Positions 1 to 64,000 of a stretch of DNA of 64,000 bases are shown here, one piece after another. Origin of the DNA: Desulfonatronum lacustre DSM 10312 (GTDB taxonomy: Bacteria; Desulfobacterota; Desulfovibrionia; Desulfovibrionales; Desulfonatronaceae); NCBI RefSeq assembly GCF_000519265.1, contig NZ_KI912608.1, positions 1,243,582-1,307,581 of the forward strand. Direction: 5' to 3'. A program made the translations under genes and the position numbers. The notes beneath the pieces were generated by a model that saw only the letters and a list, made by a program, of their open reading frames with translations, was not told where the DNA came from and made no database searches. Position 1 is the stretch's first letter, and the number at the start of each line of letters is the position of its first letter.

Positions 1-62
1 ATACGTGAGAGTTTGAACTTTTTGCAGCGACGCAGCAATTGGGAGTTTTTCAACGGACTGGT
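1..62. repeat. Dispersed palindromic repeat, family A (partial, cut by window edge)
   Basis: This segment matches the repeats at 5203-5350 and 50605-50730. The shared core contains GTTTGAACTTTTTGC and GGGAGTTTTTCAACGG. It lies just beyond the stop codon of the catalase gene, so it could act as a convergent barrier or terminator. Only one arm is visible because the window starts inside the element. Confidence 0.8.
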
Positions 63-75
63 ATGGAAACAGTGG

Positions 76-2190
76 TCAGGCCAATATTCGCACCAACTTT
101 TCCCGATCCCACTGACGTGTTTTCGCCGCGGCAACAAATGCGTCCGTGTCGTTGGCATCCACGACGCCGGCATCGTGTTCAACATTCGCTGTTTTCAACA
201 ACTCCGTGCCTCCCTTATCAACGGCGATTGCCTTGAGATGACCGAAGGCATCGCGCACGAAATCGATGGCAGCGCTTTCCACTGACAGTGTTTTTGCGCC
301 GTCTTCAGAGAGAATGACCGCGACAGCATCGAAGAGCACGGAAGGCATGCCCGCCAATTGTCCGTCAGCCGGCAACATCGATCCGTCCGCAAGTTTTGCG
401 CCGCCGACTTTGGGTGCGACGATCTTCACGACAGCTTTCGCATCCATCGCGGCTTTTTTAATATTCTTGATAACGGAGCCGTCTGAACCATCCGCGATCA
501 GAACGCCGACGACCCGTCCCTCGAGGGTATCCTTCATCTTGCCGATGAGCTGCAATGCGGGCGAAGGTTCCAACTCCTGAACAGGAGCCGCGGCCTCAGG
601 CGCATCGGGCATCTTTTCCAACGCAAGCCCCTTGGCAACCCGCCCGGCGAGATCTTCCTCGATATGTCGCAAATGCCCGACCATTGCTTCCCGCACATGG
701 ACATGTTCGACCTTGGATAGCTCAAACACGAGCGCCGAAGCGATGTGCGCCTGCTCATGGGCGGTTTGACTGAGATAGAACTGCCGCGCCTGGCTGTAGT
801 GGTCGGCGAAGCTCTCGGCACGGATGCGACCTTTCACCCCGGTTTCCGTTACCGCGGCGCTGTGAAAGCCCTTGGCCGGCGTTTCGCGTGGTGCGTTTTG
901 AGACAGGGAATTGGGCTCATACGCAACACGGCCCTCCTGCGCCGCCATCTGCATGTGTCCGTCGCGTTGAAGATTGCCGAACGGGCACTTGGGCGCGTTG
1001 ATCGGGATCTGATGGAAATTGGGTGAGCCCAGGCGCGAAAGCTGCGTGTCGATATACGAGAACAAACGTCCTTGTAACAGTGGATCGTTGGAGAAATCGA
1101 TGCCCGGCACGATATTTCCGGGGCAATAGGCAACCTGTTCGGTTTCAGCAAAGAAGTTCCTCGGCCAGCGATCCAGCACCATCCGGCCGATCACTTTCAG
1201 AGGGACAAGCTCTTCAAGAATCAGCTTGGTCGGATCAAGATGATCGAACGGAAAGCTGTTCGCTTCCTCCTGGGTGAACAGCTGAACCGCGAACTCCCAC
1301 TCGGGGAAACCGCCCGCCGCGATGGCGTCGAACATGTCGCGGCGGTGGAAGTCCGGATCAGCGCCGGCAATCTTGACGGCCTCGTCCCAGATGGTGGACT
1401 GCAAACCGAGCTTGGGACGCCAGTGAAATTTGACGAAGGTTGATTCGCCTGCAGCGTTAATCAATCGGAAACTATGCACCCCGAAGCCCTCGATCATCCG
1501 TAGCGAACGCGGGATGGTGCGATCGGACATGATCCACATCACCATATGCATGGATTCCGGCGTGAGGGAAATGTAATCCCAGAAGGTGTCGTGGGCGGTT
1601 GCTGCTTGCGGAAAGCCGCGGTCGGGTTCCATTTTTACGGCATGGACGAGGTCGGGGAACTTAATGGCATCCTGGATGAAGAAGACCGGTATGTTGTTGC
1701 CGACCAGGTCCCAGTTGCCTTCCTTGGTATAAAACTTGACGGCAAAGCCGCGTACGTCACGCGGGGTGTCTATCGAACCAGAGCCGCCCGCCACGGTCGA
1801 TATCCGCGTGAACAGGGGTGTCTTCTCTCCTACCTCGGTGAGTATTTTGGCGGTGGTGTACTGTTCCAACGAGGCCGTCAGCTCGAAGAACCCATGCACG
1901 CCCGTTCCGCGCGCGTGAACGATGCGCTCCGGAATACGCTCGTGATCGAAATGCGTGATTTTTTCGCGAAGGACGAAATCCTCCAGAAGCGTGGGGCCGC
2001 GCGGATGGGCTCTGAGCGAGTTTTGATTATCGGATATTGCCACGCCCTGGTTCGTGGTCAGCGCGGGGTGGTCTCCGCCGGCGATCTGGTGCAGTTCGCC
2101 GCCAGCTGCCACTTCTGCGTCTCCCTTTGAAGCAGACCCTTTTCCGTGCTTACTTTTCCCCAAATTACTCTTCTTATCCTTGCTCATCAT
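76..2190 (-). CDS. katE: Large-subunit monofunctional catalase (HPII type)
   Basis: This is a haem catalase that dismutates hydrogen peroxide in the cytoplasm. At 704 aa it is of the large-subunit class. The catalase core runs from about residue 70 to 480. It includes the distal histidine in [10 protein letters not shown], the distal asparagine in [11 protein letters not shown] and the proximal haem tyrosine in [15 protein letters not shown] flavodoxin/DJ-1-like C-terminal domain follows from about residue 560, starting near [11 protein letters not shown]. The N-terminus is Lys/Gly/Ser-rich and not conserved. The ATG at 2190 is preferred because AGGAG lies 7 nt upstream; a TTG two codons earlier is possible. 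A hemerythrin-like gene lies upstream on the same strand, separated by a hairpin repeat. Class identity is firm, but the physiological trigger is not visible. Confidence 0.96.
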
Positions 2191-2239
2191 GATCAATCTC
2201 CTGTTGATTCCTTGCCATGGTCTAGAAGATTATTTGTTT

Positions 2240-2356
2240 TGGTAACTACTCAGCTCAGAGAAAAACCGGACTGGATACCCGCCTTCGCGGGTATGACTGA
2301 TTGGCAGGTGGCATGAAAAACAAGTCATTCCGGCGAAAGCCGGAATCCAGCCCTGG
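2240..2356. repeat. Intergenic inverted repeat with GTAACTACTCAG box
   Basis: The spacer between catalase and hemerythrin starts with GTAACTACTCAG, a motif that also occurs near 8481 and, more degenerate, near 11969 and 24688. It continues with two facing arms, CTGGATACCCGCCTTCGCGGG and the CCGGCGAAAGCCGGAATCCAG type, common in intergenic repeats of many bacteria. No gene is seen in it. Confidence 0.7.
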
Positions 2357-2387
2357 AGCATGATCATCCACCGTATGTGCTGAAGAG

Positions 2388-2837
2388 TTACAAGTTCTTT
2401 TTGATTTTCTCCTTGTCCTGTTCAAATTTTTTCGAGATTGTTTTAAATTCGTCCGGGTCCAATGCTTTTTCCGCTATTTTAAACAGCGTACCTTCCTCTT
2501 CCTTGATATGGTGCTCCACGAGCTCCTTAAACACAGCCACCTTGGCTCCCCATTTATCATCATCCTTCGGCATTTTTTCCAGTTCTTTCAAAACAAGTTC
2601 ACTCACATGGTGCTCTTCTATTCCCTCCATGGCATCTTCGCGGGCCTCTTTCTTCTCCAACAGAGGCGGATAGAAAGCACTTTCTTCGGCTTTCATATGA
2701 GGCACCAGCTCTTCCCTGAGCTTTTTGAACAACTCCTCACGCTTCTTCGGTGCACTTTCTTTGGTTTGTTTAAGCTGACCTAAAATTCCCTTTACTTCCA
2801 CATGGTCTTTCTTGAGCATCTGAAAAAAAGCATTCAC
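2388..2837 (-). CDS. Hemerythrin-like HHE cation-binding protein
   Basis: A 149-aa, mainly helical, charged protein. Histidine and glutamate ligand motifs are spaced as in the HHE hemerythrin family: DHVEVKG near residue 12, HMKAEESAFYPPLLEKK near 50, HHVSEL near 77 and HHIKEEEGTLF near 112. Such proteins bind a di-iron centre and are linked to oxygen, nitric oxide or peroxide sensing or handling. The ligand set is seen; the exact role is inferred. Its position just upstream of a catalase, on the same strand, fits an oxidative-stress function. The start has a clear purine-rich site (GGAGAAGAAAAG). A separate promoter is likely because a hairpin repeat lies upstream. Confidence 0.88.
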   Translation of the reverse strand: MNAFFQMLKKDHVEVKGILGQLKQTKESAPKKREELFKKLREELVPHMKAEESAFYPPLLEKKEAREDAMEGIEEHHVSELVLKELEKMPKDDDKWGAKVAVFKELVEHHIKEEEGTLFKIAEKALDPDEFKTISKKFEQDKEKIKKNL

Positions 2838-2894
2838 TTTTCTTCTCCTAATGTTGGTGTGAAGTGCGTGTTACGGTCATTGAACACGAATGAT

Positions 2895-2923
2895 CTCGTT
2901 CCCAGGCTGCGCCTGGGAACGAG
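2895..2923. repeat. GTTCCCAGGC-type hairpin
   Basis: A near-perfect hairpin, CTCGTTCCCAGGCT facing CCTGGGAACGAG, between the csbD-like gene and the hemerythrin gene. Similar hairpins occur near 8617-8645 and 8824-8850. It may end transcription of the csbD operon on the minus strand, although no T-run follows it. Confidence 0.6.
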
Positions 2924-2933
2924 AATATCCTCT

Positions 2934-3113
2934 CTATTTCCCCACAACCTTCTTGACGTCCCCAGCCTTGTCCTGGGCTTTCCCCTTTAAATGTTCGCCT
3001 TTGCCTTTAGCTTCCAGTTCTTCGTTACCGACTGCATTTCCGGCGGTCTCCTTGATCTTCCCTTTCGCCTGGTGCATCTTGCCTTCTGCTTTGTCTTGCG
3101 TGCTTGATTTCAT
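2934..3113 (-). CDS. CsbD-like stress protein, copy 1
   Basis: A 59-aa, lysine- and glutamate-rich protein translated directly from the sequence: it begins MKSSTQDKAEGKMHQAKGKI and has a GNEELEAKGKGE centre. The DKAEGKMHQAKGKIKE pattern is typical of the CsbD family, small general-stress proteins that are largely disordered or helical and of unknown biochemistry. A strong AGGAGG site precedes the ATG. The ATG overlaps the stop of the upstream 75-aa gene as ATGA, which points to translational coupling. A diverged paralogue of the same length lies at 7282-7461. Both probably belong to stress operons headed by the shared upstream element. Confidence 0.85.
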   Translation of the reverse strand: MKSSTQDKAEGKMHQAKGKIKETAGNAVGNEELEAKGKGEHLKGKAQDKAGDVKKVVGK

Positions 3114-3337
3114 GGTCTGCCTCCTGGTTGATTGTTAGTTGGGTAAATTTTATCTGAATCTCTTCCCGGCCTGTTCAAAGATTTGCTCAAAGCAGTCCAT
3201 TTTTTGTCCAGAGTCTGTTTGAGTTCTTTCAAGCCTCCATCGCCGGCTATTTGATTCTCCTCCAATTCGTCATACTCCGCGTTCCATTGTTGGAGCATGG
3301 ATTGAAGTTCCTCTCCATATTTAAATTTTTCACTCAT
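3110..3337 (-). CDS. Small hypothetical protein, coupled to csbD
   Basis: A 75-aa hydrophilic protein, probably helical (MSEKFKYGEELQSMLQQWNA at the start), with a Pro/Gly/Asn-rich tail. I do not recognise the family. Support for it as a real gene comes from its ATGA overlap with the CsbD-like gene downstream, a GAGG ribosome-binding site, and a short gap to the lipoprotein gene upstream. These three look like one operon, which suggests a role in the same envelope or general stress response. Confidence 0.65.
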   Translation of the reverse strand: MSEKFKYGEELQSMLQQWNAEYDELEENQIAGDGGLKELKQTLDKKWTALSKSLNRPGRDSDKIYPTNNQPGGRP

Positions 3338-3359
3338 TTGGCCTCACTTATTCGAGTTG

Positions 3360-3926
3360 TTACCGATATAGATTCAATTCCATTTCCAATGCATCGAGCC
3401 TGCGCGAAATGTCCGCTTCTTCCTCGTAGCTCATGGACCTGCCTCCTTCCGTCAGATGCAGGTAATCACGCCGGACGGAGTCCAGCCGGTATTGAACTTC
3501 GCGCCCCTCTCCCGCGGGCAAACGTCCGCTGACCCTCCCATCATCAATTGTCCACTGCAGTGCGACAATCCTGTCCCCGGTCCGTGGTCCTTCAATTCTC
3601 ATTGGCCGGAAAAGCGCCCGGTCAATTTCATTGCCAAGCCTTTCCAGCCGGACATTGAGGCTATTCCATTCTCCCCGGCGGGCCGGCTTGCTCGTCAGTG
3701 CCGTGTAATCCGTCCGAACGCCCTTCAGTGTGGTCAGGAACATTTGGGATTGGTCAGGGGTGAGCGCGCCGGTTCTCAGTCCGTCTCCAATCTTTTCCTG
3801 GATGACGACCATCTTGTTTTCCGCGTTCCGCTCCTTATCAGGCCATGTTTGAGGCATGGCCGCGCATCCGGAAAACAAAGCGAGTACAGCGACCATGAGT
3901 GCCGTCGTAAAGAGTTCGTTCTTCAT
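3360..3926 (-). CDS. Putative lipoprotein, first gene of the csbD operon
   Basis: A 188-aa protein with a lipoprotein signal peptide: a hydrophobic core (ALMVAVLALF) and lipobox SGC, so the mature N-terminus would be Cys at residue 21. The rest is charged and probably helical, with no known catalytic motif (KMVVIQEKIGDGLRTGAL, later EEEADISRRLDALEMEL). I do not recognise a named family. It would sit in the inner or outer membrane facing the periplasm. A GGAGAGAGGAG site precedes the start. The shared 65-nt element lies 127 nt upstream, so this gene probably leads the lipoprotein - 75 aa - CsbD operon. Confidence 0.75.
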   Translation of the reverse strand: MKNELFTTALMVAVLALFSGCAAMPQTWPDKERNAENKMVVIQEKIGDGLRTGALTPDQSQMFLTTLKGVRTDYTALTSKPARRGEWNSLNVRLERLGNEIDRALFRPMRIEGPRTGDRIVALQWTIDDGRVSGRLPAGEGREVQYRLDSVRRDYLHLTEGGRSMSYEEEADISRRLDALEMELNLYR

Positions 3927-4052
3927 TTTTGTCTCCTCTCTCCCGCAAGTTTCTCAAGGACTCGCAAGAATATGCGATTCTTCAGTAACGTCTCCGACAA
4001 CGTCACGACACCGTCCTTTGACTACGAAACTGGAGGATACCTTTTTGGGCAT

Positions 4053-4119
4053 CCCTGTCTGTAGGGGAATCGCATATTTATTGTGAGGAGAAATCACGGA
4101 AGACGGGAATAATTCCCGG
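4053..4119 (-). promoter_or_regulatory. Shared upstream element, copy 1 (lipoprotein-csbD operon)
   Basis: In gene orientation this reads CCGGGAATTATTCCCG, then GTGATTTCTCCTCACAATAA, then GCGATTCCCCTACAGAC. The same order of blocks occurs at 4171, 5053, 7822, 8374 and 23982, each upstream of a stress or envelope gene. It lies 127 nt upstream of the lipoprotein start. With the facing copy at 4171-4238 it forms a large inverted repeat between divergent transcription units. Confidence 0.75.
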
Positions 4120-4170
4120 GAGGAGGTTGCGAGGGGCGACAGGAAAGAGATCTCCGCACATCGTCCGTCA

Positions 4171-4238
4171 GGGGAAAATCCCGTTGCCTGTGATTTTCCC
4201 TTGCGACAATAGGCGATTTCCCCACAGACTCGGTTCAG
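4171..4238 (+). promoter_or_regulatory. Shared upstream element, copy 2 (ancestral mscS-hpf unit 1)
   Basis: On the plus strand it reads GGGGAAAATCCCG, TGTGATTTTCCCTTGCGAC and GCGATTTCCCCACAGAC. Downstream similarity continues for about 30 nt (GTTTTCCTGACGGAGGTTGG against GTTTTCATGATGCAGGTTGG after the copy at 5053). It would once have served the mscS copy whose remains lie at 4308-4446. It may now drive hpf. Confidence 0.7.
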
Positions 4239-4307
4239 AAAAAATGTTTTCCTGACGGAGGTTGGAAAAAAGACCCAGCATTCATTCCCTACAAGGCGGG
4301 AATGGGT

Positions 4308-4446
4308 GCGTTCACGTCACCTTGCTCGACGAGAAAACACAGATGGGGGGATGCAAAAAGGCGGTTCCCGGTTGAAACGCGCCCGAAAATTTTGATGCTG
4401 TACCACGAAAGCGTTGCTTCCGCCTCAGCTGATTCCGAGAAATTAA
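4308..4446 (+). pseudogene. Remnant of mscS 3' end (duplicated unit 1)
   Basis: This stretch aligns with the last part of the intact mscS at about 6606-6838. Shared blocks are GCGTTCACGTCACCTTGCTC, GGCGGTTCCCGG (AGCGGTTCCCGG in mscS), CCACGAAAGCG and GCTGATTCCGAGAAAT. It has small indels and an internal deletion, and no open frame remains. The rest of the channel gene is missing from this copy. It directly precedes the intact hpf-like gene, as intact mscS precedes the broken hpf copy. Confidence 0.8.
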
Positions 4447-4493
4447 ACCCTATAATCCCAGTAAATCCAAAATTTTAACGCAAGGAGAAAACC

Positions 4494-4892
4494 ATGCGGA
4501 TTCAAATCAACTCCGACCGCAACATCGAGATTGACGAGGCCCTGCAAACTGAAATCAGCGATGGAGTGGAAAGCGCCCTAGGCCGGCTCAGCGCGCGGAT
4601 CACGCTGTTGGAAGTCCATTTGAGCGACGAAAACAGCGACAAGAAGGGCGGACATGACGACATGCGCTGTCTGCTGGAAGCCCGTCTCGAGGGTCACCAG
4701 CCCATCGCGGTCGCACATCGGGCAGCGACACTGAATCTGGCCGTTGACGGCGCCGCGGCTAGATTGACCAAATTGATCAAGCACTCCCAGGAACGACTGC
4801 ACGAACAGCAGAGTCAACGCACGGACCCGGACCCGTCCGCGCCGGAACCGGAACCTGAGGATGAGTTGGAACAGTCTGGTGTAAATTCCTGA
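4494..4892 (+). CDS. Ribosome-associated HPF/RaiA-like (S30EA) protein
   Basis: A 132-aa protein with a beta-alpha-beta-rich N-terminal domain of about 100 aa. It starts MRIQINSDRNIEIDEALQTE and has the conserved LEVHLSDEN strand and the LEARLEGHQPIAVAHRA block, typical of the sigma-54 modulation/HPF/RaiA family that binds idle ribosomes. Here it lacks the long C-terminal dimerisation domain of long HPF and instead ends in a Pro/Glu/Asp-rich tail. It therefore resembles the short, stress-linked versions found beside channels and small stress proteins. AAGGAGAAAACC gives a strong ribosome-binding site, and a TATAAT-like box lies about 40 nt upstream. It ends at a strong hairpin. This is the intact member of three related copies; the others are at 6890 and 12027. 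Confidence 0.88.
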   Translation: MRIQINSDRNIEIDEALQTEISDGVESALGRLSARITLLEVHLSDENSDKKGGHDDMRCLLEARLEGHQPIAVAHRAATLNLAVDGAAARLTKLIKHSQERLHEQQSQRTDPDPSAPEPEPEDELEQSGVNS

Positions 4893-4914
4893 TGACACAA
4901 TGCGCAAAAAAGTT

Positions 4915-4939
4915 GGCCGGACACGTCCTGTGTCCGGCC
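4915..4939 (+). terminator. Hairpin downstream of hpf (unit 1)
   Basis: A perfect 10-bp stem, GGCCGGACAC / GTGTCCGGCC, with a 5-nt loop, 23 nt after the stop codon. There is no clear T-run. The same hairpin follows the broken hpf copy at 7114-7138, so it belongs to the duplicated unit. Confidence 0.7.
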
Positions 4940-5052
4940 CCTATCGATCTCCGCATAATCATACTCTTTTGAAATTTTCCACCTTCCGCTCTCTTCACGC
5001 CCCATGAGCGCCAAGAAAATATTCATTCGCGAGGAAAAATCACGGAGAACGA

Positions 5053-5122
5053 GTATTTTATCCCGGACGTCTGTGATTTCTCCTTGCGATAATGAGCGAT
5101 CTTCCTACAGACTTGGTTCTCC
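5053..5122 (+). promoter_or_regulatory. Shared upstream element, copy 3 (mscS)
   Basis: On the plus strand: TATTTTATCCCGG, CTGTGATTTCTCCTTGCGAT, GCGATCTTCCTACAGAC. It is the best match to copy 2. The preceding bases (5028-5047, TTCGCGAGGAAAAATCACGG) form an inverted partner, as in the 4053/4171 pair. It lies 249 nt before the mscS start, of which about 150 nt is the inserted repeat at 5203-5350. Without that repeat the spacing would be about 100 nt, like the other copies. Confidence 0.75.
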
Positions 5123-5202
5123 AAAAAGGTTTTCATGATGCAGGTTGGCGAATGATGGCCCTGCACCCAGCCCTGGTAACGCCCCGAAAAACACATGCCC
5201 TA

Positions 5203-5350
5203 GCAATCCGTTGAAAAACTCCCAATTGCTGCGTCGCTGCAAAAAGTTCAAACTCTCACGTATGAATAAATACGCTTCGACCTTGAACTTTTTTTGCTCC
5301 TTGCACTTGGGGTTTTTGAACGGACTGCCGGATAAGGACTTTTTCAACAC
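5203..5350. repeat. Dispersed palindromic repeat, family A (complete copy)
   Basis: An element of about 148 bp whose ends face each other: CCGTTGAAAAACTCC at the left, and GGGGTTTTTGAACGGA plus CTTTTTCAACAC at the right. It carries inner arms around AAAAAGTTCAAACTC and CTTGAACTTTTT. The reverse complement matches 50605-50730 over nearly its whole length. It codes for nothing plausible. It sits between the shared upstream element and the mscS start, so it looks like an insertion. Confidence 0.85.
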
Positions 5351-5370
5351 TCAGCTAGGAGACTGTTCCC

Positions 5371-6840
5371 GTGCAAAGAATCGGATGCCGCCGCAGGAAA
5401 CTGATCACGCGGGCTGTATTGCTCGTTGCGATTTATTGTCTGCTGATCTTTCCGGCCCTGGCACAGGAACCCTCCGGTACAACCGGCGAGCCACGGCAGT
5501 CGAACACCCCCGCCGGCGAGGAACTTTCCGCGGCGCCCGTGAAGGTGGACGTCAACCCGGTTGCGAGGGATGAAGAGATATTCAGGCGACTCCAAAGCGT
5601 CCTGGAGGCCACCAATTGGTTCACCGACCCACAAGTCCGGGTCGAGGAAGGAGTTGTCTTTCTGCGTGGCCAGGTGGAGTCCGAAGTGCTCAAGAAATGG
5701 GCTGGAGATCTGGCCCGCAACACCCAGGACGTGGTCGCCGTGGTCAACAGGATGGAGGTGATCGAGCCGTCGGCGTGGGATTTCCGTCCGGCCTGGCACG
5801 GTCTGTTGAAATTATGGCACGATGTTGTCCGTTCCTTTCCATTTTTCGTGTTTGGCCTGTTCATCCTGGCATTGTCCGCGGGCGCCGGCATACTGGCGAC
5901 AAAAACGACGCGGATATTCCTGCGGGGCCGAATTCGGACGAAACTCCTGAAAAACGTCATCGCCCGCGGGGTCGGCGGACTGGTCGTCCTCTGCGGCGCC
6001 TACCTGATTCTGAGGGTCTCCGGTCTGACGCAACTGGCATTGACGGTGGTCGGCGGCACGGGGCTGATCGGTCTGGTCATCGGCATCGCATTCAGGGACA
6101 TCACCGAGAATTTCCTGGCAAGCATCTTTCTCAGCATGCAGCGGCCGTTCGAGACCGGCGATCTGGTGGAAATAGCGGGTGAGACCGGGTATGTGCAGCA
6201 GTTGAACATGCGCACCACAATCCTGATGACCCTCAGCGGAAACCTCGTGCAGATCCCGAACTCCAGCGTTTACAAGAGCAATCTGCGCAACTTCACGACC
6301 ACCCCGAACCGACGGGAGGAGTTCATGGTCGGCATCGGCTACGACGACGCCATCAACACAGCCCAGGAAATTGCCCGGAACGTGCTGGCGGACCATCCGG
6401 CCGTTCTGAACGATCCAGAGCCTTCGGTACTGGTGGACAGCCTGGGGAGTTCCACGGTGAACCTGCGCATTTTCTTCTGGTTGAACGGTCACACGCACAG
6501 TTGGCTCAAGGTGCGCTCCTCAGTGATCCGACTGGTGAAATTCGCATTCCAGAAACACGGCATCTCCATGCCCGACGAGGCCCGGGAAATCGTCTTCCCG
6601 CAAGGCGTTCACGTCACCTTGCTCAATGATAAAGACCTGGAAGGGGGGGATGCATTGGTGGAAAAGCGGTTCCCGGTGGAAACGCCGCCCGAAAATCTCG
6701 ATGCCGTATCCACGAAAGCGGAAGCCGGCCTCTACAGCGAAGCCGTCGTCATCAAGGAGCAGGCCCGGCAGGCCCAACCACTGCGGGAAGGGGAAAATCT
6801 CCTGCCAATTGCTCCCGGCACGGCTGATTCCGAGAAATAA
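5371..6840 (+). CDS. BON-domain MscS-family mechanosensitive channel
   Basis: A 489-aa inner-membrane channel of the MscS superfamily, expected to open on membrane tension during osmotic downshock. A signal-like segment (residues 8-31, ending ALAQE) is followed by a BON domain at about 68-130 (VRVEEGVVFLRGQVESE). Then come membrane helices from about 150 and the MscS pore and beta domain (GLIGLVIGIAFRDITENFLA, then FETGDLVEIAGETGYVQQL). The start is a GTG with AGGAG upstream. An hpf-like gene, now broken, follows at once. The shared stress element and an inserted repeat lie upstream. The periplasmic BON domain is a less common addition that may contact lipids or the envelope. The fold assignment is firm; the gating stimulus is inferred. 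Confidence 0.93.
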   Translation: MQRIGCRRRKLITRAVLLVAIYCLLIFPALAQEPSGTTGEPRQSNTPAGEELSAAPVKVDVNPVARDEEIFRRLQSVLEATNWFTDPQVRVEEGVVFLRGQVESEVLKKWAGDLARNTQDVVAVVNRMEVIEPSAWDFRPAWHGLLKLWHDVVRSFPFFVFGLFILALSAGAGILATKTTRIFLRGRIRTKLLKNVIARGVGGLVVLCGAYLILRVSGLTQLALTVVGGTGLIGLVIGIAFRDITENFLASIFLSMQRPFETGDLVEIAGETGYVQQLNMRTTILMTLSGNLVQIPNSSVYKSNLRNFTTTPNRREEFMVGIGYDDAINTAQEIARNVLADHPAVLNDPEPSVLVDSLGSSTVNLRIFFWLNGHTHSWLKVRSSVIRLVKFAFQKHGISMPDEAREIVFPQGVHVTLLNDKDLEGGDALVEKRFPVETPPENLDAVSTKAEAGLYSEAVVIKEQARQAQPLREGENLLPIAPGTADSEK

Positions 6841-6889
6841 AACCTCTATAATACCAGTAAATCCAAATTGTTAAGAAAAGAAGAAAACC

Positions 6890-7090
6890 ATGCGGATTCA
6901 AATCAACTCCGACCGCAACATCGAGATTGACGAGGCCCTGCACGCTGAAATCAGCAATGGACTAGAAAAAATTGATCAAGCACTCCCAGGAACGACTGCA
7001 CGAGCAGCAGAGTCAACGCACGGACCCAGATCCGTCCGCGCCGGAACCGGAACTTGAGGAAGAGTCGGAGCATTCTGGTAAAAATTCATG
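6890..7090 (+). pseudogene. Internally deleted hpf-like gene (duplicated unit 2)
   Basis: The first 25 codons are almost identical to the intact hpf-like gene at 4494 (MRIQINSDRNIEIDEAL). At about 6968 the sequence jumps to the region that corresponds to 4773 in the intact gene. Roughly 200 bp are therefore missing, and the tail is read out of frame to an early stop. The deletion joint lies at a short AAATTGATCAAGCACTCCCAGG block. The upstream TATAAT-like box, the ribosome-binding site and the downstream hairpin are all kept. It may still make a 55-aa peptide, but not a functional HPF domain. Confidence 0.88.
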
Positions 7091-7113
7091 ATGACACAAG
7101 GCGCAAAAAAGCT

Positions 7114-7138
7114 GGCCGGACACGTCCTGTGTCCGGCC
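7114..7138 (+). terminator. Hairpin downstream of broken hpf (unit 2)
   Basis: The same perfect stem as at 4915-4939 (GGCCGGACAC / GTGTCCGGCC). It marks the end of the second copy of the duplicated unit; flanking identity fades about 40 nt later. Confidence 0.7.
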
Positions 7139-7281
7139 CTATCGATCGCCACATCATCATGCTCTTTTGACCATTCCGACTTATTGGATGGCTCATTATG
7201 CGTTTCGGACAGGTGCCCTGCCAAGGTCTGATAGCACGGACTTCTGTGCAAAAAATCCGTTTTGTGGAATCACGTACAGTT

Positions 7282-7461
7282 CTACTTCCCCACGGTTCTT
7301 TTCACTTCGCCATTATTTTCTTGCTCAACTCCGCCGTGTTTTTCGGCGTTGCCCACGGCTTCGATATCAGGCTTGTTGCCTGCGTCCCTGACGACTTTTT
7401 TGGCCTTTATTTTGGCCGGATGCATCTTGTCTTCAGTCTCATACCTTGTGCTTGATTTCAT
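7282..7461 (-). CDS. CsbD-like protein, diverged copy 2
   Basis: A 59-aa protein read directly from the sequence, beginning MKSSTRYETEDKMHPAKIKA and ending EVKRTVGK. Its length, start (MKSST), DKMH-AK block and end (VGK) match the CsbD-like copy at 2934. The middle has lost the typical GNEELEAKG run, so function may be altered. It has an excellent AAGGAGGAAATACT ribosome-binding site. The ATG overlaps the stop of the upstream SHOCT-like frame as ATGA, the same coupling as in copy 1. Confidence 0.7.
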   Translation of the reverse strand: MKSSTRYETEDKMHPAKIKAKKVVRDAGNKPDIEAVGNAEKHGGVEQENNGEVKRTVGK

Positions 7462-7735
7462 AGTATTTCCTCCTTGGTTTTCGTTAATATGATCGATCCA
7501 CGCTGAATCTGCTCTTTCCTGGAGTTATATTCTTCCTCGGTGATTTTGCCTTCGCTGTACTCCAGCTCAAGCTGATCCATCTGCCGTTTGTTCTGGATAT
7601 TCATATGCTGCTCCCGTTCCAATCGCTCCTACGGCTGCTCCCGTGGCCGCCCCGCCGACAAAAGACAAACCGACCGCAACCGAAAAACGTGAGCGATAAG
7701 ACAATCAACAATGATCCTATAAGAATTCTCGATTA
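7458..7735 (-). pseudogene. Frameshifted glycine-zipper/SHOCT-like lipoprotein
   Basis: Three pieces of one typical small lipoprotein lie in order but in three different reading frames. First is a signal and lipobox piece (LLIVLSLTFFGC). Next is a glycine zipper (FVGGAATGAAVGAIGTGAAY). Last is a SHOCT-like tail (LELEYSEGKITEEEYNSRK), which can still be read from an ATG at 7604 as a 48-aa peptide. No good start is left for the first piece. Either two single-base indels broke the gene or the assembly has errors here. The last frame is coupled by ATGA to CsbD copy 2. Confidence 0.75.
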
Positions 7736-7821
7736 CATTTTACCCCCCGCTTGAATGTTGATGGTTCGTTGGAAAAAATTTACAGATGTCTTCTCTCCCC
7801 TCTACCATATGATAGCCTTAT

Positions 7822-7873
7822 GTTTGACCGTGTCTGTAGGGAAAACGCACATTTTCGTAAGGAATAATCCTAT
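7822..7873 (-). promoter_or_regulatory. Shared upstream element, copy 4 (zipper lipoprotein-csbD2)
   Basis: In gene orientation: ATAGGATTATTCC, then GTGCGTTTTCCCTACAGAC, then ACGGTCAAAC. The right half matches copies at 8374 and 23982 almost exactly; the left half is shortened. It lies about 90 nt before the decayed lipoprotein gene. Confidence 0.7.
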
Positions 7874-7914
7874 GATCACCTTGGTCATTGAAGTTGGTGG
7901 TCAATTCAGGGGCA

Positions 7915-8262
7915 TCACGACACCATAGTCTCAAGGTCGGCTATGGCTTTTTCGAGGTCGTCGCTCAGGGTGTTGGCCCGGGCCGTCTTCCAATCGGCCA
8001 GGCTCGATTCAAGTTCGTCGCGGATTTCCAAAACAGGGGGCAGATTTTTGTCCAAGATCGCCTTGACCTCGTTTGGCAGGCCGTCGGCGAACCGGCGGAT
8101 GTCGTCAAGGCGGGCGACCAGTTCCATGACCCCGCGCATCCCGCTGGATGGCACCGGGACTTGGGATGAAAAAGCCAGTTCAAAGAGTCGGGGCCAGGCC
8201 CGACGGACATCATCTTCACTGTACGTTGAGGCCTGCACGCGAATCTGCAATAATTTTCCCAT
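7915..8262 (-). CDS. Hypothetical protein, 115 aa
   Basis: I do not recognise this protein. It starts MGKLLQIRVQASTYSEDDVR, is soluble-looking and probably all-helical. It has an acidic C-terminal half with coiled-coil potential (LEIRDELESSLADWKTARA, DDLEKAIADLETMV). The ATG at 8262 is chosen because GGGAGGAATC stands just before it; the longer open frame upstream runs through a G-tract and the regulatory element. The shared 65-nt element is 112 nt upstream, so it probably belongs with the csbD, mscS and lipoprotein genes in one response. Confidence 0.72.
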   Translation of the reverse strand: MGKLLQIRVQASTYSEDDVRRAWPRLFELAFSSQVPVPSSGMRGVMELVARLDDIRRFADGLPNEVKAILDKNLPPVLEIRDELESSLADWKTARANTLSDDLEKAIADLETMVS

Positions 8263-8373
8263 GATTCCTCCCGTTTTTTTGCCAATATTTTTCATTCGTC
8301 CCATATTTGGGGGGGGGCGATTTCGGGGTGTATTATAAAAATTTTTCTCCCCGCTCTGACACAATAGCATTGC

Positions 8374-8446
8374 GTTTGATCGTGTCTGTAGGGGAATCAC
8401 TTGTTTTTATTGGGGAGAAATCACTGGAGTCGGGATTATTTCCCGG
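8374..8446 (-). promoter_or_regulatory. Shared upstream element, copy 5 (115-aa protein)
   Basis: In gene orientation: CCGGGAAATAATCCCG, AGTGATTTCTCCCC, GTGATTCCCCTACAGACACG, ATCAAAC. All blocks of the consensus are present. It lies 112 nt upstream of the ATG, with TATAAT in between (near 8332). Confidence 0.75.
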
Positions 8447-8477
8447 ATGGGCGAGCGGATGAATGAACACAGCCCCC

Positions 8478-8923
8478 TTTGTAACTACTCAGTACAGAGT
8501 AATGCCTTTGCCGCGGTCGGAGTCGGAATCGGGATCGGGATCGAAAACGCTGGGATGGTTCAGAAAAGGTTGACACTTTTAGCAGTGGCCCCCCCTTGGA
8601 GCGAGGGCGTCTCGATCGATCGTTCCCACGCTCCAGCGTGGGAATGCAGCTCCCGACGCTCCAGCGTCGCGAATTGAAATCCGGTGAGGTGAAACGCTGC
8701 TCTTTAGATATCCCCGAGCATTTGGCCAATTTTCATTATGTGGAACTCTCCCGAGTAGCCTTGGCTGATCGGAATTGACTGCTCACGCCGAGCCAAAACA
8801 GGGCGCTGGAGCGCCCAGGGCTGCGTTCCCACGCTGGAGCATGGGAACGATCGGTAAAAACCGACCCCGACCCCGATTGCCGGAGCAAGGGCGGACACAA
8901 AATGTGCTGAGTAGATACCCCCT
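8478..8923. repeat. Composite intergenic repeat bounded by GTAACTACTCAG-type inverted ends
   Basis: The left end reads TTTGTAACTACTCAGTACA and the right end, reversed, GGGTATCTACTCAGCACA, so they look like terminal inverted repeats about 440 bp apart. Inside are facing arms of the GGAATCGGGATCGGGATCG type (8515-8547 and 8861-8880) and several CGTTCCCACGCTCCAGCGTGGGAA-type hairpins, split here as GTTCCCACGC and GCGTGGGAA. No gene is seen. It fills the spacer between the 115-aa gene and the P-type ATPase. Confidence 0.5.
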
Positions 8924-8953
8924 TTTTTACTCGGGCCAACTAAGCAGCTCCTT

Positions 8954-11692
8954 TTACTTTACCTTTTGAAATTTTCGATACACGGATTTTTCGAGTTCCG
9001 ACAGGGTGAAGACCATCAGGCCGATGCCCAGTGGAACCAGCCAATGGCGAAGTTCCAGGGGGGCAGAACCGAACCAGAGATTCATGAACGGCGCATAAAC
9101 GAAAATAAGTTGGAAGAGGATCAGGGCTCCTGAAGCGATCAAGGCGACCTTGTTGCTCAGAAGGCGGGAGGGCAGCCACGCGGCTTCTCGAAGAAAGCGG
9201 CTGTTGAACAGGTAAAAAAGTTGGCCGGCCACCAACGTGTTCACGCAGACGGTGCGCACGATTGCTACGTCCATGTCCAGGGACATTTCCACATGGAAAA
9301 CAGCCAGGGTGGCTCCTCCGATAAGGACGGAGACAAAGCCGATCCGCCAAAGAAAGTAGCCGCCCAGAATGGCCGTACCGGGACGACGCGGAGGACGGGA
9401 CATCAGGTCTGGTTCGGATGGTTCAAAAGCCAGGGCCATGGCCAGGGTGATGGCCGTCACCATGTTCACCCAAAGGATTTGGACCGGCGTCAAAGGGAGC
9501 ACGGCAAAGCCGGCGACGATGGCGGTGAGAACGACCAACCCTTCAGCTCCGTTGGTCGGGAGAAGAAACAAAATCGCCTTGCGTAGGTTGTCGTAAATGG
9601 TCCGGCCTTCTTCCACGGCGTGTTCAATGGTGGCGAAATTGTCGTCCATGAGGACGATCTCCGCGGCCTCCTTGGTTGCCTCGGTGCCCTTGATGCCCAT
9701 GGCTATGCCGACATCGGCCCGTTTCAGAGCCGGAGCGTCGTTGACTCCGTCCCCGGTCATGGCCACCACTTCCTTTTCGGCTTGCAGGGCCGTGACCAGA
9801 CGTAACTTGTGCTCCGGGCTGGTGCGGGCAAAAATGTCGTGCTTCACGGCCAGGCGGCGCATTTCCGTATCGCTCGCGGCTTCCAGCTCCGGTCCGGTGA
9901 TGGCCGCCGTGCCGTTGCCGATTCCCATTTCCTTGCCGATGGCCATGGCCGTGGCCGCATGGTCTCCGGTGATCATCTTCACCCGGATGCCGGCTTCGCG
10001 GCAGATCTTGATTGCCGCAATCGCCTCGGGGCGGGGGGGATCAACAATGCCCACCAGGCCGGCAAAGATCATCTTTTGGTCAACGTCATCCAAAGACAGG
10101 GCCTGGCTTTTGGTCAGCCGCACCGCATCCGAATCTTCACGGGGCAGTTCCCGCCAGGCCGCGGCCAGAATTCGCTGACCCTGAGCGGCCAGTTCTTCCA
10201 GCCTGGCTTCCCACATGGCACGGTCCAGGGGCTCGGTGCCGCCGTCAGCGGCAAGCTGGAGCGTGCAACGGTCCAACAGACGGTCTGGCGCGCCTTTGAG
10301 CAACAGCAGGATTTTTTCCTCAGGACTTTTATCCAGGGTGGCCATGAACTTGGTTTCGGATTCAAAAGGCAGCTCCGCCAGGCGGGTATATGGGGTTGCA
10401 TCAAATTCAGCCTTGCGGCCCAGAGTGCGCAACGCTCCTTCCGTGGGCTCGCCGTTCAGTTTCCAGCGACCGTCCTCCTCGAAGAGGATTGCGTCATTGC
10501 ACACGGCCATGATCTCAATAATCCGCAAGAGATCGGAATTGTCTTTGAGTTCGGCGCGTTGTTCGTCCGCCCCTCGGATGTGGCCTTCGGGAACGTAGCC
10601 CGTGCCGCTGACGTGGTAGGTTTGGGTCGCGGTCACCACGGCCCTGGCGGTCATCTCGTTGCGGGTCAGGGTGCCGGTCTTGTCCGAACAGATCACCGTT
10701 ACCGAACCCAGGGTTTCCACGGCGGGCAAGCGGCGGATAATGGCCTTGCGCAGGGCCATGCGCTGCACGCCCAAGGCCAGGGTGATGGACAGGATGGCCG
10801 GCAGACCTTCGGGAATGGCGGCCACGGCAAAGCCGATGGCCGCGAAAAAGAGGTCTTCCATGGGCATGTCGTGGAGGAACCACCCGACAGCGAACATCAG
10901 GCCGGCCAGGAAGAGAATGACCACGGACAGCACCTTGCCGAAGGAGGCCATCTGGCGTGTCAACGGAGTGGCCAGTTTTTCCACTTCCTGGATCATTTTG
11001 TTGATCCGGCCAAGTTGGGTTTGTACTCCCGTGTGGACGACCACGCCCACGCCGCGTCCGGCAGCCACAAGGCACCCGGAATACGCCATGCTTGTGCGAT
11101 CTCCCAGGGGGGCGTCCTTCGGCACGAGTTCGGTTTGCTTGGCTGCGGCAACGGATTCGCCGGTCAACGCGGATTCCTCGATGCGCAGGTTTGTGGCGTC
11201 CAGCAGCCGAATATCCGCTGGAACCTTGTCCCCGGAGCGCAAACGGACGATGTCTCCCGGAACCAGCAACTCCGCTTCAATGTCATGAAAGTCTCCGCCG
11301 CGACGGACCTGGGCGTGCAGGGAGAGCATCTTGCGAATGCCGGCCAGGGCCTCTTCGGCCTTGCCCTCCTGGAAAAAACCGATCAACGCGTTGATGACCA
11401 CCACGCCCAGAATGACGAAGGTGTCTATCCAGTGCCCCAGCAGACCGGTGATGCCGGCCGCGGCCAGCAGGATGTAGATCAGGATGTCATGGAAATGCTT
11501 GAAAAAGCGTTTCAGCAATCCATCCGGCTCCGGCTCCGGCAGTTTGTTCGGGCCGAAGCGTTCCAGGCGCTTTTGGGCATCGTCCGGTTCCAGCCCGGCA
11601 ACCTGGCTTTGCGACAGGTCGAGGCACTCTTGGACCGTGAGGGCATGGGGATGGTTGATGATGGTGTCGTTCGTGTCTGGTTGTGTGGACAT
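8954..11692 (-). CDS. P2-type cation-transporting ATPase
   Basis: A 912-aa P-type ATPase that couples ATP hydrolysis to cation transport across the inner membrane. It has a Cation_ATPase_N domain (residues 10-80), an actuator loop with ALTGES near 178, and the phosphorylated aspartate in CSDKTGTLT near 336. A hinge motif MTGDGVNDAPAL follows near 640, then C-terminal membrane helices with WVNMVTAITLAMALAFEP. The helix-4 motif IPEGLPAI places it with P2 pumps (Ca-ATPase/PMR1-like) and not with heavy-metal CPx pumps, because no CPC motif or metal-binding N-terminal domain is present. The ion (Ca2+, Mn2+, Na+ or H+) cannot be decided from the sequence alone. It stands alone, flanked on both sides by repeat-rich spacers. 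Confidence 0.94.
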   Translation of the reverse strand: MSTQPDTNDTIINHPHALTVQECLDLSQSQVAGLEPDDAQKRLERFGPNKLPEPEPDGLLKRFFKHFHDILIYILLAAAGITGLLGHWIDTFVILGVVVINALIGFFQEGKAEEALAGIRKMLSLHAQVRRGGDFHDIEAELLVPGDIVRLRSGDKVPADIRLLDATNLRIEESALTGESVAAAKQTELVPKDAPLGDRTSMAYSGCLVAAGRGVGVVVHTGVQTQLGRINKMIQEVEKLATPLTRQMASFGKVLSVVILFLAGLMFAVGWFLHDMPMEDLFFAAIGFAVAAIPEGLPAILSITLALGVQRMALRKAIIRRLPAVETLGSVTVICSDKTGTLTRNEMTARAVVTATQTYHVSGTGYVPEGHIRGADEQRAELKDNSDLLRIIEIMAVCNDAILFEEDGRWKLNGEPTEGALRTLGRKAEFDATPYTRLAELPFESETKFMATLDKSPEEKILLLLKGAPDRLLDRCTLQLAADGGTEPLDRAMWEARLEELAAQGQRILAAAWRELPREDSDAVRLTKSQALSLDDVDQKMIFAGLVGIVDPPRPEAIAAIKICREAGIRVKMITGDHAATAMAIGKEMGIGNGTAAITGPELEAASDTEMRRLAVKHDIFARTSPEHKLRLVTALQAEKEVVAMTGDGVNDAPALKRADVGIAMGIKGTEATKEAAEIVLMDDNFATIEHAVEEGRTIYDNLRKAILFLLPTNGAEGLVVLTAIVAGFAVLPLTPVQILWVNMVTAITLAMALAFEPSEPDLMSRPPRRPGTAILGGYFLWRIGFVSVLIGGATLAVFHVEMSLDMDVAIVRTVCVNTLVAGQLFYLFNSRFLREAAWLPSRLLSNKVALIASGALILFQLIFVYAPFMNLWFGSAPLELRHWLVPLGIGLMVFTLSELEKSVYRKFQKVK

Positions 11693-11770
11693 GGTGAGGT
11701 TCCCAAAAAAGTGACTCTGGCTGCCTGAGGCGATGCCCTAATACCATTTCTAATTCAAAGCTTCTCTTTC

Positions 11771-11847
11771 GGTATCGGCATCGGGGTCGAATTAGGATTA
11801 TTGGCAAACAAACAGTATCGATCCCGATCTCGACGCCGACCCCGATA
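11771..11847. repeat. Hexamer-built palindrome, family B
   Basis: Facing arms GGTATCGGCATCGGGGTCG and CGACGCCGACCCCGATA flank a short centre. It belongs to the group of intergenic palindromes made of ATCGAA/ATCGGG-like six-base steps at 8515, 13401, 24077, 24356 and 45781. It sits upstream of the P-type ATPase start. Confidence 0.65.
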
Positions 11848-12026
11848 ACTGCATTTTCTTAAGCGAAAAACGCATTGCCGAAGTAAAATTGAACCAGTTT
11901 TTGCAGCTTGTCTACAATTTTTCGCTATCGCAGACACAGGATGTCCGAAGATCACATGGAAGAAATTTTGTAACTGCTCAACACAATTTGCGTTGGCTTT
12001 GCCAAAACGCGATAATCCGGACTTGA

Positions 12027-12104
12027 ACGGCGCCGCGGCCAGATTGACCAAATTGATCAAGCACTCCCGGAAACGCCTGCGCGAGCAGCAGAGTCAACGC
12101 ACGC
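12027..12104 (+). pseudogene. Third hpf-like fragment
   Basis: About 78 bp match the hpf-like gene around 4747-4824 (ACGGCGCCGCGGC, AGATTGACCAAATTGATCAA, GAGCAGCAGAGTCAACGCAC). Neither the gene start nor its end is present. It is a fossil of further duplication or transposition of this segment, 5 kb away from the other copies. Confidence 0.8.
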
Positions 12105-12126
12105 ACATTCGGAATCGCGGTTTGGT

Positions 12127-12191
12127 GTAGGGGCGGGCCTACGTGCCCGCCCTGGACGAACGAACGGGGCGACCACACAGGGTCGCCCCTA
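12127..12191. repeat. GGGGCGACC-type intergenic repeat
   Basis: Two short hairpins in tandem, GGGCGGGCCTACGTGCCCGCCC and GGGGCGACC...GGTCGCCCC, of a kind found between genes in many unrelated bacteria. It lies just downstream of the baeRF gene stop and may serve as its terminator. Confidence 0.65.
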
Positions 12192-12203
12192 CCTTTCCGC
12201 GGC

Positions 12204-13358
12204 TCAATACCTGAAGATCGCGGCGGCGCCGGTCTTGGTCGGCATACGTTCGGCAGGAACGATAACGACGTGTCCACCCTTCTTCAGGACCAGCTCCCCC
12301 AGGTCGTCGAGCAGGTCGTCGACCTGTGGGTGGGACACGTCGTCCTGTTCAACATCGCCCGTCGCGGCGTTGATCCGGCCGGGAAGTACCCGGTCGGCTT
12401 CGATCAACAGGGTGCCGACCCGCCCTTCCAGGCCGGCCTTGGCGATGCGTGGCGGATCGTCGCTGCCAAGCCCCTCGGACCATGCCTTGCCGAATTTTTC
12501 TACCAGATCGGCCAAAAGCGCCAGATAACGCGGTTCCACAAGCCGCCAGGCGCGCTTGCGAAATTCCTCGACGGACGGCAGGGCATCCGGGTGGATATCG
12601 ATGCTTTCCGGAATCAGAAACGGATTGCGGCTGAGTTCGTGGAACATATGGTGATGCTCCGGCAGGGAAGCCAGAATCAGCGGCAGGCCCGACGTCCGCG
12701 AGTGGTGTTCAAGGATCGCCTGGTCAACGACCCGGAAGAAACGCAGGGCATCGCTGTCCACTTCGGACTCTTTACTGCCATGGCCATGGTACATGGCCGG
12801 TTTGCCTCCACCTACACCACCGTATGAGGCCACGGTCTGATGCTGCTCGGTCAATTCTTCTCCCAGGGCCTGGGTCAATGTCCGCGGAACGCCCTGAGCC
12901 GGCTCGATCTCGTCCAGGGCATCCCGGTTGCCCTCGAAGAGCCGGATCGCATGCCGGTTCACGGCGAGAATCTGAAATCGGTCGGCCGACTGCTGGATGC
13001 GCAAAAGCGGCTTGATGTGGAAGCTGTCCGCCACGACGGCCAATTCGGGGGTCGGTCGTTGGAGGTTGTAGACCCGGAAAAAGCCTTTCGCGCCCAGGAT
13101 GGCCAGCCCGTCAAAGGTGTGGTTCCAGAAGACGGGGTCAGCGGCCAATGCCCAAAACGGTTCCAGCAGTGGCCGGATATCGTCGTCCGGCAACCGTTGC
13201 TGAAGCGACTGCTCCAACTCCTTCACAAGGTTTTTGAACCGGATCCGATCTTGCTTGTTTTCCGGGTGCCCCCGGTGGGTCGGCTGGTAGAGTGAAAGAC
13301 AGGGAGGCTCGCACTTGTCCCAGATCGCGGGCAAGTCGTTTTTTCCAAATGTGTGCAT
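12204..13358 (-). CDS. Bacterial eRF1-like (baeRF) family protein
   Basis: A 384-aa cytoplasmic protein resembling the bacterial archaeo-eukaryotic release factor families described from comparative genomics. These families are proposed to act on ribosomes or stalled peptidyl-tRNA. Support is the overall layout: an N-terminal domain (CLSLYQPTHRG, then RIRFKNLVKELEQSL), a central strand (AILGAKGFFRVYNLQRPTPE), the FRVVDQAILEHH region and a C-terminal domain with GRVGTLLIEADRVLPG and GGHVVIVPAERMPT. A HGHGSKESEVD segment in the middle is typical of these proteins. AAAAGGAGATACA precedes the ATG; the longer open frame upstream runs into a palindromic repeat and was not used. It follows the glucan synthase on the same strand. 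The family call is moderately sure; the activity is unknown. Confidence 0.78.
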   Translation of the reverse strand: MHTFGKNDLPAIWDKCEPPCLSLYQPTHRGHPENKQDRIRFKNLVKELEQSLQQRLPDDDIRPLLEPFWALAADPVFWNHTFDGLAILGAKGFFRVYNLQRPTPELAVVADSFHIKPLLRIQQSADRFQILAVNRHAIRLFEGNRDALDEIEPAQGVPRTLTQALGEELTEQHQTVASYGGVGGGKPAMYHGHGSKESEVDSDALRFFRVVDQAILEHHSRTSGLPLILASLPEHHHMFHELSRNPFLIPESIDIHPDALPSVEEFRKRAWRLVEPRYLALLADLVEKFGKAWSEGLGSDDPPRIAKAGLEGRVGTLLIEADRVLPGRINAATGDVEQDDVSHPQVDDLLDDLGELVLKKGGHVVIVPAERMPTKTGAAAIFRY

Positions 13359-13400
13359 TGTATCTCCTTTTAAAATCAAGATGAATCGCCAATGCATGCT

Positions 13401-13491
13401 CTGGGTCGAAATCGTAATCGAAATCGGAGGAATAAATAGATAATAAAACATTGCGATACCGATTTCGATGGCGATTTCGATTTCGACCCAG
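13401..13491. repeat. Hexamer-built palindrome, family B
   Basis: A long, nearly perfect inverted repeat: CTGGGTCGAAATCG-TAATCGAAATCGG faces CCGATTTCGATGGC-GATTTCGATTTCGACCCAG around an AT-rich loop. The RNA would form a stem of about 30 bp between the glucan synthase stop and the baeRF start, so it could end or process the upstream transcript. Confidence 0.8.
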
Positions 13492-13542
13492 ACAACAGTG
13501 CTAGGTTGGCAAAATAGTATCTTTTTTGAAAGTAAAGTGGAA

Positions 13543-16500
13543 TCAGCCGCATGCCAACACCACCTCCACCGCATGCTCTTGGCCGTCATCCACAAGCGCT
13601 ATGGTCATTTCCTGTTGCGCCACTCCGTCCACAATAACAGTCGCCGCACCGTCCTCGTCATCCTGTTGCTGCCTGACCGAGATCCGGTAGTTGGTTCCCC
13701 GAAAGCGGTAGCGGATCGTAAAAATGTCCCACTTTGTGGAGAGGCAGGGTTCGAAAAACAATTTGTTGCCTTCCAGCCTGAAACCCAGCAGGGATTCCAT
13801 GATCAGGCGGTACATCCAGGCGGCTGATCCCGTGTACCACGTCCACCCTCCCCTACCTGTGTGCGGCTCGACACCGTAAACGTCCGCCGCGACCACATAG
13901 GGCTCGACTTTGTACGTTTTCACTTCCTCAGCGGAATTCCCGTGGTTGATGGGGTTGATCATGGCGAAGAGATCCCAGGCGCGGCGTTTGTCACCCAACG
14001 CGGCAAAGGCCATGGTCGTCCAGATCGCGGCGTGGGTGTACTGTCCGCCGTTCTCGCGCACGCCCGGCACGTAGCCCTTGATATACCCCGGATTCAATGC
14101 GGATTTGTCAAATGGCGGATCCAAAAGCTGGATCAGGTCGTCATCCCGGCGCACCAGATATTTGTCCACGGCTTCCATGGCTGCCCTGGAACGCTTTTCG
14201 TCGCCAACGCCGGACAGGACCGACCAGCTCTGGGCTATCGAGTCGATCCGGCATTCGGGACTTTCAGCGGAGCCGATGGGGGTGCCGTCGTCGAAATACG
14301 CCCGGAGGTACCAATCGCCGTCCCAGCCATGCTCCTCGATGCTTCGGCCAAGCCGCGCGACTTCGTTGCGACATTGTCGGTCAAAGACCAGGTCTCCGCG
14401 CAGCCGCGCGATCTCGGCGAACCGGTTCAGCACCTCGCACAGGAAAAACGCCAACCAGACGCTTTCTCCCTTGCCTTCGTGGCCGACCATGTTCATGCCG
14501 TCGTTCCAGTCGCCGGATCCTATTAGGGGCAGGCCGTGCTCGCCGAACCTGAGCCCTCTCTGGATCGCGCGCACGCAATGCTCATACAGGCTGGCCGTTT
14601 CCTCGGATCTGACCGGAAGATCATAGTAGGATTCCTCGGTGTGACCCACTTGGCGGCCATTGAGGAAATGGATCGTTTCGTCCAGGACCCCGGTGTCGCC
14701 GGTGCTTTGGACGTAGCGGCACGTGGCCAGGGGCAGCCAGAGATAATCGTCGGAACATTTGGTCCGCACCCCTCTGCCGGTTGGCGGGTGCCACCAGTGC
14801 TGAACATCGCCTTCGGAAAACTGGCGTCCGGCGCAGAGGAGCAGATGCGCGCGCACAAGACCCGGCTCGGCATGGATCAGGGCCATGGAGTCCTGCAACT
14901 GGTCACGGAAACCGAATGCGCCTCCGGACTGGTAGTAGCCGCTGCGGCCCCAGAGCCGACAGGCGATGGTCTGGTACAGAAGCCACCCATTGGCCAGGAA
15001 ATCCACGGATTTGTCGGGGGTTTCCACCTGCACGGCGCCCAGGGTGTGATTCCAGTATTGCCAGACAGCTTCCAGCTCTTTTCGCGCCGCGGTGGAATCA
15101 CGATAGCGCTTTGCGAGACGTGCGGCGTGGCCATCATCTTGCCCGGCGCCGAGGGTGAACACGATCTCCCGGTCTTCACCGTCGTCCAGATCAAAAACAA
15201 CATGCATGGCCGCGCAGGGATCCAACGCGGCCCCGACCCTGCCGGAGAGGCGGGACCGGGTCATGGCCGCGGGACGGGCCAGGGTTCCATTGCGACCGAT
15301 AAATTCGGTCCGATCCGCGGTGACCGTTCTGGTGGCATGATCCACGTTAAAGAAGGCCACCCGCCTACCAAATTCGGTGTTATACGGGTTGTTCGCCAGA
15401 ATCGCGCCGCTTTCAGGATCGATCTCGGTGCTCACGTGCATCCCAGTCTTGGGACGCACATCACCCAGCACCCACTCGATGAATCCGCTCACCGAGAGCC
15501 GTCGCGGACGGCCGCACCGGTTGCGCACCTTGAGCACCGTGAACTTGACCGGCGCATCCTTGGCCACGAACACCCAGACCTCCGAAATGATGCCGCGCTC
15601 CGCGTGTTCAAACACCGTGTATCCGAAGCCGTGCCGGGTGACATAGGGAGAAGCACCTTTGGCGGGATGCGGCATGGGGGACCAGAAATGGCCGCGATCC
15701 TCGTCACGTAGGTAAAAGGCTTCTCCGCTGGAATCCACCACCGGATCATTGTGCCATGGGGTCAGTCTGAATTCGTGGGCGTTCTCGCTCCAGGTGTAGG
15801 CTGGGCCGTTTTCCGAGACAATGGCGCCGAAATGTGGATTGGCCAGCACGTTGACCCACGGCGCGGGTGCGACCTGCTCGCGACTGGTTGAAATGACGTA
15901 CTCATGACCATCCGGGGTGAATCCCCCGATGCCGTTGAAAAACAGGAGGTCTTCCCGGGGCAGGGCCGCGACGGTGGGCGGCAGGGGGCGAAAGAGACGG
16001 GTCGGCGCCAGGGCTGGAATAATCGGTTGATCACGACCAACGCGGTTCAGTTGATCCGCGAGCGTTCCCTGGCTATCGCGAATGACGATCCGGGCCAGGG
16101 CCTGAAAGATGATCCGGTCTTCCTCCGAAATCTGATCAGCGTTGCGCACGAACACCTCACCCGGGCGATCCGCCCGCTTGCCATGCACTCCGGCGGCGAT
16201 AAATCCCATGATCTGATCGTGCAGAACCTGCCGATACCCGCCATGATCTTCATTGATGATCACCATATCCACGGCCAGGCCTTTGAGACGCCAATAGGCA
16301 TGGGCTTGAACGAGCTGGCGGGCCAGCTCGATGTTCTCCTGATCCTCGATCCACAGCAGAACAATGGGTAAATCACCGGAAATGGAGTAGCCCCAGAGGC
16401 TGGATTGTCCCCGAAGATTTTTCATGATCAGGCTGGAATCGGCGCGCAGCCCGGAATTGGCGTAGAGTACCGAGGCCACGAGCCGCCCGTAGAGCTGTGC

Positions 16501-19500
16501 GTCGGATTCCGTGGCGTTGATCTGTTGCAGAAGGACCTGGCTATGGGTCCATGCCAGCTCGAAAACGCGGTCCACAAGATACCGGTCCCGGTATTTGCCC
16601 ACCAGCCCCGCGCAGACATCGCGAGTCTCCGCCGCGCCGGTGATGATGTTCACGGTTGCCGATGCTTCCGGTTCCAGAGTGATTTGACAGCGAATGGCCA
16701 CGATGGGATCCAGAACCGGCCCTTCGCCGCCGGAAAGAGGCGACCGGCTTTTCATGGCTTCGGGAGCGGCCAGCGTGTTCCCGCGACCGACAAACCGCAA
16801 CCTGTCTGTTTCATAGGACATATCGCCCATGTCCGCATCGTGGACAGCCATGGTGTGAAACATCCATGGCGGTTTCTCGTCGGCAAAGCGAGGCCGCCGG
16901 GTCGCCATGATCGCGCACTGGGTCCTGATGATTTCGGTCTGGACGAAGAGATTGCTGAAGGCCGGATGCGCCGCGTCGGACGCCGGCGATGCCAGGACGA
17001 CTTCCGCATAACTGGTCACTTCGATGGACCTGCGGGTCTTGGATCGGTTGGTAATGGTGATCCGGCGCAGCTCGGTATCATCCTCGGGGGATACGGATAT
17101 CTCCGTATGGGTGTCGATATCCTCGTCCCGGCGGCGGAACTCGACCTGGCCTTCGGAGAATATGGCTTCGTACCGATCGGACGGCTTGAGCGTCGGCTGG
17201 TGCGCCGCGGACCAGAAGACACCGCTGGAAAGGTCCCGGATATAGCAGAAGGCCCCCCAATTATCGCAGGTGCCGTCTTCACGCCACCGGGTCACGGCCA
17301 GATCTTTCCAGCGGCTGTACCCGCCACCGGCATTGGTGACCATGACATGATATGTTCCGTTGGACAGGAGTTGCACCTCGGGGATGGACGTATTCGGAGT
17401 CATGGAGATGCGCAGCGGCTTCTCCTTCAAGAAAGCCGACATCTTCCGGGACTCGGAAAGATCCGAGATTTGCGAGTGGTATGCCGTGGCCTTGGGCAGC
17501 CGCTCCTGAAGCAGCAGCACGGTGGCCTGAAACATGGGATTCGCCTTGAACCGTTTCTGCATGGGTTGGTCCAGCAGCAGATGCGTCAGGGCGAGCAGGC
17601 TCATGCCCTGATGGTGGGCCATGTAGGACTGAACCACGGCGTTCGTCCGCCCGCGAGGCAGATGACTTGGAGTATAGTCAATGGCCTCGTAGAAGCCGTA
17701 CCTGCCTTGAAAACCACGAGACGACAGATCCTCAAGATTGCGGCACGCTGCCTCGGGCGCCACCATGAGCGCCAATGCCGAAGCATAGGGGGTGATGACC
17801 AGATCTTCGGCCAGCCCGCGTTGCAGACCGAGACCGGGCACCCCGAAGGCCTTGTACTGATAGTTGAGCTGACTGTCGGTCATATTGTAGCCGGATTCCG
17901 AAATTCCCCAGGGCACGCCATGTTGCTTGCCGTAGTCGATCTGCCTGGCCACGGCCGCCTTGCAGCTTTGATCAAGAATTGTCTGATCATAAGTGGGCAT
18001 CATCACGAGCGGCATCAGATATTCAAACATGGAGCCGCTCCAGGAAAGAAGAACCGATTCTCCGCCGGCAATGGTCTGCATCCGCCCCAGGGCGAACCAG
18101 CTTTCCTGGGGAAGTTGACCCTGGGCAATGGCAACGAAACTGCTCAGCCGCGCTTCCGAAGCCAGCAGATCGTAGAAGCTGCCATCCCTGCGCCCCTCGC
18201 TGACGTTGTAGCCGATGGCCAGGAGACGGCGCGCGCTGTCGTACAGAAAGGCAAATTCCATGTTCCGGGCTAGTTCCCGGCAATGGTGCGCAAGCTCGTC
18301 CAGGCGGACGATTCTTCTCCCGGCACTGAGGCTGGACTTGATGATCAGCCATTTGAGCTTGTCCAGCCGCTGTTTTTGCTCCGGTGTCTCGCTTTCTTGC
18401 CGCATTTCCTCGATCAGGGGCAGGACGTCATTATCGAGGCAGGCCAGCCGGCGCAGCGTGGGGATATCCTTGAAAGCGGGAATTTGATCGAGAATCCGCC
18501 CCGAAAGCGACGGCTCGGCCCAGGGCGCCAGCTCGTTCAATTCGTCCACCGCATCCCGGCACTGTTGCTCAAGGGACCGCGCCCACCACGCGGCGTTGCT
18601 CTCAGGATCGGCTTCGAAGTGCAGGGCAATTTCCTTGGCGGATGTCGCCAGTCGCCCGAGGGACGCCTTCAGGTCCCAAAGGGTCGTTTCTTGCGGGGTC
18701 TTGTCCGGCTTGGTGTTCTGTGGCGGGGTGTTCTGTGGCGGGGACGATCGGATGGACTCCATGTCTTCCATGAACCGCGTCAGCTGCGCGGGTATGCTCC
18801 CACTCGCAACATCCATGAGGACCATGGCCGTATCGGCAATTCCGTCGAACAGTCGTTCTCCGGTGAGCTTCTCGTCGGGAAGCGCGAGCAACCCTTCCCG
18901 CAAGGTCATCAGGCTCGCCGCCAGGTTCCCGCTGTCCACGGACGAAACGTACATGGGCAGGAGCGGCTTGCGGGTTCGGGTGTCGTACCAGTTGTAGAAG
19001 TGGCCGCGATGCCGTGCCAGGCCATCCATTGAACCCAGGGCGTTTTCCGTTCGATCCATGAAACGCCCGACGGTGATGTAGCCGAAGTCGCGGGCCGACA
19101 GATTTGAGAGCAGCGCAAACCCCATGTTGGTGGGCGACGTGCGGTGGGCCACCACCTCGCGCGGCGCTTCCTGAAAGTTGTCCGGGGGAAGCCAGTGATC
19201 TTCGGGGCCGACGAATTGCTCGAAAAAGGCCCAGGTCTTGCGGGAAAGCTTGCGCAAGAAGACCAACTGATCATCGGTCAACCGGACTTTCCGGGGCCGG
19301 ATGGGCAGACTGAGCCACCAGGCGATCAGGGGAGAAACAAACCAGAGGGTCAGCAACGGCAAGGCGACTGAAAGTGTTCCTGGGAGTGCTCCCGACAATG
19401 CTCCCGGCAGTGTTCCGGTCGGAACCATTGTCCGGGCCTGAACCAGATACCCTGTCACGATCATGGCCGCGACCGGGGCGATCCACATCCTGCGATACGA

Positions 19501-22425
19501 CACGCCAAGCGCCGACAGGCCTGAAGTTGTTCCTGGCGCTGTTCCTGACGCTGTTCGTCCCGTGCTTTGGGCGAGGCCCGGTGGGTTCCATTCCAGAAGC
19601 CCCCGGCCGGACACGTTCATCCGCCACAGGGTTCGCAGGATGGCGGCGGTGTTGGTCGCGGCCTCGTACGGCAGGCAGAGCAGCGTGAACGCGGACTGGG
19701 CAAGGCCTCTCCCGGTGGCCTGGGTCGCGCTTGCAAGGTGCTGGCTGACCAGGGCGTGGCCGGTGGTATTGAAGAAGCCCATGAGGCAGTTGATCAGGGC
19801 GGGAATCAGCACGATGCCGATGACCACCGCGGTCCAGAACCAGGGCGAGGACAGGACGGTCCAGCCGAGCAGGAGCAGGAGGGTCAGCGCCATGGGCACG
19901 AGGCTGCGCCGGAGATTGTCGAAAATTTTCCAGCGGGACAAGAGCGAGAGCGGATTTTTCGTGAATTTGGTCTTCGGGCCGGGGACACTCGGAAACAGCC
20001 ATCGCAGGATCTGCCAGTCCCCACGAATCCAGCGTAGGCGGCGGTCCACGTCCGCGTCGTAGCGCGCAGGATACTCCTCGAAGAGCTGCACGTCGCTGAT
20101 CAGCCCGGACCGGGCATGGCACCCCTCGATAAGATCGTGGCTAAGGATCAAATTTTCGGGGAAACGATCCTTGAGCACCTGCTCAAAGGCGTCGACGTCG
20201 TAAATACCCTTGCCGATGTACGATCCTTCGCCGAAGAGGTCTTGATAGACGTCCGAGACGACCCCGGTATAGGGATCAATGCCGGCGTCAATCCCGTGCA
20301 TGCGGGTATAACGCGACCTGTTGGTTCCCGGCAGGCTGACCGCCACCCGGGGTTGCAGAATGCCGTATCCGGACACGATGCGCCCCTTGTCCGCGTCGTA
20401 ATGGGGACGGTTCAGGGGATGGGCCATGGCGCCCACGAGCTGCCATGCGGTATCCCGTGGCAGGTCCGTGTCCGTGTCCAGGGTGATGACGTACTTCACG
20501 CCGCGCAACACATCGATATTGCCGACGATAAGCGAGAAATCCGCATCAGTTTTTTCCTGGGAATCCTGCTCGGACTTGCCGCCACGGAGCAACGCATTCA
20601 ACGCCGCCAACTTGCCCCGCTTCCGTTCATGGCCCATCCAGGTCCGTTCTTTTGGGTTCCATTGACGAGGTCGATGGAAGAGAAAGAAAACGTCCTCATT
20701 GGCGTCGTATGTCGCATTGAGTCGTTCGATTCCCTGCCTGGCCAGCAAGACCAGCGATTCGTCCGCGGGGGTCTTTTCCTCGGAGGCGTCCAGGAAGTCG
20801 GTCAGCAGGGCAAAGCGCAGGTTTTCCTCCCGGCCGGCCAGAAACCGGACTTCCAGGGCATCCGTTAGTTCCGCGACATGTTCCGGACTGCAAAGCATGG
20901 CCGGAACCACGACCAGGGTGGCCGATTCCGAAGGGATGCCCTTGGAAAAATCCATGCGGGGCAGCCTCCGCGGTTTGGCAAGACGAGCGGCGATGAGGTT
21001 GATCAACGCCATGACCACTTGGCTTAGCGCCAGCAGAGAGAGCCCGCCCACGACCCAGAGCAGCGCTCCGTCCACCCCGTCTGAGCGGGTTTTGGCCAGC
21101 AGAGCGGCGCAAAGAATCACCGAGACGAAGCCAATAGCGCCGAGATACAGGAACAAAGGGAACCGGCGACCGAGGCCGCGGAGCATATCCAGGACCGTCG
21201 ACCTGACCTTGACCCGGCTTTCAAGGTCCGCAATCCCTTGGTCAATCAGGTAGAAGCCCACATGACCCGTCCGGCTGTCGCCATCCGCCCCGGTCGCGCC
21301 TTGCCCGGCCAGCTCGATGGCTGTTCGGGCCACGTCCACTTCGGTGAATGCGCTTTTCCGAGCGACCTCCTCCACGACGTGCCGGTATTGATCTCGGGTG
21401 TTGAAATGCATTTGGCCGTGAATTCCGGCCGGATCTTCTTGCAGGATGTGTTCAACGGCGCTCAGGGTCTCCACGAACCGGCGCCAGTCGATGACGCTCA
21501 GAACGCGCAGACCCGCGATGCTGTTGCTGATGGAAAGCTGATCCGCGGCCTGCTGTTGATTCTCCGACTGCACCATCTGATCGATGGTCAGGCGGGATTC
21601 CGAAAGTTGCTGCTCGATCCAGGCCAGGGGCAGTGCGAGCGCGGCTCCCTGCCCCTGAAGTCGCCGAACCAGCTCCGCGACAAAGGAACTGGTCATGGGC
21701 GGTTTTGACCTGGCCATGTCGGCAACAGCGAGAATCAGGTGTTTCCGGTCATTTTGCGCCGTCTCGATAATCGTATCGGCCCACTGCCCGGCCAGATCAC
21801 GGTCAGCCCGGTTCACGGCGATTCGAGCGGCAATCCGCCTCAGGTTCTCGATCAGGGCCAGGCGCAACATAATCGGAATGGCCCATAATTCGCCCAGCAT
21901 CAAGGGCGTCACGGTCTGGTAGGCGGAAACGAAACCGCTCAGGCTCTCCAGTTCCACACGGCCGTCGCCGTGGGCGATGGTCTCCAAGGCAATGTCGTAC
22001 ACCCGGGGAAGCCCCCTGGATGGACCGTCCTTCAGGCGGGGAAGCTTTTTGGCGTAGCCCTTGGGCAACAGCTTTCTCGCCACCAAAATCTGCTCTTCGA
22101 TCAGATAGAAGTTGTCCAGCAGCCATTCCCCTGCCGGGATGATTCCTCGATTGGCCTGTACGACCTCGGTCAACAGGCCGCGAACCGCGAACAGAACGCT
22201 TTCATTCTTGGCAAGCCTGGCCAGCAGGCGTTCCGGAGCATGTCCCTGATCCAAGACATGCAACCCCGCGAGAATTTTGCCGTGCTCCTCCATCTGGGAG
22301 GTACTGTACAACTCGGCACGCAACGGTGCTTCGTCGCCTTCGTTCTTATGGAAACGGGCATTGCCACGCAGCCGCCCCCAGAGTTGCACTGATTTCTCGA
22401 TAAGTGTCGCCGCGGTGAGCGTCAT
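13543..22425 (-). CDS. ndvB: Cyclic beta-1,2-glucan synthase (GT84-GH94)
   Basis: A 2960-aa inner-membrane enzyme that makes and cyclises beta-1,2-glucan from UDP-glucose, related to NdvB/ChvB. A cytoplasmic and membrane N-terminal part leads to the GT84 glycosyltransferase. There the [15 protein letters not shown] motif lies near residue 647 and the [13 protein letters not shown] motif near 797, flanked by hydrophobic helices. A glucoamylase-like domain follows around 1300-1600 ([20 protein letters not shown]). Two GH94 phosphorylase-like regions fill the C-terminal half, with [14 protein letters not shown] near 2557 and [20 protein letters not shown] near 2642. Periplasmic glucans of this kind buffer osmotic stress, in keeping with the nearby mechanosensitive channel. 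Two Ala/Gly/Pro/Thr-rich inserts (around residues 960-1030) and a duplicated PPQNT stretch are unusual. An AAGGATG site precedes the ATG. The frame is intact over 8.9 kb. Confidence 0.96.
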
Positions 22426-22458
22426 GACAAATACATCCTTGGCTGAAATACCTGAAAC

Positions 22459-22488
22459 CGAAGGGGCGGTTCGCGAACCGCCCCTTCG
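22459..22488 (-). terminator. Perfect 30-bp palindrome
   Basis: CGAAGGGGCGGTTCG directly followed by its complement. It lies 129 nt after the stop of the small membrane protein gene and 34 nt before the ndvB start. It may act as a terminator or a regulatory site; no T-run follows. Confidence 0.55.
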
Positions 22489-22616
22489 AAAGCAGACGTG
22501 TTGCTCCTTGTGACGACAGGTTGCTAACCGCCCCCTTTAAAACTGAAAGCGCGCTCCTGCACCTTGGTGGCCGTATTTTCAGGGTTCGTCGAGCGCATCA
22601 ACAGCCCCCCGGCCAT

Positions 22617-22808
22617 TCAATTCCCAACGCGGATTCCGGACAGGGAGCCTATCACCCCAAAGACGCTCAGCAACCAAATGATGACCGCGATAATCACGAC
22701 GACGTTCAGGATGCTTTTTATGGTGGATTGCATCGGGATGTAGCTGTTGATCAGCCACAAAATCACGCCTACCACGACCAGAATGATGATAACGTTGATG
22801 AGAGGCAC
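22617..22808 (-). CDS. Thivi_2564-like small membrane protein
   Basis: A 63-aa protein with two hydrophobic helices: LINVIIILVVVGVILWLINS at residues 3-22 and ILNVVVIIAVIIWLLSVFGV at 33-52. The order MPLINV...LINSYIPM...LNVVV is that of the small Thivi_2564-type inner-membrane family found near stress genes. Function is unknown. It lies downstream of the putative outer-membrane protein on the same strand, with GGAGAAATATTGTG before the start. Confidence 0.8.
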   Translation of the reverse strand: MPLINVIIILVVVGVILWLINSYIPMQSTIKSILNVVVIIAVIIWLLSVFGVIGSLSGIRVGN

Positions 22809-22911
22809 AATATTTCTCCTTGTTCATATGACGGCAAGTCATCGATCAGGCGCGCCGCGCAGCCCGGACAGATACCGGATCACCCAAGGCGGACCTTTCC
22901 TCTTGGCAACG

Positions 22912-23901
22912 TTAGAAGTGGAAACGCACTCCACCGCCATAGCGGATGTATTTTTCCAGCTCATCCAGTTGGTCAACGGCCGCGCGGACTTCCAGGAACA
23001 GGGAAACATTGCGTTGATACGCTTCCCCGTAGATCCGATAACCCGTGTTCAGAAGAATCAAGTCCAGGCGATCCTTCCGACTGGAATGCCAGAATCCCAA
23101 ACCGCCGCCGAAGTGCATCCGATCAAAGTGGTAGTACGCGGTCAGATCAGCCATGACCGAATCGGTGTCGTCGTCGCCGCTGACCACCGGGGCGAATCCG
23201 ACCATGCCCAGAACGGAATAGTTTTCATGAAAGCGGTAGCCGTAGCCGACACGAAACAGCAGGTAGTTTGCGGGATCGGGCTGATGCAGGAAACCGATAT
23301 CCGCAACCAATTGCCCACGCTTCAGGACCGGGTCCGTCCATGGAGAGTCCGTGGTCGTGACGGGTGCGGGAGCGGGAGCCGCGCCAACAGGCGGAACGGC
23401 CGGGGCCGGTCTCTCCATGGCCACGGGTGTCGCGGCAGGCACGGCGGTTGTCCGAGCCAGGGTCACGTTGCCGCATATCAGGGGAACGACGAAAGTATTG
23501 CGATTGCCGTCTTGATCGACCACCAGCCGGAACGCCTTGAAGGAGTCTTGCCCGGCCCAAACCACGTCCTTCATGACCTCGACGCGTTGCGCCTTTCTGT
23601 AGATCATCCATTGGAGTCTTTCGCCGACGGGCACGTCCACGGTTTCAATGTTGGACTGCTCCACCTGGACCACGAAATCATCGAATAATTCAGCGGAACC
23701 GGCCATTGAGAAGCCTTTTTCCAGATCAGGAAGCGTCTGTTTGACCATTTCCTGAAAATCACCGACCGTTTGTAATTCGGGTTCAAAAAACGGACTCCGG
23801 CCCAGCTGCTTCAGTTCCGTCTGAGCCTGAGCCATGCCGGCCACACCCACCAGCAGGAAGACAGCCACAATCCACACGCCCATTTTCAAGATGCTCTTCA
23901 T
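22912..23901 (-). CDS. Putative outer-membrane beta-barrel protein
   Basis: A 329-aa exported protein. It has a signal peptide (residues 1-26, ending AGMAQAQ), a soluble N-terminal domain to about residue 150, and a Pro/Ala-rich linker (PAATPVAMERPAPAVPPVG). The C-terminal half consists of alternating hydrophobic and aromatic strands (YLLFRVGYGYRFHENYSVLG, MADLTAYYHFDRMHFGGGLG) and ends in GGGVRFHF, a terminal aromatic as in many outer-membrane barrels. No named family is recognised. GGGGAGGAAGA precedes the ATG. The shared 65-nt element lies 81 nt upstream, tying this gene to the stress set near 3-9 kb. Confidence 0.78.
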   Translation of the reverse strand: MKSILKMGVWIVAVFLLVGVAGMAQAQTELKQLGRSPFFEPELQTVGDFQEMVKQTLPDLEKGFSMAGSAELFDDFVVQVEQSNIETVDVPVGERLQWMIYRKAQRVEVMKDVVWAGQDSFKAFRLVVDQDGNRNTFVVPLICGNVTLARTTAVPAATPVAMERPAPAVPPVGAAPAPAPVTTTDSPWTDPVLKRGQLVADIGFLHQPDPANYLLFRVGYGYRFHENYSVLGMVGFAPVVSGDDDTDSVMADLTAYYHFDRMHFGGGLGFWHSSRKDRLDLILLNTGYRIYGEAYQRNVSLFLEVRAAVDQLDELEKYIRYGGGVRFHF

Positions 23902-23981
23902 TCTTCCTCCCCCCCTTTTTTTGTTGTGTGCACAGCACGAAAAGATGCCGTTTATCTCGGTAGCTTCAATAATACCTATCT

Positions 23982-24054
23982 GTTTGGCCGTGTCTGTAGG
24001 GGAAAGGCTTGTTTTGTGCGAGAAGAAATCCCGGAAGACAGGAATATCTCCCGG
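23982..24054 (-). promoter_or_regulatory. Shared upstream element, copy 6 (outer-membrane protein)
   Basis: In gene orientation: CCGGGAGATATTCC, GGGATTTCTTCTCGCAC, CTTTCCCCTACAGACACGG, CCAAAC. It lies 81 nt upstream of the ATG at 23901 and 15 kb away from the other five copies, so it is not part of the local duplication. Confidence 0.75.
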
Positions 24055-24076
24055 GGGGAGGGAGGTTTCGGTTCTC

Positions 24077-24190
24077 AAATCCAAATCGCGATCGAAATCG
24101 GAAAGCACTGTGCACCACACTTGATTGCCATTTTCTTGGATATGTCGTTCGATTTCGATCCGGATTTCGATTTCGACGCGATCCGGGTAG
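24077..24190. repeat. Hexamer-built palindrome, family B
   Basis: Left arm CAAATCGCGATCGAAATCGG, right arm GATTTCGATCCGGATTTCGA. The centre (GCACTGTGCACCACACTTG, GGATATGTCGTTCG) is also conserved in the next copy at 24356. The conservation of the loop as well as the arms argues for a mobile or copied element and not for chance. Confidence 0.8.
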
Positions 24191-24355
24191 CGCGTGAGGA
24201 TCGAGAACAATCCGCCCCGGGGGTGAAGATTACGGGGATGGCATCGTGGTTTGAGAATTGCAAGTGATGCTTGGCCAATGGTTCGCTTTGGCTGAGTACC
24301 CAGCCAACGGCTGGCCAGAGCTCCTGCTCCCGGATGTCAGAGCAAATCTGTTCTC

Positions 24356-24484
24356 ATCGAAATCCAAATCGCGATCGAAATCGAAATCGAAAATGACAAA
24401 TGCTGTGTACCACCTTGTGATTACGTCATCTTTTTGGACATGACGTTCGATTTCGATCACGATTTCGATTTCGATACCGATTCA
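24356..24484. repeat. Hexamer-built palindrome, family B
   Basis: Left arm AATCGCGATCGAAATCGAAA, right arm TTCGATCACGATTTCGATTT. The centre TGCTGTGTACCACCTTGTG and GGACATGACGTTCGATTTCG matches the copy at 24077. Both sides carry CTGCTCCCGGATGTC and ACAAATCTG-like flanks; the latter also follow the copy at 45781. Confidence 0.8.
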
Positions 24485-24751
24485 GATAACGGATGAGATC
24501 GAGGACAAATCTGCCCTGCTCCCGGATGTCGTCCTCGGAATCCCGCACGTTGAAGGACCCCGATGTCTGGAAATTCCGGACACGGTCATCAAAGAGACTC
24601 CGGAGAATCCGCGCCGGGTCGACGACCGCCTGACAAAGCCAGGGCATGATCTGGCCAGGGTTGTCCATGTTGTCTGGAACGAAACGGACTACTCAGGGAA
24701 AAACGGGGGCCGACGGCGGTAGAATGCGCATCACCCGTGAAAGAGAACGCC
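24485..24751. other. Spacer upstream of prsR
   Basis: About 270 bp between the repeat and prsR. It contains a short minus-strand open frame (PWLCQAVVDPARILRSLFDD) that resembles no family I know and runs into the repeat, so it is not called. An ACTACTCAG box like that of the composite repeats occurs near 24688. No sigma-54 or sigma-70 promoter is convincing. Confidence 0.4.
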
Positions 24752-26131
24752 ATGAACAGACTGCTCATCGTCGACGACAACGAGGATATTCGGAAACAAC
24801 TCAAATGGGGATTGGGTCGCGATTATGATCTGGATTTGGCCGAAAACGCGGACCATGCCCTGACGCTGTTCCGCAAGCACAGGCCCGCCGTGGTCACGCT
24901 GGACCTCGGCCTGCCTCCCCATGAAGACAGCTCCGAGGAAGGATTTCGCTGCCTTACGGAAATCCTCACGTTGGCCCCTGTCGCCAAAGTCATCGTCATC
25001 ACCGGCAACGACGGCCAGGAAAATGCCCTCAGGGCCGTACAGATGGGGGCCTACGACTTTTACCGCAAACCCATTGACCTGGATGAACTGCGGATCATCA
25101 TCAAACGAGCTTTCCATCTCGCTTCCCTGGAGGCGGAAAACCGCCGCCTCCTGAGCACGACCCTGCCGGGCATGAATGATTGCCTCGGCATTGTCGGTCA
25201 GTGCCCGAAAATGAGGGAGGTGTTCGCGATGATACGCAAGGTGGCCGATTCCGACGCTTCAGTGATGATCACAGGAGAATCCGGCACGGGAAAAGAACTT
25301 GTGGCCAGAGCCGTTCACGCCAAAAGTCCTCGCGGCAACAACAACTTCGTGGCCATCAACTGCGGCGCCATCCCGGAAAATCTTCTGGAGGCCGAGCTGT
25401 TCGGGCATGAAAAAGGGGCCTTCACCGGCGCTCATGCCCGAGTCCAAGGCAAGTGCGAATACGCGCATCAAGGCACCCTGTTTCTGGACGAAATTGGAGA
25501 ATTGCCGTTGAGCCTGCAGGTCAAGTTGCTGCGCTTCCTGCAGGAAAGAGTGATCCAGCGCGTGGGGGGTCGCCAAGACATCCAGGTGGACGCCCGCATC
25601 ATCTCCGCCACCAACATCAACATCGCCAAGGCCATGGAGCAGGGAACCTTTCGAGACGACCTGTTCTACCGGATCGGCGTGGTGACCATTGACCTGCCCC
25701 CCTTGAGAGAACGTGGCGAGGACGTCCTCGTACTGGCCAACCTGTTTTTCCGAAAAAACTGTCGAGATCTTAACCGCAAAATAGGGGGTTTCAGTACGGA
25801 ATCCTTGAATTGCCTACGCTCTCATGATTGGCCCGGCAACGTGCGCGAGTTGGAGAACAGGGTCCAGCGGGCCGTGATCATGACCAACACCCGTTTCATC
25901 GAGCCCGGGGATCTGGGATTCGACGACCAGCCACCGTCCTCAGCCGATGATCCGTCGCCGTCGGTCACCTTGCGGGAAGGCAGAGAGACGGTGGAGCGGC
26001 GAATGATCCAGAATGCTCTCCAGGAGCATGCCGGCAACATTTCCAAGGCCGCCGAGGTACTGGGCATATCCAGGCCGACCCTGTACTATCTGGCCAAAAA
26101 ACACGACCTGGACCAGGGAAACCATGCCTAG
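24752..26131 (+). CDS. prsR: PEP-CTERM system sigma-54 response regulator PrsR
   Basis: A 459-aa NtrC-type activator. It has a receiver domain (LLIVDDNEDIRKQL; phospho-acceptor Asp in VVTLDLGLPP; conserved Lys in YRKPID). The AAA+ domain follows with Walker A GESGTGKELVARAVH near residue 178, the sigma-54 contact loop GAFTGAHAR near 228 and Walker B GTLFLDEIGELP. The C-terminal Fis-type helix-turn-helix is NISKAAEVLGISRPTLYYLA. The receiver with its LGLPPHEDSSEEGF insert matches the PEP-CTERM-box regulator family. The partner kinase PrsK is encoded 17 kb away. It should activate the two sigma-54 PEP-CTERM genes at 58.9-61.1 kb. The ATG at 24752 starts just before MNRLLIVDD; a GTG five codons upstream lacks a better site. 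Confidence 0.92.
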   Translation: MNRLLIVDDNEDIRKQLKWGLGRDYDLDLAENADHALTLFRKHRPAVVTLDLGLPPHEDSSEEGFRCLTEILTLAPVAKVIVITGNDGQENALRAVQMGAYDFYRKPIDLDELRIIIKRAFHLASLEAENRRLLSTTLPGMNDCLGIVGQCPKMREVFAMIRKVADSDASVMITGESGTGKELVARAVHAKSPRGNNNFVAINCGAIPENLLEAELFGHEKGAFTGAHARVQGKCEYAHQGTLFLDEIGELPLSLQVKLLRFLQERVIQRVGGRQDIQVDARIISATNINIAKAMEQGTFRDDLFYRIGVVTIDLPPLRERGEDVLVLANLFFRKNCRDLNRKIGGFSTESLNCLRSHDWPGNVRELENRVQRAVIMTNTRFIEPGDLGFDDQPPSSADDPSPSVTLREGRETVERRMIQNALQEHAGNISKAAEVLGISRPTLYYLAKKHDLDQGNHA

Positions 26132-26540
26132 CCCCCCTTTGCAAGGAAATGGCGAACCACCCCCGCGCACCGGCCACAAGCGGCGGTGGCCGCGACTCCT
26201 GTTCGATCTCGTTCTGAACAGGACCATCTGTATCTTGCACGTCAACGGTTCCAGCACCGTCAAGGCCGGATTGCGCGACCTCAGCAGGCGAAGCGCCGGG
26301 TTGCAGAACCTCTCTGGCCGCACGGAAGTCAACAAGGGCGACACGATCATGTTCAAAGAGCTTTCAAGAAACAGCGACTTTTCGATTCTGCGTTGGCAAA
26401 GCGGCACGGTGATCTGGAGCAACCAGGAAACCGACCGGTTCGCCGTGGAGTTCTCCGAGCCCTTGCCTTACGTCAAGATGAGCCCAAGGCTCATTGACGC
26501 CTTCGCGGAGGAGATCCCAGGCAGGCTGTTGCTGCCTTGA
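26124..26540 (+). CDS. Hypothetical protein overlapping prsR
   Basis: A 138-aa reading frame that starts inside the prsR stop region (8-nt overlap). I do not recognise the family. The second half reads like a small globular domain (FSILRWQSGTVIWSNQETDR, FAVEFSEPLPYVKMSPRLID). An internal ATG at 26350 would give a 63-aa protein starting MFKELSRNSDFS. The overlap suggests co-translation with prsR. The N-terminal half is Arg/Pro-rich and may not be coding, so the shorter start is a real alternative. Confidence 0.5.
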   Translation: MPSPPLQGNGEPPPRTGHKRRWPRLLFDLVLNRTICILHVNGSSTVKAGLRDLSRRSAGLQNLSGRTEVNKGDTIMFKELSRNSDFSILRWQSGTVIWSNQETDRFAVEFSEPLPYVKMSPRLIDAFAEEIPGRLLLP

Positions 26541-26544
26541 GGGA

Positions 26545-28980
26545 TCAGAACAGAAGCACGCCTTCCGGAGAAGAGAGGATGCCGAACTCATCACGGGATT
26601 CCTGAACAAGTACGTTAAGCATATCTTCGGAGACTGATTGTGATACCTGAAAATAGGTATTGGGTTTAACGTTAAACAATAATTGCCGAATGCCTTTTGC
26701 ATTCTCGACGGAATATTCAATCGTCTTTGAAGGTTCAATATCGGATCGATGAAACAATATAAGCCAATTTTTCCTTGCATCGATAACTCGCGCACCGACC
26801 ATGCTTGCGGATACAGTCTCAATTTTCAATGTAGCAGGAATGGAGTCAACACTGCTATTTGTGGGAAACAACACAGTCAGAAATTCATCGTACGTGTTGG
26901 GCGATCGAGGTTGAATTTCAATACGCCAAGCACCAGGGTCCTCATTTCTTCGCGCTCGAGGTATCTCCTCCTGGGCAAAACGTCGATTAGCTCCATTCAA
27001 CCAGAATTCATATCCCTCTCCACCGATTCTCCTGATTATGCCCTGCTCTGGAAGCAATGTCTTGACGAACAGCCTGCCCTCCCCTTGGGTGATCTTGATA
27101 AGATCGGTGTCTGAAGATTCCACAATCCCCGCGTCACTTGCTCCCTGGACAACCATGAAATCGCCGTTCAATTCGGGACGGCCGCTTTTGTCGTAATAGC
27201 TGCCGCTGTGCAACAGCCATTTTTTCGTAAAATGTTTCTCCGGAACATCAATCCTGTCAAAAATGGTTACGACATCCGGAGGTAAGTAGACAAACGACCT
27301 TTCGACAAGATGCACCTTTTTGGGCTGGTTGTTGCCGCGACCTGAGTACTTGTTGCTGTAAGCATTTGTGAGGTCGGTTCGAATATAATCATATTCATCC
27401 GTACTTTCGTAGTTCGTGATAATTCCCATTTCAAATTCATCAATTCTATTCTTCAAGTCCGCAATGCTGAACGGCTTGTTATGGCTTCCACTCGAGGAAT
27501 GAGGGGGGCTGAACGTAACCCACGCAAGTCTTTGTCCTCCATCAACATGAAGCAGATTATTCCTTGGCCATCGAACGCTTTTTTCTTGTGGATGATCAAT
27601 GAGCAAGGTGTTGTGCGCCGTAGTCCTCTTCCAATAATTCCAGTTCATGCGTCGCCCCCACCTCCAATTATCGTAGTATCCGCTATCGATTGCCAGCGGG
27701 CGGTGCTTGAAGATGGTGAACGAGCCGTGATCCAGCTGCGAATGAAAACCCCAATGAATGCCGCTTTTGAAGGAAATGAGCGTATCATCTTCTTCAAATC
27801 CGGTGCGGATGACGATCTGATCCCCAAACCTCTTTGAGCGGGGCAATTCATCCAGACTGGCTTCAGGGACCGTGGGGTCGTACCACATGAGATAATAAAC
27901 AAGAGGGGATCGCAACCCGCCTCGACCAAGCCATATATCGGTATCGAAAGTTCCGTTATCCCAACGGTAATGCCTGTTGAGAAATGTCGTAAAATATGGA
28001 TTCTTGAACGAATTTTGCAACAAGGCCATGTTGTTGACGTCATGAAAGGAAATTCCAGGATAATTTACATCGCCTATGTTTTCATAGATGTTGTCAGGTC
28101 TTGTATTGTACATGATATAATATCCGGCATTCTCGAGATTCGAGAATGTCCCTTCCCACGGATTGATTTTTCCGTTGGTAGCTGTTCTCCAGGCCTCCGC
28201 ATACTTGCCATACGAAAAAATTTGTTGGCGTGCGTACATCACGCCTTCCCAACTGCACGTTCCGTCCACATATGCCACCGAGTCGGCGACATTGTAATAC
28301 ACGCCGTCTCTGGTTACACCACGTTCCATAACGTCGAGAGCTTCCTCGAGATGGTCGATGGCGCTGGGGTTGTCGCCATAAGTAGCAATGCCCGCCGCCA
28401 GCATCGCGAACTGCGCCTGACTTGCATAATTATGGAAGTCAGGCAAACCGGCCCACAAATTATCCTGGTTGCCTTGATAATACAGGTTGATGAGCTTCAC
28501 GAAATGTTGTGTCCTTCCTGACCGGACAATCGTATCATAACACCAGTCAAAACCGATCGATAAACCTTCAAGGGCATGCGCGAATCCATTGTTGGCGCCC
28601 CCATGGGCCTGAATGGCGTTGGGCGCGTTATCCATGGCGGCCACGACCAGTTCGCACCATTGCTCGTCCCTGGTCATCTGATACAGATAACCATATTTGT
28701 AGATATAGTTTTTTAGTGCAAGTAATCGATTTGGAATTCGAGAATGCTTCATGTGTCGTGTCGTCAACAAACGATATGCATCAGCAAGCTCATGTTCCGC
28801 CTTTGATTTTATAATATTCCTGTTATTATTTGTAATAAACATACGAGGATGTTCAACGAATATTTCATTGTAATACTTAGTTAATTCAGAACTTATATTA
28901 TCTGCATATGCTATATTCAAATTAAATATGAAAAATAGTGTATGTATAAAAAGTAAACGAAATAGAATGTCAGCTTTCAT
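26545..28980 (-). CDS. Heparinase II/III-like polysaccharide lyase, exported
   Basis: An 811-aa protein with a signal peptide (FRLLFIHTLFFIFNLNIAYA, then D). An alpha/alpha-toroid region follows (GLSIGFDWCYDTIVRSGRTQ, residues about 100-330). The next part is the heparinase II/III beta-sandwich domain (FKSGIHWGFHSQLDHGSFTI, then HNTLLIDHPQEKS). Such enzymes cleave uronic-acid polysaccharides in the periplasm or outside the cell. Here it probably trims or degrades the polymer made by the adjacent EPS genes. It ends 5 bp from the convergent gene at 26540. The start at 28980 follows GAGGTGCGAT. The N-terminal part is AT-rich, like the next genes, and differs from the more GC-rich flanks. Confidence 0.85.
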   Translation of the reverse strand: MKADILFRLLFIHTLFFIFNLNIAYADNISSELTKYYNEIFVEHPRMFITNNNRNIIKSKAEHELADAYRLLTTRHMKHSRIPNRLLALKNYIYKYGYLYQMTRDEQWCELVVAAMDNAPNAIQAHGGANNGFAHALEGLSIGFDWCYDTIVRSGRTQHFVKLINLYYQGNQDNLWAGLPDFHNYASQAQFAMLAAGIATYGDNPSAIDHLEEALDVMERGVTRDGVYYNVADSVAYVDGTCSWEGVMYARQQIFSYGKYAEAWRTATNGKINPWEGTFSNLENAGYYIMYNTRPDNIYENIGDVNYPGISFHDVNNMALLQNSFKNPYFTTFLNRHYRWDNGTFDTDIWLGRGGLRSPLVYYLMWYDPTVPEASLDELPRSKRFGDQIVIRTGFEEDDTLISFKSGIHWGFHSQLDHGSFTIFKHRPLAIDSGYYDNWRWGRRMNWNYWKRTTAHNTLLIDHPQEKSVRWPRNNLLHVDGGQRLAWVTFSPPHSSSGSHNKPFSIADLKNRIDEFEMGIITNYESTDEYDYIRTDLTNAYSNKYSGRGNNQPKKVHLVERSFVYLPPDVVTIFDRIDVPEKHFTKKWLLHSGSYYDKSGRPELNGDFMVVQGASDAGIVESSDTDLIKITQGEGRLFVKTLLPEQGIIRRIGGEGYEFWLNGANRRFAQEEIPRARRNEDPGAWRIEIQPRSPNTYDEFLTVLFPTNSSVDSIPATLKIETVSASMVGARVIDARKNWLILFHRSDIEPSKTIEYSVENAKGIRQLLFNVKPNTYFQVSQSVSEDMLNVLVQESRDEFGILSSPEGVLLF

Positions 28981-28999
28981 ATCGCACCTCACTATAACT

Positions 29000-30352
29000 T
29001 TATAAATTAATTGACAAACGAGGAAAATACCCAGTTGTTTTTCCAAATTTTAATTTCATAAAACACAATGTAGCGATATTCCATGTCATCATACTGATCA
29101 TTGCTGCAATAGCCGCTCCATGAATTCCATAGCGAGGCGTCAGCAATATATTCAAGACCACATTGGATACGGCGGCAATAAATACTATATTTTTGAATGT
29201 ATTTTGATTATCGGTCATGTTCATGAAAAACCCTGTCGACCCCGCGATGGAATTCACAAATTGTCCCAAGACCAGAAGCACAAGGGCAGGATAGGCCACG
29301 ATGAATTCAAATCCGAATAATATCTGTAAAATCGACTTGCCAAAAAGTACCAAGGCAACAAGTACCGGGGTTGTCGTCCAAAAAATGAGCTTGGCCGATT
29401 TTTGGGCTACATAAAACAGTTCGTCCATCTTGCCCGCATGATACAGTTCGGAAAATTTGGGCGCCGCCATGGAATTGATGGCTGTCATAACAAAACTCGT
29501 CAAAGAGGCGAGCTTCACCGCAACGGCGTAAACGCCGACTTCCGCATCAGGCCTGAGCATGCCCAGGATCAGGACTCCGGTCTGTCCGATGACGAACATC
29601 ATGGTGGCTGTCGCGAGCATGGGCAGGGATAAGACGAGGATATCCTTCAGTGACATGGGATGAACGATATCGCCTGGAGCGGATCCCCGCCGAAAAGCCC
29701 GCGCCATGATCCATGCCCCGACAATGGCAGTGATGGCAATCGAGGCAAGAAACGCATGGATCGGATCGTCGGGGTGGAAGACGAAAAAAGTCAGAGGAAC
29801 CAGGATGAACAGTTTTGCAAGCTGTTGGAGGAGCTGCAGGAAGGCGAAAATCCGGAACAGGCGCAGTCCGCGAACCGCTTGTTGGTTCAGGAGCATAAGT
29901 GATTTGAAAAGAATGAACACCGACGCCAAACTGAAATAGTACTGCAAATGGGGTTTTGAAAAGATTTTTTCCGCTATGAACCCTGAACAGAGAAACAGAA
30001 TCAGGCCGGTGACCGCGGAGACGCCGGCCACCATGTATTGGGTCTTGCGGTAAACATTGAATGCCGATGTCGGAGAGTATCGGGTCAGATGTTCCGGAAT
30101 CAGTCGCAGAATGGAGGTGCTTGTTCCCAGGACGGTAAATATTGTCGTAAGAATAAAAAAGGACTGCAGCACGGCGACAATGCCAAAAACCTCTGCCCCA
30201 TACATTCTTGCGATGATGACCGAAGTTGCCAAGCCAAAAATCGTGGCGAGAATTTTCGCCGAAATCGCCCAGGTCGCCCCCTTAATTATTTCTGAGAATT
30301 TCCGGTCCTCGTAAAGATTACGTATTCTGTTTACAATGTAAGAATTATACAT
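29000..30352 (-). CDS. Wzx-type polysaccharide flippase
   Basis: A 450-aa integral membrane protein with 12-14 predicted helices (IIKGATWAISAKILATIFGL at the start, ILVLSLPMLATATMMFVIGQ mid-protein). It is of the MOP/oligosaccharide flippase superfamily. It should move lipid-linked EPS repeat units across the inner membrane. It overlaps the ATP-grasp gene upstream by 8 nt (ATG inside its 3' end), so the two are co-translated. The lyase gene follows 19 nt downstream. It is the only flippase in the locus, paired with the polymerase-like protein at 34478. Confidence 0.9.
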   Translation of the reverse strand: MYNSYIVNRIRNLYEDRKFSEIIKGATWAISAKILATIFGLATSVIIARMYGAEVFGIVAVLQSFFILTTIFTVLGTSTSILRLIPEHLTRYSPTSAFNVYRKTQYMVAGVSAVTGLILFLCSGFIAEKIFSKPHLQYYFSLASVFILFKSLMLLNQQAVRGLRLFRIFAFLQLLQQLAKLFILVPLTFFVFHPDDPIHAFLASIAITAIVGAWIMARAFRRGSAPGDIVHPMSLKDILVLSLPMLATATMMFVIGQTGVLILGMLRPDAEVGVYAVAVKLASLTSFVMTAINSMAAPKFSELYHAGKMDELFYVAQKSAKLIFWTTTPVLVALVLFGKSILQILFGFEFIVAYPALVLLVLGQFVNSIAGSTGFFMNMTDNQNTFKNIVFIAAVSNVVLNILLTPRYGIHGAAIAAMISMMTWNIATLCFMKLKFGKTTGYFPRLSINL

Positions 30353-31493
30353 TGTTTTGCACTACTTTTAATTTTGAATTCTCTTGTAAAAATGTTTCCT
30401 TAAAATCACGCATGACCCACATCGCAAAGATTGCTCCCCAGTCGTCATTTCCTTCGACCAATACCACGCCATCAGGCGTAAAGGCGACATCCCATCCGAC
30501 GCTGTACAGGCCTGGAGTCCACTCATGCGCCTTGCGGGCCAAATCCAACGCATCAGAAAAAAATGGAATATAACACCCAGAAAATATTACATTCGATGTT
30601 TTGTGTGCAAAAGTTTCCGAAATACTATCACCAGTTACCCATAGTCCAACATCATTAAGTTGCCCGGTGTCCTGATTCACTCCAACAACAGCTCTGGCAT
30701 TTTCATTATTATCCGTCATGCTGCCTCCTCCTCCAATCCTGAGATACGTCAGAAAAACATTGACATTGTCGCCATGTCTGAACGTAATGACCCTCAGTGT
30801 ATTGATTGATTGGGGGTGAAGCCGATCAATATCTTCGTGTTGTGTAATGAATGGCTGGCATAGATAAGGACTATCCACAAGCTTCGTTAATTCGTTCATT
30901 TCTGCTTTCTTATTGTTTACATAGTATTTACCATGTCTGGCTTCAAATTTGAACGCTCCTTTGCCTTTAATTCCAAAACGTGGCTTACAAAATAGACATG
31001 TATAGTCAGGATGTTGAGAAAAAAAGTCCAATACTGCCCCTTGCCCTGACGGACCGAAATCGCAATTGAGCCCGGGCCCCATTTCGCCGATGCTTTGAAC
31101 AGTTTGGATTCCCGCAGCTGAAAAATAGCGCTCAAACAGCAGCTTGTCTTGCAATAAACATATATAATCATATGGTTTTGTGCGATTTTTTGCTTCTCGC
31201 ATTGACTTGAACATGGAATACGGAAAATAATTTTTCGTAATCTTCTTTCCAATTAAATCGACATCCTGCAAGAAGTACAAAATGGAAAGCTCCCCCCATC
31301 GGATATCAATGAATAAGAGTTCCAGATACCTGCGAAACGTGGACTTCCGAGGCATGGCAACGACCCTGTGGTCGCTTGACTTTGCCAGGTCGTGAATCTT
31401 TCGGTGTTCAACCAAACTGAAAAGCTTGCGGATTCGATAGATCTGCCTGACGGCCTTCAACCCTTGATTGGCAATTGTTTTAATTCTCTCCAT
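30345..31493 (-). CDS. Sugar-transfer-associated ATP-grasp protein
   Basis: A 382-aa protein with the features of the ATP-grasp family found in polysaccharide clusters: CKPRFGIKGKGAFKFEA (ATP-binding lysine and glycine loop), HPQSINTLRVITFRHGDNVN, and PDGVVLVEGNDDWGA near the C-terminus. These enzymes ligate a carboxylate to an amine or thiol. In EPS loci they may add amino acids or similar groups to sugars, but the substrate is unproven. It is followed by the flippase with an 8-nt overlap and preceded by a second ATP-grasp gene. Confidence 0.82.
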   Translation of the reverse strand: MERIKTIANQGLKAVRQIYRIRKLFSLVEHRKIHDLAKSSDHRVVAMPRKSTFRRYLELLFIDIRWGELSILYFLQDVDLIGKKITKNYFPYSMFKSMREAKNRTKPYDYICLLQDKLLFERYFSAAGIQTVQSIGEMGPGLNCDFGPSGQGAVLDFFSQHPDYTCLFCKPRFGIKGKGAFKFEARHGKYYVNNKKAEMNELTKLVDSPYLCQPFITQHEDIDRLHPQSINTLRVITFRHGDNVNVFLTYLRIGGGGSMTDNNENARAVVGVNQDTGQLNDVGLWVTGDSISETFAHKTSNVIFSGCYIPFFSDALDLARKAHEWTPGLYSVGWDVAFTPDGVVLVEGNDDWGAIFAMWVMRDFKETFLQENSKLKVVQNNV

Positions 31494-31526
31494 GGACCTT
31501 TCCTACAGCACCAAATCCGTATCCGT

Positions 31527-32714
31527 TCAGAGGCTACAAGGGTTTTGCGGATTCGGGCGTGCGCATGCGTCCGTCGAACTCTGAAGCGAGACCCTGTGAC
31601 GCTTGTCCAGACTTTCCAAGGCATACTCCAGACGCAGATTGGCACAAGCATTGGTATAGAAATATCCGTGCTCGAATTGCCATTGCCCGTTCACGAATTG
31701 ATATCTGCCCATGTTGCCTTGATGTTGCGGATCATCAATTTTTCTTTCACCGAACATGGCCTGGATCTCGTTGACCCAGACTTCTTTCGTCTCCGGTTGT
31801 ACGAAGAGATCCACGGCCACGCTTTTCAGATTGTGCGTATCCGTGATTATTTTCACGTAATCCAACAGTTCCTGATCCGGCTTGCCCCAGGACAATACTC
31901 CTGATCCACTGTGGAAATCGCCTTTCTTATGTTTGAAACGGCAAAAAAAATTGTCCCCTACGCGAGTGATTCGCCATTCCTCAACATTCGGCAGATATTC
32001 CTGAAAAATCACTTGCCCCCACCTTCGATCGCGTGGATCGCCTCTGCGCACCACCAAACCTTTATGAAAAATTGCGCGAACCATTTGTCGTGCCTGACTT
32101 CGCGATTTGACAATCCAAACACCAAGCGAAGCAGCAGCCTGGTCAAGCTTCAATACAACGGGAATTTTCGATCTTTCAATGTACTCTAATGCCTCATTTT
32201 TTCTGTAAAAAATTTCTGTTTGAGGAATTTTGATTCCGTTGATAAGACAAAAATCCCGAACACGGCTCTTGTTTTCATAAAGCCATAAACTTTCATAACA
32301 CGGAAAAATGATCTTCCCGAGCTTTTGTGTCAGAAAGTAAAGTCGATCGTCAAACAGTTTCTTCCAAAGCGTATTTACAATCGTAGGCCAAACAAGGAAC
32401 AGTTGACATTGAGATTTCATAAAATTTCCAATCCATTTTGTGTCATGGATCTCGAAAACTTCATATGATTTTTTCAAATCAATACAAGCAGCAATATAGT
32501 GTCTGTGATACTGAGCAAGATCATAAATTATTCCAATTTTCACATTACTTCCAAAATCGTATTTCCATTCAAACTCCGTACCTATATATTTATTTTCTTT
32601 TTCCCATATTGTTTCGATGAAAGTATGATAGGGAATAATATTTCTGATAATTTTCTTTGCAAATCCTGGGGTCATTTTGTTGACTGTTTCGTTTATTAGC
32701 AACCTTTTTAGCAT
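31527..32714 (-). CDS. ATP-grasp protein, RimK/YheC-like
   Basis: A 395-aa protein with a divergent N-terminal domain and an ATP-grasp fold from about residue 160. Motifs seen are SKIPVVLKLDQAAASLGVWI (ATP-binding Lys), VIFQEYLPNVEEWRITRVGD and VAVDLFVQPETKEVWVNEIQ, with metal-binding acidic and Asn residues. It differs from the neighbouring ATP-grasp protein in sequence and probably in substrate. An AGGTAA site precedes the ATG. The product may be an amino-acid or peptide ligase acting on the EPS sugar or on a precursor made by the QueC-like enzyme upstream; this is inference from position. Confidence 0.78.
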   Translation of the reverse strand: MLKRLLINETVNKMTPGFAKKIIRNIIPYHTFIETIWEKENKYIGTEFEWKYDFGSNVKIGIIYDLAQYHRHYIAACIDLKKSYEVFEIHDTKWIGNFMKSQCQLFLVWPTIVNTLWKKLFDDRLYFLTQKLGKIIFPCYESLWLYENKSRVRDFCLINGIKIPQTEIFYRKNEALEYIERSKIPVVLKLDQAAASLGVWIVKSRSQARQMVRAIFHKGLVVRRGDPRDRRWGQVIFQEYLPNVEEWRITRVGDNFFCRFKHKKGDFHSGSGVLSWGKPDQELLDYVKIITDTHNLKSVAVDLFVQPETKEVWVNEIQAMFGERKIDDPQHQGNMGRYQFVNGQWQFEHGYFYTNACANLRLEYALESLDKRHRVSLQSSTDACARPNPQNPCSL

Positions 32715-32765
32715 AATATTTACCTATATTGTTGCATTGTGTTTTAAAAATATGCATACAATTTT

Positions 32766-33515
32766 TCATGCAAGTCGAGCGATAATTCTTCTTGCTGCCG
32801 ATTTTGTCGGCCTTGCGACATATTTCGTGATATATGACTTGATACGACTTGCATAAGGCAACCTATGGGCAAGCCCTTCTTCCATGGTATAAATACAGGG
32901 GTTGCATGTTCCACAAGGTATCATGTTTTTATGCGGACTATGGCAAAACCATGTCATATTCATAATTTCCTCAACGTGTTGTTCTTTGGCAAGAGCCATC
33001 ATTTCGATTTTTGTCAAGCTGAACACTGGGAATGTATAATATTTAAAGAGTGTATATTCATCTGTGTCACTGAATGATTTACTAACTCGACAACTTTTGA
33101 GAGGATCTGCAATGACTACATCAACAAGAACATCATGAGCCTTGTCGTCTTTGTGAATGCATAACTGCATATCAGTCATATTGTTTTGATCACAGAAACG
33201 GGCCAACCACTCATATTGCCCACCAATAAATGATTTCATTCTGATTCTTTTAAAAGCATCGGATATAATATTGTTCGAAACAATACCTGCCATAGAAAAG
33301 TATTGTATAGGTGACAAAAGATCAATAACATATGGAAATTTTTTTGTTAATTTCGATATGATTCTCTTCATCGATATCATTTCCGCACATGTTGATCGAC
33401 GCTCTTCATCAATAATATAAATTGGCGACACGTTAACTTTATCAACAGTCAACAACTGCAGCAACTGATATGTTGAATCAAAGCCACCTGTCCAGAGTAT
33501 AATGATATTCTTCAT
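32766..33515 (-). CDS. QueC-like PP-loop ATPase with zinc-binding Cys cluster
   Basis: A 249-aa protein with a PP-loop (ILWTGGFDSTYQLLQ; the usual SGG is TGG). The QueC-type zinc motif lies near the C-terminus: CHSPHKNMIPCGTCNPC, four Cys spaced as in 7-cyano-7-deazaguanine synthases. QueC turns a carboxylate into an amide and then a nitrile at the expense of ATP. No queD, queE or queF neighbour is present; the neighbours are EPS genes. It may therefore amidate or otherwise activate a sugar acid or another small precursor. No good ribosome-binding site is seen at 33515 or at the ATG three codons upstream. The gene is AT-rich, which suggests transfer. Confidence 0.8.
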   Translation of the reverse strand: MKNIIILWTGGFDSTYQLLQLLTVDKVNVSPIYIIDEERRSTCAEMISMKRIISKLTKKFPYVIDLLSPIQYFSMAGIVSNNIISDAFKRIRMKSFIGGQYEWLARFCDQNNMTDMQLCIHKDDKAHDVLVDVVIADPLKSCRVSKSFSDTDEYTLFKYYTFPVFSLTKIEMMALAKEQHVEEIMNMTWFCHSPHKNMIPCGTCNPCIYTMEEGLAHRLPYASRIKSYITKYVARPTKSAARRIIARLA

Positions 33516-33602
33516 ATATATCATTCAGATTATTAAATAAATATCATTTTAAGTATTCAGACAACAAACGGCCTTGTGAGCACTCATTTCATATAACAAA
33601 AC

Positions 33603-34436
33603 TTACCGGCAATAACCAAGAAGAGTCATATTGTTTCGGCAAATTTTTTCTATTCTTTCGAGATTCTTTATACCATAAAATGATCGCAGGTTCTCTTCCC
33701 TGTTCCCTCTCGGCTGGTACTGTATGTTAATTTTATTGGATATATCGTAATGGGGATTAAGATGTAATCTTCCTGCGATTCGCTTGATTTCTCCTATTTT
33801 ATCAACCAGGAAATCTTCATATCGTGAAAGGATGATGGAATTTTTATTTTGAATGTAAACATCGGACATTAAATTCCACCTTTGTGCCAGCATGCTGATA
33901 TAGTTGTCGCCGTCAAGTCCAAGCCATGCACCGTTTACAACCTTTTCCCAACCAATGGCGATATGCGGTTTCTGATCCCATCTTTCCAGAGACTCGAGAT
34001 GCCCTGGAACTTTGATCCTATTAAGTATGCTTCTGATATTGCTCCTTGGATCCCTTGCAATAAATACAAATTTCGATTGCGGAAAAGTCTCAACCAAATC
34101 TTCATAAAACAATGTCAAATTTGCTTCCTTGACAATGTCTCTTGAGAAATCAAGTTTGTTCCGCTCAACAAAATCCGCAAAGGTCCATTTACCTTCTTTA
34201 ACAAGTAAATATCCCTTACGTTTATACAGCCACTCTTTTGACAGATCTATGCTTACAGTGCATCCTGTTGCAGATGCAAGCAATGCTGAAATTGCGGAAG
34301 TCCCCGATTTTTGGTTTCCAAGTATAAATATTGGAGATGGATTAATTTTAACAAAAACTGATCTACATTCAATATTAATTTTCATCAGCATAAAGTACAA
34401 TTTACGCCATTTTTTTTTAAAAATGATTGATTTCAT
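33603..34436 (-). CDS. PAPS-dependent sulfotransferase
   Basis: A 277-aa sulfotransferase-family protein. The 5'-phosphosulfate loop is FILGNQKSGTSAISALLASA near residue 38, and the 3'-phosphate-binding strand is FVFIARDPRSNIRSIL near 125. The first 25 residues are basic and may be a membrane-proximal segment. It would transfer sulfate from PAPS to a sugar hydroxyl of the EPS. APS kinase, which makes PAPS, is encoded in the same strand block at 40459. The gene is AT-rich. The group and donor are well supported; the acceptor is inferred. Confidence 0.87.
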   Translation of the reverse strand: MKSIIFKKKWRKLYFMLMKINIECRSVFVKINPSPIFILGNQKSGTSAISALLASATGCTVSIDLSKEWLYKRKGYLLVKEGKWTFADFVERNKLDFSRDIVKEANLTLFYEDLVETFPQSKFVFIARDPRSNIRSILNRIKVPGHLESLERWDQKPHIAIGWEKVVNGAWLGLDGDNYISMLAQRWNLMSDVYIQNKNSIILSRYEDFLVDKIGEIKRIAGRLHLNPHYDISNKINIQYQPRGNREENLRSFYGIKNLERIEKICRNNMTLLGYCR

Positions 34437-34477
34437 AAAATATTATTAATTCTAAAAAATTAATTCTCTGCACAACT

Positions 34478-35809
34478 TTATACAGCATTTATCGTTTCAT
34501 AATGATTTATTTTAGTATTTTGATCATTCGCCAACCTTCTAAGAACTATCACAAGAGCAATAACAATCCAAAACAGCTTGTTTCCTAATCCGCTACTCGT
34601 AACTCCGATTACCATGAATGCTATTATAAATATTTTTAATGAACGGGATAACGCATAGAGCGTGCCTTCTTCAGATTTTTCAAACATTTTTTCTGCTTTT
34701 ATAGCATTTCGATAGGCATATACAATCAACAAAAAATACAAACCGACCCCAACAACCCCCAATTGTCCTCCCACCTGCACATAGAGATTATGCGCACTTA
34801 AACCACGTTCTCCATATCTGCTTTCAACCAACTCAAGATCATCTGATTGTTGTGCAAGCTGATAATACTCATGGCCGAATCCACCTATGCCTACGCCAAA
34901 AATGGGGTTTTGGAGCATCATCATCCACCCCGCCCTTGCTGACTCCACCCTGCCAAGATCAACCTCCGCCGCTGATTCTGCCTGAAATGTCGTCATCAGC
35001 CTGTTGTGCGCCCTCCATTTTACTCTTTCAAGAGGAAAGGCATAATAGAACACCGGTACAAGAGCCAAGGTAACCATAAAGGCGATAATTTTATTTTTCC
35101 CCTTGAAATACATTACTGGTGTCAAGAATAAGCACAACAACATTGCAATCATTGATGTCCTTGAATATGTAATAACTACTCCAGTTATCAATAAAATTAA
35201 TATTCCAGACAAAATTATTTTCGTTTTATACATATAATTACTTAACAACAACCCCATTGTAATTGGTATTAAAAGCGCAAGTGTCTTTCCAAATGCATTT
35301 GGATTTGACATAAAACTTGTTACTCTCACAATTCCTTCATCTCTAACGCCAATGTTAGCTTTCAAACAATACAAACCGTACAATGCAGCTATTCCTCCCA
35401 TCACCATCAAGACCCAAACAACAATAACGACTTGCCTTTTTGTCTTCACCATGTAGACAAAAAGAAAAAACGGCATGACATTTCTTATGAACATCATTTG
35501 GTCATTCCATGTTGCATTTGATCCGATTATAGAGCAAATAAATGTCCAAGCAATAAAAACAAGTACAAGGCCAACAAGCTTGTTCTTAGCCGCAATAAAA
35601 TTCCCTGTAAAAACAACATGCAGTATCCATGCTCCGAGTACTGCATATCCCAATAATAAGCTTGGATTATACGTTCGAAGTTCTGGGAAAAATTGTATTG
35701 GCTCGATAAAATGTCCAAAAATAAAAAATGGCAAGGCATAAAACGGATTTATGACGGTTATCAGACTCACGAACATTACGCCCAACGACAAAAATACAAC
35801 ACTATTCAT
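34478..35809 (-). CDS. O-antigen ligase/polymerase-like (Wzy/WaaL) membrane protein
   Basis: A 443-aa polytopic membrane protein with about 12 helices. A large loop between helices holds the conserved features of the O-antigen ligase fold: GRVESARAGWMMMLQNPIFG, then GIGGFGHEYYQLA and GLSAHNLYVQVGGQLGVVGV. In an EPS locus with a flippase it is most likely the Wzy-type polymerase. The start at 35809 overlaps the glycosyltransferase stop by 8 nt and has GCGAGGC upstream. Other starts up to 35833 are possible. Confidence 0.87.
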   Translation of the reverse strand: MNSVVFLSLGVMFVSLITVINPFYALPFFIFGHFIEPIQFFPELRTYNPSLLLGYAVLGAWILHVVFTGNFIAAKNKLVGLVLVFIAWTFICSIIGSNATWNDQMMFIRNVMPFFLFVYMVKTKRQVVIVVWVLMVMGGIAALYGLYCLKANIGVRDEGIVRVTSFMSNPNAFGKTLALLIPITMGLLLSNYMYKTKIILSGILILLITGVVITYSRTSMIAMLLCLFLTPVMYFKGKNKIIAFMVTLALVPVFYYAFPLERVKWRAHNRLMTTFQAESAAEVDLGRVESARAGWMMMLQNPIFGVGIGGFGHEYYQLAQQSDDLELVESRYGERGLSAHNLYVQVGGQLGVVGVGLYFLLIVYAYRNAIKAEKMFEKSEEGTLYALSRSLKIFIIAFMVIGVTSSGLGNKLFWIVIALVIVLRRLANDQNTKINHYETINAV

Positions 35810-37025
35810 TTCTATTAGCCTCGCTAGCATCACTACTAATAATTAATTCATATTTATTTCGAAGCCAATTTGCATTTTTCTCCCAATACAAATTATTATC
35901 TTTCATGTATCGCAGAGCATTAGATCCAATATTCTTTCGCAATCCCGGATCATTTTTGAGCAACAATATGTATTCATACATCTTTTTGTAATCATATGGT
36001 GAGACCAAAAATCCATTTTCCCAATGATTGACAACCTCTGAGGCACCATCAACATTCGACGCGACGACTGGCACTCCACAAGCCATGGCTTCATACAAGA
36101 CATTCGGCATGCCCTCAGAAAAACTGACCAGCATAAATATGTCCGCGGCGTTCATCCAGATTGCTATTTCAGCCGGATCCCTTCTTCCCGCCAGTTTGAC
36201 GTGCTTCTCAAGATTGTTGGCCTTGATCTCTCGCTCCAACTCAGTTCGCCTTGGACCTTCACCAACCCATACGAAGAGTAGTTTTTCACGCTCCGCGGCG
36301 GTGCAGTCCTGGAGGACCTTGGTAAATGAAAATGGATTTTTCCTGGTGATCAACCAACCAACCGACAGGACTATCGTTTTGTCCATGGGGAGATCGAGTT
36401 TTTTTCGTGCCTTCGTCTTGGACATGGGCTTGAATACGTCCATGTCTACTCCCTTGGGCATCAGAGATATTTTATCCGGATCCGTCCCCAGTTCGACGGC
36501 TCTCCGGGCAAGGCTTTTGGACACAGTGATGACGGCATCGGCATTGTTCAGGACACGCCTGATCATCGGCCGCAGAACAAACGACTCGGGCAGCTTGTTC
36601 AGATCATTACCCCGACAGGAAACAATCAGCGGTTTCTTGAATTCATTTTTGATGAGTAACCCGCAATATCCTTCTGGGTAGGCATTGTGCGCATGGATGA
36701 GATCAAAATCAAAATCAACCTGGATTTTCCTGATCAGACCCACGAGGAACAGATAGAACCAGACTCCTTTTGCCGGTAAAAATACAGCGCCGGGAAGTGG
36801 AAAGTATTTTTTGTAAATGACTTCGATGCCATTTCGTGCATCACGATCATGCCGATCTCCCGGCAATGCTGAGTCCCTGCCATGGGAGAAACGCCAGGGA
36901 ATGGGCACGATTACTTTCTGCGAATACAGCCCAGCCATCGACTCGACCTCTCTTTTGATGAACACGCCAAAATGAGGGCTCTCCCGACTGGGGTACAGCA
37001 TTGTAATCACAAGTATTTTCTTCAT
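35802..37025 (-). CDS. GT4-family glycosyltransferase
   Basis: A 407-aa GT-B glycosyltransferase. It begins KKILVITMLYPSRESPHFGV, carries LIHAHNAYPEGYCGLL in the acceptor domain, and has the donor-site motif FSEGMPNVLYEAMACGVPVV with the conserved Glu near residue 310. It adds a nucleotide-activated sugar to the growing repeat unit at the cytoplasmic face. It overlaps the polymerase gene downstream and is 19 nt from the next glycosyltransferase upstream. Sugar specificity cannot be told. Confidence 0.9.
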   Translation of the reverse strand: MKKILVITMLYPSRESPHFGVFIKREVESMAGLYSQKVIVPIPWRFSHGRDSALPGDRHDRDARNGIEVIYKKYFPLPGAVFLPAKGVWFYLFLVGLIRKIQVDFDFDLIHAHNAYPEGYCGLLIKNEFKKPLIVSCRGNDLNKLPESFVLRPMIRRVLNNADAVITVSKSLARRAVELGTDPDKISLMPKGVDMDVFKPMSKTKARKKLDLPMDKTIVLSVGWLITRKNPFSFTKVLQDCTAAEREKLLFVWVGEGPRRTELEREIKANNLEKHVKLAGRRDPAEIAIWMNAADIFMLVSFSEGMPNVLYEAMACGVPVVASNVDGASEVVNHWENGFLVSPYDYKKMYEYILLLKNDPGLRKNIGSNALRYMKDNNLYWEKNANWLRNKYELIISSDASEANRNE

Positions 37026-37044
37026 TGCTCAGGAGCCTGGCAAT

Positions 37045-38298
37045 TTACTGTGCTTGCGTTTTGCCGTTCAACAATCCCGCATAGATCTCAAAGTAGCCCT
37101 GAACGACTACGGACCAGTCGCGCTTTGCGATCACATCCTTCCTGGCTTGGCGGCCAATCTCCCGGCAGCGACCAAGGTGACTTGCCAAGTAGATCAGTTT
37201 ATCCGCGAGGTCGTTGATATCACCCGCCTTGAAGACAAATCCGTTTTGTCCATCGCTGACCAACTCCTTGAGTCCGCCGACATCGCTGACCAGGACGGCT
37301 TTTTCCATGGCCATGGCTTCGAGCGGCTTGAGAGGGGTCACAAGTTCGGTGATCCGCTTGCTAATCCTTGGATAGACCAGGATATCAATGATTGAATAGT
37401 ATTCCGGAACATCCTCATGGGGGACACGGCCCGTAAAAATCACGGTTCGTCCGTCCAGTTCCAGTTTTTCGGCGAGGTTTCGTAAATTTTGATCTTCAAC
37501 ACCAGTACCTACAAGAAGGAAAGCAACATCGCGCTGTCCGTGGCTGACCTTGGGAATGCATTGGATGAGATCCGCCAACCCTTCAAAGGTAAAAAAAGAA
37601 CCGATGAATCCAATGACGACTTTCCCTTGGAGATGATATTTTGCGATCAGTTTTTGCGATTTCGCAAGTGGAATGAAGACACTGGCGTCAACGCCATTAG
37701 GGACAATCGACAACCCTGGCTTCGACCTTCTTTCAGCAATCTCTTTTCTCAGCCCCTCACAGATGCAGACAACGCAATCAGCCTGATCGAAGAGCTTTTG
37801 TTCAATCTTGCCGCTGATTCTATACTTCAGGGAATTCTCGGCAAATCGTTTTCGATCCACTGCCGCATCTTCCCAGAAAGCTCTGACTTCATAAACCATG
37901 GGCTTGTTCATGCGACGAGCGACTTTCAATGCAGGCAAACCGCATAACGAGGGGGAGTGCGCGTGAATAATGTCGACCTGTCTGGTTTGCACCAATTCTT
38001 CAATCCTTTTCTCAACCTGGAGCATCATGCACTGTTCCCTGAGGAAAGGAATTTTTTGCAGAATCCGCATTATTTTCCCAGGCTTCTCATACGAACGGTG
38101 ATATTCAACACCATTGATTTTTTCATGAGCAACAGTTCTTTCGTACTTTGGCGTTGTCGCCACAAGAGGACTCAAACCGTTCCTGGCCTGGAAATCGACA
38201 ATGTATTTGCTTCTGATGCTGTAACCGCTGAGATTTGGAATTGATCGATCAAGCACATGCAGAACTGTTTTTCCATTTAATGAGTGAGATGTGTTCAT
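37045..38298 (-). CDS. GT4 glycosyltransferase, exosortase-system type
   Basis: A 417-aa GT-B enzyme. The start VLHVLDRSIPNLSGYSIRSK closely follows the pattern (HVLDHSLP...SGYTFR) of the glycosyltransferases that accompany exosortase-A EPS loci. The donor-site motif is ITELVTPLKPLEAMAMEKAV. It acts in assembly of the EPS repeat unit. Gap and order suggest one operon with the genes on both sides. Confidence 0.88.
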   Translation of the reverse strand: MNTSHSLNGKTVLHVLDRSIPNLSGYSIRSKYIVDFQARNGLSPLVATTPKYERTVAHEKINGVEYHRSYEKPGKIMRILQKIPFLREQCMMLQVEKRIEELVQTRQVDIIHAHSPSLCGLPALKVARRMNKPMVYEVRAFWEDAAVDRKRFAENSLKYRISGKIEQKLFDQADCVVCICEGLRKEIAERRSKPGLSIVPNGVDASVFIPLAKSQKLIAKYHLQGKVVIGFIGSFFTFEGLADLIQCIPKVSHGQRDVAFLLVGTGVEDQNLRNLAEKLELDGRTVIFTGRVPHEDVPEYYSIIDILVYPRISKRITELVTPLKPLEAMAMEKAVLVSDVGGLKELVSDGQNGFVFKAGDINDLADKLIYLASHLGRCREIGRQARKDVIAKRDWSVVVQGYFEIYAGLLNGKTQAQ

Positions 38299-38322
38299 TA
38301 CATTTTCTCGTTTAATGAAATT

Positions 38323-39144
38323 TCAAGGATGCGAGATACGCGTGACAATCTTATTTTCATAATATTCCAAAAATTTTTCTATTTTTTCTGAGATGATTTT
38401 ATGAAATATAGACACAGTTGATGTCATCAAGAAAGATATCATAAATGCCATCGTACCTCTAAACATGAAAACGCCGAATACCAATTTTAAAATAGCGCCA
38501 TGAAGCAAAAAAAATGAGTATGAATGTCCTTGGATTTGATACAGAATATAATTAATCTTATTCAATAATTTGTTTGACGTACCATTAAAATTCAATTTAA
38601 AAAATGCATGTACAAAATAACCAGCATAAAAACTAAAAAAGTACAGGTAATTCTTTATCCCCGCAAAATTTAAACAAATCGCTGAAAAAACGATGAATAC
38701 TAATTTTAAAAAAATATTATCAATCAATAAGTATATAAAAAGACAAATATATAATATTAAAATATATGTAATAAACCATGATATGACATACACAGGATCT
38801 TTTACGAACAGGCTTCCTCCAAAAAAAATAATTATTGCTGTAAAAAAATCTGTTGTCTTGTAACCTACAATCTCATTGACAAGCAAAACAATGGATATGA
38901 CCGACCAATAGGGTATCATAATCTGCTTGATTCTCTTAATCAGCCACGAAGCAGGAGGAATATTCGGCTGAAAAGAAAAGTATCCTGAAAGAAGCAAAAA
39001 AGTCGTTATGCCAATTTTATCAATTGGTATATCATTTGGTAATTTGCTGAGCCCCCTGTAATGAAAAACGAAAATTAAGATTGTTGCAAAAATCCTAAGA
39101 ATACTCGCCACCAGTATTGGATGCGTTTTTTTTCTCTTATCCAT
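38323..39144 (-). CDS. Acyltransferase-3-like membrane protein
   Basis: A 273-aa, very AT-rich gene for a membrane protein with about eight helices. It has the N-terminal RIFATILIFVFHYRG helix with the family histidine and the LLSGYFSF motif. It is shorter than typical acyltransferase-3 proteins (about 340 aa) but appears complete. It probably O-acetylates or O-acylates a sugar of the EPS. Base use differs clearly from the GC-rich neighbours, suggesting a separate origin. Confidence 0.78.
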   Translation of the reverse strand: MDKRKKTHPILVASILRIFATILIFVFHYRGLSKLPNDIPIDKIGITTFLLLSGYFSFQPNIPPASWLIKRIKQIMIPYWSVISIVLLVNEIVGYKTTDFFTAIIIFFGGSLFVKDPVYVISWFITYILILYICLFIYLLIDNIFLKLVFIVFSAICLNFAGIKNYLYFFSFYAGYFVHAFFKLNFNGTSNKLLNKINYILYQIQGHSYSFFLLHGAILKLVFGVFMFRGTMAFMISFLMTSTVSIFHKIISEKIEKFLEYYENKIVTRISHP

Positions 39145-39239
39145 TGCCCGACGTTCATGTAACGATATGGAAACACGTTATTTATCGTAGACATCCCCTT
39201 TGTAAGCACAACGACTACCAGGAATTCCATAGCAACGCA

Positions 39240-40379
39240 TTACGCAACTTTTCTCCATGTCTTAGCTGTATTGCCAGAAAAAAAGCACCATGTCCCAAGA
39301 AGTACCGCATAATTCAGATTGACGAAAAAGTAGATTAAACTTACCGGACGCAATTCACGGAATTCAGGCTTGAGATAGGCAGCAACCGCTACACCATAAA
39401 ATACCAGTTGCGCGACAAGCGTGATGGTGAAAAACAGACCCGCCAGGAAAAAATTCGCGAAAAACACGGAGAGCATCCAGAACGGAACCAGGAGTCGGAA
39501 TATCTTGTGGGACAAGAAACACCACCAGATTGAATCCTGAAGCGGCGACATCAGCTCCGGCGCAATCTTCAGTAGCTGCCAATTGCCAGCCAACGTACGA
39601 ATCTTTCTGGTCATTTCAGAACGCATGTCTTTGGAAACCGTGTCGTAGGCGACAGCGGAAGGATCAAAAACACATCGCTGGCCCTGCATGACGATGATCA
39701 TCGGGAGCAAGACGTCATCAAGAATCGTCTCTGCCGGAATATCTTTGTAGAGTTCTCTGCGAATCGCATAGATGGCACCCGTTGCGCCAACAACTGAACC
39801 GCCCTGGCTTTCCAGCTTCCGGACCATCTTTTCATAACGCCAATATACGCCCATTTCCTTCTGGATTGTGCTGGCACGTTGCTCAACGAAAACCAGTTCT
39901 CCGCTGACGCAGCCGATCTGTGGGTCGTTGAAATTAGCCACCAGCTCCATCACGACTCGTCTGTCGAACCACTGGCGACAATCGGCAAAAACGATGATTT
40001 CTCCCTGTGCTTCACGAACGCCCTTGCTCAATGCAGATGCTTTCCCTCTGGATGGTGCGCAGACAAAAATCCTGACCAACGCGCTTCGTGCCGCACATTC
40101 CCGCACGATCTGGTTGGTATTGTCATCCGAACCGTCCGAGACAACAACGATTTCAAAACGGGCTGATGGATAGTCCAGTTCAAGAAGATTGTTGATCCGC
40201 TTTTCAATATTTTTCTCTTCATTTCTCGCTGCGATGACAATGGAAACCATCGGCAAAATATCACAATATTGCTTGTTGATTGGCTTTGGGAAGAGTTTTG
40301 ACCGAATCAACAAAATAAACGGATAAATAATATACGTGTAGAATATAAAAAACATTGATAGTATGAATATAATTTTCAT
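39240..40379 (-). CDS. GT2-family processive-type glycosyltransferase
   Basis: A 379-aa membrane GT2 enzyme with an N-terminal helix (IIFILSMFFIFYTYIIYPFI). The nucleotide-sugar motifs are VSIVIAARNEEKNIEKRINN, VVVSDGSDDNTN and IVFADCRQWFD, with ETILDDVLLPM as the base region. Two or three C-terminal helices follow. It resembles hyaluronan/cellulose-synthase-like transferases found in EPS loci. The ATG at 40379 starts just before the first helix; an earlier start at 40439 would add a hydrophilic tail. Confidence 0.88.
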   Translation of the reverse strand: MKIIFILSMFFIFYTYIIYPFILLIRSKLFPKPINKQYCDILPMVSIVIAARNEEKNIEKRINNLLELDYPSARFEIVVVSDGSDDNTNQIVRECAARSALVRIFVCAPSRGKASALSKGVREAQGEIIVFADCRQWFDRRVVMELVANFNDPQIGCVSGELVFVEQRASTIQKEMGVYWRYEKMVRKLESQGGSVVGATGAIYAIRRELYKDIPAETILDDVLLPMIIVMQGQRCVFDPSAVAYDTVSKDMRSEMTRKIRTLAGNWQLLKIAPELMSPLQDSIWWCFLSHKIFRLLVPFWMLSVFFANFFLAGLFFTITLVAQLVFYGVAVAAYLKPEFRELRPVSLIYFFVNLNYAVLLGTWCFFSGNTAKTWRKVA

Positions 40380-40458
40380 ATAATATCTTTCGACGCCATG
40401 GTCATATCTATGTTGTGTATTGGATATCCTGTATACCAATCACTATTGTTAACGTCAC

Positions 40459-41124
40459 TTACAATGGCCTTGGCGACTGTCCGGGGCATGGGGGGACTTT
40501 GAAAAATGCTTGCAGAATTTTCTCTACGCATTCATCCAGTGACCATCTGTCTGTCTCCAGCACCAAGTCCGGATCCAACGGCTCCTCGTAGGGAGCGGAT
40601 ATGCCGGTATAGTTTTTGATCTGGCCAGAGCGGGCCAGTTTGTAGAGTCCTTTTACATCGCGTTGTTCACATACTTCCAGCGGACATTTGACGTAGATCT
40701 CGAAGAATCGACCACAGTTGATCAGTTCTCTGGGCTTTCCCCGGTCCGTGCGCATGGGGGAAATAAAAGCCGTTAGGCAGATGATCCCGGCATCCAGGAA
40801 CAGCCGAATCATTTCGGAAATACGTCGCAGGTTTTCAGCACGCCCCTCGGGAGAGAAGCTCAAATCCCGACACAACCCCTGGCGGACGTTGTCTCCATCA
40901 AAAACATACGTCAGCTTTCCCAGCGCGTGCAGCCGCTCCTCCACGGCATGGGCGATGGTGGACTTGCCAGATCCGGACAGCCCCGTGAACCAAAGCACCA
41001 TGCCGGTCTGCCCGAGCAGTTCTTCCCTGTGCTCACGTCGCACTTTGCCTCGGTACGGAACAATATTTCGACACTCTCTCGTGGAGCCTGAATTCGATGC
41101 ATATTTTTGATTTATGCTGGACAT
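40459..41124 (-). CDS. cysC: Adenylylsulfate (APS) kinase
   Basis: A 221-aa enzyme that phosphorylates APS to PAPS. It has P-loop WFTGLSGSGKSTIAHAVEE near residue 50, VFDGDNVRQGLCRDLSFSPE, and TAFISPMRTDRGKPRELI, all typical of CysC. It is not fused to ATP sulfurylase. In this locus its likely purpose is to supply PAPS to the EPS sulfotransferase at 33603. GAAGGGAAG lies before the ATG at 41124; an ATG seven codons upstream is also possible. It is the first gene of the long minus-strand EPS block, so its promoter should lie in the 41.1-41.5 kb spacer. Confidence 0.93.
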   Translation of the reverse strand: MSSINQKYASNSGSTRECRNIVPYRGKVRREHREELLGQTGMVLWFTGLSGSGKSTIAHAVEERLHALGKLTYVFDGDNVRQGLCRDLSFSPEGRAENLRRISEMIRLFLDAGIICLTAFISPMRTDRGKPRELINCGRFFEIYVKCPLEVCEQRDVKGLYKLARSGQIKNYTGISAPYEEPLDPDLVLETDRWSLDECVEKILQAFFKVPPCPGQSPRPL

Positions 41125-41469
41125 GGCTTCCCTTCTGGCAAGCAATAACGGCCTTGCAACAAAACTCCTTGTCCGGAAAATCTGGACAATCCGGTCAATA
41201 TAGATTGAACTGCTGGACAGAAATTATGCTGCGTCGTTGTTATCATTTGCATTATTTATCAATTATATTCATACGGTTACTGTTTTCACTCTTCTCATCC
41301 TGGATAAATCAGGCGTGGCAACCGTAATCATTTGGATAAATCAACATGCTGTGCTTATTACGAAATCTCATTTTAAATCAGGAAATAACACTTCAAAATC
41401 ATGCTCGACCTTGCAAAATAAATACCACACGCCAATTCAATAATTGACGAAAAGCATCGTAAAAGATCA
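41125..41469. other. AT-rich divergent spacer between cysC and wecB
   Basis: About 345 bp with no gene I can support. It separates the minus-strand EPS block from the plus-strand wecB and should hold promoters for both. AT-rich stretches occur near 41240-41280 and 41330-41420, but no clear -35/-10 or sigma-54 pair was found. Confidence 0.45.
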
Positions 41470-41649
41470 ATGTTGTCGGACTTGGATGACCGAAGACTTC
41501 GCAAGGAAAAGAACGGCACGTTTCTTGATATCGTTATCGACGATATTCAACGCAAGCCTGATGTGCCTGCATTGCTCGATGGTCTTCCTGATGGTGTCGT
41601 TGACGATCTTGATCTCTATTCGGAGATCAAGTGCATATTCATGCAATAA
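41470..41649 (+). CDS. Small acidic hypothetical protein
   Basis: A 59-aa frame with amino-acid content like a real protein: it begins MLSDLDDRRLRKEKNGTFLD, continues IVIDDIQRKPDVPALLDGLP and is rich in Asp. No family is recognised and no good ribosome-binding site is seen. It could be the C-terminal relic of a larger gene. It ends 17 nt before the chosen wecB start. Confidence 0.35.
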   Translation: MLSDLDDRRLRKEKNGTFLDIVIDDIQRKPDVPALLDGLPDGVVDDLDLYSEIKCIFMQ

Positions 41650-41666
41650 CCAAACAGGTGTTCAAC

Positions 41667-42809
41667 ATGACAAAGATTCTGATGGTGGCTGGAGCAAGAC
41701 CAAATTTTATGAAAATTGCGCCAATTTTACGAGAAATGAAGCAAAATCATGCTCAATCGATACTGCCGATCCTGGTGCATACTGGCCAGCACTACGACGA
41801 AAACATGTCCGGCTCTTTTTTTACCGAACTGGGCATTGCCCGGCCGGACTATAATCTGGAGGTTGGCTCGGGGACACATGCGGAACAAACCGCGGCGGTA
41901 ATGGTCAAATTCGAACAAGTTTGCGACATGGAAAATCCGGACATGGTCCTGGTGGTCGGCGACGTCAACTCAACCATTGCCGCCGGTCTCGTCGCCAAGA
42001 AAATGGGCATCTGTCTGGTGCATGTGGAAGCTGGTTTGCGCTCGGGAGACCGGAGCATGCCCGAAGAAATCAACCGACTGGCCACGGATGCCATCAGCGA
42101 TATTTTCTTCACCACGGAGAAAAACGGTACGGAAAACCTGTTGCAGGAAGGCAAGGCGCCTAAGGACGTGCATTTCGTGGGGCACGTCATGATCGACAAT
42201 CTGTTCTACCAGCTGCAACGGCTTCAGAAAAAGGACCCCGCTGAGCTGAACATGTACCGGTTCAAGCAACGGCTCCCCCAAAAATATGCCTGCCTGACCC
42301 TGCACCGGCCAGCCAACGTGGATCGACCGCAAGACATTCAACCGATCATCGCGGCCTTGATGGATGTCAGCGAACGCCTTCCGATCGTTTTTCCCTGTCA
42401 TCCACGAACCAGGGCAAAACTGGAAGCATTCGGCCTGCTGCAACAAATACGCTCACCGCAAGAATCGGACGATCCTCTCGAAACCGGCATCATTCTTTTC
42501 CCTCCCCTGGGATATGATGATTTTCTCTATCTCTGGAAGGACGCCGCCATGGTGCTGACGGACAGCGGAGGCTTGCAGGAAGAGACAACGGCCTTGAAAG
42601 TCCCCTGCTTGACGCTGCGCACCAGCACGGAACGCCCGATTACCATGGAGGAGGGCAGCAATGTCCTGATCGGGACGGACATGGAGCTGCTGCGCCGGAC
42701 AGTGGACCAGATCATGGCCGGGAAATGCAAACCTTCTCGTGTTCCAAGTCTTTGGGATGGACAAGCCAGCAAAAGAATCGCCCAGGTATTGTGCGCTTGG
42801 GATCATTGA
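41667..42809 (+). CDS. wecB: UDP-N-acetylglucosamine 2-epimerase (non-hydrolysing)
   Basis: A 380-aa cytoplasmic enzyme that interconverts UDP-GlcNAc and UDP-ManNAc, providing ManNAc for the EPS. Family motifs are ILMVAGARPNFMKIAPIL at the start, VHTGQHYDENMSG, VVGDVNSTIAAGLVAKK, VHVEAGLRSGDRSMPEEINR and VLTDSGGLQEETTAL. The length fits once the start is placed at the ATG before TKILMVAG; the in-frame start 12 codons upstream is less likely. It is the only plus-strand gene inside the EPS locus, transcribed toward prsK. No wecC (UDP-ManNAc dehydrogenase) is in the window. Confidence 0.94.
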   Translation: MTKILMVAGARPNFMKIAPILREMKQNHAQSILPILVHTGQHYDENMSGSFFTELGIARPDYNLEVGSGTHAEQTAAVMVKFEQVCDMENPDMVLVVGDVNSTIAAGLVAKKMGICLVHVEAGLRSGDRSMPEEINRLATDAISDIFFTTEKNGTENLLQEGKAPKDVHFVGHVMIDNLFYQLQRLQKKDPAELNMYRFKQRLPQKYACLTLHRPANVDRPQDIQPIIAALMDVSERLPIVFPCHPRTRAKLEAFGLLQQIRSPQESDDPLETGIILFPPLGYDDFLYLWKDAAMVLTDSGGLQEETTALKVPCLTLRTSTERPITMEEGSNVLIGTDMELLRRTVDQIMAGKCKPSRVPSLWDGQASKRIAQVLCAWDH

Positions 42810-42865
42810 CCGCGATGGGAGCATTCAGGGTTGTCGAGTCCGAGCAAAAGAACCTCAATCATCAA

Positions 42866-45001
42866 TCAGCTCCGCTTTTCAACGTCGTCGCGAACTCCCT
42901 CGTCGGCTTCACGGGTCAAACCCATTGCAGAGCCCCTCTCTTCATCGCGAAGCGGAAGCCAAACCGTAAAAGCGGCCCCCTTGCCCTTCTCGCTCAACAC
43001 CTCGACCCGGCCGCCATGGGCGGCAATGATCTGTTTGCATTGATACAAACCGATGCCCAATCCGCCAGGTTTCGTGGTCCTGAAGGGGGTGAACAGGCCT
43101 TGGGCCAGAAAATCCTGGTCAATCCCGCATCCCGCATCCGTGACGCGAAATCCTGCCCGGCCATTCTCCCGGACCACGGCCACACTGATAGGACCGTTAT
43201 TTTTCGTGGCCTCCAAGGCGTTAAGCAACAGATTGAGCAGAACCTTGTGCAATTCCTCCCGGTCCGCCACCACCAACACGGGATCCCCGACGATCGTAAC
43301 GGGTGCCGTCTCAACAACTGTACTCACCGCCTCTTCAACCAAATTCCGAAGATCGACCCGTTGCTTGTTCAGACTGATAGTCCCAGGGAGCTCCTTGAGA
43401 CGGGCAATCAACACCTTCATCCTGTTGACCGTGTTCCCCAAAGACTGGAGCATGTCCCGCTGAAATTCGGGGTCGGCGATGTAGTCTTTGGCATTGTCCA
43501 GAACCAGAGAGAGTGTGTAGACGAGGTTTTTCAAATCATGAGCCACAAAGGCGGAAACCTTCCCCACTGCCTCCATTTCCCGGGCCTGGACCAACTGATC
43601 GGCCAGGTGAAAATTCAGCAGGGCCAGCGCCACTTGGCGGGACATGGCCTTGATCAGGTCATAGTCTTCAAAGTTGTAGATTTCTCGGGCGTCCAGGGGA
43701 GCACCCAGGGAGATGAAGCCCTCCAAACGACCACCGATATGCAATGACGTCAGCAGGACGATCCTGTTTTCCCGGATAAAATCAGCCTGGTCGCTGGTCT
43801 GGGTTTTCAGGGGCTTCTCTTTCAGGTTCAGGACCCAGTCTTGCGCGGACATGGGTGCCAGGAGGGGATCGTCGGAGCTGAAAACAACCTGCGGAGTTTT
43901 CATTTCACAACAGGAGCTGCACAGCAAAACATTGGTGTCGTGATCGCGCAAAAACAGGGCGACCCGGCCCATGCCGAACGTGTCGCGATAACTTTGGAGC
44001 ACTGCGGCGTACAGCTCATCCCTGGTCTTGGCTCTGGACAGTCGATCCGTGAGTTTCTGCCATTCCAGGCGGTAATCATACTTGTTTTTGTAAAAGTGTT
44101 TGACCAGGAAGACCCGGATCTTGCGCTTCACCGTTTCGGACAACAGGGCGATCAGCAGCAGGGTTCCGACAAGCAGGGCAAGCACCGCCGCCAAAGCGCC
44201 GGGAAACTCCGGTCCGAAATGCTTCAGTCCCTCCCCCAGAAGCCCCAGTCCCAGCAGGTACAGACCGACAGCCAGCAGAACTACGGACCTGAAAGCCATT
44301 TGCCGGGACAGGATAATTCCGACCTCGTGGTTACGCCGTAGAAGGGAATAACCGATCAGGGCCGCGCCCAGAAGCAATGCCGTTGAACGTAGCGAAATCA
44401 ACTGCATGTTGATGGTCCTGAAGAGCAACCCCTGGCTGAAATAGAAGATCAGACCAACCAGGACGATTCCGGAACCGATCAGGGCCAGTTTGACTTTCCA
44501 GCGGTCGCCGTGACTGGTCTCGGCCAGGGTGGTCTCAAGGTTGATCAGGGGCAGGACGAGAAACAGGAACAGGCCGACGTAAAACGCGAAGGCCGACGAG
44601 GAGAGGAACAACAGCCTCTCAACGGCGAAATCGGGTGAAAAGTAGAAGCTCTCGAAGGAATGGGAAAGCACCATGACCGGAAAGGTCAGGGTCAGCGCCA
44701 GAAAGGCGATCTGGAAAAGGGAGACGTTCTTGATGCCCGGTTTCCTGGCAAAGGACAGACTGAAGCCAAGCCAGGCCATGGGCAGGATTCCCTCGGCAAA
44801 CATGGCCAGGCGACGCCATTGAGGCAGGCTTTCCGGATCGCGCAGAGCCAGCAGGTCAAACAGCTCCAGGGATGCCGTACCGACCAAGGCGAAAAACAGC
44901 CACGCCAGGCTCCAGGACCCCCGCCCGCGGGCCAGCACGTAAAGCGGCATGCCGATGGCCGTCAGGATCGCGGCCAGGGAGAGAAAGGTCTGGAGCACCA
45001 C
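42866..45001 (-). CDS. prsK: PEP-CTERM system membrane histidine kinase PrsK
   Basis: A 711-aa sensor kinase. The first 280 residues form about eight membrane helices (VLQTFLSLAAILTAIGMPLY at the start). A GAF-like region follows, then the H box VSAFVAHDLKNLVYTLSLV near residue 485. The HATPase domain has N box LLNLLLNALEAT, G1 DAGCGIDQ and G2 GGLGIGLYQCKQI. This layout is that of PrsK, the kinase that pairs with PrsR in exosortase/PEP-CTERM genomes. It starts with GTG after CCGGAGGATC, 38 nt after the epsI stop, so both are co-transcribed. Unusually, prsR is not adjacent but 17 kb downstream of the EPS block. Confidence 0.92.
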   Translation of the reverse strand: MVLQTFLSLAAILTAIGMPLYVLARGRGSWSLAWLFFALVGTASLELFDLLALRDPESLPQWRRLAMFAEGILPMAWLGFSLSFARKPGIKNVSLFQIAFLALTLTFPVMVLSHSFESFYFSPDFAVERLLFLSSSAFAFYVGLFLFLVLPLINLETTLAETSHGDRWKVKLALIGSGIVLVGLIFYFSQGLLFRTINMQLISLRSTALLLGAALIGYSLLRRNHEVGIILSRQMAFRSVVLLAVGLYLLGLGLLGEGLKHFGPEFPGALAAVLALLVGTLLLIALLSETVKRKIRVFLVKHFYKNKYDYRLEWQKLTDRLSRAKTRDELYAAVLQSYRDTFGMGRVALFLRDHDTNVLLCSSCCEMKTPQVVFSSDDPLLAPMSAQDWVLNLKEKPLKTQTSDQADFIRENRIVLLTSLHIGGRLEGFISLGAPLDAREIYNFEDYDLIKAMSRQVALALLNFHLADQLVQAREMEAVGKVSAFVAHDLKNLVYTLSLVLDNAKDYIADPEFQRDMLQSLGNTVNRMKVLIARLKELPGTISLNKQRVDLRNLVEEAVSTVVETAPVTIVGDPVLVVADREELHKVLLNLLLNALEATKNNGPISVAVVRENGRAGFRVTDAGCGIDQDFLAQGLFTPFRTTKPGGLGIGLYQCKQIIAAHGGRVEVLSEKGKGAAFTVWLPLRDEERGSAMGLTREADEGVRDDVEKRS

Positions 45002-45039
45002 GAGCGCGATCCTCCGGATTTATAGAAAATAAATCCATG

Positions 45040-45672
45040 TCATGACGGCAGAAATTCCCGGATAACGGGATAAAAATCCGTGGCAAAGTCCTGGGATCGC
45101 TTGATGGCCTGCTTCGAATCGCCGTCAAACCGGGAGGATATTCGAATGAAAGCCGTGTCCCTTCGACCATGCAACAGGGCGCCCGTTATCTCCGCCAGCC
45201 TGAGCGCGTACTCGTTGTTCAAGGATCGATCCCGAACCTGGAACCAGTACAAAAACAGTTCGCTTGCTTCACCATGCTGGTAAACAGCCTGAACCATGTG
45301 CACCGTGTCCGAACCGATCTCCATGGCTACATGTTCGCTGGAGCGAAGAAACCACCCGCTCCCCGGCAGGCAGTGCTTCGGTGAATGGATTCCCCCGGTT
45401 TCTTTGCCGCCATCATAGAACCCCACGTGCAGATCAATATGACGACCATCATCCCGGGCATATGTCCTGTTCATGATGTCCGTGGGCTTGAGAATACTCA
45501 ATACCCTCGTGCTGAACTCATATTCGTTGATCATCCGCCAGCCCTGATGCTCGGTGGGAAACTGCGCAAAGGGCTTGTTCAACGGGATCACGGTCTCGGC
45601 ATGCGCATGCATGTACAGTATGCCGAGCAAGAGCAGGATATACACAATGACGAATCGCTTCGTGGTCAACAC
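45040..45672 (-). CDS. epsI: Exosortase-associated EpsI-family protein
   Basis: A 210-aa protein with an N-terminal membrane anchor (FVIVYILLLLGILYMHAHA). The EpsI signature HVGFYDGGKETGGIHSPKHC is followed by LPGSGW near residue 95. EpsI-type domains are often fused to the C-terminus of the exosortase; here the gene is separate, 270 bp from the exosortase gene. They are needed for EPS production or export in several species, by an unknown mechanism. The conserved His and Cys in HSPKHC may be catalytic. It leads directly into prsK. Confidence 0.9.
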   Translation of the reverse strand: MLTTKRFVIVYILLLLGILYMHAHAETVIPLNKPFAQFPTEHQGWRMINEYEFSTRVLSILKPTDIMNRTYARDDGRHIDLHVGFYDGGKETGGIHSPKHCLPGSGWFLRSSEHVAMEIGSDTVHMVQAVYQHGEASELFLYWFQVRDRSLNNEYALRLAEITGALLHGRRDTAFIRISSRFDGDSKQAIKRSQDFATDFYPVIREFLPS

Positions 45673-45780
45673 GTTCTTCTCCTTGTCTCAGGGCCATTTT
45701 GTTCTCTGCAAAATCTTTATAATTTCAGAGCGGTAGATTGCAGTATGTTTAAAGGGAACCTCCAGGGTGGGCCAGCAATC

Positions 45781-45859
45781 ATCGAAATCGAAATCGCTAT
45801 CGAAATCGGAAAGTTACCAGAAATCGATTTCGATCACGATTTCGATTTCGATACAGACT
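45781..45859. repeat. Hexamer-built palindrome, family B
   Basis: Left arm ATCGAAATCGAAATCGCTAT, right arm CGATCACGATTTCGATTTCG, separated by a short AT-rich loop. It sits between the exosortase and epsI genes. The downstream flank AACAAATCTGTCC is shared with the copies at 24 kb. Confidence 0.8.
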
Positions 45860-45941
45860 CAGAGCGCCCGTAGTGCAAGAACAAATCTGTCCTTCTCCTT
45901 GTCTGGTTACAGTGACGGCGTCTGGCAATGACGCGCGCCGT

Positions 45942-46784
45942 TCACTCCCTTTTCCCGATGAAACTGAGCAGTCCGCCCAGCCCCAGGAGGAGAACCATGG
46001 CCACGGCGAACACGGCAAATCCGGCGAAATCGTGAAAAAAACCCTCTGCGACCTGGGCGCCCCAGTATTGAGCCAAAAAACCGGTGCCGATCACGCGCAT
46101 GGCATTGGTCAGCACGGCGATGGGAATGGCGGAGGCGATGATGATCGCCTTTTTGATATGGCTCTCCTGGGTAAGGAAGGCAAAGGCCACGGCCAGGGCC
46201 ATCAAGGACATGATGGAACGCAACCCGCTGCAAGCGTCCGCCACCTCCAGCACCGTGTTGGGGAACATGATGATATTGCCCTCATTCCAGACCAGCACGC
46301 CCAACAGTTTGAGCGTGCTCACGGAAACTTCGGTGACGAAGAGCTTCAGCGGAAAGGCCGCCGCATCGTAGATGATGTAGGGAATGGGTATCATCAGGAC
46401 CAGGAAGAGCAAGGGCAAGGCCATGATCTTGAACACCTGGGTCCCGAACCAAAAAAGGGTCATGCCGCACAACAGCACCACCAGGGACAGGCGCATGTTG
46501 AAGTATTCGGTGCCCAGCCAGGCGAGAAGCAACTGGCACAAGCCGGCGACTATCACGACCAATCCGAAATTTGACGGAGCGACATGCGTATCCCTGAGTT
46601 GTTCCCACCGCTGGTAGAAAAAAAAAGCCGAAATCAAGGGCACGAGGAATCCGTGGGAATAGTTTTCATCACTGGACCATTGGACGACCATGTCCGGGAC
46701 TACGGAATAGTAGAGCCCGATCAACACGGGCAAAACAAGGAGAAGATGGAAGCGAAACTTGTGGAGAGCTTCGGAAAACGTCAT
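45942..46784 (-). CDS. Exosortase
   Basis: A 280-aa inner-membrane transpeptidase-like enzyme that recognises PEP-CTERM tails. About eight helices are seen. The three catalytic residues are in place: Cys in VADACSGLRSIMS near residue 195, Arg in LTNAMRVIGTG near 235 and His in GFFHDFAGF near 257. It lacks the C-terminal EpsI domain often fused to XrtA, and EpsI is encoded by its own gene next door. Substrates in this window are the two PEP-CTERM proteins at 58867 and 60212. The gene context (PrsK, ATPase, tyrosine kinase, EPS export genes) fits an XrtA-like system, but the subtype is not certain. Confidence 0.92.
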   Translation of the reverse strand: MTFSEALHKFRFHLLLVLPVLIGLYYSVVPDMVVQWSSDENYSHGFLVPLISAFFFYQRWEQLRDTHVAPSNFGLVVIVAGLCQLLLAWLGTEYFNMRLSLVVLLCGMTLFWFGTQVFKIMALPLLFLVLMIPIPYIIYDAAAFPLKLFVTEVSVSTLKLLGVLVWNEGNIIMFPNTVLEVADACSGLRSIMSLMALAVAFAFLTQESHIKKAIIIASAIPIAVLTNAMRVIGTGFLAQYWGAQVAEGFFHDFAGFAVFAVAMVLLLGLGGLLSFIGKRE

Positions 46785-46835
46785 TGTGTGGAACCCTTGG
46801 CCATGGTTGGAGATGCCGCGATGGTCGTCCGCCAG

Positions 46836-46927
46836 ATGCCGGATGCGCTTCGCTTATCCGGCCTACATCAACATCAAAATCTCTCCTCCCCCGTCATTCC
46901 GGGATTGTTTGTAGGCCGGATAAGGCG
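46836..46927. repeat. REP/BIME-like inverted repeat
   Basis: TGCCGGATGCGCTTCGCTTATCCGGCCTACA-type unit (written in parts: TGCCGGATGCGC and TTATCCGGCCTACA) facing TGTAGGCCGGATAAGGC about 45 nt later. It strongly recalls enterobacterial REP sequences. It lies between the exosortase and outer-membrane protein genes, where it could stabilise or end transcripts. Confidence 0.75.
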
Positions 46928-47004
46928 GGAGCCGCACCTGGCACAACGGCTGCACAGTACAGTGGAGTATGTCCGGACTTTTTGAGCAGATACGGCCGAC
47001 GCTG

Positions 47005-48369
47005 TTAAAAATGCAGGCGCAGCTCCAGAACAACCCGATTTTCCTGAAAGTTGTCCCTTGAAAGCGGGTCTTGGGAAGAGGAGTCCGTGTATTGATATTT
47101 CAGGGATGCGACCAAATCCCGCGTCAAAAGGTAGCGTAGCCCGAAAAAGGCGCGCCATTCGTCGATACGGATTTGATGTTGATTTTTCCGACGTTGCGCA
47201 ATCAAGCCGGTGTTGGCGGAAAGACGTTGGGTCAGGGCATGCCCGACCGTCAGACCTGTTGCGTATTTGGTCTCCTTGGGATCCTCGAATTCAGAATAAG
47301 ACGCGAACAGATTCACGGCCCCGCGGTCGTATTGCCGGGCCAAGCCGGCACCAATGACGGTTTCCTTGCGGGTCGTGTCTCTGATCGGATCATCCACATA
47401 GCGGACCGTGGTGCCCAGTGTGGCGACGTATCTGCCCATGGCATGACTGAGGCCCGCGCTCCAGAACAGGTCGCTGGTGTTTTCGCGGCCGGTCCTGTCC
47501 CTCCATGTGGTGCCGACCCGGCCAAAGGCCCTGGTCGACGGCGAAAAGACATACCTTGTGCCGACATAAACATTCTGTCGATATTCGCGGTCCTGATCGT
47601 CATGACCGTCAAAATATTCAACCACCATGGAATAACCGGAAGTCAAGGCCAGTTTATAGGTGAGTTGGTAGCTCCCGTCCGCGAAAACCGTGTGGGATTG
47701 GCTGTTTTTGGCAATATCTTCCTTGTACCAGGTGTTGGAATACCGATATCCGGTGCGCAGGCTGGTGCGGGCCGTGGGCTGGAAGGCAAAATAGGGGGAG
47801 ATCGTGAAAATGTTGCGGTCTGATGAATCCCTGTCTCTGACATCATCCCCGGCAATCTCCTCGACCAGGGGCTCCATGTCGGAACCATCCTGGTCCGCCT
47901 CTGATTCCGGATCGTCATTGAATTGGGGATCGCCTGAAGCACGCACCACGTTCAGGTCCGTCCGCTTGTAGACATCGCTGACTTCAAGGTAAAACAAATT
48001 GTCAATGATGCGAATCAGTCCCCTCGCGTTCAGGACATGCCGATAGTCATGCCTGTCCATGCCGCCGTCGGCGGCCCGCTTTTCCTCCGTGTAATAGCGA
48101 TACTCAAACCCATAGTTGAACCTCCAGTCCCAGAGCGGCGCCCTGTACCTTGCCGCAACACCGGGCATGACCTTCGTGGTGAAGGCGGACCGTTTGTCCG
48201 GCTCCTGGTCGATGTTATCCGAGTACTCCTCGCTGATGGCGATGGACGGTCGAATGGTAAAATCAGCGGCCAGTATCTCGCCGTGGTGCATGATGGCAAT
48301 CATGCTCGTCAACATTACCAGCAGTACAAAGACTTTCCGCGGGAATCGAGGCCTCAGCACGCAATTCAT
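47005..48369 (-). CDS. PEP-CTERM/exosortase-system outer-membrane beta-barrel protein
   Basis: A 454-aa exported protein with a signal peptide (VFVLLVMLTSMIAIMHHGEI, cleaved near ILAAD). The long series of amphipathic strands is typical of the outer-membrane protein of exosortase EPS loci: DFTIRPSIAISEEYSDNIDQ, WRFNYGFEYRYYTEEKR, and the final FQENRVVLELRLHF with a terminal Phe. It may form the export pore or anchor the EPS machinery. AAGGAGCATCCA stands before the ATG at 48369; the frame extends further upstream into the preceding gene. It follows the ExeA-like ATPase, as in other such loci. Confidence 0.85.
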   Translation of the reverse strand: MNCVLRPRFPRKVFVLLVMLTSMIAIMHHGEILAADFTIRPSIAISEEYSDNIDQEPDKRSAFTTKVMPGVAARYRAPLWDWRFNYGFEYRYYTEEKRAADGGMDRHDYRHVLNARGLIRIIDNLFYLEVSDVYKRTDLNVVRASGDPQFNDDPESEADQDGSDMEPLVEEIAGDDVRDRDSSDRNIFTISPYFAFQPTARTSLRTGYRYSNTWYKEDIAKNSQSHTVFADGSYQLTYKLALTSGYSMVVEYFDGHDDQDREYRQNVYVGTRYVFSPSTRAFGRVGTTWRDRTGRENTSDLFWSAGLSHAMGRYVATLGTTVRYVDDPIRDTTRKETVIGAGLARQYDRGAVNLFASYSEFEDPKETKYATGLTVGHALTQRLSANTGLIAQRRKNQHQIRIDEWRAFFGLRYLLTRDLVASLKYQYTDSSSQDPLSRDNFQENRVVLELRLHF

Positions 48370-48418
48370 TGGATGCTCCTTGCGTTGCGGTCCGGTTTTC
48401 AGGCTGTGCGCATGCATT

Positions 48419-49693
48419 TCATTCTCGTCCCTGCACGATTCCGTCTGGATACGTGCAAATAGAGAGAGTGGGATCATTACCACGATCTTTCCGCCTGCCG
48501 ATCATTGCACTGAAAAAGCCTCGCTTCTCCAGTGGTTTTGCATCAGCAAGAGCAAGACGGGGTGTTTCTACTTCCGCCGGGGTAGAGGGTCTCGTTTCCT
48601 GGAGAGTATTCTTGAAGTGGCCATTGCTGATCTCTTCCGCCAGGATTTCAAATTGCAGGGAATGTTGGGCCATGGAGGCTTCCAGGTCATTCATCCGATC
48701 GTGAATGCCCAGCATGAGGTCTTCGCCGTACTTCTCGGAATTCTTCTCCAACAAATCCAACCGGTGGACTATGTCCCGGAGGTACAAGGACAGTTTTACT
48801 TTGGTTCTCTGGAACTCTCCCGATGCTCCCCGCGGGTTCCGGTCCGAACACGATTCCGGCTTTCTGGCCTCGACATCCCAGAACTGCTGCTCGAAATCGA
48901 GTTCCTTGATGATCTCCTGGGCGGTATGCCCATCCATGTCCCTGGTCTGCTCCGAGTACATGGAAAGCATCAGATAATCGCAGATGATATTGATGAGTCG
49001 AGGCACGCCCCGGCTCTGGGCATGGATCAAGTCCAGGGCCTCGGAGGAGAACCTTGCCGCGTCACGGCCACCGGCTCTTTCCAGGCGATGGAGAATGTAT
49101 TTTTCAGTCTCTTCAAGGGACAACGGTTGAATATGGCAATTGATGTTGATGCGTTGCCGCAGCTGGAGCATCTCCGGCGCGGCCAGAACCTTTTTCAGTT
49201 CCGGCTGCCCTACCAGAATAATCTGCAAAAGTTTGGCCTGATCCGTTTCCAGATTGGAGAGCATGCGCACCTCTTCCAACAGCTCTGGAGAAAGATTCTG
49301 GGCTTCGTCGATGATCAGCACGGGCTGCATGCTTTTGGCGAATTGATGAATCAAAAACTCATTCAATTCCCGGAGCAGAACAATCTTGTCCTTGCCCTGC
49401 ACGGGCAATCCAAAATCATCATTGATCATGGAAATCAGTTGCTCGGAGCTGACTTTGGTATTGAAAACCTTGGATAGGACAACCCGGTCCAGCTTCTTTT
49501 TGATCAAATCCCTGATGATGGTCGTCTTGCCCGAGCCGACTTCCCCGGTGATCAGGATAAATCCGGAGCGGTCCTTGATGCCGTAATCCAGGTAGGTCAT
49601 AGCCCGCCTGTGGGATTTGCTCTGGAAGAGAAACTCCGGGTTGGGCAGGAGATCAAAGGGTTTGACGCGAAGGCCGAAAAAATCTTCGTACAC
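48419..49693 (-). CDS. Exosortase-locus ExeA-like ATPase
   Basis: A 424-aa AAA ATPase starting MYEDFFGLRVKPFDLLPNPE, the typical opening of the putative secretion ATPases of exosortase EPS loci. Walker A is ITGEVGSGKTTIIRDLI near residue 50, Walker B is QPVLIIDEAQNLSPE near 128, and a sensor lies in QIILVGQPELKK. The C-terminal 150 residues are coiled-coil-rich and end in a basic tail. It may power assembly or regulation of the EPS exporter. It lies 17 nt after the tyrosine kinase gene, in one operon. Confidence 0.93.
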   Translation of the reverse strand: MYEDFFGLRVKPFDLLPNPEFLFQSKSHRRAMTYLDYGIKDRSGFILITGEVGSGKTTIIRDLIKKKLDRVVLSKVFNTKVSSEQLISMINDDFGLPVQGKDKIVLLRELNEFLIHQFAKSMQPVLIIDEAQNLSPELLEEVRMLSNLETDQAKLLQIILVGQPELKKVLAAPEMLQLRQRININCHIQPLSLEETEKYILHRLERAGGRDAARFSSEALDLIHAQSRGVPRLINIICDYLMLSMYSEQTRDMDGHTAQEIIKELDFEQQFWDVEARKPESCSDRNPRGASGEFQRTKVKLSLYLRDIVHRLDLLEKNSEKYGEDLMLGIHDRMNDLEASMAQHSLQFEILAEEISNGHFKNTLQETRPSTPAEVETPRLALADAKPLEKRGFFSAMIGRRKDRGNDPTLSICTYPDGIVQGRE

Positions 49694-49710
49694 AAATGCT
49701 CCGGAACTGG

Positions 49711-50565
49711 TTAACGCTGATCAGACGACGCATAATAATTATTGTTATAATAATACGCATAACTGCTGCTCATGGCGTCAAAGGCCGCCTGATTGTAGAC
49801 TAGGCCCAGGATATTCGCGCCATGCATGGCATCGAGCGCCTCCTTGACGTCCTCCGGGGCACAGAGGCCGTCCTTGACCACGACAATCACGCCGTCAACG
49901 ATTCTGCTCATGGTTCGTGTTTCCGCGAAAGGCAGTACGGGCGGCGTATCGATGATGACGTACCGATCCGCGTAACGGTGCTTTATCTCCGTTATCAACG
50001 AGCTCATTTTATTGGAGGAAAACAACGCGCCCGGATTTGAGGTAATCCGCCCGGCAGGCAGGATCATCAATCTGCCGATCCCGGTCTTGAGCAGAACCTT
50101 CTGGATTTCGACATTGTCCAGGAGGCAGTCCGTCAGACCCGGTTTTGCGCTGAGATCCAAATACTTTTCTACGGAGGGCTTGCGGAGATCAGCGTCAATC
50201 AACAACACCGTATGGTCGAATTCCTGAGCCAGGCTGATGGCCAGATTCAGGGAAGTCGTGGTCTTGCCTTCGCCGACCATGGCACTGGTAACCATCAAGG
50301 TGTTTTTTGTCTGATCCGTCCGGGTCAGCTTGATGACCATCTCCTTCAGTTTGCGATACTCTTCAGCTATGGAGGACTGGGGGGCGGTGGCCGCGACCAG
50401 CGTAGGGCTGTTGACGGATATTGCACCCAGAGGAGGGGTAAAAATCTCCCCCGGGGGCGCTGACGTCATTTCTGCTTGGGAGGCGGGCTTTATCCGTCCA
50501 TTATGGTTCTTGCCCGCGGAGCGAGACTTTACGGCCTTTTCCAGTGCTTCTTCAATTCTGCTCAT
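49711..50565 (-). CDS. EPS/PEP-CTERM locus tyrosine autokinase
   Basis: A 284-aa bacterial tyrosine kinase (BY-kinase). It has an adaptor-like N-terminus (SRIEEALEKAVKSRSAGK), Walker A TSAMVGEGKTTTSLNLAISL near residue 95, Walker A' VLLIDADLRKP, Walker B YVIIDTPPVLP and a C-terminal tyrosine cluster (SYAYYYNNNYYASS). It should cycle phosphorylation with the chain-length protein encoded upstream, controlling EPS length. The ATG at 50565 is used because the longer frame runs into the dispersed repeat, whose translation also appears elsewhere. The repeat inserted just upstream leaves only a weak ribosome-binding site. Confidence 0.93.
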   Translation of the reverse strand: MSRIEEALEKAVKSRSAGKNHNGRIKPASQAEMTSAPPGEIFTPPLGAISVNSPTLVAATAPQSSIAEEYRKLKEMVIKLTRTDQTKNTLMVTSAMVGEGKTTTSLNLAISLAQEFDHTVLLIDADLRKPSVEKYLDLSAKPGLTDCLLDNVEIQKVLLKTGIGRLMILPAGRITSNPGALFSSNKMSSLITEIKHRYADRYVIIDTPPVLPFAETRTMSRIVDGVIVVVKDGLCAPEDVKEALDAMHGANILGLVYNQAAFDAMSSSYAYYYNNNYYASSDQR

Positions 50566-50604
50566 ATTCTGTGTCCAATGGGTCGTTAACTGGGGTTTGA
50601 TAAA

Positions 50605-50730
50605 GTCCTTGGCCGACAATCCGTTCAAAAAACTCGAGCGCAAGGAGCAAAAAAAGTTCAAGGTCGAAGCGTATCATACGTGAGAGTTTGAACTTTTTGC
50701 GGCGACGCAGCAATTGGGAGTTTTTCAATG
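50605..50730. repeat. Dispersed palindromic repeat, family A
   Basis: Nearly identical to the reverse complement of 5203-5350: CCGTTCAAAAAACTC at one end, GGGAGTTTTTCAATGGA at the other, and AAGGAGCAAAAAAAGTTCAA in the middle. It lies between the chain-length and tyrosine-kinase genes inside an otherwise tight operon. Confidence 0.85.
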
Positions 50731-50782
50731 GAATGAAAAAATCATTCCGGCATTGAGTGCCCGGAACGGATTTCTCGGCTGC

Positions 50783-52342
50783 CTAGAATATCTGCCAATA
50801 TATTCTTTTCAGATAGCCGAGAGCCTGTTCCACTTCAGGGCGCTGCATGAGGCTCTGCATGGAGTTGTAGAGGATGTTAATGTTCAGAAGCTCCAGTAGA
50901 ACGACTCCGGCAATCACGCTCATCAACAAGCCGGCCAAGAAGTAGAGCGCCAGGTTTCTGGTTCGTTGACGCCTCGCCCGAACGGGATCGGGCATTTCAG
51001 GAACCACGGCCAGGACGGGCACCCCCAAGCCCTTGAGTTTATCGACATGACGCACGGAGCGATCTAAAACATCCAGGCCGAGGGTCAGCCCGATACCAGC
51101 TCCCAGCCCTCCGAAAAGCCCCAGGAAGGTGAGCAACAGGCGGTTGGGGCTGACTGGTTGGGTGGGCAGGATGGCCGGGTCGACAATACGATAGGAAGTG
51201 GTTTTGTCCTGGAGTTCCATCTGCCGGGAAACTTCGGCCTGACCGTAACGATTCATCAGCTGCTCCAGGACGCGCTGTTCTTCGGACCTCTTGTGTTCAA
51301 GTTCCGCGAACTCTGCTTGCGCCAGGGGAATTTGCTGAAGAAGTTCAGTGTTATATGTTATCAGTCGCCGCAAGCGCTCTTCCTGGGTTCGCAACTCCTG
51401 GGCCTGGATACTGAAGACACTTGTTCCTCGAGCTCTGGGCTGTGAAACCGCGACGTTATCAGGCGTATCCTTGATGATCTGCTCCAGCAATTGTATTTCC
51501 GACTTGACCTGTACAACTTCCGGATAGGCCGGACCGTAACGCAGCAGCAGATCGCCGAGTCGTCGTTCCAGGGCATCCAGTCGGTTCAATCGGCCATGCA
51601 CGGGGTTGCCCTGCCCGTCAAAGGCCAGGGCTTCTTCCGAAGAAGCCCTGGAAAGCAGCTCAAAGCGACGCAGGGTCAATTCCTGAAGCCGGTCCTCGGC
51701 CATGGCGATCTCTTGAAGCAATTGTCCAGGATCCCTGTTCAGCAGATCCCCCTTTTGGATACGAAATTCCAGGACAGCCGCGTCAGCCGCTTCCAACCGT
51801 TTCCTGTGCACTTCACCCTGCTCGGCCAGGAACCTGAAAGCATCATAGGTATCCTGGCGACTCGACGTGAGGTTCTCTTCGATATAGCGGCGCACTATGG
51901 TGTTCACAAAGTCGCGGGCCTCGCGAGGCTCCTTGTGAGTGAATGAAACGACGAACAGGCCGTCTCTGGCACGTAGGCGGATGCCCATGGATTTTCTCAC
52001 GTCGTTGATCAACGCCTCGAGGTTCGCATCGTTGCTGACCTGCAGATCCATATTCAATTCTCGGAGAACATTCAGGATCATGGTTCTGCTTTCCATGGCC
52101 GTAGTCAAAACCCGAATCTTGGCATCCATGGATGGCGTCACGGCGATTCCCTTCATCAGACTGGCCATGACGCTTTCCTCGATGAAGACCGTACTGCTGG
52201 CTTGATACTGATTGGTCTTCGCAAGGCTGAACAGGATGGCCAGAAAGGTGATGAAGATCGTGACGAAGATAATCAAAAATCGTCGTCTGTAAGCCAATTG
52301 AAGATATTTTTTTATGTCATGATCAGACTGAAATACGGACAT
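50783..52342 (-). CDS. EPS chain-length determinant (Wzz/PCP type)
   Basis: A 519-aa polysaccharide co-polymerase. It has an N-terminal helix (RRRFLIIFVTIFITFLAILF), a periplasmic domain with long coiled coils (residues 150-380, RLQELTLRRFELLSRASSEE), a PTQPVSPNRLLLTFLGLFGG motif before the second helix and a third hydrophobic segment near the C-terminus. It matches the chain-length proteins of exosortase EPS loci, which lack a fused kinase domain; the kinase is the next gene. The start at 52342 follows TTGGAG. Confidence 0.9.
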   Translation of the reverse strand: MSVFQSDHDIKKYLQLAYRRRFLIIFVTIFITFLAILFSLAKTNQYQASSTVFIEESVMASLMKGIAVTPSMDAKIRVLTTAMESRTMILNVLRELNMDLQVSNDANLEALINDVRKSMGIRLRARDGLFVVSFTHKEPREARDFVNTIVRRYIEENLTSSRQDTYDAFRFLAEQGEVHRKRLEAADAAVLEFRIQKGDLLNRDPGQLLQEIAMAEDRLQELTLRRFELLSRASSEEALAFDGQGNPVHGRLNRLDALERRLGDLLLRYGPAYPEVVQVKSEIQLLEQIIKDTPDNVAVSQPRARGTSVFSIQAQELRTQEERLRRLITYNTELLQQIPLAQAEFAELEHKRSEEQRVLEQLMNRYGQAEVSRQMELQDKTTSYRIVDPAILPTQPVSPNRLLLTFLGLFGGLGAGIGLTLGLDVLDRSVRHVDKLKGLGVPVLAVVPEMPDPVRARRQRTRNLALYFLAGLLMSVIAGVVLLELLNINILYNSMQSLMQRPEVEQALGYLKRIYWQIF

Positions 52343-52552
52343 GAAATACTCCAAGAGACATGGTGAAGAACGTTGCGAAGTGAAGATGTGGCATGTTGAC
52401 TCTATGTCGCCGAACTCGTGTTAAATTTCATTCATCGTACAGATGTAAATACCGTTTCCGTAGTCATTCCGGAGAAATACAGAATCCATTATTTTCATGA
52501 GATTCTGGACCCCGACCTTCGCCGGGGTGGCGCATCGTTTTTCAACGAACAG

Positions 52553-53350
52553 CTAGAACAGCCCTTCGCTGACGATCACGTAGTCCCCGGGCTGGAGCTG
52601 AATGTTCTGGGCCGTGTCTCCCTGCAACAGATCCTTGCCGCGAACAGGAATAGAGACTTCCTCTTCACCCTGTTTGCGAACAACGACGGTGCGATTCTCG
52701 CGGGCAAACGGGGTAAAGCCGCCAGCCTGCAGTATGGCCTCCATCACTGTCAAACCCTCACGGAAGGGAATGAATTTCGGCTCCCCGACAGCGCCGAGAA
52801 CGTAAACATTCGGCTCCCGCAACGGCGGAACAAAGATGACGTCGTTGTTTTTGAGCTGAATGTCTTCACGCAAATCGCCGTCCACGATCAATGCGTGAAA
52901 ATCCTGCTTGATGATCTGGCCGTCGCGCATCACGTAGGCTGCGCGAAGATCAGCACCTTGCAGGTTGCCGACGGTACTCAACTTCTGGAGCAGCGTTGTC
53001 TGACGCAACAGGTCCTGGGCGCCGATTTCCAATCCGCCCCCAAAAAAGAAAACCCTGCTGTTGGTAATGTTTTGCACGGAAACCGTGACAATGGGGTTGC
53101 GAACCAGGGCCTGCATTTTCTCTTCCAGAGACTTTTGCAGCTCTCCTGGGGTATTTCCGCTGGCTACAACATCACCAAGACCGGGTATTGTAATCTTTCC
53201 ATCCGGCCTGACCGTGGATGAAACACTCAGCTTTGGTTCATCCCATACTGAAATTTGCAGGACGTCCCCTTCCCCGATCACATAGTCAGCCGCGTTGGCT
53301 TGAATCGCAATAAGACTGAATAACAGGAAAGCCATGATAATACGCTTCAT
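52553..53350 (-). CDS. Wza-like polysaccharide export protein
   Basis: A 265-aa exported protein with a signal peptide (IIMAFLLFSLIAIQANA, cleaved before ADYVIG). The Poly_export domain follows (VIGEGDVLQISVWDEPKLSV, GKITIPGLGDVVASGNTPGE), then an SLBB domain (VYVLGAVGEPKFIPFREGL) near residue 170. It has no lipobox cysteine, unlike Wza. It should line the periplasmic or outer-membrane part of the EPS channel. AAAGGAGCAAGTG precedes the ATG. The upstream spacer to the sugar transferase (170 bp) shows no feature. Confidence 0.92.
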   Translation of the reverse strand: MKRIIMAFLLFSLIAIQANAADYVIGEGDVLQISVWDEPKLSVSSTVRPDGKITIPGLGDVVASGNTPGELQKSLEEKMQALVRNPIVTVSVQNITNSRVFFFGGGLEIGAQDLLRQTTLLQKLSTVGNLQGADLRAAYVMRDGQIIKQDFHALIVDGDLREDIQLKNNDVIFVPPLREPNVYVLGAVGEPKFIPFREGLTVMEAILQAGGFTPFARENRTVVVRKQGEEEVSIPVRGKDLLQGDTAQNIQLQPGDYVIVSEGLF

Positions 53351-53523
53351 CACTTGCTCCTTTGATAATACCGCGTGACATTTTGTTTTGAATGCGCACC
53401 ACTGAAAAGACTGAAATTTTGAGTGATACGAAGTCCGATCGCTTGAAACCATTCGTAAACATGAATTCTTGAGCATGGGAATACAAAGTTGCCTGAACAA
53501 CATATTTTTCTTCATAAATTCCA

Positions 53524-54879
53524 CTATCGACCTCCTTCGCGAAACAAAACCACGCCGATGGTGCGCACCATGATACGCAAGTCAAAGAGGATGCTGATAT
53601 TTTTAACGTAGTACATGTCGAAACGCAGCTTTTCAACGGCGTCTTCCACGGAAGATCCGTAAGGGTAGCGGACCTGGGCCCAGCCGGTGACTCCGGGTTT
53701 CACATAGTGCCGCTCAGAGTAGTAGGGGATCAAGGACTTCAGTTTGGCCACGAATTCCGGACGTTCCGGACGGGGGCCGACCAGACTCATGTCTCCAAGA
53801 AGCACGTTGAACAATTGTGGGATTTCATCAATGCGCGTCTTGCGCAGGAAATGTCCCAGCCGGGTAATCCGCGGGTCATCCTGCTGCGCCCAGACGGCGC
53901 CGCTGGCCTCTTCCGCGTCCTGGCGCATGCTCCGGAACTTGAAAAGCGTGAATTCCCGGTCGTTCTGGCCAACGCGTACTTGACGAAACAGCACCGGACC
54001 GGGGGAATCCAGCTTGATCAGCATGACCACGATTGGAAAAATGGGCATGGTCAGGATCAAGCCGAGGGTGGCGCTGACGACGTCCAGGGTGCGCTTGATG
54101 ATCCGGGTCAGGAAGTTGATCCGGAAGCCGCTGGAAAAGATGAACCAGCTCGGGGTGATGTTCTCCAGGAGCAGCTTGCCCGTGACCTGTTCGTAGAATG
54201 AGGGAGCGTCCATCACTTCCACTCCGCTGATCTTGCAACTGAGCATGTCCTGCAGGGGAGACGTGCCGCGACGCTGGGCCAGGGAGACAACGACCTGGTG
54301 CGGTTTGAGCTGTTTCACCAGATCGAAGAGACCATGCCCGTTGGGCACGATTTCTTCGCGGGGGATATCCACGGATTCGCATTCCAGGTTGTAGTAACCG
54401 GCCAGGACATATTCCTGGCTGTTGCAACCCACGAGGGCGCCCATCTGCTTGGCCAGCGGCCCCGTACCCACGATGAGCACCCGCTTGGCCAGTCCGGGAA
54501 CGGAGTCCAAACGCTTGAGGAGCAGATGCCAGCAATATTGAAGAACGCCGAAAATCCCCAGGGCCATGAACAGCACGCCGCGGCCGTACTTGGTCGCCGG
54601 CAGAACATAATACAGGGCGGAGAGCAGAAAAAAGGAGAGCGTCAACCCGATCACGACTCGCGTGGCCAGTGTCCGTGCCGTGGCCTCTTGGGGCTGGCTG
54701 TACATTTCCACGAAAATGGACGAGAGAAGCATGATCAGTACAAAGGCTCCGATTTGCTCCGGAGTGGCCAGTGCCTTTTCCTGGACGACTTCACCGAAAC
54801 GGAGCACCAAGCCCGCGTGTATGGCGACAAAAGCCAATGCCAGGTCGCCCGCGGAAAGGGTGATGTGAAATCTGTTCAT
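53524..54879 (-). CDS. EPS-priming undecaprenyl-phosphate sugar transferase
   Basis: A 451-aa membrane protein. Four N-terminal helices are followed by a nucleotide-binding-like region ([20 protein letters not shown]). A fifth helix leads to the bacterial sugar-transferase domain: [60 protein letters not shown] and [12 protein letters not shown]. This WcaJ/EpsB-like enzyme loads the first sugar phosphate onto undecaprenyl phosphate and so starts EPS synthesis. GGAGGAGCAGCA precedes the ATG, 22 nt after prsT. Confidence 0.94.
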
Positions 54880-54901
54880 TGCTGCTCCTCCGCGCCTGTG
54901 G

Positions 54902-57568
54902 TTACGAACTGCCGCCCTCAAGCTCCCGCTTCATTTCCCGGGCTTCCTGGAGTTCGGGAAAATTCTCGTTTTCCAAAATCTTGTTCAATTGTTCCAAGGC
55001 CTTTTCCGGCTCCCCGGTCATCTTATAGGCCATGGCCATATGAAACCGCACCGAGGGGTGATCCGGCAGCAGCTCCACGGCTCGCTCCAGGATGCGACGC
55101 CCCTCCTCGGCCCGGTCGTTCTTGAGCAACGCCAGTCCCAGGGTGTCCAATACGCCGGGATTGTTCTGTTCCTGGCGAAAAGCCCGGGCCGCCATTTGCA
55201 GGGCCTCTTCCTTGCTGCCGCCGTGCCCCTTGAGGGCAAGGTAGGCCAGGTTGTTCAAGGCTGGGACATAATTGGCATTGATCCGCAGAATGCGTTGATA
55301 CTGTTCCATGGCCTGGGAAATCTCGTTTTGGCCTTCCAGAAGATTGCCCCGCGCGAAAATGGCCGGGATGAAATTCGGATCAACTGCCAGGGCCTGGTCG
55401 AAGGTTTGCATGGCCTGATCCATCTCGCCCCGGCGGGCCTGAAGGTTTCCGAGCCTGAAGTACGCCTGGGCGCTGTCCGGCTCGGCCTGCATCGCGGCTT
55501 GAATATGCTCGTCGGCCTGCTCCAGGTCGTGAACCGTTTCATAAATGGAGGCCAGGAGCAGATGGCCACGGGCCGAGTCTGGATGCAGGGCGATCATTTC
55601 CCGGCATTGTTCAATGGCACGCTGGACATCCCCTTTCCGCAAATGGGCTCCCACCAGCAACTGCATGCCGCTTTCCGCCTGGACGGTCTTAATGTCTTCA
55701 AACAGGGCAATGGCTTGATCATACTCCTCCTGGGCCATCAGAATGCGTCCCTTGGCTTCCTTCAGCGCCAGGTGATCGTCCGTGGCGGCAATGCCTTGAT
55801 CCAGGATGTCTTTGGCTTGGTCGGGTTGTCCTTTGCGCAGGCGGTATTCGGCTGATGCCAAAAAAGCCAGAGGCTGATTGCTCCGCCGGGCCGCGGCAAA
55901 ATACTCATCCGCCAAATTGTCTTTGCCGAGAGCAACGGAAATACCGGCGGCTGAAAGCAGGCCTCTCAGGTTGTCCGGCTCGTGGGACAACAAGGCCTGG
56001 TATTCCGACAGCGCACGCTCCAGTTCCCCCCGGGCCTGATAATAGGCGGCCGTGTTGAAATAGGCCGAGACATACGCCGGATTGCTTTCCTTGGCTTTCT
56101 CGAGCAGTCCCAGGCCTTCTTCGGGCTTGTTCTGGGCAAAACGGACCGCGGCCATATTGTTCAACAACAGCGCGTCACCCGCCGTTCCGCTCATTCCCTG
56201 CTCCATCGTCGCATAGGCCTCGTCCATCCGGCCCTGCTGCATCAAATTGGCGAACTGGAGCAGGCGCACGGTGGTCTGCTCCGGCGCAAGCTTGATGGCG
56301 GCATCGAAGTTTAAAGCGGCTTCCCGGCCCTGCCCCGTACCCAACTGAAAAATACCCTGTTTGAAAAAGGCGTCGGCCAGCCGCGGATTGAGTTGCGTGG
56401 CCCTGTTCAAGGCCTGCATGCCCTGTTCATGGTCGCCCTGAGCCATCAGCACGCTGCCCAGGATATTGTGAGCCATGGCGTTCTGCTGATCACGGGTGAT
56501 AATTTGCTCCGCTTCTGTCTGGGCCAAATCAAGGCGATGCTGCTGCATCAAGATCATGGCCGTCATCAACCTGGCCTCGATGGAATCCGGGTTTCGGTCC
56601 AGGATGGTCCGGAACTGGCTCAGAGCGCTTTCCAGATCACCCACTTGATGCATACTCAGGCCCAGATAAAAATTGGTGTCCAGGGTCGGCAGAATGCGGT
56701 TGGCCTGCTGCAGGGAGACCATCGCTTCCGGATAATTCTGTTCCTTGAAATATTTCAGACCGCTGAGCCGGAATCCTTCGGGCCGACGGGGAAATTTCCG
56801 CTCCATCGTTTTTGCGATTTCATCTGCCTTGCCGATTTCGTCCTTGTCCAGCAGAAGAATGCCTTGTTGATAAAATGCGTTGACATCTTGCGGATTGATC
56901 CGCGTGATCTTTTCATACGTCTCCAACAGCAGATCAGGATCATGATCGTTGCGCAACAATTCAACACGGACGTACAGCGCTTCAAGGTTGTCCGGTTCTG
57001 CTGCCAGAACGATCTCCAGCTCTTGTTTGGCTTGCTCCGGTTGATTCTGGAACAGATGAATCTTGGCCATTCCAAGATGCGCCGGGATGCTGCCCGGTTG
57101 AAGTCGCAGAGCCTGTTGATAGCTTTCCCTGGCCAGGTCCAGCTCACCGAGTCGGCCTTGAATCTCACCCAGAATGACCAGCGCCTCCGCGGACAAAGGC
57201 TGGGCCTGAATGTATTTTCCAGCCTCGGCGTCGGCCTGATCCAGTCTGTCCGTATGCATGTATATCCGCGCCATATCCAGGGTGATGCCGGGATGATTCG
57301 GGTTCTGGAGCTGGACCTTGCGCAGTTCCTGCTCGGCCTGATCGAACCTTCCCAGTTCCAGATAGGCCTTGGCCATTTGATAGCGGGCGTCCGTGTAGTT
57401 CTGATCTTTCTCAAGGGCATTGCGAAAGGCCACGATGGCTCCGCTATAGTTGGCCTGTTCCATCAGCTTCATGCCTTCCGCGTAGAGCTCCTCCTTGGTG
57501 CCTGCACCGCAAGCCGAGGCGATGAACAGAATCAGGACCATCAGGATTAATATGGCTTTGTTTGACAA
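54902..57568 (-). CDS. prsT: PEP-CTERM system TPR-repeat lipoprotein PrsT
   Basis: An 888-aa lipoprotein: signal LILMVLILFIASAC with lipobox Cys at residue 20, then tetratricopeptide repeats over almost the whole length (for example YSGAIVAFRNALEKDQNYTD, GRFDQAEQELRKVQLQNPNH). The size, lipobox and first repeats match PrsT, the TPR lipoprotein found with PrsK and PrsR in exosortase genomes. It may act as a periplasmic scaffold for EPS assembly or protein sorting. It is the first gene of the minus-strand core operon, followed by the priming transferase. GGAGGGTGCGCCC lies before the start. Confidence 0.93.
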   Translation of the reverse strand: MSNKAILILMVLILFIASACGAGTKEELYAEGMKLMEQANYSGAIVAFRNALEKDQNYTDARYQMAKAYLELGRFDQAEQELRKVQLQNPNHPGITLDMARIYMHTDRLDQADAEAGKYIQAQPLSAEALVILGEIQGRLGELDLARESYQQALRLQPGSIPAHLGMAKIHLFQNQPEQAKQELEIVLAAEPDNLEALYVRVELLRNDHDPDLLLETYEKITRINPQDVNAFYQQGILLLDKDEIGKADEIAKTMERKFPRRPEGFRLSGLKYFKEQNYPEAMVSLQQANRILPTLDTNFYLGLSMHQVGDLESALSQFRTILDRNPDSIEARLMTAMILMQQHRLDLAQTEAEQIITRDQQNAMAHNILGSVLMAQGDHEQGMQALNRATQLNPRLADAFFKQGIFQLGTGQGREAALNFDAAIKLAPEQTTVRLLQFANLMQQGRMDEAYATMEQGMSGTAGDALLLNNMAAVRFAQNKPEEGLGLLEKAKESNPAYVSAYFNTAAYYQARGELERALSEYQALLSHEPDNLRGLLSAAGISVALGKDNLADEYFAAARRSNQPLAFLASAEYRLRKGQPDQAKDILDQGIAATDDHLALKEAKGRILMAQEEYDQAIALFEDIKTVQAESGMQLLVGAHLRKGDVQRAIEQCREMIALHPDSARGHLLLASIYETVHDLEQADEHIQAAMQAEPDSAQAYFRLGNLQARRGEMDQAMQTFDQALAVDPNFIPAIFARGNLLEGQNEISQAMEQYQRILRINANYVPALNNLAYLALKGHGGSKEEALQMAARAFRQEQNNPGVLDTLGLALLKNDRAEEGRRILERAVELLPDHPSVRFHMAMAYKMTGEPEKALEQLNKILENENFPELQEAREMKRELEGGSS

Positions 57569-57906
57569 GGGCGCACCCTCCTAAAATCTGGGGTTCATTT
57601 ACGGTCCGCGGTTGAGCATGGCGCGACCGTTTCTTCCACTTCCACACCACGGCATATCAAGAAACATGCCGAAGTCGCCGGACCATAATTTTATCTTCAA
57701 TCTTTTGAATTTATACTAACAATTTATATTGATCATAGTCCGGGTCGTGCGACCGGAACAACCACGATCCAGAGAATGCGGACAGCCCAAGAGGCTTGAA
57801 AAGGGACGGAACAGGGGGGAAGCGTTGAGGAAAACGGCAATCTGCGAAAAGTGGACTGGGGAGGTGGGGGGGAACTCGGTTTTCAACTGTTGGCGTGAGT
57901 GTCAGA
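57569..57906. other. Spacer upstream of prsT
   Basis: About 340 bp holding the likely promoter of the prsT operon. It is AT-rich near 57690-57735 (TTGAATTTATACTAACAATT). No sigma-54 consensus, repeat or gene was recognised. Confidence 0.4.
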
Positions 57907-58593
57907 TCACCAGAAATACCACTGCCCGGTCTGAAGCACGTACGCGGCCAGAGCCAGGTTGGTCACGGCGTGGGCCAGAATGGCCTGGGCCAGGCTTTTG
58001 GTTCTGTAGAGCAGCCAGGAGTAGGCCATGGCGGCCATGATTCCGGCCAGGATGAAGTGGTGGGCCAGGCCGAAGAGCACGGCGCAGACCAGGAACGAGG
58101 AGAGCGTGAACGTGCCCAGGGGCACTTTGGAAAACTCCGGGTTGATGATGTAGCGGAGCAGAAAAGATCGCCAGAAAAGCTCCTCCATCACCGGGACCAC
58201 CAGCACGGCGCTGGCCACCCGGATCAGGATCATGGTCAGCCGCATGGTATCATGGGAGAAAATGGACGGATCATAGCCCGGAGGAGCGGGAAGCGCCCCG
58301 AAGGACCAGTCCATGTTGATCCAGAGTACAAAGACCACCAGCCCGACGACGATACTGAGCAAGGTCGATCCGGGTTCCTTCAGGTCCGCCCAGCGCAGTT
58401 CCGTGTAGGCCCGGCGCAGCATGATCAGAGCAATCAGGGCTGCCAGAGGCTTGAGCGGATAAAGCAGAGCAAACGTCACGTCACCGAGGACGACCCACCC
58501 CCTGCCGTCCATGAAACGCAGACTCTCTTCCAGACCGATCACGGCCATGAACAACGCAAAAGGCAGTATCCGCGGCCAGGCTTTGTTTTCCAT
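57907..58593 (-). CDS. CPBP/CAAX-type membrane protease, exosortase-associated
   Basis: A 228-aa integral membrane protein with about seven helices. The conserved CPBP metalloprotease motifs are VVPVMEELFWRSFLLRYI (EE...R) near residue 130, FGLAHHFILAGIMAAMAYSW (H) and AILAHAVTNLALA (H...N). It matches the CAAX-protease-like proteins encoded beside exosortase EPS operons, where a role in processing sorted proteins has been suggested but not shown. The start at 58593 is used because the longer frame runs into a GC-rich intergenic repeat. Confidence 0.87.
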   Translation of the reverse strand: MENKAWPRILPFALFMAVIGLEESLRFMDGRGWVVLGDVTFALLYPLKPLAALIALIMLRRAYTELRWADLKEPGSTLLSIVVGLVVFVLWINMDWSFGALPAPPGYDPSIFSHDTMRLTMILIRVASAVLVVPVMEELFWRSFLLRYIINPEFSKVPLGTFTLSSFLVCAVLFGLAHHFILAGIMAAMAYSWLLYRTKSLAQAILAHAVTNLALAAYVLQTGQWYFW

Positions 58594-58674
58594 GAAACCA
58601 TGGGATGCTATTTTTATGCCGGGATACCAGAGTCCCAGTGGGGTTATCGTATGCCGTCCCGTTGGGGCTGAAGA

Positions 58675-58762
58675 GCAAGCCCTGAAAGGGCGAAATAGGC
58701 AGCCCAGGGCAATGCCCTGGGATTCAAGGTGATATCCTTCAAAGCCCTGAAGGGGCGGCCCA
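58675..58762. repeat. GCCCTGAAAGGGC-type intergenic repeat
   Basis: Several short hairpins: GCCCTGAAAGGGC, CCCAGGGCAATGCCCTGGG, GCCCTGAAGGGGC. This kind of repeat is common between genes in many phyla and often gives false reading frames. Confidence 0.65.
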
Positions 58763-58810
58763 AAAAGAAGGGACGCATCCAAAAACTTGTTCCCCCTTGA
58801 CACGCCAAGC

Positions 58811-58839
58811 AAAAAGGCAGGGTCATTGCTGACCCTGCC
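58811..58839 (-). terminator. Intrinsic terminator of the THxN PEP-CTERM gene
   Basis: A 10-bp stem GGCAGGGTCA / TGACCCTGCC with a 4-nt loop, followed on the minus strand by TTTTTGC. It lies 27 nt after the stop codon at 58867. Confidence 0.85.
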
Positions 58840-58866
58840 TTCTTGAAGCGTCGTTGTACGGCGTGA

Positions 58867-59655
58867 TTACTTGTTCATTTTTTTCCGGATAACACCTGCC
58901 AACGCGAGCAATCCGACCCCGAGAAGCATAACCGTGGAGGGTTCGGGAACGGGATTAACATCAAAGGGCAGGGTGGAAATCGTAAATGAGAATCCAAGAG
59001 CAGTGGATTCATTTTCCGGAGTAACAAATCCCAGCGTTCCTACCGGCACTCCCGCCAATGACGCGTGGGGTTCCTGGAGCCCGCTCAGCACGCCCCCCGT
59101 GCTCGGAAACACATTCACGAAATAGGTCTGAAGGCCGTCCGCGTCTCCAGCGTCATATTGGAAATCAAAATTCGGGAAACCGTCCAGAAGGGCGAAAATG
59201 TCCCAATCTCTAATATCTCCGAACACATTGGGAGTCTCCGTGAAATCAATGCCGAACGTAAACATTTGTGTCGGCAGTGCGGGTTGATCCGGGACCAGAG
59301 GTTTCAACATAACCGTCATTAGCAATGTGGTGAAATCAAGGGACGGAGGTTGAATGACGAAGTTATTATGCGTCAGGACAACGGAATCAGCCCAAAACGT
59401 ATTAGGAATGCTCCCTCCTCCGACATACGTATCCACTGATCCACTGACTTCGGACGGATCTATTACCAGACTGCTCTTGGCTGTGCCTCCTCCCCATTCT
59501 AACGTGGTGCCGTCGGGCAGAGGCGTCCCGTCGACCAGTTCGGCATTGATAAATAGACCTGTAAGGGCGTAGTCCCAGGTGACCACGATTGCATGAGCAT
59601 TGCCGCCAAACGACAGCAGCATGAAGCTCGCCAGCAGTAAAAATAATTTTTTCAT
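58867..59655 (-). CDS. PEP-CTERM sorted protein, THxN type
   Basis: A 262-aa exported protein with a signal peptide (LFLLLASFMLLSFGGNAHA). The middle domain is rich in beta strands and carries DSVVLTHNNFVI, the T-H-x-N motif of a known PEP-CTERM family. The C-terminal sorting tail is PVPEPSTVMLLGVGLLALAG followed by the basic RKKMNK. Exosortase should cut in the tail. A sigma-54 promoter lies 113 nt upstream with a PrsR-site candidate behind it. GAGGAGTTGGGAG precedes the ATG. Function is unknown; such proteins may become surface or EPS-matrix components. Confidence 0.92.
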   Translation of the reverse strand: MKKLFLLLASFMLLSFGGNAHAIVVTWDYALTGLFINAELVDGTPLPDGTTLEWGGGTAKSSLVIDPSEVSGSVDTYVGGGSIPNTFWADSVVLTHNNFVIQPPSLDFTTLLMTVMLKPLVPDQPALPTQMFTFGIDFTETPNVFGDIRDWDIFALLDGFPNFDFQYDAGDADGLQTYFVNVFPSTGGVLSGLQEPHASLAGVPVGTLGFVTPENESTALGFSFTISTLPFDVNPVPEPSTVMLLGVGLLALAGVIRKKMNK

Positions 59656-59768
59656 CTCCCAACTCCTCATGGTTAAAAGCTCTCAAGGACTGAATAATGT
59701 CCTCGACACACAGCATGACCGACATGACCTATTGGATGCGCGCAACCCTGCAGTTTGAAACAGAACAA

Positions 59769-59783
59769 GCAATTCGTGTGCCG
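59769..59783 (-). promoter_or_regulatory. Sigma-54 promoter of the THxN PEP-CTERM gene
   Basis: On the minus strand CGGCACACGAATTGC: GG and GC separated by 10 nt, as in the -24/-12 consensus. It lies 113 nt upstream of the ATG. Confidence 0.78.
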
Positions 59784-59824
59784 AATCGCAACACCATGAA
59801 ATTACAAACCAAATATTATTTTTT

Positions 59825-59853
59825 TTCGACAAGTGTAATATTATTCGACAAGG
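59825..59853 (-). promoter_or_regulatory. Candidate PrsR-binding site (upstream activating sequence)
   Basis: In gene orientation it reads CTTGTCGAATAATATTACAC, then TTGTCGAA. The motif has two direct CTTGTCGAA half-sites about 19 nt apart. Its end lies 45 nt before the GG of the sigma-54 promoter. The same motif stands 44 nt before the promoter of the divergent PEP-CTERM gene. Confidence 0.7.
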
Positions 59854-60066
59854 AAAATCATGCGTGCAGGCATTCTCCAGTACACCTCCGATTGGAGTGA
59901 GTGCATGATTGTATGTTCGCTTCACAGCCATGCGCAGCCATGCATGATCTTAAAATCCGTCCCGTTTTTTCGACGTTTCGGCCATCTAAAAAGCCGTGGA
60001 GTATTCAGTTTCGTTTACGCTTGGTGCGGCATTGACGACCATATTTGTATGGATACTCCTTCGGAC

Positions 60067-60092
60067 CTTTGTCGAAGAATTTTACACTTGCC
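60067..60092 (+). promoter_or_regulatory. Candidate PrsR-binding site (upstream activating sequence)
   Basis: CTTTGTCGAAGAATTTTACAC, then TTGCC (given in parts). It agrees with the site at 59825-59853 at all but a few positions and has the same orientation relative to its gene. The second half-site (CTTGCCAGC) is weaker. Confidence 0.7.
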
Positions 60093-60135
60093 AGCGAGCA
60101 ACAAAAAAAACCAAACAAACAAACATATTACACTA

Positions 60136-60150
60136 TGGCACGCCATTTGC
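60136..60150 (+). promoter_or_regulatory. Sigma-54 promoter of the second PEP-CTERM gene
   Basis: TGGCACGCCATTTGC, a near-perfect -24/-12 element (GG-N10-GC), 61 nt upstream of the ATG at 60212. Confidence 0.9.
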
Positions 60151-60211
60151 TCAACCTCTGTCGTCCGGGAAGAGTTCCCGCATGCACACTTTAAACGTCG
60201 GAGGAAGCACA

Positions 60212-61090
60212 ATGCGAAGCCTTAGAAAGACAATCACCAGCACTATCCTCGGCCTGTTTTTGGCCCTGTTCCTTATTCCGGGAACGGCATCGGCTTTTTT
60301 AAACAACTGGTATCTTGACCTGGACGGCGCAGGCCCCTTGCCGGCGGTACAGATCAACGAATTTCTGGACATTGTCGGCCCGGCCTACATTCAGAGCACA
60401 TTTACAAGCCCGACCGGCGGCACCTTTCAGGAGTGGGGCGCATTTAAGGCCAACGAGCATGATGGCGGTGCAAGTTTTGCCGCCACGGACCTTGGGTACC
60501 TGGGATACGAAGTGACTTCCGTTTTTTATGCAACCGGCACGTTTGCTCTGGATGGATCATTCTCCTTCGATCCAGGCGGATATTTGAATGTTTATGTCAA
60601 CAGCACACCTCAATTCGCCACAACTAACGGCATCTACGGCGCCAACGTCGGCACGTTGATCGGCACGTTCGAAGTTGTTGGCGGCACTGGAAGCATCGAC
60701 GCGGCGGGTGTTCCGAACGGCCAGATCACCACGCTGCTCGCATCCACCGGGTTGACTCCGGGCTACTGGTTCGACAGCGACATGAACGACCTGTCGCTTA
60801 CCGATCCCATCTCCTGGTTCATCGGTTTCGGCACCACGAACGCTTCCTGGGTCGCCAACCCAAGCTTCACAGTAGTGAATGAAATCGTCGGTGATTTCGC
60901 GAACCAATTGGCGAACTACAACAATAGTCCCTTTAATCCAGCCAACCCGACACCCACCTTCGACCTGCTCGTCAGCGCCAATGGTCAGTTCCGAGTGAAT
61001 GTCGTCCCCGAACCCGGCACGATCCTCCTGCTCGGCATCGGCCTCCTGGGCTTGGCCGCCATCGGTCGCGGGAAGCTCCGCAAGAGCTGA
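60212..61090 (+). CDS. PEP-CTERM sorted protein, possibly PepA-like
   Basis: A 292-aa exported protein with a signal peptide (ILGLFLALFLIPGTASA). A beta-rich domain follows (FLNNWYLDLDGAGPLPAVQI, then NEFLDIVGPAYIQSTF). The sorting tail is VVPEPGTILLLGIGLLGLAA plus the basic GRGKLRKS. The NEFLDIVGPAYI...F...GTFQEWGAF pattern recalls the flocculation-associated PEP-CTERM protein PepA, but this similarity is from memory and not certain. GGAGGAAGCAC precedes the ATG; the longer frame upstream covers the promoter and is not coding. It should be activated by PrsR with sigma-54 and anchored by the exosortase. It may help hold the EPS matrix together. Confidence 0.88.
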   Translation: MRSLRKTITSTILGLFLALFLIPGTASAFLNNWYLDLDGAGPLPAVQINEFLDIVGPAYIQSTFTSPTGGTFQEWGAFKANEHDGGASFAATDLGYLGYEVTSVFYATGTFALDGSFSFDPGGYLNVYVNSTPQFATTNGIYGANVGTLIGTFEVVGGTGSIDAAGVPNGQITTLLASTGLTPGYWFDSDMNDLSLTDPISWFIGFGTTNASWVANPSFTVVNEIVGDFANQLANYNNSPFNPANPTPTFDLLVSANGQFRVNVVPEPGTILLLGIGLLGLAAIGRGKLRKS

Positions 61091-61122
61091 CAGTTCGTCC
61101 CGGCAAGCGCTACGCACCAAAA

Positions 61123-61158
61123 AAAACGGCCTGAGCGAACCAACGCTCAGGCCGTTTT
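61123..61158. terminator. Bidirectional intrinsic terminator
   Basis: A long stem AAAACGGCCTGAGCG / CGCTCAGGCCGTTTT with T-rich tails on both sides. It serves the PEP-CTERM gene (plus strand) and the ThiF-nitroreductase gene (minus strand). Confidence 0.92.
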
Positions 61159-61176
61159 ATTTATGTATACCCTTCG

Positions 61177-63234
61177 CTACTTCAGTAGAAAATCGCGCAT
61201 ATCCTTGCGCGGGGTGCGATGACGTATTCCCGGGCCGTAGCCGGTCCGGAAAAGCATGCACAGCCCTTGCTTCTGGAAATCCACATCCGGGAACACGCCT
61301 GGGATTTCTTGCCAGACCTGTTCCAGCAGCCTTTGATGCGTGTCTGAAAAACTCCCCGGCCCCTCCCATTTCCAGCGCAGATGGAACAAGGTGAGCGCGG
61401 TCATAGGCTGCATCCGCAGACCGTGATGCTCCAGAGCCAGCCAGATGCGCTGCAACGCCTGACCGCCTTGCAAAAAATCCCTCTTTTCCATGCCGGAAAC
61501 CACCACCATTCCCACAGCCCCGCTGGCCAGGATGGCCTGGGCCGAGTGCATGGCCACCATCCGGCCCAGACCGATGCGGTTCACGGCGCGCATGACCGAC
61601 CACGGCTTGGTCAGGCGCAAAAAAAGTTCCCCGGCCCATCCGGCTTCCAGGTTTTTCAAGGGCAGGCCGTCACCGGACAGCCGCGCATCGTCGTCGGCGA
61701 ACCGGACCATGGACGTGAAATGCTCGTGCAGCCCCTGATGCTCCGTGCGAATCCGGTCCGCCAGGTAGACCATCCTCGCAACTCGCTTGATCAGCGGGCG
61801 GGTGGTCAGCAAATGCAGACCTGCTCCGGGAATGTCCTGAATGCGTTCCTGCAGGTCGGCCTGCAGCCAGTCCGGCAGGACATCCTTGCGATAGGGACGG
61901 CGATTCGTGCAGCGGTTCCAGATCTGGTCTGTAAGTGGATTCGACAGCGGGTCCGCCACCCTGTTCGACTGACAAGCGCCGGGGGAAAGGCGGATGGTGG
62001 CCATCAGGTTGTCGTTTTCAGATGGCGGAAGCAGGTCTATGGCCGACTCCAGACCAAGGGAGCCGGCAGCCAGCCTGATGTTCTCGACGGCTGCTCCGCA
62101 AGCGATGACGGAGGCTGTCTGGCGGATGTTGAAAAAGGATTCGTCAGCCTGGGGATTCAAATACACATCAATGGCGTCGGTGGTTCGGGAAAATTTCCAG
62201 GGCTGGGCGTTGTCCCCTGACGGGGCTTGGATTCCGGCCCGGATCAGATAGGTCAGGGCATCGACGGAGAGTCCCCCGGCCGTGCCGGGCATGGCCGGGC
62301 GCTTCGGAACCACCGGCCTGGCCCGCTGGGTGGCTTGCAGAACGCGGCGCACGTACAGGATCTTGGCGCGTTGGAACGGGGAACGATTGCCCATGATCAG
62401 CCGCCCCTTGCGCAGTGTTTGGCGGTATGGATCAAACTGCACGAAATGCGGCGCCGGCTTCAGCTCCGGCTTGCCCAGAGCGATGCGTACGGCTTCGGTG
62501 GCGGCCAGGGCGGAGCACAGTTGGCAGGCGATGTTCAGGGACGGGCCTTTTCCGCCCTCAAGGTCCACTCGCGACAAATCCATATAGGCGATGTGCGTCG
62601 GACTGGGCGCCAAGCCCATGGCAAAGCGCAGATATTTTTCTTGCGCGGGCAGGCTGTCCTGCACGTCGAAATACTCGTCAAAGCTCATGCCTAGGGGGGA
62701 AAAAATCAGCAGGGCCGAGCTGTAGCCCAAAGGACCGGCCGTGATCACGGGAATGCCCATGGCCCGAGCCGTGTTGAACAGGGCCCGGCGGATCTCGAAC
62801 TGGAAGAAGTCCAGGCCGTCCAGGACCACGTCCACCCCGGTCAGGAACGCTTCCAGGTTGTCCAGGGTCAATCCCTTGTCGAACAGCTTGAGGTCCAGAA
62901 ACGGATTGATGGCCAGTGCTTCCGAAGCCAACACCTCCAGCTTGGGGCGGCCGAAGGAAGGAACAGCCGCGCCATACTGGCGGTTCACGTTGACCGGTTC
63001 AAAGTGGTCAAAGTCGGCCAGATGGAACCGGCCAAAGCCCGTGCGCACGAGATTGATCAGGTGCCCCCCCCCCACTCCGCCCATGCCCGGGATGGCCGCC
63101 CGAACCTGGGCCAGCCGTTCCTGCTCGCCCGGGGAAAACAGGCCGATGTTTCTGGAAAAGGCCGATTCACGGTAGGTCTGCGCCGAGTTGATGCCCAGAG
63201 ACTGCAACGTGGTTGTCAGTGCTTCACGGTCCAT
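61177..63234 (-). CDS. ThiF/E1-like adenylyltransferase fused to a nitroreductase-like domain
   Basis: A 685-aa two-domain protein. The N-terminal E1/ThiF fold has IPGMGGVGGGHLINLVRTGF (nucleotide loop) near residue 50, FHLADFDHFEPVNVNRQYGA and the acidic DVVLDGLDFFQFEIRR. A CQLCSALAATEAVRIALGK region follows near 245. From about residue 330 a nitroreductase-like FMN domain follows (TYLIRAGIQAPSGDNAQPWK, later FNIRQTASVIACGAAVENIR). E1-like domains adenylate a C-terminal carboxylate or small substrate; nitroreductase-like domains reduce or oxidise with FMN, as in azoline oxidation. The fusion suggests tailoring of a small molecule or peptide, but no precursor peptide is visible here. The expected zinc CxxC pairs of classical E1 proteins are not seen. 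A strong terminator ends the gene. Confidence 0.87.
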   Translation of the reverse strand: MDREALTTTLQSLGINSAQTYRESAFSRNIGLFSPGEQERLAQVRAAIPGMGGVGGGHLINLVRTGFGRFHLADFDHFEPVNVNRQYGAAVPSFGRPKLEVLASEALAINPFLDLKLFDKGLTLDNLEAFLTGVDVVLDGLDFFQFEIRRALFNTARAMGIPVITAGPLGYSSALLIFSPLGMSFDEYFDVQDSLPAQEKYLRFAMGLAPSPTHIAYMDLSRVDLEGGKGPSLNIACQLCSALAATEAVRIALGKPELKPAPHFVQFDPYRQTLRKGRLIMGNRSPFQRAKILYVRRVLQATQRARPVVPKRPAMPGTAGGLSVDALTYLIRAGIQAPSGDNAQPWKFSRTTDAIDVYLNPQADESFFNIRQTASVIACGAAVENIRLAAGSLGLESAIDLLPPSENDNLMATIRLSPGACQSNRVADPLSNPLTDQIWNRCTNRRPYRKDVLPDWLQADLQERIQDIPGAGLHLLTTRPLIKRVARMVYLADRIRTEHQGLHEHFTSMVRFADDDARLSGDGLPLKNLEAGWAGELFLRLTKPWSVMRAVNRIGLGRMVAMHSAQAILASGAVGMVVVSGMEKRDFLQGGQALQRIWLALEHHGLRMQPMTALTLFHLRWKWEGPGSFSDTHQRLLEQVWQEIPGVFPDVDFQKQGLCMLFRTGYGPGIRHRTPRKDMRDFLLK

Positions 63235-63280
63235 AATGCTTCCTTGTTTTTAGTCGATCCGCATAGTTGCTCTGATCATG

Positions 63281-64000
63281 TCATACCCGAACGCCCATCC
63301 CATCCTCGGCCCTCCCTCGATGAAACGCCAGCATTATCGCCGGCAGGACGACCAGATCCCCGACAAGCGCCGTGACCATGACCACCGCGCTCAGGCCGCC
63401 GAAGCTGATGGTCGGCACGAAGTTGCTGAACAGCAGCACGCCAAATCCGATCACCAGGATCATTGAGGTCGCGCAAAGGGCCGCGCCTTTTTCCAGAGTA
63501 GCCTCGCGCAAAGCGTCCGGGATGGACATCCGGTCCGCGCGTCGACGGTTGTATTCCGTCAGAAAATGGATGGTATCATCCACGGCGATGCCCAGGGCCA
63601 CCACGGAAATCAGGGCCGTGGACGTGTTCAGGGGAATACCCAGAGCGCCCATGATCCCAAAATTGATGACGAGCGGGAAAATGTTCGGGATCAGGCTCAA
63701 GGCGCCGATACGCACCGAGCGCAGGGCGAGAAACATGATCAGGCTGATCACGGCCGCAGCAATGGCCAGGCTGTGAATCTGCCCCCAGACCAGGTCGTCG
63801 ATGATGTTCACATCCTGGACCGCGCGGCCCGTGACCCGGATTTCCAGACCCTGACGGTCCATCATGTCGATGAACTTCCGCAGGGCATCAATGAAGACGG
63901 CTTGGCCGGAGGAGCCGTGTTCGGATATGCGGATCAGAATGCGGGCATGGTCATACTCCATCGTGACAAAATCATCGATATCATCGGAATCATAGAGCAA
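63281..64000 (-). CDS. RND/MMPL-family transporter, C-terminal part (runs off window)
   Basis: The last 239 codons of an RND-superfamily permease. The visible part has a periplasmic segment, then about six helices with the family motifs VISLIMFLALRSVRIGALSL, NIFPLVINFGIMGALGIPLN and VVALGIAVDDTIHFLTEYNR, where the GIAVDD acidic pair is the proton-relay region. It resembles MMPL/hopanoid or lipid exporters more than AcrB-type drug pumps. The start lies beyond base 64000. The ThiF-nitroreductase gene follows 46 nt downstream, possibly in the same operon. Confidence 0.9.
   Translation of the reverse strand: MLYDSDDIDDFVTMEYDHARILIRISEHGSSGQAVFIDALRKFIDMMDRQGLEIRVTGRAVQDVNIIDDLVWGQIHSLAIAAAVISLIMFLALRSVRIGALSLIPNIFPLVINFGIMGALGIPLNTSTALISVVALGIAVDDTIHFLTEYNRRRADRMSIPDALREATLEKGAALCATSMILVIGFGVLLFSNFVPTISFGGLSAVVMVTALVGDLVVLPAIMLAFHRGRAEDGMGVRV

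Follow-up and report, generated by a model that had tools for sequence, protein, structure and literature searches.

Complementary gene loss in two adjoining copies of an mscS-hpf stress unit in Desulfonatronum lacustre

Tandem duplication followed by loss (TDRL) is a process known above all from the gene order of mitochondria, and duplication-degeneration-complementation is a known model beside it. Among stress gene sets, tLST/LHR is recognised by a characteristic combination of chaperone and protease genes. Balon genes are reported to adjoin the RaiA gene most often (PMC10901736). Here we describe, in a window of 64 kb (the whole stretch of D. lacustre DNA that was analysed), a two-gene stress unit made of a pressure-release channel and a ribosome-resting factor, which is present in two adjoining copies, each with one intact gene. 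As in TDRL and duplication-degeneration-complementation, two multi-gene copies have each lost a different gene, and their sum equals the full set.

Two copies of the mscS-hpf unit

Repeats in the window and a blastn comparison of the unit with the whole 64 kb delimited two collinear copies, copy 1 at 4187-4972 and copy 2 at 5071-7170. Every block named in the preliminary description was recovered, and in the claimed order: (i) the upstream element (4188-4265 vs 5071-5148; 79%, E 2e-13), (ii) the mscS tail (4308-4413 vs 6605-6720; 80%, E 1.7e-20), (iii) the end of mscS up to the start of hpf (4414-4572 vs 6809-6968; 89%, E 4e-54) and (iv) the end of hpf with the hairpin and its flank (4770-4972 vs 6969-7170; 91%, E 2e-77). 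The stretches 4308-4446 and 6606-6838, proposed there as the decisive comparison, align significantly; the mscS-tail alignment scored 114, where 1000 dinucleotide shuffles reached no more than 30, and the hpf block scored 314, where 200 shuffles likewise reached no more than 30. Homology of 4973-5030 with 7171-7228 was rejected (31 of 38 columns aligned, with seven gaps). That the second copies are assembly artefacts or chance similarities has practically no probability: we found no point in its favour, the copies diverge by 7–22% per block and hence are no assembly duplicate, the genome is assembled in a single contig, the blastn E-values reach the low values given above and the shuffle maxima are less than half of the observed scores.

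Table 1. Features of the two copies and of neighbouring sequences (positions in the window)
Feature	Position	Strand	Remarks
lp3360	3360..3926	-	188 aa; divergent from copy 1
Copy 1, outward arm of divergent element pair	4036..4099	-	faces lp3360; 65.0 bits
Copy 1, inward arm of element	4187..4250	+	now faces hpf; 53.3 bits
Copy 1, decayed mscS tail	4288..4446	+	several indels
Copy 1, intact hpf	4494..4892	+	132 aa; S30AE family
Copy 1, hairpin after hpf	4915..4939	.	terminator-like, minus strand only
Copy 2, remnant of outward arm of element	5020..5045	-	12.8 bits, model positions 2-25; core unrecognisable
Copy 2, inward arm of element	5071..5133	+	faces mscS; 53.4 bits
Copy 2, dispersed MITE-like repeat in mscS leader	about 5199..5356	+	157 bp; site empty in G003 and G007
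Copy 2, intact BON-MscS channel gene	5371..6840	+	489 aa
Copy 2, hpf pseudogene	6890..7091	+	197 bp lost, frameshift, 55-aa ORF left
Copy 2, hairpin after hpf	7114..7138	.	identical 25 nt to copy 1 hairpin
Third hpf relic	12014..12106	+	93 bp; convergent with Balon-like gene
Balon-like gene (baeRF family 3)	12204..13595	-	profile matches

The losses are complementary, as had been described: copy 1 has an intact hpf and a broken mscS tail, which reads through as mscS in none of the three frames, and copy 2 an intact mscS and a broken hpf. The latter measures 202 nt vs 399 nt in copy 1, which puts an exact net figure on the frameshifting internal deletion previously estimated at about 200 bp (Table 1). 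The product of the copy 2 mscS gene carries MscS beta, C-terminal and BON domains, all above the Pfam cut-offs, and matches PDB 2vv5 (E 8e-29); it scores below the NCBIfam MscS equivalog and subfamily cut-offs (at best 108.4 vs 400 bits), and its family suggests that the BON-MscS channel serves in pressure relief. The product of the copy 1 hpf gene passes the Pfam S30AE cut-off (33.5 vs 23.7 bits), has one PDB match (7m4z chain v, E 6.5e-18) and scores below the NCBIfam yfiA equivalog TIGR00741 (27.4 vs 40.9 bits); from its family, it would be a short HPF acting in ribosome hibernation. Another S30AE gene elsewhere in the genome scores higher (70.7 bits). Both intact genes are under selection, with low dN/dS values for mscS (0.196 vs G007, 0.238 vs G001, and 0.185 and 0.200, in two parts, vs G003) and for hpf (0.195 vs G003, 0.289 vs G001, 0.263 vs G005 and 0.145 vs G027).

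The hairpin shared by the two copies is indeed the same 25 nt in both; it was rejected as a plus-strand terminator because its T-run lies on the minus strand only. A 46-nt look-alike (87%) occurs in the genome at L086:4210-4255, so the hairpin by itself is not unique to copies 1 and 2. The preliminary description had missed two further features. The first is a third hpf relic (blastn 87%, E 5e-27; score 129, with no more than 27 reached in 200 shuffles), at the position where G001 and G003 keep hpf; the hpf of G005 is also convergent, 2.5 kb off. Loss is therefore not confined to copies 1 and 2. The second is the dispersed repeat in the leader of copy 2, of which there are at least 40 other copies.

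The promoter-like motif and the surrounding stress region

The upstream element had been taken for the promoter of the unit, which was not borne out: the sequence belongs to a directional motif, about 65 nt long and with the core CCCCTACAGAC, that occurs at 19 sites in the genome. Of these, 15 lie within 88 kb (1179834-1267615) of the 3.76-Mb genome (binomial P 1e-21, in a test biased by a motif model built largely from this region's own sites). The mscS units of G003, G007 and G001 and copy 1 have the element as a divergent pair; in copy 2, half of the outward arm is gone. Outside the family, the motif was found at four sites on one contig of G021, from another family of the same order. Among 31 loci scanned (28 loci that were also compared for mscS and hpf, see below, plus L022, L023 and L038), the element was present at L056 (G007 contig) and L057 (G001 contig) and at none of the other 29, which include L022 from the same genus. 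By eye, the motif ends in a TATNNT-like -10 box. A known-family RNA was rejected (no Rfam match at gathering thresholds in the window), as was a sigma-54 promoter, the GG-N10-GC pattern being seen, by eye, in some copies only. The sigma-54-type response regulator encoded at 24737-26131 was likewise set aside as the regulator of the region, with one partial match (L121) in the compared stretches of relatives. The motif may be an activator-dependent stress promoter, and hpf and mscS would now be transcribed separately.

The lp3360 product has no Pfam match and, by eye, a lipoprotein-like start; linkage of its gene to the mscS-hpf unit is common to G007 and copy 1. The Balon-like protein, whose true start probably lies inside the ORF, passes the baeRF family 3 cut-off (152 vs 31.5 bits) and stays below that of Balon (NF052287; 164.5 vs 330 bits), and we therefore call its gene Balon-like only. 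Between G000 and G003, dS was 0.114 for the ATPase, 0.14 for mscS, 0.21 for the Balon-like gene, 0.24 for hpf and 0.39 for part of a 2960-aa gene, vs 1.01 for rpoB, values that indicate exchange of the region's genes within the genus. Support in the Balon-gene tree was poor (17–60%). The region thus holds genes of the kind expected for stress survival, among them short HPF, a Balon-like factor, the BON-MscS channel and a P-type ATPase; this set has moved between species and has one strong promoter-like motif in common. This wider context outweighs the split unit in importance, since it makes a regulon under a putative regulator directly testable.

Origin of the two copies

Tandem duplication, as initially proposed, agrees with the adjacent collinear copies and their complementary losses; a recent event in place is not supported as stated. 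Between the two copies, the inward elements agree at only 77–79%, and the copy 1 element is closer to that of the lp3360-linked unit of G007 (90%) than to that of copy 2 (77%), which weakens the case for a simple recent in-place duplication. The element tree has weak nodes (40–72%) at the relevant positions, and the hpf tree on shared columns scarcely separates copy 1, copy 2 and G003 (42% bootstrap). The closeness of the copies varies along their length: the 3′ flank joins them, the element does not. In mscS, site patterns slightly favour grouping copy 2 with G003 (20 sites) over copy 2 with G007 (14) and G003 with G007 (8), and in the 5′ part of hpf, site patterns (5 sites, of which roughly half lie in the leader beside an insertion) and the insertion itself join G003 with G007. 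Recombination or two arrivals would explain such a mosaic just as well as a single duplication in place.

In the case of two arrivals, copy 1 would be the lp3360-linked unit shared with G007 and copy 2 would have been acquired from another strain when the region was exchanged, with no duplication in place. The resemblance of the copy 1 element to G007, the mobility of the region's genes within the genus and the copy 2 mscS gene, closest to G003 (94.9%) and then to G007 (94.2%), agree with such a history. However, the hpf C-terminus and the 3′ hairpin flank are common to copies 1 and 2 and absent from G003, G001 and G005, which argues for one origin of the copies, and the insertion of about 230 bp that separates mscS from hpf in both G003 and G007 is missing from the two copies. 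We consider two arrivals unlikely.

The mscS-hpf unit occurs once each in G003, where it has been enlarged at two points, one of which lies within mscS, by insertions of about 230 bp, and in G007. A single operon in relatives, as had been anticipated, was thus found, with 'single' uncertain for G007, which is 84% complete and whose contig ends inside hpf. That the operon is clearly the ancestral state did not hold up, since hpf stands behind its own element in G001 and G005; the operon is perhaps only transient. In G001, mscS and hpf are found on separate contigs, where each follows an element (these elements being 90% alike), and in G005, hpf is alone behind an element with no close mscS. Among the 28 loci compared (26 of them outside the genus), hpf lies within about 3.6 kb of mscS in 4 of the 26 (L060, L061, L063 and L067; nearest in L061, 1.3 kb behind mscS), many loci ending early at contig ends. 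These observations agree with a history in which the genes were originally separate and preceded by one element apiece, as in G001, the operon was a later fusion and copies 1 and 2 are a return to the older state, a proposal about as plausible as its opposite, to which we lean slightly. It concerns the older state and is compatible with duplication or two arrivals. It leaves the duplication account standing: copy 1 still has an mscS tail and hence went through a fused state. Exchange of the region blurs the order of states.

We favour, as the probable course of events, the duplication of one unit side by side followed by complementary losses, which left the genes each behind its own copy of the motif. 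A unit consisting of a divergent element pair, mscS, hpf and the hairpin would have given two adjacent copies. In copy 1, a deletion would have removed most of mscS and drawn hpf up towards the element, so that its ATG now lies 244 nt downstream of it. In copy 2, mscS would have been kept, with loss of 197 bp of hpf and of the core of the outward promoter-like arm and entry of the 157-bp repeat into the leader. The third hpf, beside the Balon-like gene, would have decayed to 93 bp. The order of these events is inferred; the outcome is one BON-MscS channel and one short HPF, each behind a separate copy of the promoter-like motif, which precedes other genes of the stress region as well. A more speculative idea, which we hold to be rather doubtful, is that a stress island has the motif as a mobile promoter of its own and passes with its genes between families of the Desulfovibrionales, operons being repeatedly rebuilt by copying and pruning of motif-gene blocks; mscS-hpf would then be one snapshot, the two genes being fused in G003 and G007, separate in G001 and split again in the window, and island genes would shift between shared and own promoters.

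Comparison with known systems

The observation is real and for the most part explained; it adds one more example to a known process, an ordinary kind of genome wear. A limited literature search returned no published description of the split mscS-hpf arrangement. As a stress gene set moving between species, the region resembles tLST/LHR (PMC8290217, PMC8407380), a general likeness that implies no membership. As in the Balon stress operons (PMC10901736), hpf adjoins the Balon-like gene in G001 and G003, lies 2.5 kb away in G005 and is present as a relic in the window; a difference is that the Balon-like protein falls short of the family cut-off. In the genomes described here, hpf is convergent with its gene. 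Finally, in contrast to TDRL and duplication-degeneration-complementation, here the operon was split too, a promoter-like arm decayed and the third hpf relic points to wider loss. At this locus, copying and complementary loss have clearly split a two-gene unit, and close relatives show both the fused and the separate state.

Two copies of the mscS-hpf unit

The source genome is a single contig of 3.76 Mb, in which the window spans G000:C1:1243582-1307581. The preliminary description had placed in it two collinear units with complementary gene loss, and both points were borne out. Repeat searches and blastn with shuffles aligned copies 1 and 2 in one order: the element, a directional motif of about 65 nt (78.5% identity over aligned columns here and below), the mscS tail (86%, with many indels), the mscS-hpf junction (85%), the hpf ends (hpf, 93%), and the hairpin with its 3' flank (92%). 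In copy 1, hpf is intact (132 aa, S30AE domain), and only a tail of mscS with a broken frame is left; in copy 2, the channel gene is intact (489 aa, BON and MscS domains), and hpf has lost 197 bp. For the intact hpf, dN/dS was 0.195, 0.289, 0.263 and 0.145 against the relatives G003, G001, G005 and G027, respectively; for mscS it was 0.196 against G007, 0.238 against G001, and 0.185 and 0.200 for two parts compared with G003.

The copy 1 hpf does not reach the NCBIfam cut-off for yfiA, and position 1741056 of the same genome has an S30AE gene with a higher score; the hpf of copy 1 is therefore a second, short paralogue. A protein search of 41 genomes matched it in seven (G000, the source genome, and G001, G003, G004, G005, G007 and G027). 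An hpf relic in the window occupies the place where G001 and G003 keep hpf, convergent with a Balon-like gene; the G005 hpf is likewise convergent with that gene, yet 2.5 kb off. The Balon paper (PMC10901736) names the RaiA gene as the commonest neighbour of Balon genes.

Features of the window
Feature	Position	Remark
Copy 1	4187-4972	
Copy 2	5071-7170	
Element sites	4036-4250; 5071-5133; 7811-7870; 8363-8426; 23971-24034	
Partial element match	5020-5045	under two thirds of motif
157-bp repeat	5199-5356	copy 2 mscS leader
Further repeat copies	1-66; 50597-50735	
hpf relic	12014-12106	convergent with Balon-like gene
Balon-like gene, then 2960-aa gene	12204-22425	

Origin of the copies

In G003 the order is element-mscS-hpf, and the unit faces the Balon-like gene. 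It carries two insertions, each ~230 bp long and with short flanking duplications (~8939-9167 and 8173-8395 of stretch L019); one interrupts mscS, and another lies between mscS and hpf. G007 has the order lp3360 (a 188-aa gene)-element-mscS-hpf on a 3141-bp contig ending inside hpf (genome 84% complete), with the same insertion between mscS and hpf. In G001 the two genes lie on separate contigs, each behind an element; a protein search matched hpf in G005, where no close mscS was found. G001 also has two Balon-like genes (stretches L020 and L037), one adjoining hpf and the other ~4 kb from mscS, which suggests a larger duplication whose genes were divided up separately.

The insertion common to G003 and G007 is absent from both copies, which have in common a C-terminus of hpf and a flank of the hairpin that were not found in any of G001, G003 and G005. 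This argues for one common source, as the proposed tandem duplication would have it, and against two separate arrivals, a possible alternative. The hairpin alone has one further look-alike among the genome stretches compared (L086:4210-4255, 87%). Three results speak against a simple recent tandem event: the copy 1 inward element is 90% identical to that of G007 and 77% to that of copy 2, the hpf tree on shared columns has 42% bootstrap, and mscS site patterns join copy 2 with G003 at 20 sites, copy 2 with G007 at 14 and G003 with G007 at 8. We read the copies as an old duplication with recombination afterwards.

The repeat in the copy 2 leader is dispersed and MITE-like, and the genome has at least 40 more copies of it (40 of 132 candidates were scored). 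Seven of nine aligned copies have a short TA-containing target duplication, judged by eye, and neither G003 nor G007 carries the repeat at the site in the leader.

Exchange of the region between species

The rpoB tree, covering seven of the eight genus genomes (all except G007), joins the source genome with G005 and G001 with G003, at 100% each. Between the source genome and G003, rpoB has a dS of 1.01, whereas the values in the region are 0.114 (ATPase), 0.14 (mscS), 0.21 (Balon-like gene), 0.24 (hpf) and 0.39 (the compared part of the 2960-aa gene); between G001 and G005 dS is 0.196 for hpf versus 1.38 for rpoB. Genes from this region have therefore moved between species. In G021, from another family of the same order, the ATPase is 96% and the Balon-like gene 87% identical; its genes of this region lie within G021:C12:1-39500 (stretches L116-L117). 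The 2960-aa GH94/glucoamylase-domain protein, of the cyclic glucan synthase type, and the Balon-like gene are also both found in G001, G003, G005 and G021. Relatives of BON-MscS were collected at 28 loci, two from the genus, with identities down to 40%; those at 64-77% come from records labelled Desulfobulbaceae, Desulfobacteraceae, Contendobacter, Methylobacter, Betaproteobacteria, Planctomycetes and others.

The shared element

An iterated profile of the element gave 36 matches in the scanned stretches, two of which cover less than two thirds of the motif (one in the window, the other at L024:2981-3020). A sequence-only model found 19 sites in the source genome, 15 in 1179834-1267615 and 18 in G000:C1:1179834-1390490. 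With it, sites were present in six of the eight genus genomes and in seven of 41 relatives; the seventh is G021, which has four sites on a single contig. The model was built without any G021 site. Copy 1 has a divergent pair of sites, and so do the G001, G003 and G007 mscS units and hpf in both G001 and G005; the other sites of the source genome are mostly single, and G005 has none within 2.3 kb upstream of lp3360. Open reading frames 3' of sites include those for a GH15 enzyme, transketolase, PRC-barrel and DUF5670 proteins, lp3360, hpf and mscS; four of ten proteins tested near sites had no Pfam match over the cut-off. The motif is promoter-like, lies upstream of many genes in a stress region, and may be an activator-dependent promoter.

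Shared across this region, the element is a more interesting lead than the mscS-hpf pair. The finding is real and largely as first described, but it is old and mosaic and extends beyond the two copies. It provides a new instance in which complementary loss came after copying, here within a stress-gene region that is mobile.
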